Source of the DNA: a virus
DNA: 42,932 nt
Direction: 5' to 3' (one strand)
IMG/VR virus record: IMGVR_UViG_3300048834_000087
Location: 1 to 42,932 of that record
The position numbers were made by a program, and so were the translations under genes. Of the stretch, positions 1 through 42,932 are shown piece by piece; position 1 is the first letter of the stretch; each line of letters starts with the position of its first letter. The notes beneath the pieces were generated by a model. It searched no databases and was not told where the DNA came from. It worked only from the letters and a program-made list of their open reading frames with translations.

Positions 1-131
1 GGAACGCAACCACTGTAATGCAATCTATGGTGATTGCGTTCCCCGCTATTTGCGACGTTTATTTATTCGCCGTGTGGGTTTCTAGTCCTGCATTGTCATT
101 GCCATGGCTACCAATGTCTCGTGGTCACCGG
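1..131. repeat. Left copy of 131-bp terminal direct repeat
   Basis: Positions 1-131 match 42802-42932 at 130 of 131 bases; the only difference is t115 versus a42916. The repeat contains the right arm of a hairpin and the last codons of the gene ending at 82. It is either the overlap of a circular assembly or a short terminal repeat. The single difference is silent (Thr ACA/ACT) in that gene. Confidence 0.9.
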
Positions 132-1224
132 GCACGCCAGCTACGCCCGCATCACGTAAAACGGTTTGCAGCTGTAGCACGGTCATGGCTTCCAACTGGT
201 CTTCGGTGTAGGGAACGTCTGGGTCTTTCGCGCCGATGGGTGCAAAGTCAGCAGCTGGTGGCGCTTCGGTTGGTGCGGGTTCTGGGTCTACTGGTTCCAG
301 CTGTTCCCACACAACCCACGTGCCACTGTTCTCGCACAACCACTCGGTGCCATCGGTCACGTCTACGTGATGCACGTTCAACAGTTCTGCTACGTCAGCT
401 GCTGACAGGGTTTCGTCAGCGTCCATGGTTACCCATCGGCCACCATACGCATCTGCTGCCAGCACGCGCTGTGGGGCAACGTCAGCGGCTTGTGGTTCTT
501 CGGTGGGTGTTGGTGCCGCCTCTGGTTCTGGCGTGGCCTGACGTGCCTTTATAGCTTCAATCACATCAGCCTTGGTTTTGCAGCCATCACGGCTAGCGCC
601 AATGTGATCTGCATACCTGTTCAGGTCAGCGCGGCTCCATTGTTCCGGCCGGGTGCTGGGAAACAGCGGTTGGTTTTCCGGTAGGTTTTCTGGTGGGTTA
701 TCGGTCTTCGCTTCAGCTTCGCGTTGCGCGCGCTTCATCCCAACCTCGTCAACAGGAAACGGTGCCTTCGCGCCCGGTGACGAAACAACCGCCTCGGCTA
801 CCGTGATAGGTGCAGCTGGCACTGGTTCCTGCTTGGTGACCTTCGCTACTTCAGCTTTTTGTTCAATGGTTGGCCCGCTGCCAAATGCTTTCACAGTCTT
901 GCCATCAAACTGCAAGTCATCATCTTCAGCTGTCCAAGACTTTAGCCATATGCCATCACACTTAGCGCGATGAACACGCGTGGTGCCAATCAGGAATGGT
1001 GAACCATCCTGTGTTTCAAAATCGTCACGGTGCCCGGCTTCAATCACAGTGGCACGCACGGTAACTTCAATGGTGGCACCCTTTGGAATCTTCATACCAG
1101 CTGCGGTAATGGTTCCAAGAATGTCACTGGCACCTGTCAACTTTAGTTCAGAGCGGTTAGCGGCCCTGCCGCCAATGCCCTTCACTTCAAATAATCGTTC
1201 TGATTGTGGCTTTGTTTTTGCCAT
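82..1224 (-). CDS. Unknown early protein with SAP/HeH-like C-terminal segments, last gene of the RecT-Gam operon
   Basis: This 380-residue protein has no function I can name. Residues 1-120 look like a compact beta-rich domain (many Thr/Val/Ile strands, an AKCDGIWLK segment). The middle is Pro/Ala/Glu-rich and probably disordered. Two short helical segments, one around EQWSRADLNRYADHIG and one at the very C-terminus (YTEDQLEAMTVLQLQTVL), resemble SAP or HeH nucleic-acid-binding folds. I chose the ATG at 1224 because GGAGACACCACCA lies directly before it; an upstream in-frame start at 1266 has no ribosome site and would run into a terminator. It sits where an exonuclease partner of RecT could be expected, but no nuclease motif is visible. 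Confidence 0.75.
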   Translation of the reverse strand: MAKTKPQSERLFEVKGIGGRAANRSELKLTGASDILGTITAAGMKIPKGATIEVTVRATVIEAGHRDDFETQDGSPFLIGTTRVHRAKCDGIWLKSWTAEDDDLQFDGKTVKAFGSGPTIEQKAEVAKVTKQEPVPAAPITVAEAVVSSPGAKAPFPVDEVGMKRAQREAEAKTDNPPENLPENQPLFPSTRPEQWSRADLNRYADHIGASRDGCKTKADVIEAIKARQATPEPEAAPTPTEEPQAADVAPQRVLAADAYGGRWVTMDADETLSAADVAELLNVHHVDVTDGTEWLCENSGTWVVWEQLEPVDPEPAPTEAPPAADFAPIGAKDPDVPYTEDQLEAMTVLQLQTVLRDAGVAGVPGDHETLVAMAMTMQD

Positions 1225-1237
1225 TGGTGGTGTCTCC
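1225..1237 (-). promoter_or_regulatory. Start-associated sequence variant before the gene at 82-1224
   Basis: Reads GGAGACACCACCA on the minus strand directly before ATG. It is a variant of the recurrent GGAGACCCACACC leader and contains the Shine-Dalgarno GGAG. Confidence 0.6.
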
Positions 1238-1246
1238 ATAGGTAGT

Positions 1247-1284
1247 GGTGAAACGAAACAGGGCACCCAAAGTTGGATGCCCTG
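1247..1284 (-). terminator. Intrinsic terminator after gam
   Basis: On the minus strand a perfect 7-bp stem CAGGGCA/TGCCCTG (arms 1259-1265 and 1278-1284, 12-base loop) is followed by TTTCGTTTC. It lies between the gam stop at 1323 and the leader of the next gene, so it may lower expression of the 82-1224 gene. Confidence 0.65.
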
Positions 1285-1322
1285 AAACTCTACCTATGTG
1301 ACCGGCGTTCACCAGTGTTGGA

Positions 1323-1880
1323 TCATGCCCCAACTTTCACATCGTGTTTGTTTTCACCAATGGTGATAGCAACGCCCGGCGCTATCTCGCCATCAGCAGT
1401 AATAGCTACACCATTCTTTTCTTTCAATAGTTTCTTAGCTTCAGCTTTATCAACCTCGGGGTCTTTACGCCGTACAGCTGTGGGTAGGTTCTTGTCAGCC
1501 CATTCTATAAACGCTTTTTCATCCGTCCATTCCCACTGGTCAGGTTGCTTGCGCGCGGTCAGTTGAACACCGGGCAGCTTCACTGTTTTCAGCTTCGGGT
1601 TTTCTGGCAACACAACATGCTGATGGTATTGCCGGAGCAATCCTTCCCAGTGCGTGCGGTCCATCAGCAATGGCCCGGTCACTTCACCATGCCATTGCTG
1701 GATCAATGCCACCTCGTTTTGCATGGTGCGGTCATGGTCTGTTAGTTGCTTGTCAATGTGCCGCAGTTTGCGCGCTACCCATGCTGCTGTTTCTTCATCC
1801 TTTACGGTGAAACCTTCAGGGTGGTCTGATGGCACGTATGGTTGGGTGATTGGTTGGAAGTCTAGCGCTACGTCAGTCAT
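1323..1880 (-). CDS. gam: Gam-like host-nuclease inhibitor
   Basis: This 185-residue protein matches the Mu Gam family (PF07352-type) in length and layout. An N-terminal coiled-coil half (residues about 25-90, starting with a WVARKLRHIDKQLTDHD segment) is followed by the Kt-G-R part (LKTVKLPGVQLTARKQPD) and a C-terminal GVAITIGENKHDVKV strand. Gam proteins bind DNA ends and protect them from RecBCD/AddAB-type exonucleases. The gene follows recT by one small gene and overlaps that gene by 8 bases; AAAGGACACC precedes the ATG. It would protect linear phage DNA and RecT substrates in the cytoplasm. No Mu transposition genes accompany it. Confidence 0.85.
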   Translation of the reverse strand: MTDVALDFQPITQPYVPSDHPEGFTVKDEETAAWVARKLRHIDKQLTDHDRTMQNEVALIQQWHGEVTGPLLMDRTHWEGLLRQYHQHVVLPENPKLKTVKLPGVQLTARKQPDQWEWTDEKAFIEWADKNLPTAVRRKDPEVDKAEAKKLLKEKNGVAITADGEIAPGVAITIGENKHDVKVGA

Positions 1881-2082
1881 TGTTGGTGGTGTCCTTTATC
1901 CGATTTATTTTCAGTGCATTGCTATTGGCCGGCGGTAATCCAAGCTCCAGCCGTATCTGTTCAATGTGATGCTGTAACACCACGGCCTGAACCACGTGTG
2001 GTTCGTATGGCCACAGCGTTTCACCGGTAGCAGCCTTGAACGAATCTTGCAACCATTGGAAGTTGTCAACGGTGTCAATCAT
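1873..2082 (-). CDS. Small unknown protein between recT and gam
   Basis: A 69-residue protein of unknown function that begins in an ATGA overlap with recT and runs 8 bases into gam. It is mildly helical (residues 3-50) with no zinc cluster or membrane segment. The tight overlap on both sides shows co-translation with the recombination genes, suggesting an accessory role in that pathway, but this rests on position only. Confidence 0.7.
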   Translation of the reverse strand: MIDTVDNFQWLQDSFKAATGETLWPYEPHVVQAVVLQHHIEQIRLELGLPPANSNALKINRIKDTTNND

Positions 2083-3350
2083 AGTTTTGCCGCTGGCCCG
2101 GGGTTAGCCTTCATGGACGCTGCATTTTCCCGCGCACGCTTCGCTGTCATCCCCGGGTTCTGCGCCAACAGTTGCGCAGCGTGGGTTATGTCAGTTGCAT
2201 ACCCATACTTCACCATCCCCCTAGCTAACTGTTCAGCAGCCAACGGCGATAGCGTCATATTGTCTGGCAGTTCCATCAACCCTAGCGTGTTTGGATCAAC
2301 AGGCAACGCTGCTGGCTCTAGGTCACGGTCCATGGCAGCTGCCGCCGCTTCATCCAGTTCAGCGTTTTCCCGTGGCGCGTTGACACTACGGCCCGGCGCT
2401 TGCGGGTTTGGATTGTCTAACGCTTCCCGGCGGGCTAGTTCAGCACGGCACCACTCTGCCTGATTGCGGTTCTTGGCACCGTATTGTGGGTGTGTCACGT
2501 CAGCATTGTCATGGAAATATGTCAGGCTTGAAACGCTGACTTGCATGCAGTCTGTTCCTTTGTCACTGCCCATTGGCCATCCGCGTGGGAATAGTTCACG
2601 GCCACGCTTTTCATGTTCCTGTTCTGGTGTCAGTGGTGGTGGCGGTGCGGGCTGCGCGTATTCTTCAGCAATGACCTCAACATCGGTAACATCTTCCACC
2701 TGTTGAATAGGTGCAGCTGTTTGAACTGGCGCAGCTGCTACCTGCTCGGCTAGTCCAGCTGGCAATGCAACTGTTGGTGCTTGCGCGTTAACTGGTGTGC
2801 CGTCTTCGGTGACCTCTGCCCCTAGTTCTTCGGGCACGTATGACGCGCCGGCAATCACATCGGGGAACAGCATCCGGCATAGCATGGAAATACAGCGCGC
2901 CCATAGCATTGGCTTCGGGACTTTTTGCCAGTTGCCCGGCTTGCCGCTTGACGTTGTTGTAACACCGGCTTGCACAGCATCAGCCATTGTGTATGTCACC
3001 TGCTGTGATTCGCCCGTATCTCTACGGGTTCCAACAATGGTGCATGATTCGCTGGTCAGGTCCACCAGCTTGATGCTGTGGCCGGCCATCCTGACACGTG
3101 CGTTCATCAGTTCAGCTGACATTGCTGGTTTGCCATCTATCACGTGGATATATTGCATGGCCATCATGGGTGACAATCCAAGCTCGCGGCCAATCATGCT
3201 GACGGCGATAATGTCATGGGGCTTGCCACGAAATGGTTTCGGTACGATTTCGGTTTGGGCCAACGCTTCAGCCTGTGCAACGTACCCGTTCCATTCTGCT
3301 GGTGTCGGGAGGTTGCTAGCTTCGCGCGTGGCGAGTGCTGTGGTAGTCAT
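2079..3350 (-). CDS. recT: RecT-family single-strand annealing protein
   Basis: The 423-residue protein carries the RecT core (PF03837) in residues about 15-190: a KPFRGKPHDIIAVSMIGREL segment, then GLSPMMAMQYIHVIDGKPAMSAE, then the aromatic/basic LWARCISMLCRMLFPDV block. RecT coats single-stranded DNA and anneals complementary strands. Residues 190-423 are Pro/Ala/Glu-rich with little conservation, longer than most RecT tails. The ATG at 3350 follows a GGAGACCCACACCA leader. Gam follows two genes downstream. No RecE, YqaJ or lambda-exo homologue is visible nearby, so end resection must be done by a host enzyme or by an unrecognised gene. Confidence 0.9.
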   Translation of the reverse strand: MTTTALATREASNLPTPAEWNGYVAQAEALAQTEIVPKPFRGKPHDIIAVSMIGRELGLSPMMAMQYIHVIDGKPAMSAELMNARVRMAGHSIKLVDLTSESCTIVGTRRDTGESQQVTYTMADAVQAGVTTTSSGKPGNWQKVPKPMLWARCISMLCRMLFPDVIAGASYVPEELGAEVTEDGTPVNAQAPTVALPAGLAEQVAAAPVQTAAPIQQVEDVTDVEVIAEEYAQPAPPPPLTPEQEHEKRGRELFPRGWPMGSDKGTDCMQVSVSSLTYFHDNADVTHPQYGAKNRNQAEWCRAELARREALDNPNPQAPGRSVNAPRENAELDEAAAAAMDRDLEPAALPVDPNTLGLMELPDNMTLSPLAAEQLARGMVKYGYATDITHAAQLLAQNPGMTAKRARENAASMKANPGPAAKL

Positions 3351-3364
3351 TGGTGTGGGTCTCC
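3351..3364 (-). promoter_or_regulatory. Start-associated sequence before recT
   Basis: Exact copy GGAGACCCACACCA immediately before the recT ATG. It is one of five exact 13-mer copies in the genome and provides the Shine-Dalgarno. Confidence 0.75.
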
Positions 3365-3379
3365 ATATTCGTTGATTTA

Positions 3380-3397
3380 TGTAGTGCTGATTCTATA
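3380..3397 (-). promoter_or_regulatory. Possible early promoter core upstream of recT
   Basis: On the minus strand TATAGAAT is followed at once by CAGCACTACA, 15 bases before the recT leader. The same TATA-box-like hexamer plus CAGCACTACA block occurs upstream of the gene starting at 6525. No good -35 box is visible, so this is tentative. Confidence 0.4.
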
Positions 3398-3426
3398 CTG
3401 ACTTGCCGGACGTTGTGGCCTTACTG

Positions 3427-3774
3427 CTATAACCCACGCCCGGGTGTGCGCCGTCCAGCAATCACACCAACAATCAACGCGTGACGAATCAACACAGCAG
3501 TCACCTCGCTAGCCTCCTTCACTGTTTCAAAATCACGGCGCAGAAACACGCCAGCGTGATGCTCCACAAACCGATTGATAGCACTAGGGCTACCATCAAC
3601 AATGTCATACAGCAACGCCGCCGCAGTATCGCCAGCTATCTGCATGCGTGTGGCGATTTCCTGCTCCACGTCCATCAATAGTTGTGTGCTGATGCTGTGA
3701 TTGCCAGATTCCTTTGGGGCAATATGTTCAGTGAACTCACCCACGTGTTCAAGTGCTACATCAATGTCAGCCAT
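3427..3774 (-). CDS. Unknown early protein
   Basis: A 115-residue acidic, helical protein of unknown function. It starts at ATG 3774 inside the end of the preceding gene (8-base overlap), giving MADIDVALEHVGEF; the longer frame to 3831 would overlap far more and lacks a ribosome site. The C-terminus turns basic (RRTPGRGL). There are no cysteine clusters or membrane segments. Confidence 0.65.
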   Translation of the reverse strand: MADIDVALEHVGEFTEHIAPKESGNHSISTQLLMDVEQEIATRMQIAGDTAAALLYDIVDGSPSAINRFVEHHAGVFLRRDFETVKEASEVTAVLIRHALIVGVIAGRRTPGRGL

Positions 3775-4003
3775 TGTTTTGTTCCCGTCTGGCAATCGCC
3801 ATATTCTTTTTGTGTGTTTTATCAGCTGCAATCAATAATGATTCAGCTAAAGACCTTGCCGCGCGTGGTGTCAACTCAACACACCCAGATTCACCATCGT
3901 GAATCACCATGTCTATTTCCACGTTGCCTGTTCTTGACGTGACTGCAATGTAGTCCTGTGGCACTACAGCGCACGGGTATTTGTGGGTGTGGCTAGTTGG
4001 CAT
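3767..4003 (-). CDS. Small unknown early protein
   Basis: A 78-residue protein with a central beta-like stretch (VTSRTGNVEIDMVIHD) and a C-terminal helix (AARSLAESLLIAAD), which could be a small alpha/beta fold; no family recognised. GAGGG lies ten bases before its ATG within GGGAACGCAATCA, a 13-mer also present in the hairpin at the genome ends. Confidence 0.65.
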   Translation of the reverse strand: MPTSHTHKYPCAVVPQDYIAVTSRTGNVEIDMVIHDGESGCVELTPRAARSLAESLLIAADKTHKKNMAIARREQNNG

Positions 4004-4205
4004 GATTGCGTTCCCTCGTTGGGTGCGCAGCGCGCCATGCGTCCAGTGTTTGTGGGTGCCATGCCAGCCGATTGCTTTTCTTGCCGTCTGGTGGTGGTGC
4101 GGTTTTGCGTTCGTAGACTTGGTGCCGCCATGTGTGAATGCTGATGCCTAAGTATGTGGCGGCTTCATGTTTGTCTAGTAAGTCTGTTGGGTGCCATTCT
4201 GGCAT
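3993..4205 (-). CDS. Excisionase/AlpA-like helix-turn-helix protein
   Basis: The 70-residue protein has a MerR/Xis-type winged helix-turn-helix: LDKHEAATYLGISIHTWRHQ is the usual tandem of helices in which a short DNA-binding domain chooses a target, followed by a wing (APPPDGKKSNRLAW) and a terminal helix. Such proteins act as excisionases or small transcription factors. With no integrase in the genome, a transcriptional role is likelier. Start at 4205 follows an exact GGAGACCCACACC leader; the open frame continues upstream to 4373 but without a ribosome site. It is one candidate early regulator of this phage. Confidence 0.75.
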   Translation of the reverse strand: MPEWHPTDLLDKHEAATYLGISIHTWRHQVYERKTAPPPDGKKSNRLAWHPQTLDAWRAAHPTRERNHAN

Positions 4206-4218
4206 GGTGTGGGTCTCC
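4206..4218 (-). promoter_or_regulatory. Start-associated sequence before the HTH gene
   Basis: Exact GGAGACCCACACC directly before ATG 4205. TATAGT lies 15 bases upstream of it on the minus strand, as a possible -10 element. Confidence 0.7.
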
Positions 4219-4273
4219 TTTGTTGGGGTATTCACTATATGTTGTCGGGCTGATGCTTTACTATTCTGGTTGT

Positions 4274-4326
4274 GAACGGGACGGTTGGCGTTCAGGCTGG
4301 TGGGTCTCCACGCTGCCGTCCCGTTC
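4274..4326 (-). promoter_or_regulatory. Perfect 11-bp inverted repeat with an orphan leader in its loop
   Basis: Arms GAACGGGACGG (4274-4284) and CCGTCCCGTTC (4316-4326) enclose a 31-base loop. The loop holds GGAGACCC-ACC at 4299-4309 (minus strand), a start-associated-like element with no start codon behind it. No T-run follows, so it is not a standard terminator. It lies in a 145-base gap between two early genes. Confidence 0.6.
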
Positions 4327-4350
4327 GCTTCCCTCGAGGTATGGCAATGG

Positions 4351-4572
4351 TTACATTGCTGGTGGTGGTCCAATGATGTTTTCTATTTCGGCCACAATGT
4401 TTTGTTCAAGTGTTCGCGGACAATCAATGTTTCCTTGCGCCAGCTGGTAGTGGGCATCGGCTCGAGCAAGCGCTGTCATCTGTGCCCGTACCGTTGGCGT
4501 GTCAATGGAAAACATGAACCGGTCAACGATTCGCTCGGCTGACCGCTTTGCAAATGTTCTGTCTATAGGCAT
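4351..4572 (-). CDS. Small unknown early protein
   Basis: A 73-residue, mostly helical protein (TFAKRSAERIVDRF, AQMTALARADAHYQLAQG) of unknown function. It overlaps the end of the preceding gene by 10 bases and has GAGGT seven bases before the start. Confidence 0.65.
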   Translation of the reverse strand: MPIDRTFAKRSAERIVDRFMFSIDTPTVRAQMTALARADAHYQLAQGNIDCPRTLEQNIVAEIENIIGPPPAM

Positions 4573-4901
4573 TCAGAACCTCGTTTTTCTATCACTTCAT
4601 TTTGCAGATTCGCCTGTTCAGCCGCACACAACTGGCGCAACTGACTAGCCACATGCAATGCCTGCATCTCCATATGACTGACGCACGTTTCCATTTGTTC
4701 AGTCAACACCCAGCGTTCATCTGTGGTAAGCGGACGGGTGACTGTTTGACCCATGCGCAGCACACCATCAGCATCTTTATAGACTGGGTTGGTTGTCACT
4801 GTTCCCCGGCCATGTCGCTTCAGTAGCGCTGTGGCTTCGGTTGTCATTCTTCGCAAGTCAATCAGTGACCTGTTCAGTGTTTGTTTTTGTGGTTGCATCA
4901 T
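4563..4901 (-). CDS. Unknown early helical protein
   Basis: A 112-residue helical protein with no recognised family. Residues 8-30 and 55-105 form likely amphipathic helices (MEMQALHVASQLRQLCAAEQ). It begins in an ATGA overlap with the MazG-like gene, so the two are translated together. Confidence 0.65.
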   Translation of the reverse strand: MMQPQKQTLNRSLIDLRRMTTEATALLKRHGRGTVTTNPVYKDADGVLRMGQTVTRPLTTDERWVLTEQMETCVSHMEMQALHVASQLRQLCAAEQANLQNEVIEKRGSECL

Positions 4902-5164
4902 TTCAAGCCTCGTTTGTCTATCGCTTCAATCCAAGCAACAGCAACCGCCGCCACCTGAATCAACTCCCACCGCAGTTCACCAGCAGCCTTCCCACCAAAC
5001 TTGTCATGCAACACGGCCTGCGCAGCTTCCCCAACCTCTTCAGTCAGTATCGCTAGCCATGTTGTGTCAGGATGGCCGGACTGGTCACCCCATTGTTCAA
5101 TCTGTGCCCGGCGTTCAATGCTAACCGCCGTCAATGCGCGTTCCATAGTTTCTGATTTTCTCAT
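4898..5164 (-). CDS. MazG-like nucleotide pyrophosphohydrolase
   Basis: The 88-residue protein fits the small all-alpha NTP pyrophosphohydrolase fold: QIEQWGDQSGHPDTTW, then the metal-binding ExxE helix LTEEVGEAAQAV, then a second acidic helix (ELIQVAAVAVAWIEAID) that would complete the metal site. Phage MazG-like enzymes hydrolyse NTPs or alarmones such as (p)ppGpp-related nucleotides; the substrate here cannot be told. ATGA overlaps link it to both neighbours in the early operon. Confidence 0.75.
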   Translation of the reverse strand: MRKSETMERALTAVSIERRAQIEQWGDQSGHPDTTWLAILTEEVGEAAQAVLHDKFGGKAAGELRWELIQVAAVAVAWIEAIDKRGLK

Positions 5165-5502
5165 TGTTCTACCTGACTGATTGTTTCCCGCAGCTTTCGT
5201 AACAGACTGTTCAAGCTGCTGAAGGTGGAACGGTCACCAGAGTTACCCGGGCTGAATCTAGTAGCGCGCATTGGTGCGAACTTGTCAGCGTGATATTCAA
5301 CTTCGGCTATGACCACTTCAATCTGGTCTGGTGTCATTGCTTTACCATCCAACAATGCTTGGTAAGCGGATACTTCAAACACGCGGCTGGCATAGTCTTC
5401 AGCTGTTTCATCGTGTGGACTTAGCGTTTCCACTTCATCCATGGCGTTGCCCCATAGGTGTTTGATTTCCTCGCGTTGTAATGGTGTCAATGTCAGTGTC
5501 AT
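5161..5502 (-). CDS. Unknown early protein
   Basis: A 113-residue acidic protein of unknown function, N-terminal part helical (REEIKHLWGNAMDEVE), C-terminal part basic and Ser-rich. It ends in an ATGA overlap with the MazG-like gene. Confidence 0.65.
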   Translation of the reverse strand: MTLTLTPLQREEIKHLWGNAMDEVETLSPHDETAEDYASRVFEVSAYQALLDGKAMTPDQIEVVIAEVEYHADKFAPMRATRFSPGNSGDRSTFSSLNSLLRKLRETISQVEQ

Positions 5503-5520
5503 AAGGCTGCCGCCTTTCCC

Positions 5521-5778
5521 TCAGTACGATTTGTGGTTGCCGGGGTGGTATCCGCAGAGAGCTAGGTATTCCAGTTCTGCTATGTCACGCTCAATAACCT
5601 GACGGGCTTCAGCTAGCGTCAAAGTATTGGCCAGCCATACATCGTTTGTGTCTTCACTGGCGAGGTATGTGAGCCAATAAAGCGGTGCCCCGTTTTCGCT
5701 TTCACATGTGTAGGTGAAGTGGCTACCGTTTTGTGTTTCGTAGCTGCCGGCCCTTAGTCTTTTCAGTTTGATGGTCAT
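5521..5778 (-). CDS. Unknown early protein
   Basis: An 85-residue protein with an N-terminal beta-rich half (SYETQNGSHFTYTCE, GAPLYWLTYL) and a C-terminal helix (LAEARQVIERDIAELE). The layout resembles small host-takeover proteins, but no family is recognised. The start overlaps nothing and lies close to the stop of the preceding gene. Confidence 0.6.
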   Translation of the reverse strand: MTIKLKRLRAGSYETQNGSHFTYTCESENGAPLYWLTYLASEDTNDVWLANTLTLAEARQVIERDIAELEYLALCGYHPGNHKSY

Positions 5779-5779
5779 G

Positions 5780-6016
5780 CTATTCAGCGTCTTTCAGTCC
5801 AAGCGCTACACACGCGTCACGTAATGCGCACTGAAGCTCCTCGATATTGGACTCGATTTCTTCGCGCGCGTCACGGCGCTGGTCTTTGCTGTCTTGATCT
5901 GTTTCACCGTCTAGGTCTAGCCATTCCTGAAGTGGGCTGGTGATGTTGGCCATGACGCTTTCAAGGTCATCAAGTGCCATGGATAGTGTTTCAACATTGT
6001 GCATTGTGATTCGCAT
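5780..6016 (-). CDS. Unknown acidic coiled-coil early protein
   Basis: A 78-residue, strongly acidic and helical protein (EEIESNIEELQCALRDACV). Start could be 6016 or the internal ATG 6004 (MHNVETLSM); neither has a strong ribosome site. Function unknown. Confidence 0.6.
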   Translation of the reverse strand: MRITMHNVETLSMALDDLESVMANITSPLQEWLDLDGETDQDSKDQRRDAREEIESNIEELQCALRDACVALGLKDAE

Positions 6017-6021
6017 GGTGT

Positions 6022-6246
6022 TTATTGCTCCATTTTCGCTTGGTGTGCCAGCATGTGCTGAAGTGAATCAACACCGTTAGGGAAACACTTTCGGCACAGG
6101 TTGTTTTCAGTTGCGTGCTTTAGGTCTACCTTCATGGCCCGTGTCTTGCGGGTCCATCCGTCATAGTTGCAATACGCCCGCTCTCCGTCTGTGTGGTGCA
6201 GCTTGGTTCCGGTTCCGATTCGCCCTAGTTGATTTCGGTTCTTCAT
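6022..6246 (-). CDS. Small zinc-finger-like early protein
   Basis: A 74-residue basic protein with cysteines at YCNYDGW and CRKCF and several histidines, consistent with a small zinc-binding fold. The start at 6246 has an exact GGAGACCCACACC leader whose first base overlaps the stop of the preceding gene (TAGGAG). Function unknown; DNA or RNA binding is a guess from charge and cysteines. Confidence 0.65.
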   Translation of the reverse strand: MKNRNQLGRIGTGTKLHHTDGERAYCNYDGWTRKTRAMKVDLKHATENNLCRKCFPNGVDSLQHMLAHQAKMEQ

Positions 6247-6259
6247 GGTGTGGGTCTCC
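6247..6259 (-). promoter_or_regulatory. Start-associated sequence before 6022-6246
   Basis: Exact GGAGACCCACACC before ATG 6246; the upstream stop codon TAG runs into it as TAGGAG, so here the element must act in translation rather than as a promoter. Confidence 0.75.
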
Positions 6260-6525
6260 TATCGTGTTAGTGGGTTAGCTGCCGCGTGACGGGCAAGGTG
6301 GGCAGCGTATGAAATGCGGATCATCAGGGTGCCACGTGCATCGCGGGCTGCGGTAAGCACTGCACATAGGTGGGCGGCTTCATCCTTGGTTGCCGTAGTG
6401 GGAAGGTTGGCGGCAACTGCATCAGCAAACTTGGTGAAGGTCTTGAATGTGCCGCGCCAGTTTCGTGCCTCGATGCCGTCTAGTGTTTTGTTGATGGCGG
6501 TGATTGTGGTGTCGGTCTGGTACAT
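6259..6525 (-). CDS. First gene of the leftward early operon, unknown
   Basis: An 88-residue helical protein of unknown function (FTKFADAVAANLP, DEAAHLCAVLTAARDARG). The open frame extends to 6687, but the ATG at 6525 follows a GGAGACCCACAGC leader and the longer frame would cover the promoter region, so 6525 is preferred. It opens the run of early genes that ends with RecT and Gam. Confidence 0.7.
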   Translation of the reverse strand: MYQTDTTITAINKTLDGIEARNWRGTFKTFTKFADAVAANLPTTATKDEAAHLCAVLTAARDARGTLMIRISYAAHLARHAAANPLTR

Positions 6526-6538
6526 GCTGTGGGTCTCC
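6526..6538 (-). promoter_or_regulatory. Start-associated sequence variant before 6259-6525
   Basis: GGAGACCCACAGC directly before ATG 6525, one base different from the exact element. Confidence 0.65.
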
Positions 6539-6544
6539 GGTTGC

Positions 6545-6582
6545 TGTAGTGCTGTATCTGTATATCCCCACTGTAATACAGT
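6545..6582 (-). promoter_or_regulatory. Candidate early promoter with palindromic operator
   Basis: On the minus strand a perfect 13-bp palindrome ACTGTAATACAGT (6570-6582) is followed by a TATACA box (6559-6564) and CAGCACTACA (6545-6554). The last two elements recur upstream of recT. The palindrome shares CCACTGTAAT with the hairpin at the genome ends. The region lies between the leftward early operon and the only rightward gene, where divergent control is expected. No clear -35 box can be assigned. Confidence 0.45.
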
Positions 6583-6650
6583 TTCGTTACACCGCGCAAC
6601 CCATACAACACACGTTGGCCTCTTTTGGCCTACCCCGACACCGCAACCAC

Positions 6651-6668
6651 CGCACCAGCTAAGGTGCG
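6651..6668 (+). promoter_or_regulatory. Hairpin covering the ribosome site of the plus-strand gene
   Basis: CGCACC-AGCTAA-GGTGCG forms a 6-bp stem with a 6-base loop. The only Shine-Dalgarno-like stretch, AAGGTG (6661-6666), is in the loop edge and right arm, and ATG 6672 follows three bases after the stem. The stem would hide the ribosome site and could delay translation. Confidence 0.5.
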
Positions 6669-6671
6669 CGG

Positions 6672-7301
6672 ATGAACCAAAACACACGCTTAATCATCAC
6701 CGCACTAGCCACAATCCTAATAACCATCAGCAGCACAGCAATAGCACGCGCCCACACAATCACCACAGCGGACTGCCGCAGCGCCGCCAGCGCAGCCGCA
6801 ACCCACCAGCAATGGCAAAGTACCTACCGCGCATGCAAAACCCGTAGCGCGCGGCACAGCTACTACCACGCGTGCAAACCACCACGCCCCACCATCACCA
6901 TTGCCCGCGTCAAAGGACACCGCGCAAACCGGCACCAGCTGCGCGTCATCAGCCGGACACTAACCGTAGGCCGGAAATACCACGCGCCACGCAATGTACA
7001 GATAGCAGCCATCACCGCCATCACACAGGAATCAAACGCCACCAACATACGCCACGGCCACGGCACCAGCGTAGGAATCCTGCAACTAATCAACACCCAT
7101 GGCAGTATCAAATGGCGGCTAGTCATCGAGAACAGTGCAGGCTGGTTCTACCGTGGCGCACGCCAAGTACGAACCCGGCACCAAGCACCCGGCACCATCG
7201 CACAATCAGTTCAGCGCAGCGGACACCCACGCGCATACCATCAATGGACCAGTGAAGCAACACGCACCGTGCAACGCTGGTACGGCCCATGCCGAAACTA
7301 G
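6672..7301 (+). CDS. Secreted lysozyme/transglycosylase-like protein, only plus-strand gene
   Basis: This 209-residue protein begins with a Sec-type signal peptide (basic MNQNTR, hydrophobic core LIITALATILITISSTA, then ARAHT). Residues 30-75 hold four cysteines (C35, C55, C68 and one near the C-terminus at C207). Residues 108-205 match the lysozyme-like insert of the tail hub (11414-13264): IAAITAITQES with candidate catalytic Glu120, GILQL, WFYRGA, then a C-terminal SEATRTVQRWYG helix. It therefore probably cleaves peptidoglycan outside the membrane, as an exported endolysin or a superinfection/entry factor. The coding strand is A/C-rich like the minus-strand genes, so it is not obviously foreign. 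Its stop shares a CTAG with the stop of the convergent gene. Confidence 0.75.
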   Translation: MNQNTRLIITALATILITISSTAIARAHTITTADCRSAASAAATHQQWQSTYRACKTRSARHSYYHACKPPRPTITIARVKGHRANRHQLRVISRTLTVGRKYHAPRNVQIAAITAITQESNATNIRHGHGTSVGILQLINTHGSIKWRLVIENSAGWFYRGARQVRTRHQAPGTIAQSVQRSGHPRAYHQWTSEATRTVQRWYGPCRN

Positions 7302-7639
7302 GCAGACTGCCCACGGTCAATCTTTAGTTCTTCCACGAACTCACGAATCACCACAACACTGTCAGTCAAAACATCAACACGTTCATCAATGCGATTGACC
7401 TTTGACTCGGTTCTGATGGTAGAACTTTCAGTTTTCTGCATACGGTCCAACAATGTTGAACCACCATTGTTCACCAACTGTGACTGAATAAGTTGGTGCG
7501 CTGCGCGTGTTGACCGCACGCCATCTCGTATGCCATTGAAGACACGGCGAAGTATCACGCGCCATAGGATTGCCGCGCCACCTACTGCGCCACCTAGCAG
7601 AACAATGTTTTGCGCAACTATCTGCCAATCAGTCATCAT
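7298..7639 (-). CDS. DUF2746-like membrane protein, holin candidate
   Basis: The 113-residue protein has one N-terminal membrane segment (QNIVLLGGAVGGAAILW, residues about 8-26), a basic stretch, then an Asn-Gly-Gly linker and a coiled coil (LLDRMQKTESSTIRTESKVN onward). This layout resembles the DUF2746 proteins of actinophages, often next to lysis genes. A one-pass holin or an anchor for the lysis protein is possible. It meets the plus-strand lysozyme-like gene tail to tail, and AGGGGGT precedes its start after the fibre gene. Confidence 0.6.
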   Translation of the reverse strand: MMTDWQIVAQNIVLLGGAVGGAAILWRVILRRVFNGIRDGVRSTRAAHQLIQSQLVNNGGSTLLDRMQKTESSTIRTESKVNRIDERVDVLTDSVVVIREFVEELKIDRGQSA

Positions 7640-7645
7640 TACCCC

Positions 7646-8998
7646 CTACCAGTTAGGTCCAAGCCGCTTCATGATTATTCGCGTTGCCCATGCAGCCGCA
7701 ACTACATAAGTCAAGTTGCCGCCAGAGTTTTGGTACGCCTGAAGTTCTACATAGTTGGTGTTGGTAAGATTGTGGAAACCCGGCTCGCCATTCACGGCCA
7801 TGTCAGTGACTGCGCCATCTGAAGCATGCGGCCAGTTAGTAGCTTCATACCTAGTGCCGTTGATGGCTATTCCAGAACCAACTGTTTTGTCATTTGGAAC
7901 ACCACCTAAATATGCTTGGTGGAATATCTGATACCTACCATCAACCCTTACATCAAGCCGCTTATTGGTAGACAGGTCAACTTGTGCCGCCACATTGTTT
8001 GGCCGCAAGTCATAGCTTGCGAGCCATGTCAATGTTCCGCCGCCGCTACCAACCTTCTGCCAGTTGCCAGAGTTGTTGTGTGTTGGTGAGCCGCCTGTGT
8101 CTGCATACATGCCTGCAACTACTGACATTGCTCGTTCATCAGCGCGCCAATGTCCAGCGGAATCACAGAACAAATCTACTACCGCACCTTGCGATATTGT
8201 AATGGCTGTCAGAGCGTTATTGATTGTGTCACTGCCAGCGCGTGCCAAACTAAATGTGTCAGTGCCATCTAGGTTGCGAATCACAAACCGCATCCCCTCG
8301 GCCGCTGCCGGCAACGTCAACGTCTGTGACGCTGCACCAATAAACGTAACGTCTTCAGCGCCGGCAGCGCTAATAGTTCCAGACGCTGTGAACGCTTGCA
8401 CGCCACGTAATGGCGCAACCCTAATGATTGGCGCATCATTACTATTGTGCGCCGGGGTACGCATGGTGGAATAGTCACCAGCCACACCACACACAAACAA
8501 CACGCGTTCACCCGGTCCAACAATAATAGATTCATTGGTAACGCCATCAATCTTCTCGCCAGACTGAACCGCAATCGTTACATTGTCAGTTGCATCAATG
8601 TTGGCAAACAGGAACCTGCCGCCCTGCTTTGCTGCCGGCAACGTCAACGTCTGACCAGACGCGCCAGTGAACGTGACCAGTTCACCACCAGTAGCGCTAA
8701 TGTTTCCGGTAGCCGTCAGCGCTTGCGATGCAGCGGTGTGACCACCAAGACGTTCAACAATCCAAGCAACACCATTGTCAAACCAGACAGTCTGCGCGGG
8801 CACGCTACCAGCGTCATCAGTCTGTCGGTATCGTTGCCCAAACTTTCCAGCAGCTGGACGCGCCGCATACAGGCCAGTGTCAGCAGGAGTTAGCTTCAGG
8901 TCAATAGCATCAGCCAATGCTTGGATCTGCAAATGTCCTTCAGCTGGGTCAGCTGCCTCGGGATATGGCAAGTCATGTATAGCGGTCACGTCAGTCAT
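7646..8998 (-). CDS. Tail fibre / receptor-binding protein with duplicated beta domain and C1q-like tip
   Basis: The 450-residue protein is the last tail gene. Residues 1-85 (GLYAARPAAGKFGQRYRQTD) are a virion-attachment segment. Two homologous repeats follow, about 93-178 and 198-282, each with a TFTGA.GQTLTLPAA core and an FVIRNLDGTD/FLFANIDATD strand. Residues about 295-450 resemble a C1q/TNF-like jelly roll (ASYDLRPNN, VDGRYQIFHQAYLGG), a common trimeric receptor-binding tip in Gram-positive phages. It probably binds the host surface at the baseplate. AAAGG precedes the ATG. The domain assignments are by eye. Confidence 0.75.
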   Translation of the reverse strand: MTDVTAIHDLPYPEAADPAEGHLQIQALADAIDLKLTPADTGLYAARPAAGKFGQRYRQTDDAGSVPAQTVWFDNGVAWIVERLGGHTAASQALTATGNISATGGELVTFTGASGQTLTLPAAKQGGRFLFANIDATDNVTIAVQSGEKIDGVTNESIIVGPGERVLFVCGVAGDYSTMRTPAHNSNDAPIIRVAPLRGVQAFTASGTISAAGAEDVTFIGAASQTLTLPAAAEGMRFVIRNLDGTDTFSLARAGSDTINNALTAITISQGAVVDLFCDSAGHWRADERAMSVVAGMYADTGGSPTHNNSGNWQKVGSGGGTLTWLASYDLRPNNVAAQVDLSTNKRLDVRVDGRYQIFHQAYLGGVPNDKTVGSGIAINGTRYEATNWPHASDGAVTDMAVNGEPGFHNLTNTNYVELQAYQNSGGNLTYVVAAAWATRIIMKRLGPNW

Positions 8999-9010
8999 AG
9001 CAAAACCTTT

Positions 9011-9628
9011 CTAATAAGTATCGGCCACATCAGCCCATGAAGTGTAATCAGTAACAACATCAGACCAGAGTGGTGTGTCAGCAACCAGCGTTGCCCAATC
9101 CATCCCATCACGCACCTCGTAATGAAGAATGATGCCAGCTGGTTTCTGTTCCAAAATCGCTGCCTCAACCAATGCAGCATCTGGCGTTTCAGGCGCGAAC
9201 GTGAAAATAGTTAGGTGCCCCGGTGAATCAACCAAAGGGTCAGTAATGTCATACCGCTCGCGGAATATCACTGTCTTAGTTCCAGTCAAATGCTTTGCCG
9301 CAGCACTACGAATAGAACTAGGCTTGCCGCGCTTGAACCCATCAGTGTTACTGATACGCACACGGTGTTCATCTTCGGTTTGGCCGGGAATCAAAGTCAC
9401 CCCAACGAACTGGCCCAACCATCCCAGCGCTTCAGCTGGCGCGTTATCAACATCAAGCAGGATACCCCAACCCGGTAACCCCAACTCTGGCGTATCACGA
9501 ACATACAGGTCTGGTGTTTCCAAACCCATGCTGTAAGCCGTGACATAGTGAAGCAATGCGTAGCCTTGGTTGGCATCATCCCACGCAACCGGTGCCAATG
9601 CTTCATACATGTCAGCGGCTACCGTCAT
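9011..9628 (-). CDS. Baseplate protein I-like (gpI family)
   Basis: The 205-residue protein lies directly after the J-like gene with an ATGA overlap, the usual position of P2 gpI-type baseplate proteins. It contains WGILLDVDNAPAEALGWLGQ and an RISNTDGFKRGKPSSIRSA segment, typical of the gpI family, and ends with a short Trp/Asp-rich tail (ATLVADTPLWSDVVTDYTSW). It would join the fibre to the baseplate wedge. Confidence 0.7.
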   Translation of the reverse strand: MTVAADMYEALAPVAWDDANQGYALLHYVTAYSMGLETPDLYVRDTPELGLPGWGILLDVDNAPAEALGWLGQFVGVTLIPGQTEDEHRVRISNTDGFKRGKPSSIRSAAAKHLTGTKTVIFRERYDITDPLVDSPGHLTIFTFAPETPDAALVEAAILEQKPAGIILHYEVRDGMDWATLVADTPLWSDVVTDYTSWADVADTY

Positions 9629-10797
9629 GGCGCTGACACCGTTGAGGTAATCGTTCCAAGTTCAGGCAATGGCGCTGCGCCAGTTAACGTAACGTCAGTG
9701 GTTCCACCGTTGATGGTCAATGATGTTAGGTGGTCAAATCCATCAACATTATTGATAGCGGTAATGACCTCGAAATATCGCACCTTGTCATCTAGCTGCC
9801 ACTCGCGTGCGTCACCAAATGATGGCCGGCCCCAGTTAGCCGGGGAAACATAATCAGTTAGCATTGCGTCAATCGCTGCCTCGACAACAGCAGGGTCAGC
9901 ATCGGGACGGCACACACCAACATAGACAAAACTGATTGTTGTATATGTTGGGTCTATAGCGTAAACATTGAAGTTGACCTCGCGCTCTGATTCCAAGTAT
10001 GCAACCACGTTAGCCTTGATGCCGACACTAACCGGGTCACCGTTCGTATCAATAGACGCAATGGAAACCGTGCGGTCATAGTCCGTACCAATATCACTAG
10101 GGTTGTAAAGGTCAATGGCCACGGCACGGTCAACACCGTCAACGTCTTGCGCCATGATGGCAAAGTCACGTGGCAAGATTGGCCGTGGGCTAAGTAGCTG
10201 CAAGCGTGTGCGTAGCCTGTCCAAATAGGCTTCATCTGTTTCAGCATCAACACCACCGCTAGACGCAACCGCCACAACAATACTGGCGATGAAATCCAAG
10301 CCATCAACCATGGTGACAGTTCCATTCAGGCCATTGCCGCTAGCGCCACCAGCGCCCTCTTCCAACACGGCTTCAAGGATAGCGCCCTCGATAACACTAG
10401 GGTCAACCAACGCGTCATGTTCAACACTAAGGTCATAAGGAAACTGGAATGGGAACTCAACACCACTGCCATTATCAACACCAACCAGTGTGCCAGCTGG
10501 TATTTCATACGAACCATCATCAACAAATGTAATGTCAACAGTGATGGTAGCTGGCGTGTTCTCGTCTGGCGGCAAGTTCAGTAGGTCAGTTCCAAACTTC
10601 CTAAAGATAGCGGCTGGAACGTCACCAATCATGTCACGAATACTGGCAGCGATTCTTGAACCACCGCGCAAAATCCATAGTTCCAAGTTACCTTCACTGG
10701 CATCAAAATCTGGAATGTTAGCCTCGAGGTATTCCAACTGCTCTAGTGTCAGCGCATCTGGATCTGTCTCTATTTCAATGTCAATAAACTTTGCCAC
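9625..10797 (-). CDS. Baseplate wedge protein J-like
   Basis: At 390 residues this fits the baseplate J family (PF04865; P2 gpJ, Mu gp47). The hallmark elements are an N-terminal helix-rich part (residues 1-80), the EIPAGTLVG strand near residue 100 and the ETDEAYLDRLRTRLQLLSPR segment near 185. It starts with GTG in a TAGTG overlap with the gp25-like gene. Together with gp25/W and I it builds the wedges of a contractile-tail baseplate. Confidence 0.88.
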   Translation of the reverse strand: MAKFIDIEIETDPDALTLEQLEYLEANIPDFDASEGNLELWILRGGSRIAASIRDMIGDVPAAIFRKFGTDLLNLPPDENTPATITVDITFVDDGSYEIPAGTLVGVDNGSGVEFPFQFPYDLSVEHDALVDPSVIEGAILEAVLEEGAGGASGNGLNGTVTMVDGLDFIASIVVAVASSGGVDAETDEAYLDRLRTRLQLLSPRPILPRDFAIMAQDVDGVDRAVAIDLYNPSDIGTDYDRTVSIASIDTNGDPVSVGIKANVVAYLESEREVNFNVYAIDPTYTTISFVYVGVCRPDADPAVVEAAIDAMLTDYVSPANWGRPSFGDAREWQLDDKVRYFEVITAINNVDGFDHLTSLTINGGTTDVTLTGAAPLPELGTITSTVSAP

Positions 10798-11117
10798 TAT
10801 CCACCAGCCGTTTCAGCCTCTTGCATGGTTACCTGCACACGTCCAATCATGGTGTCCAAATCGGACCCATCGGCATACGCGTTGAATCGTGCGCGTGGTT
10901 CGTGCCGTTCGATAGCTTCGCGGATTGGTTCAGCCACTGGCCCGCCAGTTTTGAAGGCCATGTCAGGTATGCCGTAGTCAGGCACTTCAATACGCGCACC
11001 CAGTGGTGTTCGTAAGATTGCCTCAACATTGCCCTGTATTTCAGCAGACGAATCACGTTCAACTGTTACCGCGCGGCCATTCACAAACCGGAACGGGTAT
11101 GCAAGATTGCGCGCCAT
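10797..11117 (-). CDS. Baseplate wedge protein gp25/W-like
   Basis: The 106-residue protein matches the T4 gp25/P2 gpW family (PF04965): VEAILRTPLGARIEVPDYGI followed by EPIREAIERHEPRARF. These proteins form the inner wedge of contractile baseplates and nucleate the sheath. GGAGGG lies before ATG 11117, immediately after the stop of the previous gene. Confidence 0.88.
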   Translation of the reverse strand: MARNLAYPFRFVNGRAVTVERDSSAEIQGNVEAILRTPLGARIEVPDYGIPDMAFKTGGPVAEPIREAIERHEPRARFNAYADGSDLDTMIGRVQVTMQEAETAGG

Positions 11118-11411
11118 CTAACCCTCCCACCATGCAACCACAAACGGGTCACCATTGTCATCAATAAACACAATGCCTTCAGTGCCGGCTGTTGGCAGCG
11201 TCACACCGTGCGGTTCCCACCGCGCTTCAATCACGGTGTTACCTGTCCAGCCCGGCACAGTAATGGATGCAAGCTCGGCAGCTACGGCATCAGCAATGAA
11301 CGCGCACGCCCATGGCCCGGTGCTGCCAGCGCTAACCGGGTCGCTATACAAATCTTCATCATCAAATGAACTACCACCGCGCTGGGTAAATAGGTCTTCC
11401 AAGCCGCCCAT
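11118..11411 (-). CDS. Small baseplate protein, possibly OB-fold spike
   Basis: A 97-residue protein between hub and wedge genes, the usual place of the gpV/gp45 puncturing protein. Residues 50-97 (VIEARWEPHGVTLPTAGTEG then IVFIDDNGDPFVVAWWE) read like the late strands of a phage OB-fold in which a fluid DDNGDPFVV turn follows a barrel strand. It is much shorter than a typical spike and lacks a beta-helix, so it may only be the OB part. Confidence 0.5.
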   Translation of the reverse strand: MGGLEDLFTQRGGSSFDDEDLYSDPVSAGSTGPWACAFIADAVAAELASITVPGWTGNTVIEARWEPHGVTLPTAGTEGIVFIDDNGDPFVVAWWEG

Positions 11412-11413
11412 GG

Positions 11414-13264
11414 TTACGCCCTTTGGATTCCAACATGTATATGGTCATCATGGTCAATGCTGCTACCCCACAGGATCTGGACAGTGAACTTTTTGCCATC
11501 AACTGTGATGCTGAATCGTGCAAAACTATTTGGCTTCCAACCGGGGTAGCCCATATCTTTAGCCAACTCGCGGGCTGCCGCTTCACCATTTCTAGTTGGG
11601 TAGTCAATAGCATAGGAGTTAGTTTTACTGGTCAGGTGGTCGCTGCCGCTTGACCCGCCAATAGCAGCGTTCTGCGCTGGCGAGCGTTTCTGACTGCCAG
11701 CTGTCAACCCACGGCGCTTCAATGCCGGGGTAACAAACTGGGTGAAAATACTTTGCGTGCCACCCCATGGTCCAGATACTTGAATATCACCTAACGCTGA
11801 ATCGCCACGCGTGCCAGTCTTGGTACCGGTCTGTGAACCCTGCTGGGTGGCCGGCTCTGGTAGCTTCGGCTTTGGTTTCCGCATGCTAATAGTTGCAACA
11901 TTGCTATACAGGCTTTGAGTGTATTTAGTCACCAACCATTTACCAGTGGCCGGGCCTGCATCTTCCAACTCGATAGTGCTACCGGGCGGCACAGACCACC
12001 TAGCAGCATCAACCACCAATGATGCTTCGCTAACATTCAGGCCACTGTCAACATCAAACTCGAGAGACCTGACAAACGCATCATCTTCATTGATGGTTAG
12101 TAACGCGCGTGATGCAAACAACCGGGTTTCACTAGCTAGGTAAATCGTGTTTGCAATGACGTAGTAACGCCACTCAACTTCAGTTGCTAACCGTTGGGAA
12201 CCATCCCAGTAAGATTCTTTTTTTTCACCACCGGGTGGTCCAATGCTGAACAGGTATTTGCCGGTCACTGCTTTACGTCTGTTGGTGCCCGGCGCGTCAC
12301 CCTTGCCACTGCCCATGTAAGCCGTCACCGTGTTCTTAGCTTCAGTGACCCATGCTTGGTACAGGCTGCCCTGTCCGCTGCCCTCAACGCGTTCACATAG
12401 TGCGGCAATACCAATGGATGGGTTGGCTTTATGTATCGCCATCGCTGTACGAAAAAACCATGCAGCGGCATACTCAACATTTTTACGTTGCGTGACTGTG
12501 CCCTTAGCGGCATCCATTTGAAACAATCCGATGTGGACACCAGACTTGCCAACAGCTGACGCGCTCATTGTTGATTCCTGTGTAGCAGCTGCAATAGCCG
12601 CTTCCATTACTTTACGTGGTGCGCCAACACTAGCGCCCACGTCCAGAATCCTGTTCATGGTCCGGCGCTGCGCACTAGACGCTGACACGCGCTTGACCGT
12701 AACCTTCGCTTTGTCAGCAATGCCGTAGCTAGCGGCCTTGCCTTTAGCGCCAACACTGGCCTTCAATGGTTGCTTGTCATTCAGTTCAGGACAAACGAAC
12801 TTCACACGTGGCCGTAGTTCCCGCGCTCTAGCTAACAGGAACTGTGCCCGATTGACTTTCCCACGGGTAGCAACACGCACACGTTTCAAGCTACGCAACG
12901 CCACAACTACGTCATCTTCAAACGTGCAGGTTAGCGTGTTGTCAGAACCCTTGCGGACACCAACCAAACGCCAATCAACACCAGCCAACCGAGCAGTGAT
13001 TCCATCACCGTCAAGATTGCCTTTCCCGAACATGCCACTACGCAACACCTTCAGCTGCTTGTCATCAAACGTGACCTCGATATATGGCGCAGATTCAATA
13101 TCAAGATTCAGCACAATGTCACTAACCGCAGCGCTGACCTCGGCCTTTAGTTTCCGGCCGGCAATAGTCAAATCATCAGGACCATTGGCCGCAGCCAACA
13201 ATGCTGGTGTTTCCTCGACTGCCTGCAACGGATCAAACAAACGGTCCTTTGCAGTGCGGCTCAT
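11414..13264 (-). CDS. Baseplate hub with lysozyme-like insert and M15-like peptidase tail
   Basis: This 616-residue protein combines three parts. Residues 1-195 and about 320-470 resemble a tail hub (gpD/gp27-type beta domains, for example LVTKYTQSLYSNVATISMR). Residues 200-317 form a lysozyme-like domain (IAAATQES with candidate Glu230, GLFQM, AAWFFRTA) homologous to the plus-strand secreted protein. Residues about 475-616 are an M15-type metallopeptidase-like domain: SDHLTSKTNSYAIDYP supplies H543 and D555, and DHDDHIHVG supplies the last histidine. It would puncture and locally digest peptidoglycan at infection. ATGA overlap with the LysM gene. Domain limits are by eye. Confidence 0.8.
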   Translation of the reverse strand: MSRTAKDRLFDPLQAVEETPALLAAANGPDDLTIAGRKLKAEVSAAVSDIVLNLDIESAPYIEVTFDDKQLKVLRSGMFGKGNLDGDGITARLAGVDWRLVGVRKGSDNTLTCTFEDDVVVALRSLKRVRVATRGKVNRAQFLLARARELRPRVKFVCPELNDKQPLKASVGAKGKAASYGIADKAKVTVKRVSASSAQRRTMNRILDVGASVGAPRKVMEAAIAAATQESTMSASAVGKSGVHIGLFQMDAAKGTVTQRKNVEYAAAWFFRTAMAIHKANPSIGIAALCERVEGSGQGSLYQAWVTEAKNTVTAYMGSGKGDAPGTNRRKAVTGKYLFSIGPPGGEKKESYWDGSQRLATEVEWRYYVIANTIYLASETRLFASRALLTINEDDAFVRSLEFDVDSGLNVSEASLVVDAARWSVPPGSTIELEDAGPATGKWLVTKYTQSLYSNVATISMRKPKPKLPEPATQQGSQTGTKTGTRGDSALGDIQVSGPWGGTQSIFTQFVTPALKRRGLTAGSQKRSPAQNAAIGGSSGSDHLTSKTNSYAIDYPTRNGEAAARELAKDMGYPGWKPNSFARFSITVDGKKFTVQILWGSSIDHDDHIHVGIQRA

Positions 13265-13938
13265 GGTATTTTCAGCTTTCGGCCCGGGGTCAGTTTCTTA
13301 CGGGCATCACGAATAGGTGGTGATTGTGCGTTACCAATCAAACGCCATTGCCGCTGATCTTTGTAATACTTAGCGGCTAGCTTATGCAGCGTGTCACCTT
13401 TTTTGCAGGTGTGCGTGCGGGTTGTGGTTCCCGGTTTCTTTTTCGTAACCAGCACCACGGCTGGATTGAACTCCATCAAACTAACGGTGGCGTATTGCCG
13501 CACCAATGTAGTGCCTGACATACGCGCATTGCCGGGCACTAACGCGCTGATAACCCAACGGGTTGATGTTCCCGGCAGGTTCCCTGTCACACGTATCTCG
13601 CCCGGGGTAGCTGCGCCCTTTGGCTTCACAGCCATTTGCTTCAGCGCGCCCCATGCGCTAGCAACAGTGATAGTGCCACCAGCATCATCACGCAACGGTG
13701 ACCCATCTGGACCTGTTAGCAAACCATCATTGGCGTACCCGTCAAGTATCACGGCCACGTCCATGGTCCGCAATCCTTCGCCTTCCCATTCAGTGGTTGC
13801 CTTGCGCCGTTGACGCGCAACCTCGGACCAGCCATAGGATTGAATCACCTGTGGTAAATCGTTATCCATCAGCGCTAGCACGGGTGCCTCTCCCGGCTTT
13901 ACTGGTGCGAACTGAACCATGCCCATGGGTACCGTCAT
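13261..13938 (-). CDS. LysM-bearing baseplate/tail-tip protein
   Basis: The 225-residue protein ends in a LysM motif (residues about 172-225: HTCKKGDTLHKLAAKYY, then RLIGNAQ and LTPGRKLKIP). It lies between tape measure and hub, like T4 gp53-type and P2 gpX/Mu-type LysM proteins, which link hub to wedge rather than bind free cell wall. The N-terminal 150 residues are beta-rich. ATGA overlaps on both sides. Confidence 0.8.
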   Translation of the reverse strand: MTVPMGMVQFAPVKPGEAPVLALMDNDLPQVIQSYGWSEVARQRRKATTEWEGEGLRTMDVAVILDGYANDGLLTGPDGSPLRDDAGGTITVASAWGALKQMAVKPKGAATPGEIRVTGNLPGTSTRWVISALVPGNARMSGTTLVRQYATVSLMEFNPAVVLVTKKKPGTTTRTHTCKKGDTLHKLAAKYYKDQRQWRLIGNAQSPPIRDARKKLTPGRKLKIP

Positions 13939-15887
13939 TTGCGGCCCTTAGCGCGGCGCACGGTTCGCCCTAGTCGAGCGTTCACTTCAGTGCCATCAAT
14001 GTAAACATGAAGCTCCATGGTCCCATCATCACCACCCGGCCGGCCACCGCCACCCAAAAACGCCAACGGGTTGAAATCATCAGGTGCGCTACGCGTCAAC
14101 GGCTGCACCCTGACACGGCCCCGGCCATCAGACGTATTAAGTTCAGGACCAGCCTCGCCAGTGATCCAGCTACCAACACCAGACACCGTGCCACCAGCAG
14201 CCAACATAGGTATTGGATTGTTAGGCAAGTTGATATTTGGCGCACCGGGAACAGGTATCGTGTTTGGTATCGCCACGTTCAACAGCTTGATGATGGCATT
14301 GGCAAACTGTTTAGCCATGTCCTTCACAAAACCAAGGCCACTACCAAACGCGCCCTTCAGGCCACGAACCAACCCCTCCCACAAACCAGCGCCAACACGT
14401 ACCAACGTGCCACCAGTTTTCTTCAGCAACCCAACCACTAACGCCATCGCGCCACGTACAGCTGGGAACAATGCAGCTAGACCACGGCGGGCCATACCAA
14501 TAGCGCCACCAACCAGCCGGCCAAACCCGCTGAATATACGCCCGACAAATCCAAGCACAGCACCCAACTTACCCAACCCGCTAACAGCCTTCAGGAGTGG
14601 GCCACTGAAAACAAAACCAAGGACAAACCCAATCTTTTCGATGTGACCACGGAACGGTGCGGCAAACGTGCCGATGCTGCCAAGCACACGCATCAACAGT
14701 TTGAAGACAGGCCAGACAACTTTCCACGCTGAAACAATACTGCCGATAATCCCAACAGCTAGCCCTTTGAACAGTGGCACAATGATGTTGGTAATGAACG
14801 GCATGGCAGGCTTCAGGCCATCAAGAATACTTTTACCAAACGCCATGATGTGCGGAATGAAACCACGCACCGTGTTAGCACCAGACTGAAGCAGCTTCCA
14901 CACCTTCGGCATAGCGCCACGAATCTTTAGCCACACCGATAGGGTCTTGGATTGCCAACCAAACATACGGCCAATGGCAGTGGTAAGCGCTGACATGGGA
15001 CTAGCGCCCTTGCCCATGCTGGTACTCATTATGACACCAAACTTGGTAACCCAGTCAACAGCGCCCTTGACGCTAGGAGCTAGCTTCCCACCAAACCATT
15101 CAGCTACGTTACCAATGACAACCTTAGCCCGGTCCATTGAACCGCGTAGTGTTTTGCCATACGCATCAGCAGCGCCCTTAGTCTGCACGCGTAGTTCTTT
15201 CAGAATGATTTTTTGTGCAGCCATAGTGCGGCCGCTTTCCACCAAAGTCTTGATGGTTTTTTTCTGGCCCGCGTCAAACTGCACACCAACCTTAGACAGT
15301 GCAGACACGCCCTTGATTGGATCATTCAACGCCTTACCAACCAGAATGGCGCTACCAGATAAGTCCTTTTTGAATCGAACGCTGAAGTCACCAACCACGC
15401 TGTTAGCCTGATTGAAAATGTCATTGTTTTTACCAACAGCGTTACGCACTTTGGTAAACGTCAATAGCAATGTTTGAGCACTAGCAATAGCTTCATCATC
15501 AGCGCCAGTGCGCATTGATTGAATATCAGCCATTGTTTGCAGCTGGCGGCCAGTTATCCAAGCAGCGGCACCAGTAGATTTCAACGCGGCAGCTTGATCT
15601 GCCATTACAACTTCAGCCTCGGCAAAGTTACTGATAGACGTTTTCAGTCCAACACCTAAACCAACTACCAGTGCAACAGCACCAATCTTGGCAGCGGTAC
15701 TGAACGCACGAAAACCGGCGGCCGCTGCACGTGACCGCCGGTTAGCTGCATCCATTTGTCTACCAGCGCGTTCAGTCTTGTCACCAATATCAGATACGTG
15801 ACGCGATACACCTTTGGCATCAGTAACAAACCGGCGGGCTTCGGCTAAACGGATCTTGATTTCAACCAAGTCATCATCAGCCATCAT
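13935..15887 (-). CDS. Tape measure protein
   Basis: The 650-residue protein has the N-terminal basic/coiled-coil part (ETERAGRQMDAANRRS region), a hydrophobic segment (IGAVALVVGLGVGL) and the tail-lysosome-like repeat region (SAILVGKALNDPIKGVSALSK) common in tape measures, then further hydrophobic helices around residues 370-480 and Gly-rich C-terminal part. It sets tail length; at about 0.15 nm per residue the tail would be near 100 nm (inference). It follows the frameshifting chaperone and starts in GGCGGTGAC-ATGATG. Confidence 0.9.
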   Translation of the reverse strand: MMADDDLVEIKIRLAEARRFVTDAKGVSRHVSDIGDKTERAGRQMDAANRRSRAAAAGFRAFSTAAKIGAVALVVGLGVGLKTSISNFAEAEVVMADQAAALKSTGAAAWITGRQLQTMADIQSMRTGADDEAIASAQTLLLTFTKVRNAVGKNNDIFNQANSVVGDFSVRFKKDLSGSAILVGKALNDPIKGVSALSKVGVQFDAGQKKTIKTLVESGRTMAAQKIILKELRVQTKGAADAYGKTLRGSMDRAKVVIGNVAEWFGGKLAPSVKGAVDWVTKFGVIMSTSMGKGASPMSALTTAIGRMFGWQSKTLSVWLKIRGAMPKVWKLLQSGANTVRGFIPHIMAFGKSILDGLKPAMPFITNIIVPLFKGLAVGIIGSIVSAWKVVWPVFKLLMRVLGSIGTFAAPFRGHIEKIGFVLGFVFSGPLLKAVSGLGKLGAVLGFVGRIFSGFGRLVGGAIGMARRGLAALFPAVRGAMALVVGLLKKTGGTLVRVGAGLWEGLVRGLKGAFGSGLGFVKDMAKQFANAIIKLLNVAIPNTIPVPGAPNINLPNNPIPMLAAGGTVSGVGSWITGEAGPELNTSDGRGRVRVQPLTRSAPDDFNPLAFLGGGGRPGGDDGTMELHVYIDGTEVNARLGRTVRRAKGRK

Positions 15888-15899
15888 GTCACCGCCTCT

Positions 15900-16687
15900 C
15901 TACAGTCTGCCCCAAACCGCGCGGCCAATCATGGCTGCTAGGGATTTGTCACGCATGTGCAACTCTTGGCTAGCTTTATGAACTATGGCCCGCCAAATCT
16001 GCAAGTCATCAGGTGATGCCTCAAGAATCCGCCAACCATCAACGCCAACTACATATGCTTGCGCGGCTAACGCTACCGCTTCGCCGCGTTGGATTCCCCC
16101 AGAAAATCGTCATTGATAGATTTACGGGCTTCACCCATCCATTCCATCAACTCGTTGTGATGAAGCGTAACGCTCCATTCACGCTTTGATCCTACTGGCG
16201 CAAGCACAGCCATTACAGCAGCTGTGGTGTTATCAACATTGTCACCAAAGTGTGCGGCTAGTTCCATGAACTTGCATGGATAATCCAAGCCAATCACTTC
16301 AGATAGCGGCCTAACACACAGCCCCAAATCTTCCAAGTATTCACCACGGCCACCCGGGCTAACCACAAAAATCTCACGGCATGCCGCGCCGATAGTTGCA
16401 GCGTGACCGAGCAGTTCTTTCCTGCGGTCCTTAGAATCACCAACACGGCTACCAATCTCTTTGATGGTATCCCATTCAACCACTGAATAGCACGCCACAA
16501 CCTTGCCCTCGTAGCCGGGCAGTTCTAGCCACAGGTCAGCCTTTGGTTTAGAAACCACTTCACGTGCTGAACGCAACACGCTCAATAGTTCCGCGCTACC
16601 ATCATCAGCTGGCAATCTTTCATGGCCAACATTACCCAACGCTACAGGCTTTCGTGCAACGTCCTTGTCTTCAACTACATCAGTCAT
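15900..16687 (-). CDS. Frameshift product of the tail assembly chaperone (G-T type)
   Basis: A -1 shift near 16095 would fuse the chaperone to a frame that stays open to a stop at 15900-15902. That frame lacks a start codon, encodes about 65 residues (AYVVGVDGWRILEASPDDLQ and so on) and fills the space between the chaperone and tape measure genes. The -1 frame has a stop at 16110-16112 and the zero frame stops at 16073-16075, so the shift must fall within about 34 bases, exactly where GGGGGAA lies. Long phages of this type need both products for tail assembly. Confidence 0.75.
16073..16687 (-). CDS. Tail assembly chaperone, zero-frame product
   Basis: The 204-residue protein sits between tail tube and tape measure, the invariant place of the assembly chaperone. 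It is acidic and helical at the C-terminus (LMEWMGEARKSINDDFLGES) and begins MTDVVEDKDVARK after GGAGTACCCGTAAT. No sequence family is recognised with confidence; the call rests on position and the frameshift signal at its end. Confidence 0.75.
   Translation of the reverse strand: MTDVVEDKDVARKPVALGNVGHERLPADDGSAELLSVLRSAREVVSKPKADLWLELPGYEGKVVACYSVVEWDTIKEIGSRVGDSKDRRKELLGHAATIGAACREIFVVSPGGRGEYLEDLGLCVRPLSEVIGLDYPCKFMELAAHFGDNVDNTTAAVMAVLAPVGSKREWSVTLHHNELMEWMGEARKSINDDFLGESNAAKR
16094..16100 (-). other. Candidate -1 ribosomal slippery site
   Basis: The minus strand reads GGGGGAA here, in codons CTG GGG GAA in the zero frame. It lies inside the 34-base window left by the stops of the two frames. 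The P-site pairing after slippage is perfect on the G-run; the A-site pairing is imperfect, so efficiency cannot be judged. Confidence 0.65.
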
Positions 16688-16730
16688 ATTACGGGTACTC
16701 CATTCAGTGATTGGTGGGATATATCAACTG

Positions 16731-17150
16731 CTAGATAGCAGCAACAACAGTGACCTCAACAGCGATGGTTGACGCGTCACTGCCATCAGCATCAGCCTTC
16801 GGTGATACCAACTTTTTCAGTGTTCCAGTGTACGTGCGCGGCCGGCCATACGCCACGTTGTCACGGTCCAATGCTTGACGCACTGCCACAACTTTGCCCT
16901 TACCGGTTCGCGCATCCAAGAATGGCTCAAGGTCAGCGTGAAACAATAAGTCATATGGCGCTGTCAAAGTCAGGTTGTCATAAGTGGACTTGCCACCCAG
17001 TGACACCTCGGCTTCACCAGCAGCTGGCGTGACCTTTGCCTCTTCGCTGTCCTTATCGCCACCATCGGCCTCTTTCCAAGCGCCACAGTTACGCCCATCA
17101 ACTGTCATAGTCCAACGCCACTGTGATTCTTTAGCGAGCATCTTTTCCAT
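16731..17150 (-). CDS. Tail tube protein
   Basis: The 139-residue protein follows the sheath gene, as tube proteins do. It has a beta-rich build with SLGGKSTYDNLTLTAPYDLLF and an RTYTGTLKKLVSP strand like other tube proteins of contractile tails. GAAAGGACAC precedes its ATG. Confidence 0.8.
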   Translation of the reverse strand: MEKMLAKESQWRWTMTVDGRNCGAWKEADGGDKDSEEAKVTPAAGEAEVSLGGKSTYDNLTLTAPYDLLFHADLEPFLDARTGKGKVVAVRQALDRDNVAYGRPRTYTGTLKKLVSPKADADGSDASTIAVEVTVVAAI

Positions 17151-17171
17151 TTCCGTGTCCTTTCGTTATTG

Positions 17172-17188
17172 CGTGGCGTTAGGCCACG
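17172..17188 (-). promoter_or_regulatory. Short hairpin at the sheath stop codon
   Basis: CGTGGC-GTTAG-GCCACG, a perfect 6-bp stem enclosing the last bases of the sheath gene, without a T-run. It may protect or attenuate the sheath transcript before the tube gene. Confidence 0.4.
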
Positions 17189-18672
17189 GATTGATTGACA
17201 GGCACTTTGACCAGTTCAATGATGCACTGCTCCGCAGCTTCACTGAACCTGACTGCTAGCGTTGCCAACAGTTTACGCTCGGCAGCAGTCTCTGCTGTGT
17301 TCGCTGAAATGTCCACTGCAAACGCTTCATCTGGCGTGTTGCCATACAGCGCGTTGCGTGACCGTTCAGCTTCCAACATTGCCTCTAGTTCACCACGGAA
17401 ACTGCTAGCTAGCAGCCCACGCCCGTCAATGCCTTTGAAGACGTACCGCTCACCGATTTCATCGGCCAACACTGCAATCAGCATACGCTCGCGGACGTTG
17501 CCAAAGTTCAACCACCAAGGATCACCGGTTGGGTCTACCAGTGTGCGGATGCCATACCCACGTGGCGCACCGTAAACCATGCGTGCGATATTCACGCCAG
17601 CATCGTTCAGTGTTTCAAGTTGGGCATCTGTCCACTCGGTACCGTCAGTGTCTTGACCATTCTTCAGGCTGATGGCGTAACGTGACTGACCGTTTTCACC
17701 GGCACTGTTCTCGTTGGGTGCTAGCCCCTTGCCATCGTTACGGGCAATGATTCCCATTTCAATACCTGACCATGGAATATCACGGGTAGTGCCGGGCAAT
17801 AGTCCCGGGATTACAGCCCATGGCCCAACCATCTTGCCGCGCCTATCGTGGAATGTTTCAGCCAAGTCACCAATGCCCCGCAGCGCGGCAGCCGATGCCG
17901 TTAGCGTGGCAACTGTGCCAGTGTCTGCAACGTCCAGAATAGCTACCCGCTCAAAATCGCGGGCATGCTCCAACAGTTGCGTGTGCGCGGCTGTGGTAAC
18001 TATGCCCGGTGCGGCAACCTGTCCCGGGCCTAGCGCCCTAGTAAACAGGTTCAACGCTGCTAGCCGTGTGGCATCGGTTGCGTTGGCGTGGTCATCATCA
18101 CCACTGGCAAGGCTATAGCTGCCATCGCGTGGATCTTCAGCTGATGCACCTAGCGTTAGCACAATCCAGTCACTGGCATATGAAGCTGCCCAACTGATTG
18201 CCGCGTCACGGTCAGCCAATGATGGGCTGGTCACTAGCGTGCCAAGGTCATCATGGGTAACCGTCAAGGTGAACGAACCAGCGTCATAGTCAACAACCAC
18301 GTTCAGCTTGTCACCCCAACTGCCCGGGCTGGATGCTGTAGCTACCAACGCCACATCACCGGGTGCGCTTGAACCAGACTGGTCAAGCAGGTTAGCTGTT
18401 GATGAAACCGGCGTGGGTCCAACTACACGCCCAACATATGCAACCGTTCCGCCTTCGGCAAAGTATGCTTGCAGCGTGTCATATAGCAGCGTCCCATATG
18501 AAACACGTGACCCAAAATATGTCTTGAAATCTGTCATGTTGCGCAGCTTTACCGCACGGGTGTAGCTGCCTTTTTCCGCGAATCCAACAAAGAACCCCTG
18601 ACCAGTATCGGTAACAGGTGTTCGTGGTGGTGCGGTCTCCCTGTCCTGTATGAATACGCCGCCAAGGGTCAT
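17179..18672 (-). CDS. Tail sheath protein (contractile tail)
   Basis: The 497-residue protein matches the phage tail sheath family (PF04984/PF17482): GVFIQDRETAPPR at the start, GQGFFVGFAEKG, then a YGTLLYDTLQAYFAEGG motif near residue 65, NVARMVYGAPRGYGIRTL-like segment in the C-terminal half, and FGNVRERMLIAVLADEI. It forms the outer contractile tube and proves a myovirus morphology. A TGATG overlap couples it to the small gene upstream. The insertion domain (about 100-260) is variable, as usual. Confidence 0.93.
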   Translation of the reverse strand: MTLGGVFIQDRETAPPRTPVTDTGQGFFVGFAEKGSYTRAVKLRNMTDFKTYFGSRVSYGTLLYDTLQAYFAEGGTVAYVGRVVGPTPVSSTANLLDQSGSSAPGDVALVATASSPGSWGDKLNVVVDYDAGSFTLTVTHDDLGTLVTSPSLADRDAAISWAASYASDWIVLTLGASAEDPRDGSYSLASGDDDHANATDATRLAALNLFTRALGPGQVAAPGIVTTAAHTQLLEHARDFERVAILDVADTGTVATLTASAAALRGIGDLAETFHDRRGKMVGPWAVIPGLLPGTTRDIPWSGIEMGIIARNDGKGLAPNENSAGENGQSRYAISLKNGQDTDGTEWTDAQLETLNDAGVNIARMVYGAPRGYGIRTLVDPTGDPWWLNFGNVRERMLIAVLADEIGERYVFKGIDGRGLLASSFRGELEAMLEAERSRNALYGNTPDEAFAVDISANTAETAAERKLLATLAVRFSEAAEQCIIELVKVPVNQSVA

Positions 18673-18917
18673 CAGTTATTCCTCCCAGTTTGCGCCTTTG
18701 CCGGCGTTGTCTTTTTTGCAGTCTTCGGTTTGCTTACCCCATCCACCTTCGGTGCCGGGAACTTCACCAACACGCCATCAGCAATCATCCGCGCGGCGCT
18801 TGGTTTCAATACTTCCATACCTGTCAGTGTGACAGTTGAACCGGCTGACACTGGCCTGCCATCATCCAACGTATCTGGGTGCCCACCAACAAAACGGTAG
18901 TTGCCTGTTGTCATCAT
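18672..18917 (-). CDS. Small unknown tail-region protein
   Basis: An 81-residue protein with an N-terminal beta-like half (YRFVGGHPDTLDDGRPVSAG) and a Lys/Ala/Pro-rich tail (KPKTAKKTTPAKAQTGRNN). Position between terminator and sheath. Function unknown; GGAGGA precedes ATGATG in an overlap with the previous gene. Confidence 0.65.
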   Translation of the reverse strand: MMTTGNYRFVGGHPDTLDDGRPVSAGSTVTLTGMEVLKPSAARMIADGVLVKFPAPKVDGVSKPKTAKKTTPAKAQTGRNN

Positions 18918-19579
18918 TCCTCCATCGTTGTGATGTTGATAGTTACGCCGTCAGCGGACACCGTGGGGTCCACATCTGGAATATCGTCAGGGTCAGCCAA
19001 CGGGTCAATGACGGTTGGCAACACAACCGGACCCTTGAATCTAGTGGTCAGCACGTCGTCAACATCAACAGTAAATGTTAGACGGCCGGCAACCTGACTA
19101 CGGGAATCATCAAATGGAAGTTCGTCATAGGTTTCATCAACCCAGTCAACACCATCAGCGTTCAAGCTACCCAGTTTCGGTTGCTGCCCCATGATGGCCC
19201 TGACACACGCGCCATACGCTTTAGCGGCAGCGTCAGTAGTGTCATGGTCATACGCGCTAGCAATCACACCAATGGCAACAGCGAACCTGCATTGGTGGAC
19301 ACCATCAGCGTCACGAACAGGCCGTGATGCTAGCCCCGGGCAAATCACCACAATGGCTGGCAGTATGTCCTCGGTCATCCGGTTGAACGTAGCAGCTTCA
19401 CAAAACGTAACATCACGATTGAACCCACCAGCTGGCACACTGTCTGGGTCATCTTCAGCCATCTGCCGTTCCAGTTCAGATAAGTACCATGGCAACCATG
19501 CCTCTAACTGCGCAGACACCGCGCGCTCAACCATGTCAAACGAAACAATCCTGCCGTATACATCTGGTGTGTATGGCAT
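18914..19579 (-). CDS. Tail terminator-like protein
   Basis: The 221-residue protein lies after the gpG-like gene and before the sheath, the usual place of the tail terminator that caps the tube and sheath. The N-terminal helix (DMVERAVSAQLEAWLPWYLSE) and central strand ILPAIVVICPGLASRP fit that role, but no family is certain. GGAGGTTTATAGGCA precedes its start. Confidence 0.6.
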   Translation of the reverse strand: MPYTPDVYGRIVSFDMVERAVSAQLEAWLPWYLSELERQMAEDDPDSVPAGGFNRDVTFCEAATFNRMTEDILPAIVVICPGLASRPVRDADGVHQCRFAVAIGVIASAYDHDTTDAAAKAYGACVRAIMGQQPKLGSLNADGVDWVDETYDELPFDDSRSQVAGRLTFTVDVDDVLTTRFKGPVVLPTVIDPLADPDDIPDVDPTVSADGVTINITTMEE

Positions 19580-19582
19580 TGC

Positions 19583-20074
19583 CTATAAACCTCCGCTTGC
19601 GGTGTAAACATCACCGGTAACAATCCACCGCTGAATACGTTTTGCAATAGTCTTTCGTTGACCTTCAGTTAGTTCCAATGGTTTACGCATCGGGACACCT
19701 TCACCAAGTTGGTGGAATCGTGCATACGGCACTGTGGTACCAAACCCCATGGACTGGTCAGTGACAACACGCACCGCATCACCACCGCCTTTAGTCAACG
19801 AATCACGTAACGCCAAGGTGGCATGCAATATACGTGGGTCAAGACCAGCCAACCTTTTATATTCCTTTGTGGTTGACGCTAATGGTTTCCAACCACCGCT
19901 ACCGGTTGCGCCCTGACTGTTGAACTGGCGCACTTCAGCACGTTCCAAATACTCAATGATGTTGTGCCACAATGGTGAAGCATCACCAGCACGGTGTGCG
20001 AATCGTTCCAAGCGTCGAGACACCTGAACGTCACCATGAATAGACAACTGAAAAAATGCTGCGCCGCCTGCCAT
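19583..20074 (-). CDS. Virion morphogenesis protein, gpG/gpS-like tail completion
   Basis: The 163-residue protein matches the Mu gpG/P2 gpS family (PF05069): REFNSQGATGSGGWKPLASTTKEYK-type segment (WKPLASTTKEYKR here), then a GTTVPYARFHQLGEG motif and a closing RKPLELTEGQRKTIAKRI. It completes the head-tail joint. The start abuts the stop of the connector gene (TAGATG). Confidence 0.85.
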   Translation of the reverse strand: MAGGAAFFQLSIHGDVQVSRRLERFAHRAGDASPLWHNIIEYLERAEVRQFNSQGATGSGGWKPLASTTKEYKRLAGLDPRILHATLALRDSLTKGGGDAVRVVTDQSMGFGTTVPYARFHQLGEGVPMRKPLELTEGQRKTIAKRIQRWIVTGDVYTASGGL

Positions 20075-20536
20075 CTATAGTTCCGTTCCCCAACCAACTA
20101 GCCCACCCTCGTTGGATGGGAACACCGCGCGTGGTATCAACGTGCCTGACGCTTCACTGCCACCATCACCATCATGGTCAGCGCCCGGGTTGCGTGCAAT
20201 CTTTAGCAACCTTTCATACCGCGCCATCAAATGTTCATACGGTGATTGCCCTGTTCTGGTTGTGGTCTGCTCTGGCCAATACGTTAGTTCAATGTTGGCA
20301 CCAGCTAGCACAGCAATGCAACGCGCGGTGTATGCCTGTTGCTCATCACTAAGCGTGTCATACGCACCAAGCTCGCCATACACTTCAATAGCGGCATCAG
20401 CTATGTGTTCATCAACTTCATCACCGGTTGGTTTCGTGGTGTCATTGAAGGTTGGTGCTTGACCAGCGCCAGCTGTTTTTGCCCTGCGGTGAATCACGCG
20501 GGCTACATCTAAAACTGTTGGCAGTTCTGCCATCAT
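20075..20536 (-). CDS. Head-tail connector / adaptor protein
   Basis: The 153-residue helical protein occupies the gp36-like connector position of Mu-type heads, after capsid genes and before gpG. Its helices (DVARVIHRRAK, DAAIEVYGELGAYD, YEHLMARYERLLKIA) resemble gp6/gp36-like connectors. AGGAGG is only two bases from ATG 20536; the next ATG at 20533 is better spaced and may be the true start. Confidence 0.65.
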   Translation of the reverse strand: MMAELPTVLDVARVIHRRAKTAGAGQAPTFNDTTKPTGDEVDEHIADAAIEVYGELGAYDTLSDEQQAYTARCIAVLAGANIELTYWPEQTTTRTGQSPYEHLMARYERLLKIARNPGADHDGDGGSEASGTLIPRAVFPSNEGGLVGWGTEL

Positions 20537-20544
20537 GGCCTCCT

Positions 20545-20581
20545 ATAAAAATGGCCGGGCACGCAATACGCGCACCCGGCC
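20545..20581 (-). terminator. Intrinsic terminator between capsid and connector genes
   Basis: On the minus strand GGCCGGG/CCCGGCC (arms 20575-20581 and 20553-20559) with a 15-base loop is followed by ATTTTTAT. It fits a partial terminator that keeps capsid messages more abundant than the connector and tail genes. Confidence 0.75.
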
Positions 20582-20608
20582 CGGTGAACAGGTATCACAG
20601 ACAAACTG

Positions 20609-21103
20609 TTACGCTTCAGCGCTGCCGGTGCTGTCATCACTATCAGCGCCATCATCAGCGCCGTTAGTGTCATCTTCATTGTCTTCACTGCCATGCGTGG
20701 CAAAGTGCGCCAGAATGGCTGTCAATGGCTTTGTTACCGTGCTACGGGCCTTGCCCTGACCATGCGCCACGCTCTCTGCATCCATCAACAGTTGCGCGCG
20801 GACAGGATCATTCTCGGCTAGCTTCACAGTATCCGGCCCGTTGGGCTTATTCTTAGCAATCCAATCAGCCAACGCGCGGACACCTTCATCAAACGGTGCA
20901 ACATCAGCTACGGCCTGTGCCGCTGCATCTTCAGCAGCAACCACAGCTGGTTCCACCCACGCACCAAGACGTTGCCCACGCTTCAGGCAATCATCAGACA
21001 CGTTAGACAGGTCAAGCTGCTGACCACGGAAAACTGTTTTCTTGTGGTTCTCGTTCTTGGTGCGGTACGTGAAACCCGCATGCTTGATAACAACAATGCT
21101 CAT
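20609..21103 (-). CDS. Unknown head-region protein with acidic tail
   Basis: The 164-residue protein follows the major capsid gene. Residues 1-55 are beta-like (VVIKHAGFTYRTKNENHKK), the middle has a helical part, and the last 25 residues are almost all Asp/Glu/Ser/Gly. Function unknown; a head-completion or decoration role is suggested only by position. GAAAGGA precedes the ATG; flanked by hairpins on both sides. Confidence 0.6.
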   Translation of the reverse strand: MSIVVIKHAGFTYRTKNENHKKTVFRGQQLDLSNVSDDCLKRGQRLGAWVEPAVVAAEDAAAQAVADVAPFDEGVRALADWIAKNKPNGPDTVKLAENDPVRAQLLMDAESVAHGQGKARSTVTKPLTAILAHFATHGSEDNEDDTNGADDGADSDDSTGSAEA

Positions 21104-21120
21104 TGGTAGTTCCTTTCAAC

Positions 21121-21166
21121 CTAGCGGGCGGGGTAAGCGCGGCAACACCTACCCCGCCCATGCTAG
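21121..21166 (-). promoter_or_regulatory. Strong hairpin directly after the capsid gene
   Basis: A perfect 10-bp inverted repeat GGGCGGGGTA/TACCCCGCCC (21126-21135, 21150-21159), extended by CTAGC/GCTAG across a 2-base bulge. No T-run follows. It could stabilise the capsid mRNA 3' end or act as a weak terminator. A similar GGGCGGGG/CCCCGCCC hairpin occurs at 38329. Confidence 0.6.
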
Positions 21167-21179
21167 TTCAATCAGTGTT

Positions 21180-22088
21180 CTATGACGCTAGGCTTGTCAG
21201 CTTGAACACTGCATATGGGTTGGTCACGTATGGCACCAGAATGACACTGGACTTAACAAAGTCACGGTCATGGTCTTCATCGCGGTAGGTCTTGGTTGTC
21301 AATGGCTGCTCGATAGCAACCTCGCCAACCTGTCCCTTTGCCGCCATGTAGGCAGTGCCAGCTGCTACACGATTGCTGGACATAAACGTGGTGATGTTCA
21401 TGTCTGCCAGCATCTCGCGTAGGCCACTGGACCCATACAGGATTCGCATGCTTGCGGCCTGTGCTGGGTTCACTGCCAACGTGTCCAGTTCCACACCAAG
21501 TTCATCAACCTCGGCCATCATCTGCACCGTGGCAATGTCAGCAGCTGGGTACTCTTCAGCTGAAGATGCGGACGTGCCAGCGGTAACAATGGTGCCCCAG
21601 TTGTTATCACTTGAATAGGTTTGGCTGGTGGCAGCGATTGACGCATCTAGCGCACTGATTGCACGCTGGTTCATCTTTCGTACCAAGCCATTACCGAGCT
21701 TGATGATGCGGTTCCGTAGCCCTGTGCCGTTGTTACGCTTTCGCGCCTCGTCAGTCACGGGGAACTTTCCACCCCACTTCTCAACTACCGCAACACCCGG
21801 TGTTAGCTCTTCGGCCAGAATGTTGGGGTATGTCCCACCCGGCTCGATTCGCTGAACGTCACGTGTTGGGTATAGCTCGTTCGCTGTTTGCTGGTCATAC
21901 ACGATTGCACCAGCGTTACCTGCATCAGTTGAACTGAAGAACAGGTCAAGCAAAAACCGCTGCTGGCTCATGTCCATCAGGAATCGGTTGATGCGCTTTG
22001 GCTGATTCAGCATCATGTCTACTGATATTGTTTGTCCACTAATGCTGGGTGGTCCCAGCGGGTGTGTCACTGCATCAGATACTGCCAT
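21180..22088 (-). CDS. Major capsid protein
   Basis: The 302-residue protein is in the capsid slot after the protease/scaffold and decoration genes. It has an N-terminal arm (VSDAVTHPLGPPSISG), an E-loop-like segment, a helix with GLVRKMNQRAISALDASI (spine) and a C-terminal GEVAIEQPLTTKTYRDED strand, consistent with an HK97-fold capsid. GAAAGGACAC precedes the start, and hairpins follow the stop. Family by position and fold pattern. Confidence 0.85.
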   Translation of the reverse strand: MAVSDAVTHPLGPPSISGQTISVDMMLNQPKRINRFLMDMSQQRFLLDLFFSSTDAGNAGAIVYDQQTANELYPTRDVQRIEPGGTYPNILAEELTPGVAVVEKWGGKFPVTDEARKRNNGTGLRNRIIKLGNGLVRKMNQRAISALDASIAATSQTYSSDNNWGTIVTAGTSASSAEEYPAADIATVQMMAEVDELGVELDTLAVNPAQAASMRILYGSSGLREMLADMNITTFMSSNRVAAGTAYMAAKGQVGEVAIEQPLTTKTYRDEDHDRDFVKSSVILVPYVTNPYAVFKLTSLAS

Positions 22089-22121
22089 GTGTCAGTGTCC
22101 TTTCCGCCCCGCTAGGGGTTG

Positions 22122-22742
22122 CTAGTTAGGTGCTACAATGTTGCGGTTTTCCAGCGCTGTGATGATGGCATCAATGGCTGTTTTGTGTGTTGCAATCACT
22201 GCAAGCAGTGCGTTGAACTCGGCCTCTGTTGGATCTTGCCCACCAGTAATATCAGCCGGTGTTGCAGTTGGTGACGTTACGGCAGTTGCCTCGGCAGCTG
22301 CGCCACCGATACCACCACCAGCAGCGCCATACCACAACACCTCTAGGTCTTCACCTACTGATGCGCCAGTCAAACACAACCCGACAACAGCACCACCATT
22401 GGCAGTGATTGCACGCCCGGTTGCATCAGACTGAACAGCGTCACCAGCAGCAACAGTGCCACCAGCAGTGATAGGCAGAATCGTACCCGGTGCAATAATC
22501 AGTGGCACCTTTGCCTCGTCGGCAACGTCCCAGCTGACAACACCGTAACCAAGTTCACCAGCGCCACACACAGTGGCCACATAGTTAGAACCATCAACTG
22601 AATCAGTTAGCCCCGGGCCTGACTGACGATTTGATTTCACCTTAGCGATGCGCTTGCCTGTTAGCGCATCACCGGCATGGACAGACAACCGTGGCTGTCC
22701 GCTGTCTTCATAGTATGGAAGGCACTCATTGACCAATGCCAT
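22122..22742 (-). CDS. Head decoration protein (DUF2190-like)
   Basis: Residues 1-135 of 206 are a compact beta-barrel pattern with ITAGGTVAAGDAVQSDATGR and AVVGLCLTGASVGED, the signature of DUF2190/capsid-stabilising proteins. The tail (TEAEFNALLAVIATHKTAI) is a coiled-coil that could trimerise. Located directly before the capsid gene; GAAAGGA precedes it. Likely stabilises the capsid surface at three-fold sites. Confidence 0.72.
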   Translation of the reverse strand: MALVNECLPYYEDSGQPRLSVHAGDALTGKRIAKVKSNRQSGPGLTDSVDGSNYVATVCGAGELGYGVVSWDVADEAKVPLIIAPGTILPITAGGTVAAGDAVQSDATGRAITANGGAVVGLCLTGASVGEDLEVLWYGAAGGGIGGAAAEATAVTSPTATPADITGGQDPTEAEFNALLAVIATHKTAIDAIITALENRNIVAPN

Positions 22743-22745
22743 GTG

Positions 22746-23309
22746 TTAGTCCTTTCGCATTTCGACGGATTGACGGGCAACGCTCCACCCAGCTGGGTAG
22801 GAATCATCACCAGCGGCATCATCACTTGGTGTGGTGCCACGGGCAGTGACAGGAACGGTTGGTGACAGTGACGCTAGGATCTGCGCGCCAGCTTCGGGTG
22901 AATCTTCAACAATCTGAAGATACTTTGCCCGGTCAGCTGGTGCTACCTTTCCTGCCTTCACCGCATTGTCAACCATCTTGACACGGCTAGCCTTGACCTC
23001 TTCAGCTTCCCGTTGCTTTGCCTGCTCGATGTACGCCATGGCGCTATCGAACTGTGCAGCATCAACGAGCTTGGTGCCTTCAGGCAATACCAGCTTGCTC
23101 GATGCAGCAACTGGCGCGGCTTCGGTTGTGGCTTCGGTAGCAACTGGCGCTGCTGGTACTTCACCAGCGTTGTCAGTGTCACCATTGTTGTCATCCGCAT
23201 CTAGTGCAGCCTTTGCTGCATCCAGAGCGGCAGCGTGTGCTGCCTGTGCCTGCTCGTCGGTAGTGTCCGCCGGCAGACCATAGGCAGCGATGATGGTCTT
23301 AGTGTCCAT
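22746..23309 (-). CDS. Internal in-frame scaffold protein (MuZ-like)
   Basis: An ATG at 23309 inside the protease frame follows GGAAGGACG with seven bases between AAGGA and ATG, the best ribosome site in the gene. The 187-residue product starts MDTKTIIAAYGLPAD and has Ala-rich helices (residues 18-45 and 80-130), an acidic linker and a basic region, typical of scaffolds. In Mu (I/Z) and lambda (C/Nu3) the scaffold is made the same way. Confidence 0.6.
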   Translation of the reverse strand: MDTKTIIAAYGLPADTTDEQAQAAHAAALDAAKAALDADDNNGDTDNAGEVPAAPVATEATTEAAPVAASSKLVLPEGTKLVDAAQFDSAMAYIEQAKQREAEEVKASRVKMVDNAVKAGKVAPADRAKYLQIVEDSPEAGAQILASLSPTVPVTARGTTPSDDAAGDDSYPAGWSVARQSVEMRKD

Positions 23310-24245
23310 CGTTTCGTCCTTCCCATCGTCGTTTGTAAGTGCCGGCCGAGACTCTGACCGGTTTGCATATACCTGCGCGAACCCGGGACGGCGCGCAGCA
23401 ACCGGCTGCGCATCGTTTGTAGGTGCCGCGTCGATATATGAAACTGTTACTGGCGTGGCTTCACTGAAGTCAACAGCGCCATCAGCAACACTAAATGGCA
23501 CACGCCATAGGTTGCCATCGTCGCTATCTACAATGATCTCGTTGGGGTCTAACCAGACCTCGCGAATCCACCAAGAATACTTGCCCTGTTCATCCGCCCA
23601 TTCAATGAAGTCACGGCGGATCTGATCTAGGTTCGCTGAAGCGCGAACAGGCTCGGTTTGCGTTTGTGGACTTGCCACAGTTATGCCTCCTGTTGTGTGC
23701 TTATCATCATCACTGCCCGGCCGGACGGCGCTAGCAGCTACCAGTTCGCGGATGCTTTCAGGTCCACTATCTGTGGCCCACTCGCTAAGGTCTTCCAGTG
23801 TTGATACCGCTGGCCATTCAACACCCAGCAACGCAACGGCGGTAATGACAAAACCATATTTCCGCCGTGTTGCTGATGATTCCAAACCACGCCACGCTTC
23901 CACACTGCGGTTCATAAACCCGGTTAGTACCAAAGTTTTCTGCCACGCTAATAAGCCTGCATGGTCTGCAATCAGCTGCATACCGTTAGGGCTAAGTCTG
24001 AAGTTGATGTAGCGACCGATTCCCGGCGTGCCATCAAACCGTGGGTCATAATGCCCGGGCTTGCCTTTCGGCGCTGCACGAAAACCGGGGTCTTGCGATG
24101 CAGCCACGGCAGCTGCTAAATCGTCAGCTGTCATGGTGCCATCACCATTGACTGTTGCCCAATCACCAACCTCGGCTATGACCACGTTGGGGATGGTAAA
24201 GATTTCAGGCATGGGGGTTATGTCAATGTCACCACTAGGCATCAT
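22746..24245 (-). CDS. Mu gpI-like prohead protease fused to scaffold
   Basis: The 499-residue protein has a gpI-like protease part (residues about 1-165: EIFTIPNVVIAEVG, GHYDPRFDGTPGIGRYINFR, VITAVALLGVEWPAVSTLED) followed by a variable stretch and the scaffold part after residue 312. These enzymes mature the prohead. It starts at ATGATG 24245/24242 inside the end of the portal gene after GGGGAGCAGG. The catalytic residues cannot be assigned by eye. Confidence 0.75.
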   Translation of the reverse strand: MMPSGDIDITPMPEIFTIPNVVIAEVGDWATVNGDGTMTADDLAAAVAASQDPGFRAAPKGKPGHYDPRFDGTPGIGRYINFRLSPNGMQLIADHAGLLAWQKTLVLTGFMNRSVEAWRGLESSATRRKYGFVITAVALLGVEWPAVSTLEDLSEWATDSGPESIRELVAASAVRPGSDDDKHTTGGITVASPQTQTEPVRASANLDQIRRDFIEWADEQGKYSWWIREVWLDPNEIIVDSDDGNLWRVPFSVADGAVDFSEATPVTVSYIDAAPTNDAQPVAARRPGFAQVYANRSESRPALTNDDGKDETMDTKTIIAAYGLPADTTDEQAQAAHAAALDAAKAALDADDNNGDTDNAGEVPAAPVATEATTEAAPVAASSKLVLPEGTKLVDAAQFDSAMAYIEQAKQREAEEVKASRVKMVDNAVKAGKVAPADRAKYLQIVEDSPEAGAQILASLSPTVPVTARGTTPSDDAAGDDSYPAGWSVARQSVEMRKD

Positions 24246-26661
24246 CCTGCTCCCCTTCAATCGTTGGTGTGGTTTCATCAAACACAACCACAATGGTACC
24301 CCGGCATCTTTCACCGCCCTGACAATCCACATACCCACCACTCGGGTACGCTTCCAACGCTTCAGCTTGGTCGGCAAACTCTTTACCATCAATGTCAGCG
24401 CATGCACTGCACGTGTTGGTATCTAGCAGTTCACTGGCGTAGAACCGTTTGGGTTCTGTTACCGCATCAACAGCTGCAAACCTTCCACTGTTCTGCGCGG
24501 TAGTTAGCGCGTTCCCTAAACGGTCCTTCAGATATGACTCTGACAGTTCAGATAATGCCACGCCAACCTGTTCAGCTACCTGTGCTGGTGCTAGCGCGCC
24601 ACCTGTCCAACGCGATGCGTTGTAAATAGCGCCCTGCGCTAGATTGTTATTCATCACACTGGTTATCAGCGCGGCACGTTTTTCAATCAGGTCTTGATAC
24701 TGCTCGCGGCCCACCTTCGGAATGACAAACCCCTGTGCTTTCGCTTCACTGGCCATCATCGCTGCGGCATCATCAGCAACTTTCAGCATGTGCTGTGTCA
24801 ATATCTTGGTGCTACCAGCATCAGGTGCAGTGACCAGTGCCAGCTTTTCTAGGTCACCGTTGGCATCAACCACCTGCTTTATCAGTGCAGCGTCTTGCTC
24901 GTCACGGACCTTGCCCCATGCTTTCAGCAGGTTGCTGGTTGAATCAGCCCACAGCTTATCTAGTGCTGTGAAATCTGTGGCGGCTTTCACTTCATGTTCG
25001 TATGGTTGCCGGCGTACATTTTCGGGGTATCGCGTTGCATCAAACTCTGCGGCCCTTTTAGCGCCATTGCCAGCGTGGACTGGTCCACGTCCACGATTCG
25101 TGGTTGCGTCCCGCAGACGGGCTACGGCTGCGCTCCACGTGGATAATCTGCGTGATGCAGCAACTGGTGCTGGAACATCAGGCACCGTGGCTGGTTCAGC
25201 TGGTGGTGTTCCACCGATACCAGCAATGGCAGCTGTCTGGGTTCCACCAAACTGTGCCAAGAACTCTGGCACCGTCAACGTGCCCAAACCATCAGGCCGT
25301 GCAGCCAAACCAAGCTGTGCGCGGCGCTCATCAATCGTGATGATGCCACTGTCCAAGTCATAACCAAACGGTGCGCCAGCTGGTGCATCATCCATAGCGG
25401 CAGATTTCATTGGCAACTTAGCGCGTTCAATCAATGCCTGTTCTAGTTCTGGGTATGGCGTGATTGCGCCCACTTCAATCAGTGAACGTAAATCAGCCAC
25501 CGGCATTTCAGGGTCACCATCACGCAACGGAACCAGTATTGGATACGCTGCATCAGCGCCCTTATTCCAACGCACCCAGTCACGTATGACATGTTGGTTG
25601 AACACGTCAGCAAAATACATGGCCACATAATCCATGGCCACGCCAAACATTCCAGCGAAGGTTTCACCAAGCGCACGGTTGCCACTAGCGCTGGTGCCTA
25701 GCTCGAGGAACTGTGCAACACCAGCCTTAGCCATTTGGCTGTCATGGTATTGAACGCTGGCGATAGTGTCAGGCAGTGTGCCGTTCACGCCCATCAGTTT
25801 TATGTCACTCCCCGGCGGCATAGCCACGCCAGACTCTTCACCAACTTTCAACGCGGCAGTGATTTCATTCAGTGCCAACATCACTTCATTGGTTGCGCCG
25901 GGTGGTGCCCATGATACGGGTATGCCCATGCCATTGCGTTCATGCTTCAATGCGTCAACGCGTAACAACCGGTCTTTGATTAACCAGTTGCGATACATCG
26001 GCCGCAAGATTGAACGGCCTTGCCAGTTCGCGCCTTCGCGTTCCCATGAATACATCACCAGCCGATTCACTGGTAGCTCAATGCCCTGTTGCGCACCGCT
26101 TTGGGTTATGGATAGCAACCCACCATCAGCAGCTACGTTGATGCTGTCAACGCTTGACGGCGGACGTTCGCCCAACTTGCGGTACATAAACCAGTTGTCA
26201 TCTGTTATGTAGCCAACCTGTTCAAATGGCATATAGCCAAGCCGGAGGCTACGCAACGCGGCCCGTAAATGTTCATGGAAGTTAACACGGGTACTGCTGG
26301 GTGTATTCGTTTCAGCGGTACTGCCCTCGATGGGTAGTCCCATATTTTCAGCGAATCGTTCCAACACGTTAGCGTCAGCACCATTGCGCCGCAACACCCA
26401 CCGATACCGCATCAATGGCAATAGGATGCTTGCCCAAATCGCGGCTACTTGCGCGTCAGTCATCATGCGGTCATAAGCGATACTGGACCGCTGACCACGT
26501 AGTTCCGGCACGTTCTCTTCATCATTCATCAACGCGTCCCATGAAGGTACGCCAGTTGATTTGCCAAGGCTGCCACCCCATGCACCAACGTACTGCTGGA
26601 CGTGTCCCAGTTCAGTAGCTGGTGGTGTTGTGTTGTTATCGTCAGGGGTGGCTGTTGCCAT
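24235..26661 (-). CDS. Portal protein (DUF935/Mu gp29-like) fused to MuF head morphogenesis domain
   Basis: This 808-residue protein begins with a DUF935-type portal (residues about 1-500; RSSIAYDRMMTDAQVAAIW, NRALGETFAGMFGVAMDYVA, then the IPYPELEQALIE-like segment). The C-terminal part (about 560-800) carries the MuF fold: NTCSACADIDGKEF and CQGGERCRGTIVVVF. In Mu these are two genes (29 and 30); here they form one chain. The start at 26661 has GGAGGT nine bases away and overlaps the stop of the M15 gene (TAATG). It forms the DNA gate of the head. Confidence 0.88.
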   Translation of the reverse strand: MATATPDDNNTTPPATELGHVQQYVGAWGGSLGKSTGVPSWDALMNDEENVPELRGQRSSIAYDRMMTDAQVAAIWASILLPLMRYRWVLRRNGADANVLERFAENMGLPIEGSTAETNTPSSTRVNFHEHLRAALRSLRLGYMPFEQVGYITDDNWFMYRKLGERPPSSVDSINVAADGGLLSITQSGAQQGIELPVNRLVMYSWEREGANWQGRSILRPMYRNWLIKDRLLRVDALKHERNGMGIPVSWAPPGATNEVMLALNEITAALKVGEESGVAMPPGSDIKLMGVNGTLPDTIASVQYHDSQMAKAGVAQFLELGTSASGNRALGETFAGMFGVAMDYVAMYFADVFNQHVIRDWVRWNKGADAAYPILVPLRDGDPEMPVADLRSLIEVGAITPYPELEQALIERAKLPMKSAAMDDAPAGAPFGYDLDSGIITIDERRAQLGLAARPDGLGTLTVPEFLAQFGGTQTAAIAGIGGTPPAEPATVPDVPAPVAASRRLSTWSAAVARLRDATTNRGRGPVHAGNGAKRAAEFDATRYPENVRRQPYEHEVKAATDFTALDKLWADSTSNLLKAWGKVRDEQDAALIKQVVDANGDLEKLALVTAPDAGSTKILTQHMLKVADDAAAMMASEAKAQGFVIPKVGREQYQDLIEKRAALITSVMNNNLAQGAIYNASRWTGGALAPAQVAEQVGVALSELSESYLKDRLGNALTTAQNSGRFAAVDAVTEPKRFYASELLDTNTCSACADIDGKEFADQAEALEAYPSGGYVDCQGGERCRGTIVVVFDETTPTIEGEQDDA

Positions 26662-27251
26662 TACGCTTTGACCTCCACGTGCCATGGTTCCCAACTCATG
26701 GGCCAGAATAAGCCTAGTCTTGCAGCCCGGTCACGCGCACCCGGGTAATCACCAATGTTGGTTCCATAGAACGCACCAACACCAACATCAGCCGCGCGGC
26801 CCTTGCCATGGTTTGATGTGTATGGAACAGCCACCCACTTGCCAGCTTCATACGGGTTGCCATAGCGTTTCAGCGCAGCGTTCCAATATGCCAACTGTTG
26901 CTCGCGGCTACGCAATCCTTCCCGTAGGTATAGCTTTCGTTTTAGCTGCCGGCCTAGTTCGTTCAGTGCCACGCACAATGCTGGTGTTGGCCATTGTGTG
27001 TGGTCTGCTAGTACCAACCATGGGTATGGATTGATGGGGTACCGCTGCAAGCCATACCGGTTTTTTCTGGCCCATGGCTTTGCAATCTTTTTGTATTCAC
27101 CATCGGTGAACACTTTACGGTCAACGCCACGGCTATCAGCCCACGTGACGCGCAAGTGCTTATTGAATCGTCTTAGGCCAATGCGACGATTGACAGTTGG
27201 CGCACGCTTGATACGTGCCGAAACTGAATACATTTGTCTAGGGGTTCCCAT
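26661..27251 (-). CDS. M15-family peptidase, probable endolysin
   Basis: The 196-residue protein has the M15 (VanY-type) motifs SNHGKGRAADVG (H148, D155) and EPWHVEV (H191), a zinc D,D-carboxypeptidase or L-Ala-D-Glu endopeptidase fold. A basic N-terminus (residues 10-70) could bind the wall. It directly follows the holin-like gene, so it likely is the cytoplasmic endolysin. Start at 27251 follows AAGGTGA and is one base beyond the holin stop; the longer frame to 27356 reads into that gene. Odd placement between terminase and portal. Confidence 0.85.
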   Translation of the reverse strand: MGTPRQMYSVSARIKRAPTVNRRIGLRRFNKHLRVTWADSRGVDRKVFTDGEYKKIAKPWARKNRYGLQRYPINPYPWLVLADHTQWPTPALCVALNELGRQLKRKLYLREGLRSREQQLAYWNAALKRYGNPYEAGKWVAVPYTSNHGKGRAADVGVGAFYGTNIGDYPGARDRAARLGLFWPMSWEPWHVEVKA

Positions 27252-27252
27252 G

Positions 27253-27825
27253 CTAGCTGTCACCTTCAACCGTGTAGCTACCGTCAGGGTTAGGGATGGG
27301 GCTGACGTTTGCTGGCCATGCTGCGGCTTGGTGTTGTTCAGCAGCTGCACCGGCATATGTCACACCAGCTGGTTCAGGTGCGGTTTCAGGGTTCGCCCAC
27401 TCTGGTGCAGGATCATTGAACACTATTCTGTTATCTTCTACACGCACCGTTGGCCCATCAGGATCTATGCCAAACCCAGCGTGCAGCGCTTCCCGTACCT
27501 CTTCCAAATCAGCTTCAGTAAAACCATGGCCACTAGGATCAACCGGACCGGGCAATGGTTGCAGCTGCACACCAATAGCCTCCGCTGCTTTACCACGCGG
27601 GTATTGCCGCGCTGCTAAGTAGATAGTGACTGGGTTCGCTGCCAGCGCTACACCAACACCAGCAACATCAATAGCAGCTCCACTGATAATGGCCCGCGCT
27701 ATTTCAACATACGCGTACACCAACAATGGCAACCCCATCAACAGGGCTGCTAGGAACTGCCGCTCCTGCAACAGTGGGGTCAGCTTCGCGGTCTGTGGGA
27801 AAACTTCAGTGGGTTGCGTATTCAT
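27253..27825 (-). CDS. Holin-like membrane protein with disordered tail
   Basis: The 190-residue protein has two likely membrane segments (FLAALLMGLPLLVYAYVEIA and DVAGVGVALAANPVTIYLAA) and a Pro/Glu-rich cytoplasmic C-terminus of about 110 residues, which ends before the M15 peptidase gene. Such a two-pass protein next to an endolysin is the usual holin. Leader GGAGACCCATAACC precedes the ATG. Confidence 0.65.
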   Translation of the reverse strand: MNTQPTEVFPQTAKLTPLLQERQFLAALLMGLPLLVYAYVEIARAIISGAAIDVAGVGVALAANPVTIYLAARQYPRGKAAEAIGVQLQPLPGPVDPSGHGFTEADLEEVREALHAGFGIDPDGPTVRVEDNRIVFNDPAPEWANPETAPEPAGVTYAGAAAEQHQAAAWPANVSPIPNPDGSYTVEGDS

Positions 27826-27839
27826 GGTTATGGGTCTCC
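27826..27839 (-). promoter_or_regulatory. Start-associated sequence variant before the holin-like gene
   Basis: GGAGACCCATAACC before ATG 27825. This is the only clear copy within the late region. Confidence 0.6.
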
Positions 27840-27890
27840 GTCCAATGGTCTGTTTACAACCAACACGCTACGCCCTGCACCGGTCACGCC

Positions 27891-29465
27891 CTACATTTCA
27901 CGGCCCAACAAATCACCAGTCAACCCAGCTGGTTGTCTTGGCTGACCAGATTGTGCAACCAAATCACGTGCGGCTTGCACGTGCCCACCGGGGTCTTGCA
28001 ACGCCATCGTTGCCGCATCACCATGGTTGGTGGATTTCACACCACGTTTAGCCATGTCCTCTTTCGATTCAAGAAACAGCTTCCCTTTGCTGTTCACTTT
28101 CCACCGTAGGCTCAACAGGTCATTGGCTAAATCGTCATACCCTTCATCTAGCGGGTCCAAGTCCAGTTCACCTAGTTCAGCCATACGTTTTGCGGCGAAC
28201 GCTGTCTCGGCGCGTTTGTTCAGATAACTGTCATCGTATGCCGCGTGACTGCCAAGGAACTTCAGGACGTTGGCCCCGTTTTTTCGCAAGATTCCATAGA
28301 CACCACTACCAATACCATTGGCATCAATCCATGCTGGTATCTCTGGCAATGGTCGCATCTGCGCCATTATGTCTTCAGCTGTTTCTGGTATTGGCTGGCG
28401 TGGTCCTTCCCACAGGAACCGCAACACACCTTCACGGTTCCAGTATGCAATCGTTTTGTCCTTGCCCTCTTCAGCAATGTCATACGCGCGAACACCACTA
28501 CCAAACCCGGGCAGGTCAGTGTCAGAGCATTTGTTTAATAGCCGGCGGGTGAACAGGCTACGGTCTGACAGGTCAGGGAACTGCCCCAACACTTTAGCTT
28601 GGAACACCGGGCTGTTTTCACCCCATCGTCTTAATCGTTCATCAACCCAGCGCGGCATCACCAGCATGTCCCTGATGTGGTTGGGGATGGTTTCTGTTGA
28701 TGGTTGGTATCCATGGGTCTGCATGTACGCCAACAGTTCGGGATATTTACTGACCTCGGACTCGGTGAAGTTGGGGCAATCAAACGCGTTGACCCTGATT
28801 ACTTTGTCCCATTGTTCTTTCCCGGGACGCGTGATTTTCTCGAACTGTGATTGCGGATCATCAGGGTTGCCGATAGCTAGCACCCGGCCATGCCTGTTGG
28901 TTGCTACGGTGTCAGCAGCGTCATACAACTGTTTAGGTACGCCACCGGCCTCGTCAATAATGACCAGTGGATACCGTGCGTGGAATCCACTGAAACCGGC
29001 TGGGTTGTGGTCTGATGGTTTACGGCCGATGGCCACCAGTTGTTCTTTGCCGGCTACTTCCAAATAGAAATGCGCGTCCATGGTCATGCGTCCAGCTAAC
29101 CCACCACGGCCATGTGCGCGTTGGATTTCACGCCACAAAACAGCTACTACCTGTGCGGCTGTTGGCGCGGTGGTAACTATGAACGCTTCACCGGGTGGGT
29201 GTACGTCCAGCCACCATAGGAATAATGCGGCAGCTGTCCATGTTTTACCCACGTCATGGCAGGCTTGCACGGCTGTATATCGGTGGTCCCTGACCGCTTC
29301 CAATACTTCGCGTTGCATGCTCCATGGGTAGTCACCCAGCACGTTGGTGCACCACCCAACTGGGTCATGCAGGTATGGGTGTGGTGGTGGGAAAACTACG
29401 TCTTGGATTGCAAGCGTGATGGCCTGTGGCAGCGGATTGCGTATGGATGGGTTACGGTCAACCAT
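27891..29465 (-). CDS. terL: Terminase large subunit
   Basis: The 524-residue protein is a complete large terminase. The ATPase has a Walker A CHDVGKT (69-75), preceded by QREVLEAVRDHRYTAVQ, and a Walker B YPLVIIDEAGG (166-175) with the DEA catalytic pair. The nuclease half (about 320-480) has AYDIAEEGKDKT with Asp329 and a second DANGIGSGVYG acidic site, then DAATMALQDPG. It packages DNA into the prohead. It starts about 10 bases after the upstream gene with only a weak ribosome site. Family: Terminase_6/gp17-like. Confidence 0.95.
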   Translation of the reverse strand: MVDRNPSIRNPLPQAITLAIQDVVFPPPHPYLHDPVGWCTNVLGDYPWSMQREVLEAVRDHRYTAVQACHDVGKTWTAAALFLWWLDVHPPGEAFIVTTAPTAAQVVAVLWREIQRAHGRGGLAGRMTMDAHFYLEVAGKEQLVAIGRKPSDHNPAGFSGFHARYPLVIIDEAGGVPKQLYDAADTVATNRHGRVLAIGNPDDPQSQFEKITRPGKEQWDKVIRVNAFDCPNFTESEVSKYPELLAYMQTHGYQPSTETIPNHIRDMLVMPRWVDERLRRWGENSPVFQAKVLGQFPDLSDRSLFTRRLLNKCSDTDLPGFGSGVRAYDIAEEGKDKTIAYWNREGVLRFLWEGPRQPIPETAEDIMAQMRPLPEIPAWIDANGIGSGVYGILRKNGANVLKFLGSHAAYDDSYLNKRAETAFAAKRMAELGELDLDPLDEGYDDLANDLLSLRWKVNSKGKLFLESKEDMAKRGVKSTNHGDAATMALQDPGGHVQAARDLVAQSGQPRQPAGLTGDLLGREM

Positions 29466-29474
29466 GGTGGTGTT

Positions 29475-29687
29475 CTACCCGTTTACACGGATCATGCCAT
29501 TGTCACGGCGTGTAACGCGGTGTGTGTGGTCTGGGTAGTCTAGGGCTAGGTCACGCATTGCGTTGGCGTGTGCGGCCATCTGGTATGCCTGTGTGTGGCA
29601 GGCTTTGTGGTTGGCCATCGCGTCACTAGGGTTAGTGATGTTGATGCCACACACGGGGCATAGGATGGGGAAACGATACGCTCTCAT
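29475..29687 (-). CDS. Small C2H2-like zinc protein upstream of terL
   Basis: The 70-residue protein has CPVCGIN near residue 10 and HKACH further on, a C2H2 or treble-clef zinc pattern, and a C-terminal basic part. Starts in an ATGA overlap with the previous gene. Possible DNA-end recognition (HNH or terminase accessory) is only a guess; the Cys-His spacing does not match a full HNH motif. Confidence 0.6.
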   Translation of the reverse strand: MRAYRFPILCPVCGINITNPSDAMANHKACHTQAYQMAAHANAMRDLALDYPDHTHRVTRRDNGMIRVNG

Positions 29688-29866
29688 CTTCGCGCGCCAC
29701 CGTCATACCATTCCTTGAAACTGCTGGTGCATGCACTGCACCATGATTCACGGCCACGCTTGACCTTTAAATACTGACTACCGTTCCAGACTAGATTGAC
29801 CCACCTAACGCGTTGCATCAGGACGGTGGCCTCTTGAATATCCCTACGGCAACGGTTGCAAATCAT
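29684..29866 (-). CDS. Small zinc-ribbon protein
   Basis: A 60-residue protein with ICNRCRRD at the start and WCSACTSSFK at the end, a CxxC...CxxC zinc ribbon. I chose ATG 29866 because it forms an ATGA overlap with the stop of the preceding gene; earlier in-frame starts are at 29881 and 29890. Function unknown. Confidence 0.65.
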   Translation of the reverse strand: MICNRCRRDIQEATVLMQRVRWVNLVWNGSQYLKVKRGRESWCSACTSSFKEWYDGGARR

Positions 29867-30057
29867 TCTGTGCCACCACATGCCGGGCATTGCAAGCCAT
29901 GGCCTTGTGCATCAACACATGCTACGCACACCACGCTGTCCTGTTCGATTCCTTCGCGGCCTGTTGGGCGGGCAGCGTCTATGCCACACAGGCTGCCGAT
30001 GTGTGGCATGTTGGGGCAGAACAGGTGATAAATAGTTGGTGTGTTTTCGTGGGGCAT
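29863..30057 (-). CDS. Small four-cysteine zinc protein
   Basis: A 64-residue protein with CPNMPHIGSLCG, VVCVACV and CPACGG, up to six cysteines in pairs, typical of a zinc-ribbon or rubredoxin-like fold. AGGAGCC precedes its ATG. It opens the terL operon after two terminators. Function unknown. Confidence 0.65.
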   Translation of the reverse strand: MPHENTPTIYHLFCPNMPHIGSLCGIDAARPTGREGIEQDSVVCVACVDAQGHGLQCPACGGTE

Positions 30058-30105
30058 GACACGGCTCCTGTCTGTGGTGTGCCCCTAATCTTGGCAGTGG
30101 TTGCG

Positions 30106-30142
30106 GAAACACAAACGGCCACCCAGTTGCCGGAGGTGGCCG
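30106..30142 (-). terminator. Intrinsic terminator upstream of the zinc-protein/terL operon
   Basis: Minus strand CGGCCACC/GGTGGCCG (8-bp stem, 11-base loop) followed by TTTGTGTTTCC. Confidence 0.65.
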
Positions 30143-30215
30143 TAGTGTCACGGTCTGGTGCCTTACCACCAGTTGGGTTAGGTCTCCGTGCGACTGCATC
30201 AGCTTACCAGATAGG

Positions 30216-30255
30216 GAAACGGTGACGCGGACCTCCCCAGACACGTCACCGTTTC
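30216..30255. promoter_or_regulatory. Perfect 12-bp inverted repeat
   Basis: GAAACGGTGACG (30216-30227) and CGTCACCGTTTC (30244-30255) around a 16-base centre which holds GGGGAGG on the minus strand. No T-run. It could be an operator, a mRNA switch or a third terminator. Confidence 0.55.
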
Positions 30256-30288
30256 GTCCCTACCTGTGCCCCCACAGGGTCAATAACC

Positions 30289-30334
30289 CTGACAATAACA
30301 GAACCCGCCGGACGGGTAAGCGTCCAGCGGGTTC
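30289..30334 (-). terminator. Intrinsic terminator after the cold-shock gene
   Basis: Minus strand GAACCCGCTGGACG/CGTCCGGCGGGTTC, a 14-bp stem with one mismatch and a 6-base loop (arms 30321-30334 and 30301-30314), followed by TGTTATTGTC. It closes the fibre/paralog/cold-shock operon. Confidence 0.8.
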
Positions 30335-30381
30335 ATAGGGATGCGATACACAGCGGGTGCTAGGTACTGCAAAACACAATA

Positions 30382-30588
30382 CTAAACAGTGCGGACATTC
30401 ACCGCCTGTAAACCCTTCTCGCCCGGTTCAGTCTCGAACTGGACACGCACGCCATCAGTTAACGTGCGCCGGCCGCCCACATCTTCCAATGAACTGTAAT
30501 GCACAAACACGTCTTTACCACCACCATCAGGGGTAATAAATCCATAACCCTTTTCGTCATTGAAGAACTTGACAACGCCTTGATCCAT
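30382..30588 (-). CDS. Cold-shock domain protein
   Basis: The 68-residue protein is a complete CspA-type OB fold: GVVKFFNDEKGYGFITPDGG contains RNP1 (KGYGFI), followed by DVFVHYSSLE with RNP2 (VFVHY). It binds single-stranded RNA/DNA and melts RNA structure. The ATG at 30588 aligns with the family start (MDQGVVKFF); the longer frame to 30654 adds residues outside the fold. It closes the fibre operon, 77 bases after the small gene, and a strong terminator follows. Cold-shock proteins are rare among phage late structural genes. Confidence 0.93.
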   Translation of the reverse strand: MDQGVVKFFNDEKGYGFITPDGGGKDVFVHYSSLEDVGGRRTLTDGVRVQFETEPGEKGLQAVNVRTV

Positions 30589-30664
30589 CTGACTATTCCA
30601 TTCATGTTCGATTACTGCACCACCGGACGGTGACACCAACACCAATGATTGCAACCGTATCGGA

Positions 30665-30814
30665 CTAGATACCTGTTCCGCACATCATCGCTGCCCGCCT
30701 TAACGTATCCACGTTGGTACCAAACACCACCGCTCCAATCCAGCTGGCATCTGGTTGCCAAGCTGGTAGCGTGCTAATGCCGGCCCATAATCCATACGCG
30801 CCGAAACTAACCAT
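30665..30814 (-). CDS. 49-residue protein between paralog 3 and the cold-shock gene
   Basis: A short frame with a clear ribosome site (GGGGAG, six bases before ATG 30814), overlapping the end of the preceding gene by 8 bases. The product is aromatic and hydrophobic (FGAYGLWAGISTLPAWQPDA, then SWIGAVVFGTNVDTLRRAAM). It might span or touch a membrane, or fold on the virion; no family is recognised. Confidence 0.55.
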   Translation of the reverse strand: MVSFGAYGLWAGISTLPAWQPDASWIGAVVFGTNVDTLRRAAMMCGTGI

Positions 30815-31625
30815 TTTTCGCTCCCCTGATAATAGCCCTGATTGTTGTGGCAGCTACCGAGCCAAGCGCAATGATGCCAATGTATGAATCAAGCGTGCCG
30901 CTGGTTGGTACTGGTTCCTCTAATGGTGCGGGGTTATAGCCACGCCGGCAGCTAGCACTGGCCGGCACGTTAGCTGCAAAAATACTAATCAGGTCTAGTG
31001 GTTCCAATCCGTACATGTTTGCAGCGCCAGCGCTTGCAGCGGTGTCAACTTGGATACCATTGATTTTTTGTATGCCACTATCACCAACCTCTAGCCGTGG
31101 CATCAGCATGGTGCCTAGTGCTGTGGCAGCTGCTGGGAACGTGGTTTGAATCGTACCGGTACGGCTGGTTCCATCCTGATTGTCATAGTTCATTTTCAGG
31201 ATTGGTGCAGTGACGGTGGTAGCTGTGGTCACCAATATCATTGGTGTCAGTATCTGTGGTTTGGATGCTTGCCCCATTTCGGTGCGCAGTACGGGGAACA
31301 CACCAGCGTCAGCTGTGAAGCATGCGCCTGTTGCGGCAAGGTTGATGGTTCCCATTTTGTGAAGTCTGGCAATCATGTAGGTGAGGCCACGTGTGCTACC
31401 AAGGTGCGCGCTGTGAAATCTAAAGTTGCCGCTTGGTATTCGCGGCTTCACAATAGTTGACCATAGCGTCGAACCGACTGCTTCGGGGAAGAAGATGCCG
31501 CCGAGGTTGCCAGTAGCAGCAATGGGTGCTGTGCCGGCTGATGTAGCAATACTAGCCTGTGTGATTTCACACGCTTTGCCCTCGTCAATCAACCGGTCCA
31601 TTTCATCTAGCCGGATAATGGTCAT
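30807..31625 (-). CDS. Paralog 3 of a tandem triplet of beta-rich structural proteins
   Basis: The 272-residue protein is homologous to the two genes before it. Shared landmarks are ARLHKMGTINLAA...CFTAD near residue 90, LKMNYDNQDGTSRTGTIQTT near 145 and MLMPRLEVGDSGIQKING with a GLEPLDL segment near 210. It has a Gly/Ala-rich hydrophobic C-terminus (IGIIALGSVAATTIRAIIRG). Likely a structural beta-sandwich protein; location on the virion unknown. ATGA overlap with paralog 2. Confidence 0.7.
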   Translation of the reverse strand: MTIIRLDEMDRLIDEGKACEITQASIATSAGTAPIAATGNLGGIFFPEAVGSTLWSTIVKPRIPSGNFRFHSAHLGSTRGLTYMIARLHKMGTINLAATGACFTADAGVFPVLRTEMGQASKPQILTPMILVTTATTVTAPILKMNYDNQDGTSRTGTIQTTFPAAATALGTMLMPRLEVGDSGIQKINGIQVDTAASAGAANMYGLEPLDLISIFAANVPASASCRRGYNPAPLEEPVPTSGTLDSYIGIIALGSVAATTIRAIIRGAKNG

Positions 31626-32398
31626 GATGCTCCTAAGAAGTGCATGAAGGCCATGAAGTTTGTTGCTGATGATTGTGCCATGGGGTAGAAACCAATGACC
31701 TCGCCCGGGTAGAACTCAACACATTTTTTTGGTATCTGAATGCTGTCATTTGCGCCAACCAACAAACCTGAACCAACATCTGTTGTTAGCGGTGTCAACC
31801 CTAATAGTTTCAGTGTGCCTGCGGTGCCAGCTGATTTGCTTATGCTTTCCACTGACCGTATCGCTGTGTCACCAGCTTGCAACTGGTTTGGTCTGATGAA
31901 ATATGCGGTGTTGACCGCTATGTTGGTTGGCAATACTACGGTGGCTGTCCGGCCCGATGTGCCATCTTGGTTGGTGTAGCCTATGGTGATGGTTGGCGTG
32001 GTAGCTGTTAAGGCTGCTGTGGCTACTATTGCCACGTGTACGGCATCGGCTTGCACGGTTTCGCCGTACCGGTTCCGGCGTGTACGCATCGGCGTGCCAG
32101 CAGTGAACGTGTTGGATGCAACGGCTAGGCTGCCAAGTTCTGTTTCTACAGCAATCACCGCGATGCTTTGCCCGGGTAGTGGTCCCGCGCCAGCACGCAT
32201 GCAGTAGCAACCGGTTGGCCCGGTCATTGTTGGTATCGTTAACTGGGTGGCCATCCTGCGGCCGCTCATGCTGCCTGACGCCGTGGTGCCTGCCGTGGCT
32301 GTCGCTGTGTCACGTATCGCAACAGTCCGATCAAATCGTTTCCACAGGTGTGCTGAACGCAATGCCTCTTCAGGTGAACGTGTTGGGATAATGCTCAT
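31622..32398 (-). CDS. Paralog 2 of the tandem triplet
   Basis: The 258-residue protein shares ETELGSLAVASNTFTAG, TIGYTNQDGTSGRTATVV, RPNQLQAGDTAIRSVES and LKLLGLTPL with its neighbours. It starts in an ATGA overlap with paralog 1. No enzymatic motif; the pattern of alternating hydrophobic strands suggests a beta sandwich. Probably a virion or fibre-linked protein, by company only. Confidence 0.7.
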   Translation of the reverse strand: MSIIPTRSPEEALRSAHLWKRFDRTVAIRDTATATAGTTASGSMSGRRMATQLTIPTMTGPTGCYCMRAGAGPLPGQSIAVIAVETELGSLAVASNTFTAGTPMRTRRNRYGETVQADAVHVAIVATAALTATTPTITIGYTNQDGTSGRTATVVLPTNIAVNTAYFIRPNQLQAGDTAIRSVESISKSAGTAGTLKLLGLTPLTTDVGSGLLVGANDSIQIPKKCVEFYPGEVIGFYPMAQSSATNFMAFMHFLGAS

Positions 32399-33168
32399 GC
32401 TTCATCACCAACAAACTGGATGCTACCGCTCATGCGTGCCGCTGTTACTACACCAAGCATGAACGCGCCAATGGTGGTTCCCGCTTCATCCCATTTGTAT
32501 ATGACGCCCTCGTTGATGTAATCAAATCCCATGGCCACAGCTGCTGATGATGCTGGCCAAATCACTGCATCCATTACGCCCCAGAACTTGATTACCCCTG
32601 TTGGTGTGGTGCCAGCTGCGCGCGCTGCGTTTGATATGTCTAGCACGCCATGGTCACCTGCCAGCATTGGTAATAGTCCAGCGCTACCAATCGGCGCTGA
32701 CGCGGTTAGCGTGGCCGCTGGCGAGACCTGCCCGGTATTGCCGTCCTGATCCTCGTAGGTGGCGGTGAACGTGCCGGGGGTGGCGTTCAGCGCGGTTGTT
32801 ACTTCACAAATCACTGGGCCTGATACTTGCCGTGATTCACCTAGCTCTGTCACTGTAGGCATCACTGCACCATCGGTGAACGTACCCGATGCACCGCTAA
32901 TGTCTAGGCTTCCAAGGTCAACAATCCTGCCCACTAACATTGGTGCGTTTTGTGTGGAGTGAATCCATGCCTTGCATGGCATGTACGCGGTTACGCCTGA
33001 CGGCATTGCTGGTATGGCTTTGGTATGCCCGGCGCGTTGCATGTTCTGCACCGGGGTGGTTGAGTGGATACCTACGCGGTTGGCCACGCCATGGTCATCA
33101 AATGGTTGACGTGCTTCATACCCGGCACACACGCGGCGCACAATATCGTTGGGGTGAAGTATTGCCAT
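32395..33168 (-). CDS. Paralog 1 of the tandem triplet, next to the collagen-like fibre
   Basis: The 257-residue protein opens the triplet two bases after the fibre gene. Landmarks matching the others are RIVDLGSLDISGASGTFTDG, FTATYEDQDGNTGQ and LLPMLAGDHGVLDISNAAR. The N-terminus (YEARQPFDDHGVANRVGIHS) is unlike the other two. Could form homo- or hetero-trimers that carry or cap the fibre; this is inference. Confidence 0.7.
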   Translation of the reverse strand: MAILHPNDIVRRVCAGYEARQPFDDHGVANRVGIHSTTPVQNMQRAGHTKAIPAMPSGVTAYMPCKAWIHSTQNAPMLVGRIVDLGSLDISGASGTFTDGAVMPTVTELGESRQVSGPVICEVTTALNATPGTFTATYEDQDGNTGQVSPAATLTASAPIGSAGLLPMLAGDHGVLDISNAARAAGTTPTGVIKFWGVMDAVIWPASSAAVAMGFDYINEGVIYKWDEAGTTIGAFMLGVVTAARMSGSIQFVGDEA

Positions 33169-33170
33169 GG

Positions 33171-34574
33171 CTAGTATCCCCTCGCGTAGCCGATAACACG
33201 GTACTTGTCTGCTGTGCTGTGGTAGCGCGCTACGATTGTGTCTGTGGCTGCGGCAGCTGCTGATGTGTAGAACGTGGGCAAGTCACCGAAATCAAACTTG
33301 GTGTCAAACGCTAGTTGCCGGCCACCTGTTCCGTCTTGCTTGATTTCCCATGTGTAGGTGTAGCCGTCTACGCCGTTGGTTGGGTTGCCTAGTGTGCGGT
33401 CTGCGCCGAGCGTGACCCTGAATAGTGTGCCGAGGCTGCAATCTGTGGCGATGGTTCCGGCATCGGTTAGCGTGGCGATGACGGCTACGTTTCCATCTGC
33501 ACCATCTGTGCCGTCTGCGCCATCGGCTCCGGCTGGTCCTTGCAGGCTGGTGCCGGCTGGCCATACGCCACCGGCTTTCGGCCCGTATATGAACCCGGTT
33601 GTGGTGCGTATGTATAGGTCTCCGTCAACACCTTCAGTGGTTGGTGCTGCGGTGCCGTACAGGATTTGGCTACCATCAGCGCCATCTGCACCGTCAGCGC
33701 CCGGGGCACCATCAGCGCCATCAGCACCGGCCGGGCCTGTAGCGCCAGCTGCGCCAGCTGCACCCGTTGCACCCGTTGCACCTGTTGGGCCTATCAAGCT
33801 GGTGCCGGTTCCCCATACGCCAGCGGCTTTGGGTCCATAGTATTCATGTGCTGTGGTGTCTAGGTAATAGTCACCGTCAACGCCTGTGCCGCCACTGGGT
33901 GCGCCTGCGCCATTGTGCCATGTCTTACCATCGGCACCGTCTGCGCCGTCCGCTCCGTCAGCGCCATCAGCCCCGGGTGCGCCGTCTGCACCATCTGTTC
34001 CCGGGGAACCGTCAGCGCCTGCTGGTCCCGGGTCACCCTGTATGCCTTGAATACCTTGCGGTCCTTGCGGTCCAGTTGCACCAGTTGCACCAGTAGAACC
34101 CGTGGCACCTGTTGGCCCGGGGTCACCTTGCGGACCAGCCGGACCTGTTGCACCTGTGGCACCAGTAGCGCCCGGGTCACCCTGTGGTCCCTGCGCACCA
34201 ACCAATGAAGCTAACCACGCTGCCTCGTTACCAACAAACCCATTGTCAACAGCTACCTGATAACCACTATCGCCATCAACACCAGCTGTGCCCTGTGGAC
34301 CAGTTGCACCCTGTGGTCCTGTAGCGCCCTGAATCCCCTGTGGTCCTTGCGGGCCAGTAGGTCCAGCTGGTCCCGTAGCACCGGTTGCACCGGTAGCGCC
34401 AGCTGGTCCAGTAGGTCCAACATCGCCCTGTGGTCCCTCCGGCCCGGGGTCACCCTGTTCACCAACTGGACCCTGAACACCTTGCGGCCCGGGCACAGTC
34501 ATCACCACTGGTTCATTGCTACTGGTTCCACCTAGTGGATTGCGTACACCTTCCCGGGTTCTGCGCAACGCCAT
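33171..34574 (-). CDS. Collagen-like fibre protein
   Basis: The 467-residue protein has long Gly-X-Y blocks: about residues 30-107, 126-212, 262-303 and 342-362, with PQG, ATG and ADG triplets dominating. Between them lie a [20 protein letters not shown] module common in phage fibres, and two copies of a [18 protein letters not shown]...YGPKAAGVW module. The C-terminal 100 residues ([19 protein letters not shown] ... GYARGY) form a beta-rich tip. It should be a trimeric surface fibre, on head or tail, that may bind polysaccharide or cells. It lies between the two terminase genes, far from the tail fibre. Confidence 0.9.
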
Positions 34575-34577
34575 GCC

Positions 34578-35225
34578 CTATACCTCCACGTCATGGTTGG
34601 AATCATCATGCTCGACGCTAACCGCAAGCAGGTGCTTGCCAAGCGCAACGCGTGCCAGTTCCTCTTGCTCTTCAGTTAGGTGACAATCACGTAACACGTT
34701 CTTGATTACCACACCAATGGTTTCCGCCCAACGCTGCATCACCATCTGGTCATCGCCACCATTCTGAACGGTGACGGTATCGTGCTTGCCCCATGTTTCC
34801 CGGTCCATGCGTTCCAACACGGATAGCACCTCGCGGGGTTCCATCACTGGTGCCAGTTCCTGCAACCGCTGTTCAAGCTGTGCCTGTAAATGCACGCACG
34901 CGTCATAGTAACGCTCCAGAAAACCCCTATACATTTCTTCGGTTTCGTTCAGGGGTACGCCGTTATCGTGTAGCGCTTGCGCGTCGAGGCCGGCTACTAT
35001 CCATCGGCGGACGGTGCTTTTACTGATGTTGATTTGTTTGCGTGCTGTGGCTGGTCTTAGTCCGGTGCGTATGGCTGTGATGAGTAGGTCTGCGTGGGTG
35101 TTGAACTTGTTGGGTCTGCCGGGTTCGTGTTTGGTGTGGGGGTGGTCTAGGCAGCGTCCTGCTACGCGTGCGATGCGTCGGCAGCCGGGTGTGTTGCATT
35201 GTTTGCGGGTGGGTTTTTTGGCCAT
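34578..35225 (-). CDS. Probable terminase small subunit with zinc knuckle
   Basis: The 215-residue protein starts with CNTPGCRRIARVAGRCLDH, a Cys/His zinc knuckle, then a helix-turn-helix (ATARKQINISKSTVRRWIVAGL), then a long coiled helix (residues about 115-165) that would oligomerise, and an acidic end (EHDDSNHDVEV). This architecture and the place before the structural genes fit a terminase small subunit that binds the pac site. ATG 35225 has AAGGG close by; a TTG at 35282 in frame overlaps the preceding gene. An alternative is a transcription regulator. Confidence 0.7.
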   Translation of the reverse strand: MAKKPTRKQCNTPGCRRIARVAGRCLDHPHTKHEPGRPNKFNTHADLLITAIRTGLRPATARKQINISKSTVRRWIVAGLDAQALHDNGVPLNETEEMYRGFLERYYDACVHLQAQLEQRLQELAPVMEPREVLSVLERMDRETWGKHDTVTVQNGGDDQMVMQRWAETIGVVIKNVLRDCHLTEEQEELARVALGKHLLAVSVEHDDSNHDVEV

Positions 35226-35250
35226 GCCCTTATGGTATGGGTTGCGTCGG

Positions 35251-35472
35251 CTAGTGCCGTCTTCCCCCGGGGTACGCTTCAATCAGTTCATCGGTGGTGT
35301 CTTCATTCCAGCTAAGTTTGTCTGCTGTTATTTTGCGTATGTTGGTTGGGTACCATGTTGATTGGTTCCGGTATTCGTTGATGATGCCGCGCGCTCGGTG
35401 TAGGTCTAGTGATGCGCCTATGACTTCATCACCTTCATAGCCGTAGTCAATGCTGACTATGTAGATGTTCAT
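35251..35472 (-). CDS. Small unknown protein
   Basis: A 73-residue protein beginning MNIYIVSIDYGYEGDEV, followed by a helix (LDLHRARGIINEYRNQ) and an acidic end. ATG 35472 lies in an ATGA overlap with the preceding gene. Function unknown; an alternative start is 35481. Confidence 0.65.
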   Translation of the reverse strand: MNIYIVSIDYGYEGDEVIGASLDLHRARGIINEYRNQSTWYPTNIRKITADKLSWNEDTTDELIEAYPGGRRH

Positions 35473-35849
35473 GGGGTCCATGTCACTGCGTCATTGTCGG
35501 TTAGTCCATAGATTTGTGTGCCTTCGGTGCAGTGGATTTGGAAGGTCTGGCCGGGTGGCCTGTGTTGGTATGGTTCTAGTTCTATGCCTAGCAGTTTTGC
35601 TAGTTGGTTGATGTGGCTTGGTGGGGCTGCTGGCAGGGTTATGGTTTGTGTGCCACTGGCTGTGAACCATATGGTGTTGTGTACTTGGTGTAGCGCTACG
35701 GCGCGGGGTAGTGATGGGTACCGCATGCGTGTGATGATGTATGCACCTATCTTGGCTGCGCATGCGTCATGGTGGTGTTGGTAGTTGGTGTCTGCTGGTG
35801 GTTGGAACACTGGCCAGTCGTCTTTGATGGCTAGGTCTGATGGTTTCAT
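35469..35849 (-). CDS. Unknown protein
   Basis: A 126-residue protein of unknown function, His-rich near residue 25 (YQHHHDACAAKIGAYI) with a beta-like C-terminus (PGQTFQIHCTEGTQIYG). Overlaps both neighbours by ATGA. Confidence 0.65.
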   Translation of the reverse strand: MKPSDLAIKDDWPVFQPPADTNYQHHHDACAAKIGAYIITRMRYPSLPRAVALHQVHNTIWFTASGTQTITLPAAPPSHINQLAKLLGIELEPYQHRPPGQTFQIHCTEGTQIYGLTDNDAVTWTP

Positions 35850-36112
35850 TGCTGTGGCTCCATGATGGTCATTGATTTACGCGCGTTGACGGTTGCGGGG
35901 TGAATCATTCCCGGTTCGTTGCAGCCTCTGCATAGAACAAACAGCCATGTTGGTGGTACCACTTCACATCTTATTTGTGTGAAGGTTAGGACCATGGCGC
36001 GGTTGCAGTGGGTACACCATCCCTCCATCTGTGTGCGTTTCACGGCAGTAGTCTTTGCGCTGTTATTGTCATAACGGTCATCAGCTGTTGCTGGTGGCAT
36101 GATTCGTACCAT
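35846..36112 (-). CDS. Small zinc-ribbon protein
   Basis: An 88-residue protein with GWCTHCNRAM and LFVLCRGCNEPG, a CxxC...CxxC ribbon. The start is uncertain: 36112 is a guess, since no ribosome site is visible; the open frame reaches 36226 and overlaps the previous gene for 187 bases, while a start at 36028 would lie beyond that gene. The C-terminal half, including both cysteine pairs, is certain. Confidence 0.5.
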   Translation of the reverse strand: MVRIMPPATADDRYDNNSAKTTAVKRTQMEGWCTHCNRAMVLTFTQIRCEVVPPTWLFVLCRGCNEPGMIHPATVNARKSMTIMEPQQ

Positions 36113-36276
36113 TGACGTATGGCGTGTTCTGGTCCCGCTGCTATGACGCTGCCCATTCCCTGTTCGTCTTGGTTGCCTATGTATCTGACAATGATCTGGT
36201 ACCTGTGCCATGTTGCTGTGTCCCATGGTGGTGTGCGCCCGGGTGGTGGCTGTGCTGATTCGCGCTTTTCAATCAT
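36040..36276 (-). CDS. Small unknown protein
   Basis: A 78-residue protein of unknown function; residues 22-60 (ATWHRYQIIVRYIGNQDEQG then VIAAGPEHAIRQW) suggest a small alpha/beta fold. Leader CGAGACCCACGCC, a variant of the recurrent element, lies before the ATG. Confidence 0.6.
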   Translation of the reverse strand: MIEKRESAQPPPGRTPPWDTATWHRYQIIVRYIGNQDEQGMGSVIAAGPEHAIRQWYESCHQQQLMTVMTITAQRLLP

Positions 36277-36289
36277 GGCGTGGGTCTCG
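36277..36289 (-). promoter_or_regulatory. Degenerate start-associated sequence
   Basis: CGAGACCCACGCC before ATG 36276; here the GGAG core is weakened to CGAG. Confidence 0.5.
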
Positions 36290-36646
36290 CTATCGTTTCG
36301 GTGTTCGTGGTGCGTGGTCAGGACAGTACCAATACAGGCTGCCGTTGCCTTTGGGGCTGTTGATTATGACCACTTGATGGTCTGTGCAGCTGGCGCATTG
36401 TTGTGGGTAGTCTTGCCATGGTGCGTCTGGGCATAGGGCTAACAGTGCTTCGCGTGGTCCGCTGGCGGTGTGATGGGTTGGGTAGGTGTTGCCCTGTTCC
36501 CATGTCCATGCTTTCCATCGTGCGGATTGTGTTGGTTCTACGCGTATGTGGTGCTTGGTGAAGTCTAGTGGGAATCGCACTGGGTGGATGGGTGGTTTTG
36601 TTTGGTTGAACTGTAGGGGTATTGGTTTGAAGTCACAGCTTGCCAT
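36290..36646 (-). CDS. Unknown protein with zinc-like C-terminus
   Basis: A 118-residue protein with CASCTDHQ and WYCPDHAP near its end, a possible Cys/His zinc site, and WKAWTWEQGN in the middle. It begins one base after the preceding stop. Function unknown. Confidence 0.65.
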   Translation of the reverse strand: MASCDFKPIPLQFNQTKPPIHPVRFPLDFTKHHIRVEPTQSARWKAWTWEQGNTYPTHHTASGPREALLALCPDAPWQDYPQQCASCTDHQVVIINSPKGNGSLYWYCPDHAPRTPKR

Positions 36647-36647
36647 G

Positions 36648-37073
36648 TCACGCTACCACTCCTGTGATGCGAAACATGGCATGTTTGTCTGTTAATCCCG
36701 GCGCTGTTTCTCGTGGCCATTGCTCTATAACCGCGCGTTGTCGTTGCCGCCATATCGCGTTGTCTGGGTCTATCCCGGACCGGTAGCAGGCAGCGCGCCA
36801 TTGTGCGTCTAGTGCGTCAAATCGTTCTCTGGTTTTTTTGCGTAGTTGGGCCGAGTCATATATGACACCGGCTTGAATCCGCCATATCTCTAAATCGTAT
36901 TCATCGCCACCAAATATCAGCTGCATGGTTCGCGCGTAGTTGTCACAGGCAATGACGCGGACCCATTGCACCAGTTCGCCATCACCGTGGTACAGCCTAT
37001 GCAGTTCTTCATCGTTTATGGTTATGGTGGTTGTTATGTCTGTTTGTCGCCTGTCTTCATGTCTGACAATCAT
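36648..37073 (-). CDS. Unknown protein
   Basis: A 141-residue acidic/basic alternating protein; the first half looks beta-rich (TTTITINDEELHRLYHGD), the second helical (QLRKKTRERFDALDAQW). Starts in an ATGA overlap. No family recognised. Confidence 0.65.
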   Translation of the reverse strand: MIVRHEDRRQTDITTTITINDEELHRLYHGDGELVQWVRVIACDNYARTMQLIFGGDEYDLEIWRIQAGVIYDSAQLRKKTRERFDALDAQWRAACYRSGIDPDNAIWRQRQRAVIEQWPRETAPGLTDKHAMFRITGVVA

Positions 37074-37297
37074 CGTGTGTGCCCGTTTCGTTTCCGTTTT
37101 TTGCGTCTTCGCTCTGCACGGTTTTTAGCGCGGCGCGCATCACCGGGGCTGGATTCATCAGCAACGCCAGCTGGCATCAGTGTGGCACCAAACAGGTCAT
37201 GTGTTGGCGTTGCTGGCATGTCCTTCACCGCTTCATAAAACTCGTTTAGCGCGCCAGCTGGGTTGCCGATTGATAACAGCCGTGGCTGGTCATCCAT
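37070..37297 (-). CDS. Small protein with very basic C-terminus
   Basis: A 75-residue protein whose last 22 residues are mostly Arg/Lys (AKNRAERRRKKRKRNGHTR), which should bind nucleic acid or ribosomes. The N-terminal part (RLLSIGNPAGALNEFYEAV) is amphipathic. Function unknown. Confidence 0.65.
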   Translation of the reverse strand: MDDQPRLLSIGNPAGALNEFYEAVKDMPATPTHDLFGATLMPAGVADESSPGDARRAKNRAERRRKKRKRNGHTR

Positions 37298-37583
37298 GGC
37301 CGTTAGTCATCTTGTCTATCAATGACAACGTGGTTTTGATTTGTTCCAGTGTGTCACCACGTTCCAGCATGGTTTGTATTTGGGATGCTTCAGTCATCAC
37401 GCTTTCACATCCGTCAACAATCATGGCTGCTATGTCTAGTGCCTCGTTGGTGCGTAACATCATTTGTGTGTTGTTAGCGAAGGCTAGAACCACCAAGCCA
37501 ATGGCTTTTTTGCTGTTGGCATCTATGGCGATTTGTGATGTGACCTCTAGGGTGTTCAGTTCTGTTAGTTCTGTGGTGGTCAT
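37290..37583 (-). CDS. Unknown protein
   Basis: A 97-residue protein of unknown function with one beta-like core (KAIGLVVLAFANNTQMMLRT) and a long helix (DIAAMIVDGCESVMTEASQI). AGGAACACACC precedes the ATG, overlapping the next gene by 8 bases. Confidence 0.65.
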   Translation of the reverse strand: MTTTELTELNTLEVTSQIAIDANSKKAIGLVVLAFANNTQMMLRTNEALDIAAMIVDGCESVMTEASQIQTMLERGDTLEQIKTTLSLIDKMTNGHG

Positions 37584-37608
37584 GGTGTGTTCCTGTGTTG
37601 ATTGTTGG

Positions 37609-37833
37609 CTAGGCTACGGCTACGCCGGGTGCGTTCCAGTGCGCGCCTTTGGCTATCAGTGTGGCTAGTGTTTGCAGTGCTGCTAGTTTGTTGTCACGCT
37701 CGAACGCTTCAGCGCTGGTTGGTTGTAGTAGCAACCCGGCTTGCTCGATCTGGTCATATTGTTGTTTTACCAGTGCCAAGATTGCTTCCTCGGTGGTGTC
37801 TGTTTTATCTGACTGGATGATTGCTAGTGGCAT
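37609..37833 (-). CDS. Small helical unknown protein
   Basis: A 74-residue helical protein (EEAILALVKQQYDQIEQAGL, ERDNKLAALQTLATLIAKGA). GAAAGGACCACCC precedes its ATG, inside the 3' end of the preceding gene (29-base overlap). Confidence 0.65.
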   Translation of the reverse strand: MPLAIIQSDKTDTTEEAILALVKQQYDQIEQAGLLLQPTSAEAFERDNKLAALQTLATLIAKGAHWNAPGVAVA

Positions 37834-38887
37834 TGTGGGTGGTCCTTTCGTATTTGTTGCATACCCATATGGGTAGTTGTTTTTGGTGCGCTTCGGGTCT
37901 GGCGCTTGGTGTTACCCGATCTGTTTTGGTAATGGTTCCGGCTTTCGCTGCTGCACGCATGACTGGCCCTAGCGCTGATGGTTCTGGTGGCTTGCCTACT
38001 TCGGCCCATACGTCATCAGCTGTCATGGTTGGCTGGCGTTTGCTGATACGGCGGATGGCTACCATGGCCTGTATTTTCCATTCTGGTGGCGCGTTGGTAT
38101 CGGCGCGGTGTATGGCCTCGTTGGTTACTGTGGCGGCTAGTGCTGGGTCAAATGTTTGTTCTTGGTGTACGGTCATCCACTCGCCGCATTGGCAGGCTAT
38201 GCCTTGGTGTGTTGCGTTTGGTGTGTCTTGTGTGTTGCCGCAGTTGGCGCAGCGCACGCGGTGTAGAACTGGTTGGTGTGCTGGCGCTGCTGGTGGTAGT
38301 GGTGCAAAGTCGCATGTTGGTAGGGAAGGCACGGGCGGGGCTTGAGGGGTATCCCCGCCCGTGCTAGCAGTAACCGGCGTTACCGGTTGTGTTGCATTTT
38401 CCTCACCTCCTAACATGAACAGGTTGGGTTGTGGCGCTTCAGCTGCGGTCATTGCAACTGCCGGGCCTGTGTAGCTTTCCGCTATCCCTTCGGCGCGGGT
38501 GCGGTGACGCTGCGCGTGTTGACACGTTGCGAAATGTGAAACGAATCGGTAGCTGCCATCTGGTTCAACTACGTCAGCTGCAAGATTGTTTGGCCCGGGA
38601 AACCGCGTTAGGTTGATGTTGCCGTTGCTTGCCATCCGCGCGTCTATCGGCATGCGGCTACCAGTGTTGGTGGTGGCCCACAGTATCGGCCCGTCACACG
38701 TACTGCATCGAGCTATGTCACCGTGTGGTGAACGCTTCGGGAAATAGCACACGTCACGGTGTAGCGTTCCGTCCATGTTGAACGCGTCATTGCCGCGCCA
38801 TGTAACTTCATGGCCGCATGCTTTGCATTGCCGTGGTGTGCCGGGTGCGTCACGTTTGACTATTCCCGTGATTGGTTCTTTAGCCAT
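37805..38887 (-). CDS. Multi-zinc-finger protein with winged-helix C-terminus
   Basis: The 360-residue protein has three Cys/His sites: CKACGHEV near residue 20, CSTCDGP near 60 with HFATCQHAQRH near 120, and VRCANCGNTQ ... IACQCGEW near 215-240. A Pro-rich linker (residues about 150-205) separates them. The C-terminal 110 residues (MVAIRRISKRQPTMTADDVW, then GPVMRAAAKAGTITKTDR) read as a winged helix. It probably binds DNA in replication or regulation, but no family is certain. It is coupled by TGATG to the small membrane gene upstream. Confidence 0.65.
   Translation of the reverse strand: MAKEPITGIVKRDAPGTPRQCKACGHEVTWRGNDAFNMDGTLHRDVCYFPKRSPHGDIARCSTCDGPILWATTNTGSRMPIDARMASNGNINLTRFPGPNNLAADVVEPDGSYRFVSHFATCQHAQRHRTRAEGIAESYTGPAVAMTAAEAPQPNLFMLGGEENATQPVTPVTASTGGDTPQAPPVPSLPTCDFAPLPPAAPAHQPVLHRVRCANCGNTQDTPNATHQGIACQCGEWMTVHQEQTFDPALAATVTNEAIHRADTNAPPEWKIQAMVAIRRISKRQPTMTADDVWAEVGKPPEPSALGPVMRAAAKAGTITKTDRVTPSARPEAHQKQLPIWVCNKYERTTHNATSNHPVR
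38329..38364. promoter_or_regulatory. Perfect 12-bp inverted repeat inside a coding region
   Basis: GCACGGGCGGGG and CCCCGCCCGTGC around a 12-base loop, within the Pro-rich linker of the zinc-finger gene. A strong hairpin in either transcript, with no T-run after it. The GGGCGGGG/CCCCGCCC core recurs after the capsid gene at 21126. Confidence 0.6.
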
Positions 38888-39084
38888 CAGTGTTGCGCTT
38901 CAATATCAAATGGTGTGCTTCGGTGGTCACACGTGGTGCAGCGCCATATGCCGTTGTGGTCATGGTCTAGGTGGCCGCAGCAATCACACTCAATGAATGG
39001 TGTGCGGATTATCCACGCGGCTAGGCTTACACCTATCATGGCTGATGGTATGGCAACGGCTGTGATGATGCCGAGAATGTTCAT
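38887..39084 (-). CDS. Small membrane protein with zinc ribbon
   Basis: The 65-residue protein has one N-terminal membrane segment (ILGIITAVAIPSAMIGVSLA) and a cytoplasmic or external zinc ribbon (CDCCGHLDHD, CTTCDHRS). An exact GGAGACCCACACC leader precedes it. Function unknown; a membrane-anchored adaptor is possible. Confidence 0.65.
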   Translation of the reverse strand: MNILGIITAVAIPSAMIGVSLAAWIIRTPFIECDCCGHLDHDHNGIWRCTTCDHRSTPFDIEAQH

Positions 39085-39097
39085 GGTGTGGGTCTCC
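39085..39097 (-). promoter_or_regulatory. Start-associated sequence before 38887-39084
   Basis: Exact GGAGACCCACACC; TATAGT, overlapping the RusA stop codon, lies 18 bases upstream on the minus strand, followed by CCCAACA as before the HTH gene at 4205. Confidence 0.7.
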
Positions 39098-39116
39098 TTC
39101 GGTACTACTGTTGGGA

Positions 39117-39698
39117 CTATACGTTACCGGGTGGACGCCCGGCGCGTTTATCGTAATCAGCCTGCACGGCGGCCACGTCTTCGCGTGGTTCCAGCATGGT
39201 CACAACCACCAGTGTGCGTGGTGGTTCGTCACGTTCACACCATGTAACGGATTGCATGGACCGCACTACCTGTACGTCATCGCCATACCAGCCACCGATT
39301 TTCAGCGCGTCATGCACGGCCCTAGTCAGCTTGTCTAGGTCTCCGCGCCCCGATGGCCACGCCCACCGCCAACGTGGCGCAGCGGGCCTTAGAACAGCCG
39401 CAAACTTGCCGCTGCGGTATTGCGCTGCTGGTCTTGGTAGCACGAACGCTATTCGTGTCTCTACCGGACCGGTCAATGGTTCGCCCGGGGAATGATCCTT
39501 GAACGCGCTAACCAATCCTTTGCGGTACGCGGCCAATCGTTTGCTACTGGACTCCATCATGGTGGGACGCGCCCATGGATGATTGCGCTGTTTGTCTTTC
39601 GGCTTATGCCGGTCAGCTGGATCTTTCACCATGAACGCTGTTTTGCTGCCCTGTGGAGCGGGGTCCACACCTTCAATGACTATGCCAATGCGGTTCAT
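39117..39698 (-). CDS. rusA: RusA-family Holliday junction resolvase
   Basis: The 193-residue protein has the RusA motifs: GVDPAPQGSKTAF at the start, RGDLDKLTRAVHDALKIGG (119-135) and YGDDVQVV (138-145), with the catalytic Asp residues near 120, 122 and 140/141. It cuts four-way junctions, clearing recombination or replication intermediates before packaging. It is longer than E. coli RusA by about 70 residues, mostly in the loop after residue 25 and at the C-terminus. ATGA overlap with the methyltransferase gene. Confidence 0.9.
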   Translation of the reverse strand: MNRIGIVIEGVDPAPQGSKTAFMVKDPADRHKPKDKQRNHPWARPTMMESSSKRLAAYRKGLVSAFKDHSPGEPLTGPVETRIAFVLPRPAAQYRSGKFAAVLRPAAPRWRWAWPSGRGDLDKLTRAVHDALKIGGWYGDDVQVVRSMQSVTWCERDEPPRTLVVVTMLEPREDVAAVQADYDKRAGRPPGNV

Positions 39699-40360
39699 AA
39701 CAATACCTCTTGCCCTAGTAACCGCGCAGCTGACTGGCAGTATTCCAGTTCCAACTCAATGCCAATGGCTTTACGGCCCATGTCCTTAGCAGCGCGCAGC
39801 GTTGCACCACTGCCCATGAATGGGTCCAGTATCACCCACGCTGGTTGGCATTTTTCAAGCAGGTCACGCATCAACGAGACTGGTTTCTGGTTTGGGTGTT
39901 CCCGTGGATTGCGAAGGTGTAGCGCGCTGCCGTTACTGGGTGACCTGTGTTCCAGTACGCTGCCAACACGCTTGCCGGTGAATCCATGACCTTTAACGTA
40001 TATTTCCTCATGGCTGAAACCCCATGGCAGGTTCAGGTCGCCCATCCCAGCGCCGTGCCCTAGCTTATGCCAGACCAATACGTTGCGTGTTCCAGCCGGC
40101 CGGTCACGTTTCCATGAACCGAACACTAGCGCCGGGCGGTCATCGCCCCATGCAGCTAACAGTTCATCACGTTCAGCTAGGTCATCATCATTGGCAATCA
40201 TTTTGTGCTTGAACCGTCCGCCCTTACTGGACTTGAACGCGTAACCATATGGCGGATCTGTTACCAACACATCAGCTGTGATGAATGGCATGACTGTACG
40301 CCAGTCACCGTGGTAGATAACCACAAAATCATCTTGGTAGAACGGTATTGGCGTGGTCAC
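39695..40360 (-). CDS. DNA methyltransferase, beta class
   Basis: The 221-residue protein has a DPPYG motif (35-39) near the N-terminus and a FMGSGATL motif (181-188) near the C-terminus, the beta-class order of N6-adenine or N4-cytosine methyltransferases. HPNQKP (155-160) lies before the AdoMet site, as in this class. It is very compact with almost no target-recognition domain. A GTG at 40360 in a GTGA overlap is the likely start; a TTG start at 40405 is poorer. No cognate nuclease is present, so it probably protects phage DNA from host restriction. Confidence 0.9.
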   Translation of the reverse strand: MTTPIPFYQDDFVVIYHGDWRTVMPFITADVLVTDPPYGYAFKSSKGGRFKHKMIANDDDLAERDELLAAWGDDRPALVFGSWKRDRPAGTRNVLVWHKLGHGAGMGDLNLPWGFSHEEIYVKGHGFTGKRVGSVLEHRSPSNGSALHLRNPREHPNQKPVSLMRDLLEKCQPAWVILDPFMGSGATLRAAKDMGRKAIGIELELEYCQSAARLLGQEVLL

Positions 40361-41361
40361 TTTCCACCATCGTTCTGTGCCGCAGCTGAAATAGCAGTAC
40401 GCCAATCCAACGCATCCAACCGGTGGCGCATCCCACTAGGTGGACTGGTCATTTGAACGAACCTTGACGCGATGCGTTCCAGTTCCTGCACCACGTGTGG
40501 GTGTTCAGACTTAGCAGTAGCCTCGCCTAAATGGTAGTTACCGGTTGCAATGATTGGCAGGCCGGCATCATACCGGGCATCAAACAGGTTACCGATTTCA
40601 CCCACCGTGTATTCAGTGGCACGCTCTGCAAACAAATCGTTCAACACCAATACCCGTGGCCGGGTTGGGTTCCCAAAAATATCTGGCCGTTCAACACGTT
40701 TATTGCTGATGCTGGCCTGCGCGTCAGCAATCAACCGGCGGGTGGAATACCACTCCATTGTGTGAAGACCAGCCACCTTCAGCATCAGGCACGCAACTTG
40801 ATGTGACTTACCGCTACCGGCAGGGCCATACAAATAGAGTGATTGGTTTGGTGTCCAGCCTGCTAGTTCCGGCAGGATATGGTCAAGGCTAGCCGCATGC
40901 TGTGGCAACGCGCTTTCATGGTACAGCGCTGGCACCCACTTGCGGTACTGATCCCTCGCCTGCACCCGGGCCACTGCCAGTTCATCAGCGTCACGCTGTG
41001 CAGCTGCCAACCGTGCAGCTTCAGCGGATTCCTCGAGACATTCCACGTTGAAACAAACCGTTCGTGGTCCAGTCAACGGGTACACCTTGGAACTACCGGG
41101 CAGGCCAATGCCGGGTGCCTCGTACTTGAATGGGTGTTTGCACCACAGGCACGTATTGGTGAACCAGTGAACATCAGCAGCTGGCATAGCTGGTGGCCGG
41201 CCGGCATGTACGCCTTCCATGATCTCTTTCCCGTTCGCTGTGGATTGCGTGCATGGCCTATCAGCAGCCGCGTAGCAAACCGGGCACGGGTTACCGCGTT
41301 CAATCGAACGCCGCGAACTTTGGGTTAACGGGTTTTGATTTGGGTTTGATGGGTTTGGCAT
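40357..41361 (-). CDS. DnaC-like AAA+ helicase loader with zinc-binding N-terminus
   Basis: The 334-residue protein has an N-terminal zinc region (CPVC 26-29, CLWC 71-74, CFNVEC 103-108), then an AAA+ ATPase: Walker A GPAGSGKS (179-186), Walker B VLVLNDLF (237-244) with Asn in place of the usual first acidic residue, sensor IIATGN (270-275) and RIASRF (296-301) as candidate arginine finger. It would load host DnaB at the phage origin. It directly follows the initiator gene and its start (41361) lies inside that gene behind GGAGACCCACACCA. Confidence 0.88.
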   Translation of the reverse strand: MPNPSNPNQNPLTQSSRRSIERGNPCPVCYAAADRPCTQSTANGKEIMEGVHAGRPPAMPAADVHWFTNTCLWCKHPFKYEAPGIGLPGSSKVYPLTGPRTVCFNVECLEESAEAARLAAAQRDADELAVARVQARDQYRKWVPALYHESALPQHAASLDHILPELAGWTPNQSLYLYGPAGSGKSHQVACLMLKVAGLHTMEWYSTRRLIADAQASISNKRVERPDIFGNPTRPRVLVLNDLFAERATEYTVGEIGNLFDARYDAGLPIIATGNYHLGEATAKSEHPHVVQELERIASRFVQMTSPPSGMRHRLDALDWRTAISAAAQNDGGK

Positions 41362-42274
41362 TGGTGTGGGTCTCCTTGGCTGGTTCTGGTAGTGGCATGA
41401 AATCAACTGAATGGCTGGCGATGGTAGTCAGGTAATACGCAATGGCACCACGTGCGCCATCATCTGGCCGCCATCCGCTGTCAAACTTTTTGGCAAGCGC
41501 GGTAGCTGCTTTCCGGTAAGCGTCTTTACTGAAGTCTCTCTGGCCACGTCTATGGGGATGCGTGGCGTGTTGAATAATCCTGTCACCTATGTGCGCTGCC
41601 ACAGCTGGGTCATTCTGGTGAATGAACGTCAGTTGATTGGCTATGTCCTGCCACCAGCTGGGTTGGGTGGCCTCGCGTGCGGGCGGGCCTGTACGCGCAT
41701 GATTGGACTGAACTATTTGTTTGTCTCCTGTCTCCCTGTGTTGTGACACAACAGGGGGTTGTCTCGTTTCCGCGTGACTTGTCACGCCAATCCGTGACGT
41801 GTCACGCGAATCCGTGACACCTTCGCTAGTTGAAGTGGATTCACGGGCACGCCGTAACTGTTGCCGTTCCCGATCTGTTGGGGTCTGGTATTTCATCCAT
41901 TGACGGATACGCACACGCTTTATCTTTCCGTCTTGACGGTCTAGCCATACCAGCCCCACGCGTTCCAAATCCAGAACACAGTTCAACACAGCTGTACGGC
42001 TTTCATTGATTGAAGCGGACAGGGTGCGTAGCTTCAAATCAAGTATTCCAAACTGGCGTTGCTGCTTTGCCAGCGTCAGTAATGCAATCCATACGCCAAC
42101 GGCCAATGATTTATGCAGGTCTATACAGTCAGCCATCTGGTCACTGTCCAATAGGTCAGCATCAAGCCGTAGAAATGTGCCGGGGTCCAGATTGTCTGGC
42201 GTGTCTAATAGGTCACGCGGCACACCACGGACCAAATCAAATGGTTTGGGCGGCTGAAATAGCGTGTCGCTCAC
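41300..42274 (-). CDS. Winged-helix replication initiator
   Basis: The 324-residue protein has an N-terminal winged helix (residues about 55-125: SLAVGVWIALLTLAKQQRQF, INESRTAVLNCVLDLERVGL, VWLDRQDGKIKRVRIRQW), a charged linker (about 140-210) whose codons hold iteron-like repeats, and a C-terminal helical domain (QRDFSKDAYRKAATALAKKF). This is the layout of phage initiators such as lambda O. A GTG at 42274 has AGGTGG six bases away and a GTGA overlap; the upstream ATG 42322 is less likely. Its last 61 bases overlap the loader gene. It should bind the origin and recruit the loader. Confidence 0.8.
   Translation of the reverse strand: MSDTLFQPPKPFDLVRGVPRDLLDTPDNLDPGTFLRLDADLLDSDQMADCIDLHKSLAVGVWIALLTLAKQQRQFGILDLKLRTLSASINESRTAVLNCVLDLERVGLVWLDRQDGKIKRVRIRQWMKYQTPTDRERQQLRRARESTSTSEGVTDSRDTSRIGVTSHAETRQPPVVSQHRETGDKQIVQSNHARTGPPAREATQPSWWQDIANQLTFIHQNDPAVAAHIGDRIIQHATHPHRRGQRDFSKDAYRKAATALAKKFDSGWRPDDGARGAIAYYLTTIASHSVDFMPLPEPAKETHTNAKPIKPKSKPVNPKFAAFD
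41362..41375 (-). promoter_or_regulatory. Start-associated sequence before the helicase-loader gene
   Basis: Exact GGAGACCCACACCA inside the coding end of the initiator gene; it decides start 41361 for the loader. Confidence 0.75.
41740..41818. other. Iteron-like repeats, candidate replication origin
   Basis: Two 18-bp inverted-repeat units GTCACGccaatcCGTGAC (41781-41798) and GTCACGcgaatcCGTGAC (41801-41818) follow each other with a 20-bp period. A half unit CGTGAC (41773-41778) and a palindrome GTTGTGACACAAC (41740-41752) stand beside them. An A/T-rich stretch (about 41711-41727) is adjacent. All lie in the linker codons of the initiator gene, as lambda ori lies in gene O. Confidence 0.65.
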
Positions 42275-42699
42275 GCTGCGCCACCTATCCGTGAACGGAA
42301 CAGGACCATCACTGTATGCCATCCCCCGGCGCGGTTGAACGCCATGCTGCCCGGCAGGCCATATCTATGCCGGTGGCAATCATCTAGCGTTGGCATGCTG
42401 CCCTTTGCTTTCAGCGCCGCGTCTAGCCACCCCATGGCAGTGGTCAACGCGTCATCAATGCTGGCCATTGGCGGGTCTGGTGTGACGCTGAACAGGTCCA
42501 TCTGCATTTGTTCAGCAGCTGGTTCATTGCTGGTGGCATCAAGGCTTGGCATGTGCATGCGGTTCGTGGCCCAACCGGGTTCTGTTGCCGCGATGCGTAG
42601 CGCGCGTTGCACCCATGCTGGGTGTTCACCGTCAGGGTCATCAGCTGAAATAGCTAATGCCTGCTCGATGGTATCGCCAGACAGTTCACTGTGTGGCAT
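42271..42699 (-). CDS. First gene of the replication operon, unknown
   Basis: The 142-residue acidic protein overlaps the initiator gene by GTGA. AAGGGGAGGCCCACA precedes its ATG. Residues 75-142 (DDALTTAMGWLDAALKAKGS, then HRHRYGLPGSMAFNRAGGWH) include a small basic patch, but no family is recognised. Its promoter should lie in the 180-base gap across the genome ends. Confidence 0.65.
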   Translation of the reverse strand: MPHSELSGDTIEQALAISADDPDGEHPAWVQRALRIAATEPGWATNRMHMPSLDATSNEPAAEQMQMDLFSVTPDPPMASIDDALTTAMGWLDAALKAKGSMPTLDDCHRHRYGLPGSMAFNRAGGWHTVMVLFRSRIGGAA

Positions 42700-42748
42700 T
42701 GTGGGCCTCCCCTTGGTATCCGTGTGTGGTCACTTGGACCGCTTCCCC

Positions 42749-42788
42749 GTTCTTGCAGGTTGCTGAAGTCAGCAGAACCTGTGCGAAC
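42749..42788. promoter_or_regulatory. Imperfect hairpin upstream of the replication operon
   Basis: CAGGTTGCTGA and TCAGC-ag-AACCTG pair as 6 + 5 bp around a 2-base loop with a 2-base bulge (42756-42781), extended outward by GTTC/GAAC (42749-42752, 42785-42788). No T-run. It may act in the leader of the replication transcript. Confidence 0.45.
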
Positions 42789-42800
42789 TTGCGCAGTGTA

Positions 42801-42844
42801 GGGAACGCAACCACTGTAATGCAATCTATGGTGATTGCGTTCCC
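42801..42844. promoter_or_regulatory. Hairpin at the genome ends
   Basis: GGGAACGCAACCAC (42801-42814) and GTGATTGCGTTCCC (42831-42844) pair at 13 of 14 positions around a 16-base loop. The right arm sequence TGATTGCGTTCCC also lies at 4003-4015, and CCACTGTAAT in the left part recurs beside the palindrome at 6570. It could be a terminator of the early operon, an operator, or part of an end/packaging site. Confidence 0.55.
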
Positions 42845-42932
42845 CGCTATTTGCGACGTTTATTTATTCGCCGTGTGGGTTTCTAGTCCTGCATTGTCAT
42901 TGCCATGGCTACCAAAGTCTCGTGGTCACCGG
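42802..42932. repeat. Right copy of the 131-bp terminal direct repeat
   Basis: Same as 1-131 apart from a42916 (t115). It ends inside the coding sequence of the gene that ends at 82 in the left copy. Confidence 0.9.

Follow-up and report, generated by a model that had tools for sequence, protein, structure and literature searches.

A stand-alone GH184-like muramidase gene with a putative export signal, related to the tail-hub insert of the same actinobacterial phage

In the viral record IMGVR_UViG_3300048834_000087, analysed in full (42,932 bases, hereafter the window), we counted 65 leftward (minus-strand) genes, covering 95% of the sequence. The stretch 6526-7297 (772 bp) is the sole one longer than 233 bp without minus-strand genes and is filled by a plus-strand ORF, 6672-7301, which is therefore the only credible rightward gene of the record, in agreement with the original prediction of a single plus-strand gene against about 66 on the other strand. 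Its reading frame has the best codon score among the six (0.069, versus -0.12 or lower), at the low end of the genes of this phage, and its composition is deviant (GC3 of 0.64 versus 0.51). Antisense ORFs within 6717-7320(-) were considered as true genes and ruled out by codon score and homology. The features of the locus, in which P0001 denotes the rightward gene and its product, are as follows.

6259-6525, minus strand: first gene of a leftward operon leading to RecT and Gam, its start probably to be re-assigned to the ATG at 6525 behind GGAGA
6526-6671, no strand: divergent intergenic region of 146 bp between the muramidase gene and the leftward early operon (tetramer count)
6570-6582, no strand: perfect 13-bp palindrome ACTGTA-A-TACAGT (ACTGTAATACAGT), operator-like, the only perfect copy in the record (sequence scan)
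6661-6664, plus strand: AAGG, putative ribosome-binding site seven bases before the ATG (read from the sequence)
6672-7301, plus strand: stand-alone GH184-like muramidase gene P0001, 209 aa, export putative (homology, profile, fold and gap filling)
6672-6752, plus strand: putative Sec signal peptide, residues 1-27, hydrophobic at 7-25, AxA at 25 and 27 (hydropathy and motif)
6753-6893, plus strand: linker or small N-terminal region, residues 28-74, with Cys35, Cys55 and Cys68 and a low-confidence helix (AlphaFold model and sequence)
6894-7289, plus strand: GH184-like catalytic domain, residues 75-206 (homology, profile and fold)
7029-7031, plus strand: codon of Glu120, which corresponds to Glu41, essential in KsGH184 (profile alignment)
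7059-7061, plus strand: codon of His130, at the position of KsGH184 Asp66, Asp in 63/68 relatives (profile alignment)
7298-7639, minus strand: last gene of the leftward tail operon, with one hydrophobic segment (about residues 12-30) and a charged tail (hydropathy)

The stop codons of the muramidase gene and of 7298-7639(-) overlap, tail to tail. The product of the latter found no homolog among the named phages searched, and a terminator-like site 3' of the muramidase gene (7305-7318) scored no better than chance. On the other side, seven TGTA/TACA tetramers lie within the 63 bp of 6545-6607, the densest such cluster of the genome, and this cluster with its palindrome is likely, on its base pattern, to be the operator of some phage regulator. 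The intergenic region as a whole has the look of an operator region serving divergent promoters. Early expression of the muramidase gene is a reasonable guess as to both promoter and timing: the gene had been placed near an early promoter, and it does diverge from the RecT/Gam operon at a distance of 146 bp, whereas a sigma-70 promoter scan of 6526-6671 gave no match. We additionally observed a common extended leader, GGAGACCCACA(C/G)C, before the start codons of the leftward genes 2079-3350, 6022-6246, 6259-6525 and 38887-39084(-).

The ends of the record (1-131 and 42802-42932) form a 131-bp direct terminal repeat with one mismatch, indicating that the record very probably closes on itself at about 42.8 kb and is a complete genome. 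The repeat contains an inverted repeat, GGAACGCAA..TTGCGTTCC. The virus is a contractile-tailed phage of actinobacteria, encoding Baseplate J (E 3e-15), a hub, a sheath (read from its translation) and a Mu-type portal (E 2e-44), together with RecT, a Mu Gam-like protein, RusA, a DNA methylase and helicase-loader-like proteins. The closest named phages by single proteins are actinophages, for example with 27% identity to the baseplate J of Arthrobacter phage Altadena and 37% to Streptomyces phage terminases. A DNA search of window positions 1-20000 against named phages gave no near match, single-query searches of viral contigs with P0001, baseplate J, hub, TerL and sheath recovered no close relative of the phage, and no integrase was found among the large proteins scanned. 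Elsewhere in the genome, three tandem, paralog-like proteins of about 260 aa (30807-33168, minus strand) adjoin a collagen-like fibre protein (33171-34574), and 30382-30654(-) encodes a cold-shock-domain-like protein, read by eye from its translation.

The N-terminus of P0001 reads MNQNTR, then LIITALATILITISSTAIA, then RA: a short start with one Arg is followed by a 19-residue hydrophobic stretch of mean hydropathy 2.17, with AxA sites after residue 25 or 27. Inspection of hydropathy and motif makes Sec-type export plausible, as had been claimed for this protein, and it is possible that the stretch serves instead as a signal anchor. The mature protein would be very basic, with a computed pI of 11.7.

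A relationship of this protein to an insert in the tail hub had been proposed from shared motifs over residues 108-205, and the homologous span proved to be wider.

11414-13264, minus strand: tail hub (gp27/VgrG-like), 616 aa, with a GH184-like insert and an M15-like C-terminal stretch (model and alignment)
12308-12709, minus strand: GH184-like insert of the hub, paralog of the putatively exported protein (six-frame search, BLASTP and model)

By BLASTP, residues 75-209 of P0001 match hub residues 188-322 at 33% identity (E 4e-18), and a six-frame search of the whole record recovered exactly two loci, 6672-7301(+) and 12308-12709(-), at E 1e-17. We also trained an HMM on relatives alone, excluding the two copies in the window. 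Of the 408 window ORFs it scored 6672-7301 highest (E 9e-30), followed by the hub (7e-27), and shuffling P0001 500 times gave nothing better than E 0.21. Because the HMM places both copies at the top and shuffles do not approach them, the match is true homology over about 130 residues, far beyond chance. The homologous span also covers the ITVK-type linker that hubs carry ahead of the insert, which fits with capture of the insert as one unit.

The hub itself, in an AlphaFold model of modest confidence (pLDDT 66), matches a Streptomyces CIS hub (E 1.5e-6), T4 gp27-gp5 (1k28, E 4e-4) and VgrG, and in the same model (pLDDT 66) the insert superposes on 8b2e at 1.6 A. Fifteen hubs align end to end with the window hub at 25-33% identity, with the insert at one place in all. 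This hub family, which includes the hubs of the viral contigs L012 to L051, keeps the GH184-like insert; its C-terminal hydrolase is exchanged, being NlpC/P60-like in most relatives and M15-like in the window.

P0001 had no match in Pfam or NCBIfam, PHROGs matched its domain only with parts of tape-measure proteins and endolysins, and phmmer of the single sequence against the PDB reached only E 0.24. A profile of the group, searched against the same database, matched the GH184 muramidases 8b2h (E 6e-16) and 8b2e (E 3e-13). The AlphaFold model has a pLDDT of 91-98 for most of residues 80-205 (in blocks of ten from 81), and Foldseek of this model returned only two PDB entries below E 1e-3, both GH184 muramidases; the match to 8b2e has E 1.1e-4, a TM-score by target of 0.78 and an rmsd of 1.2 A. 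The lysozyme-like fold that had been foreseen from the sequence is thus found in the predicted structure, and is of the GH184 type.

Glu120, which is invariant in 68/68 viral relatives, aligns with Glu41 of KsGH184, essential by mutation (PMC10394673). P0001 also keeps the Ser after it, Gly129, Ser133, Gly135 and Gln138, and Ser133 aligns with Ser69 of KsGH184, the residue found where hen lysozyme carries its second carboxylate (PMC10394673). Three conserved positions have changed: D130H (Asp in 63/68 relatives), Q139L (Gln in 67/68) and F137L (Phe in 68/68). Asp66 of KsGH184, replaced here by His130, lies near the position of gp13 Gln54, and substrate stabilisation has been suggested for it, with no requirement demonstrated. 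Since this residue is replaced, we call P0001 GH184-like rather than a member of GH184. From its residues catalysis is plausible, and in view of the three changes the enzyme may be weak or inactive. The window hub likewise lacks the Asp and the second Gln, so that their loss is not peculiar to P0001.

We identified the domain at 80 viral loci, which we classed by protein length, by where the domain sits and by sequence as hubs (about 500-950 aa), tape-measure proteins, endolysin-like proteins of 350-400 aa without signal, M23-linked forms and membrane-anchored forms; short proteins with a signal peptide are absent from the 80. In hosts the domain occurs extracellularly, in signal-bearing or membrane-anchored wall proteins. 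In the tree P0001 falls within the hub group (SH-aLRT 98 with a six-row set and 96 with all 16 hub rows), and does not group with tape-measure, endolysin or host copies. Its branch is very long (2.58) and its composition deviant, and this placement is read with caution. Placement outside the hub group was only borderline rejected (p-AU 0.051), and the data neither establish nor reject its own hub as its sister (p-AU 0.48), with an SH-aLRT of 80 for P0001, its own hub and the hub of L051. Origin from a host wall enzyme is disfavoured, grouping with host proteins being rejected at p-AU 0.015. Descent of P0001 from a tail-hub insert of this kind of phage is therefore supported. The 20 hub-related records searched, many of which are fragments, each yielded the hub copy and no stand-alone one.

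The unusual composition, the low codon score and the lack of a stand-alone copy in relatives would also suit a silent gene, one that arose as a recent duplicate or was acquired as a fragment and has no function. We consider this very improbable: the frame is intact, with signal and catalytic Glu, at 33% identity to the hub, where a dead copy would decay, and the ORF fills its gap exactly. The three substitutions, the long branch with its deviant composition and the strongly basic mature protein are, in turn, what one might expect of an exported, wall-binding decoy that is catalytically weak or dead, which would have kept the fold, lost cleavage after duplication and come to occupy peptidoglycan or hub-binding sites. 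This we regard as unlikely, given that the essential Glu and the residues listed above are kept, that the own hub, presumably still used in injection, has lost the same Asp and second Gln, and that KsGH184 itself has a Ser in place of the second carboxylate (PMC10394673).

We additionally identified a separate candidate lysis cassette, on the minus strand and 19 kb from the muramidase gene.

26661-27356, minus strand: candidate main endolysin, an M15/VanY-like peptidase (motifs; VanXY E 2.8e-7, VanY E 1e-3)
27253-27825, minus strand: protein with two hydrophobic segments, candidate holin, overlapping the M15 gene (judged by hydropathy)

The peptidase carries the M15 motifs SNHGKGRAAD (SxHxxGxAxD) and EPWH (ExxH), and together with the two-TM protein may form the lysis cassette of the genome, so that P0001 need not be the sole lysin. 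The muramidase gene does not lie in or near a lysis module, and 7298-7639 is the one gene beside it that might belong to lysis. Lysis genes often come after tail genes, and the position of P0001 after the tail genes, with its tail-to-tail overlap with a one-TM protein, could be read as a lysis pair ending the tail operon, with P0001 as principal endolysin, 7298-7639 as its membrane partner and the M15 protein at 27 kb as a virion or processing enzyme. The matches of the M15 protein are indeed partly to virion proteins (phrog_16823 tape measure, E 8e-12, and an internal virion protein). Such a pair would not be co-transcribed, as its genes lie on opposite strands, no homolog backs 7298-7639 as a holin, and the M15 gene with the adjoining two-TM gene makes the more canonical pair; we accordingly think this arrangement improbable.

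We favour, by a little over even chances, the reading that P0001 is a Sec-exported GH184-like muramidase derived from a tail-hub insert and acting as an accessory (second) lysin. Homology, fold, catalytic Glu, descent within the hub group, a solitary divergent position and a separate candidate lysin are its computed elements; export, activity, timing and the role in lysis are what we infer. The signal would carry P0001 across the membrane without a holin, and in the wall the enzyme would cut, or stay nearly inactive until the membrane is depolarised. Its cleavage of glycan strands would then supplement the cleavage of peptides by the M15 endolysin, which the 27-kb cassette would release, and a free glycan-cutting enzyme and an M15 peptidase would be a natural pair of complementary bond specificity. 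Against this, the gene reads opposite to the late operon; since it also lies outside the M15 cassette, it would not be co-transcribed with the late lysis genes. Furthermore, as no relative of the same architecture was found, the lysis role draws no support from a conserved context. The cutting domain and its lytic use do have precedents: the domain is used in the endolysin-like proteins of 350-400 aa of other phages and, judged by fold, in Lysin A of Arthrobacter phage GurgleFerb, and kayvirus Tgl, the LysA pairs of Gordonia phages and the two lysozymes of T4, all compared below, are parallels for a second lysin. The combination of a tail copy and a putatively exported stand-alone copy was not found in the hub-related records searched.

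It had been argued that an exported enzyme made early would serve something other than lysis. This step does not hold in general: kayvirus Tgl is a muralytic, lytic-transglycosylase-like enzyme with signal-peptide export and a host-type early promoter, which lyses Staphylococcus aureus together with nisin and is interpreted as an additional endolysin awaiting membrane depolarisation (PMC7150955). Superinfection exclusion or wall remodelling, in which the early exported enzyme would alter the wall or compete at the cutting site of the hub, so that later phages fail to inject and the M15 cassette performs lysis, is still the less likely account, at well below even chances. The position of the muramidase gene, divergent beside an early operon with an operator-like region, the presence of a separate candidate lysin and the close kinship of P0001 with the phage's own injection enzyme all agree with it, and T4 Spackle is an exported phage protein acting at the tail-lysozyme step, which exclusion can thus target (PMC7650644). 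Spackle, however, is an inhibitor rather than a muramidase, the simpler use of an active exported muramidase would be to aid lysis, as with Tgl, there is no counterpart in the 20 hub-related phage records, and no finding here points specifically to either exclusion or remodelling. Our literature search on early exported muramidases in superinfection exclusion found no direct precedent. The fuller scenario, that the phage copied its own hub muramidase, gave it an early divergent promoter and an export signal, and alters the wall from inside so as to block a second infection or pre-condition the wall rather than lyse the cell, we hold to be a shade less likely again.

If the early, non-lytic account were true, it would represent a new kind of exclusion, and if the lysis reading is right, the Tgl-type secondary lysin extends to actinophages. 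The locus presents a route from a virion entry enzyme to a putatively exported stand-alone enzyme, with a descent traceable by tree and by shared domain limits. Linking a domain with little annotation to the GH184 muramidases also points to functional names for many hub, tape-measure and endolysin domains of actinophages.

Compared with known systems, P0001 shares with the GH184 muramidases KsGH184 (8b2e) and TtGH184 (8b2h) the fold, the essential Glu, the Ser-x-Gly-x-x-Gln core motif and extracellular use (predicted for P0001). These two enzymes are fungal and keep Asp66 and the second Gln, unlike P0001, and TtGH184 has an SH3-like wall-binding domain that P0001 lacks. The hub inserts (of the own hub, L012, L016, L023 and L051) agree with P0001 in tree group, domain limits and ITVK-type linker, whereas they are internal domains of 500-950-aa virion hubs without signal and P0001 stands alone with a putative export signal. 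The host wall proteins L122 and L123 of Enemella resemble it in having a signal-peptide-like N-terminus followed by the domain, and in their extracellular location; they differ in belonging to another part of the tree (a common clade being that rejected above) and in their long Pro/Thr-rich C-terminal tail.

Among phage lysins, the split single-domain LysA pairs of Gordonia phages (PMC9671378) resemble P0001 and the M15 peptidase as two single-domain lysins of different bond specificities in one phage. They are split genes of one lysis region with no reported hub kinship or export signal, in contrast to the window genes, 19 kb apart and on opposite strands. Another pairing is known in T4, where gpe, which lacks a signal and depends on a holin, is the main endolysin. 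T4 has, besides this endolysin, the tail lysozyme gp5 with a T4L-like domain (PMC7650644), and thus, like the window phage, combines a tail lysozyme with a free one of the same kind; the difference is that its pair belongs to the T4-lysozyme family. Kayvirus Tgl, to whose class we do not assign P0001, differs from it in its IsaA/SceD-related domain, in its position three genes from lysK, and in that its activity and promoter were shown experimentally. It is like P0001, the export of which is putative, as a small Sec-exported enzyme of lysozyme/transglycosylase type that is additional to a main endolysin and whose transcription is at least partly independent of that endolysin.
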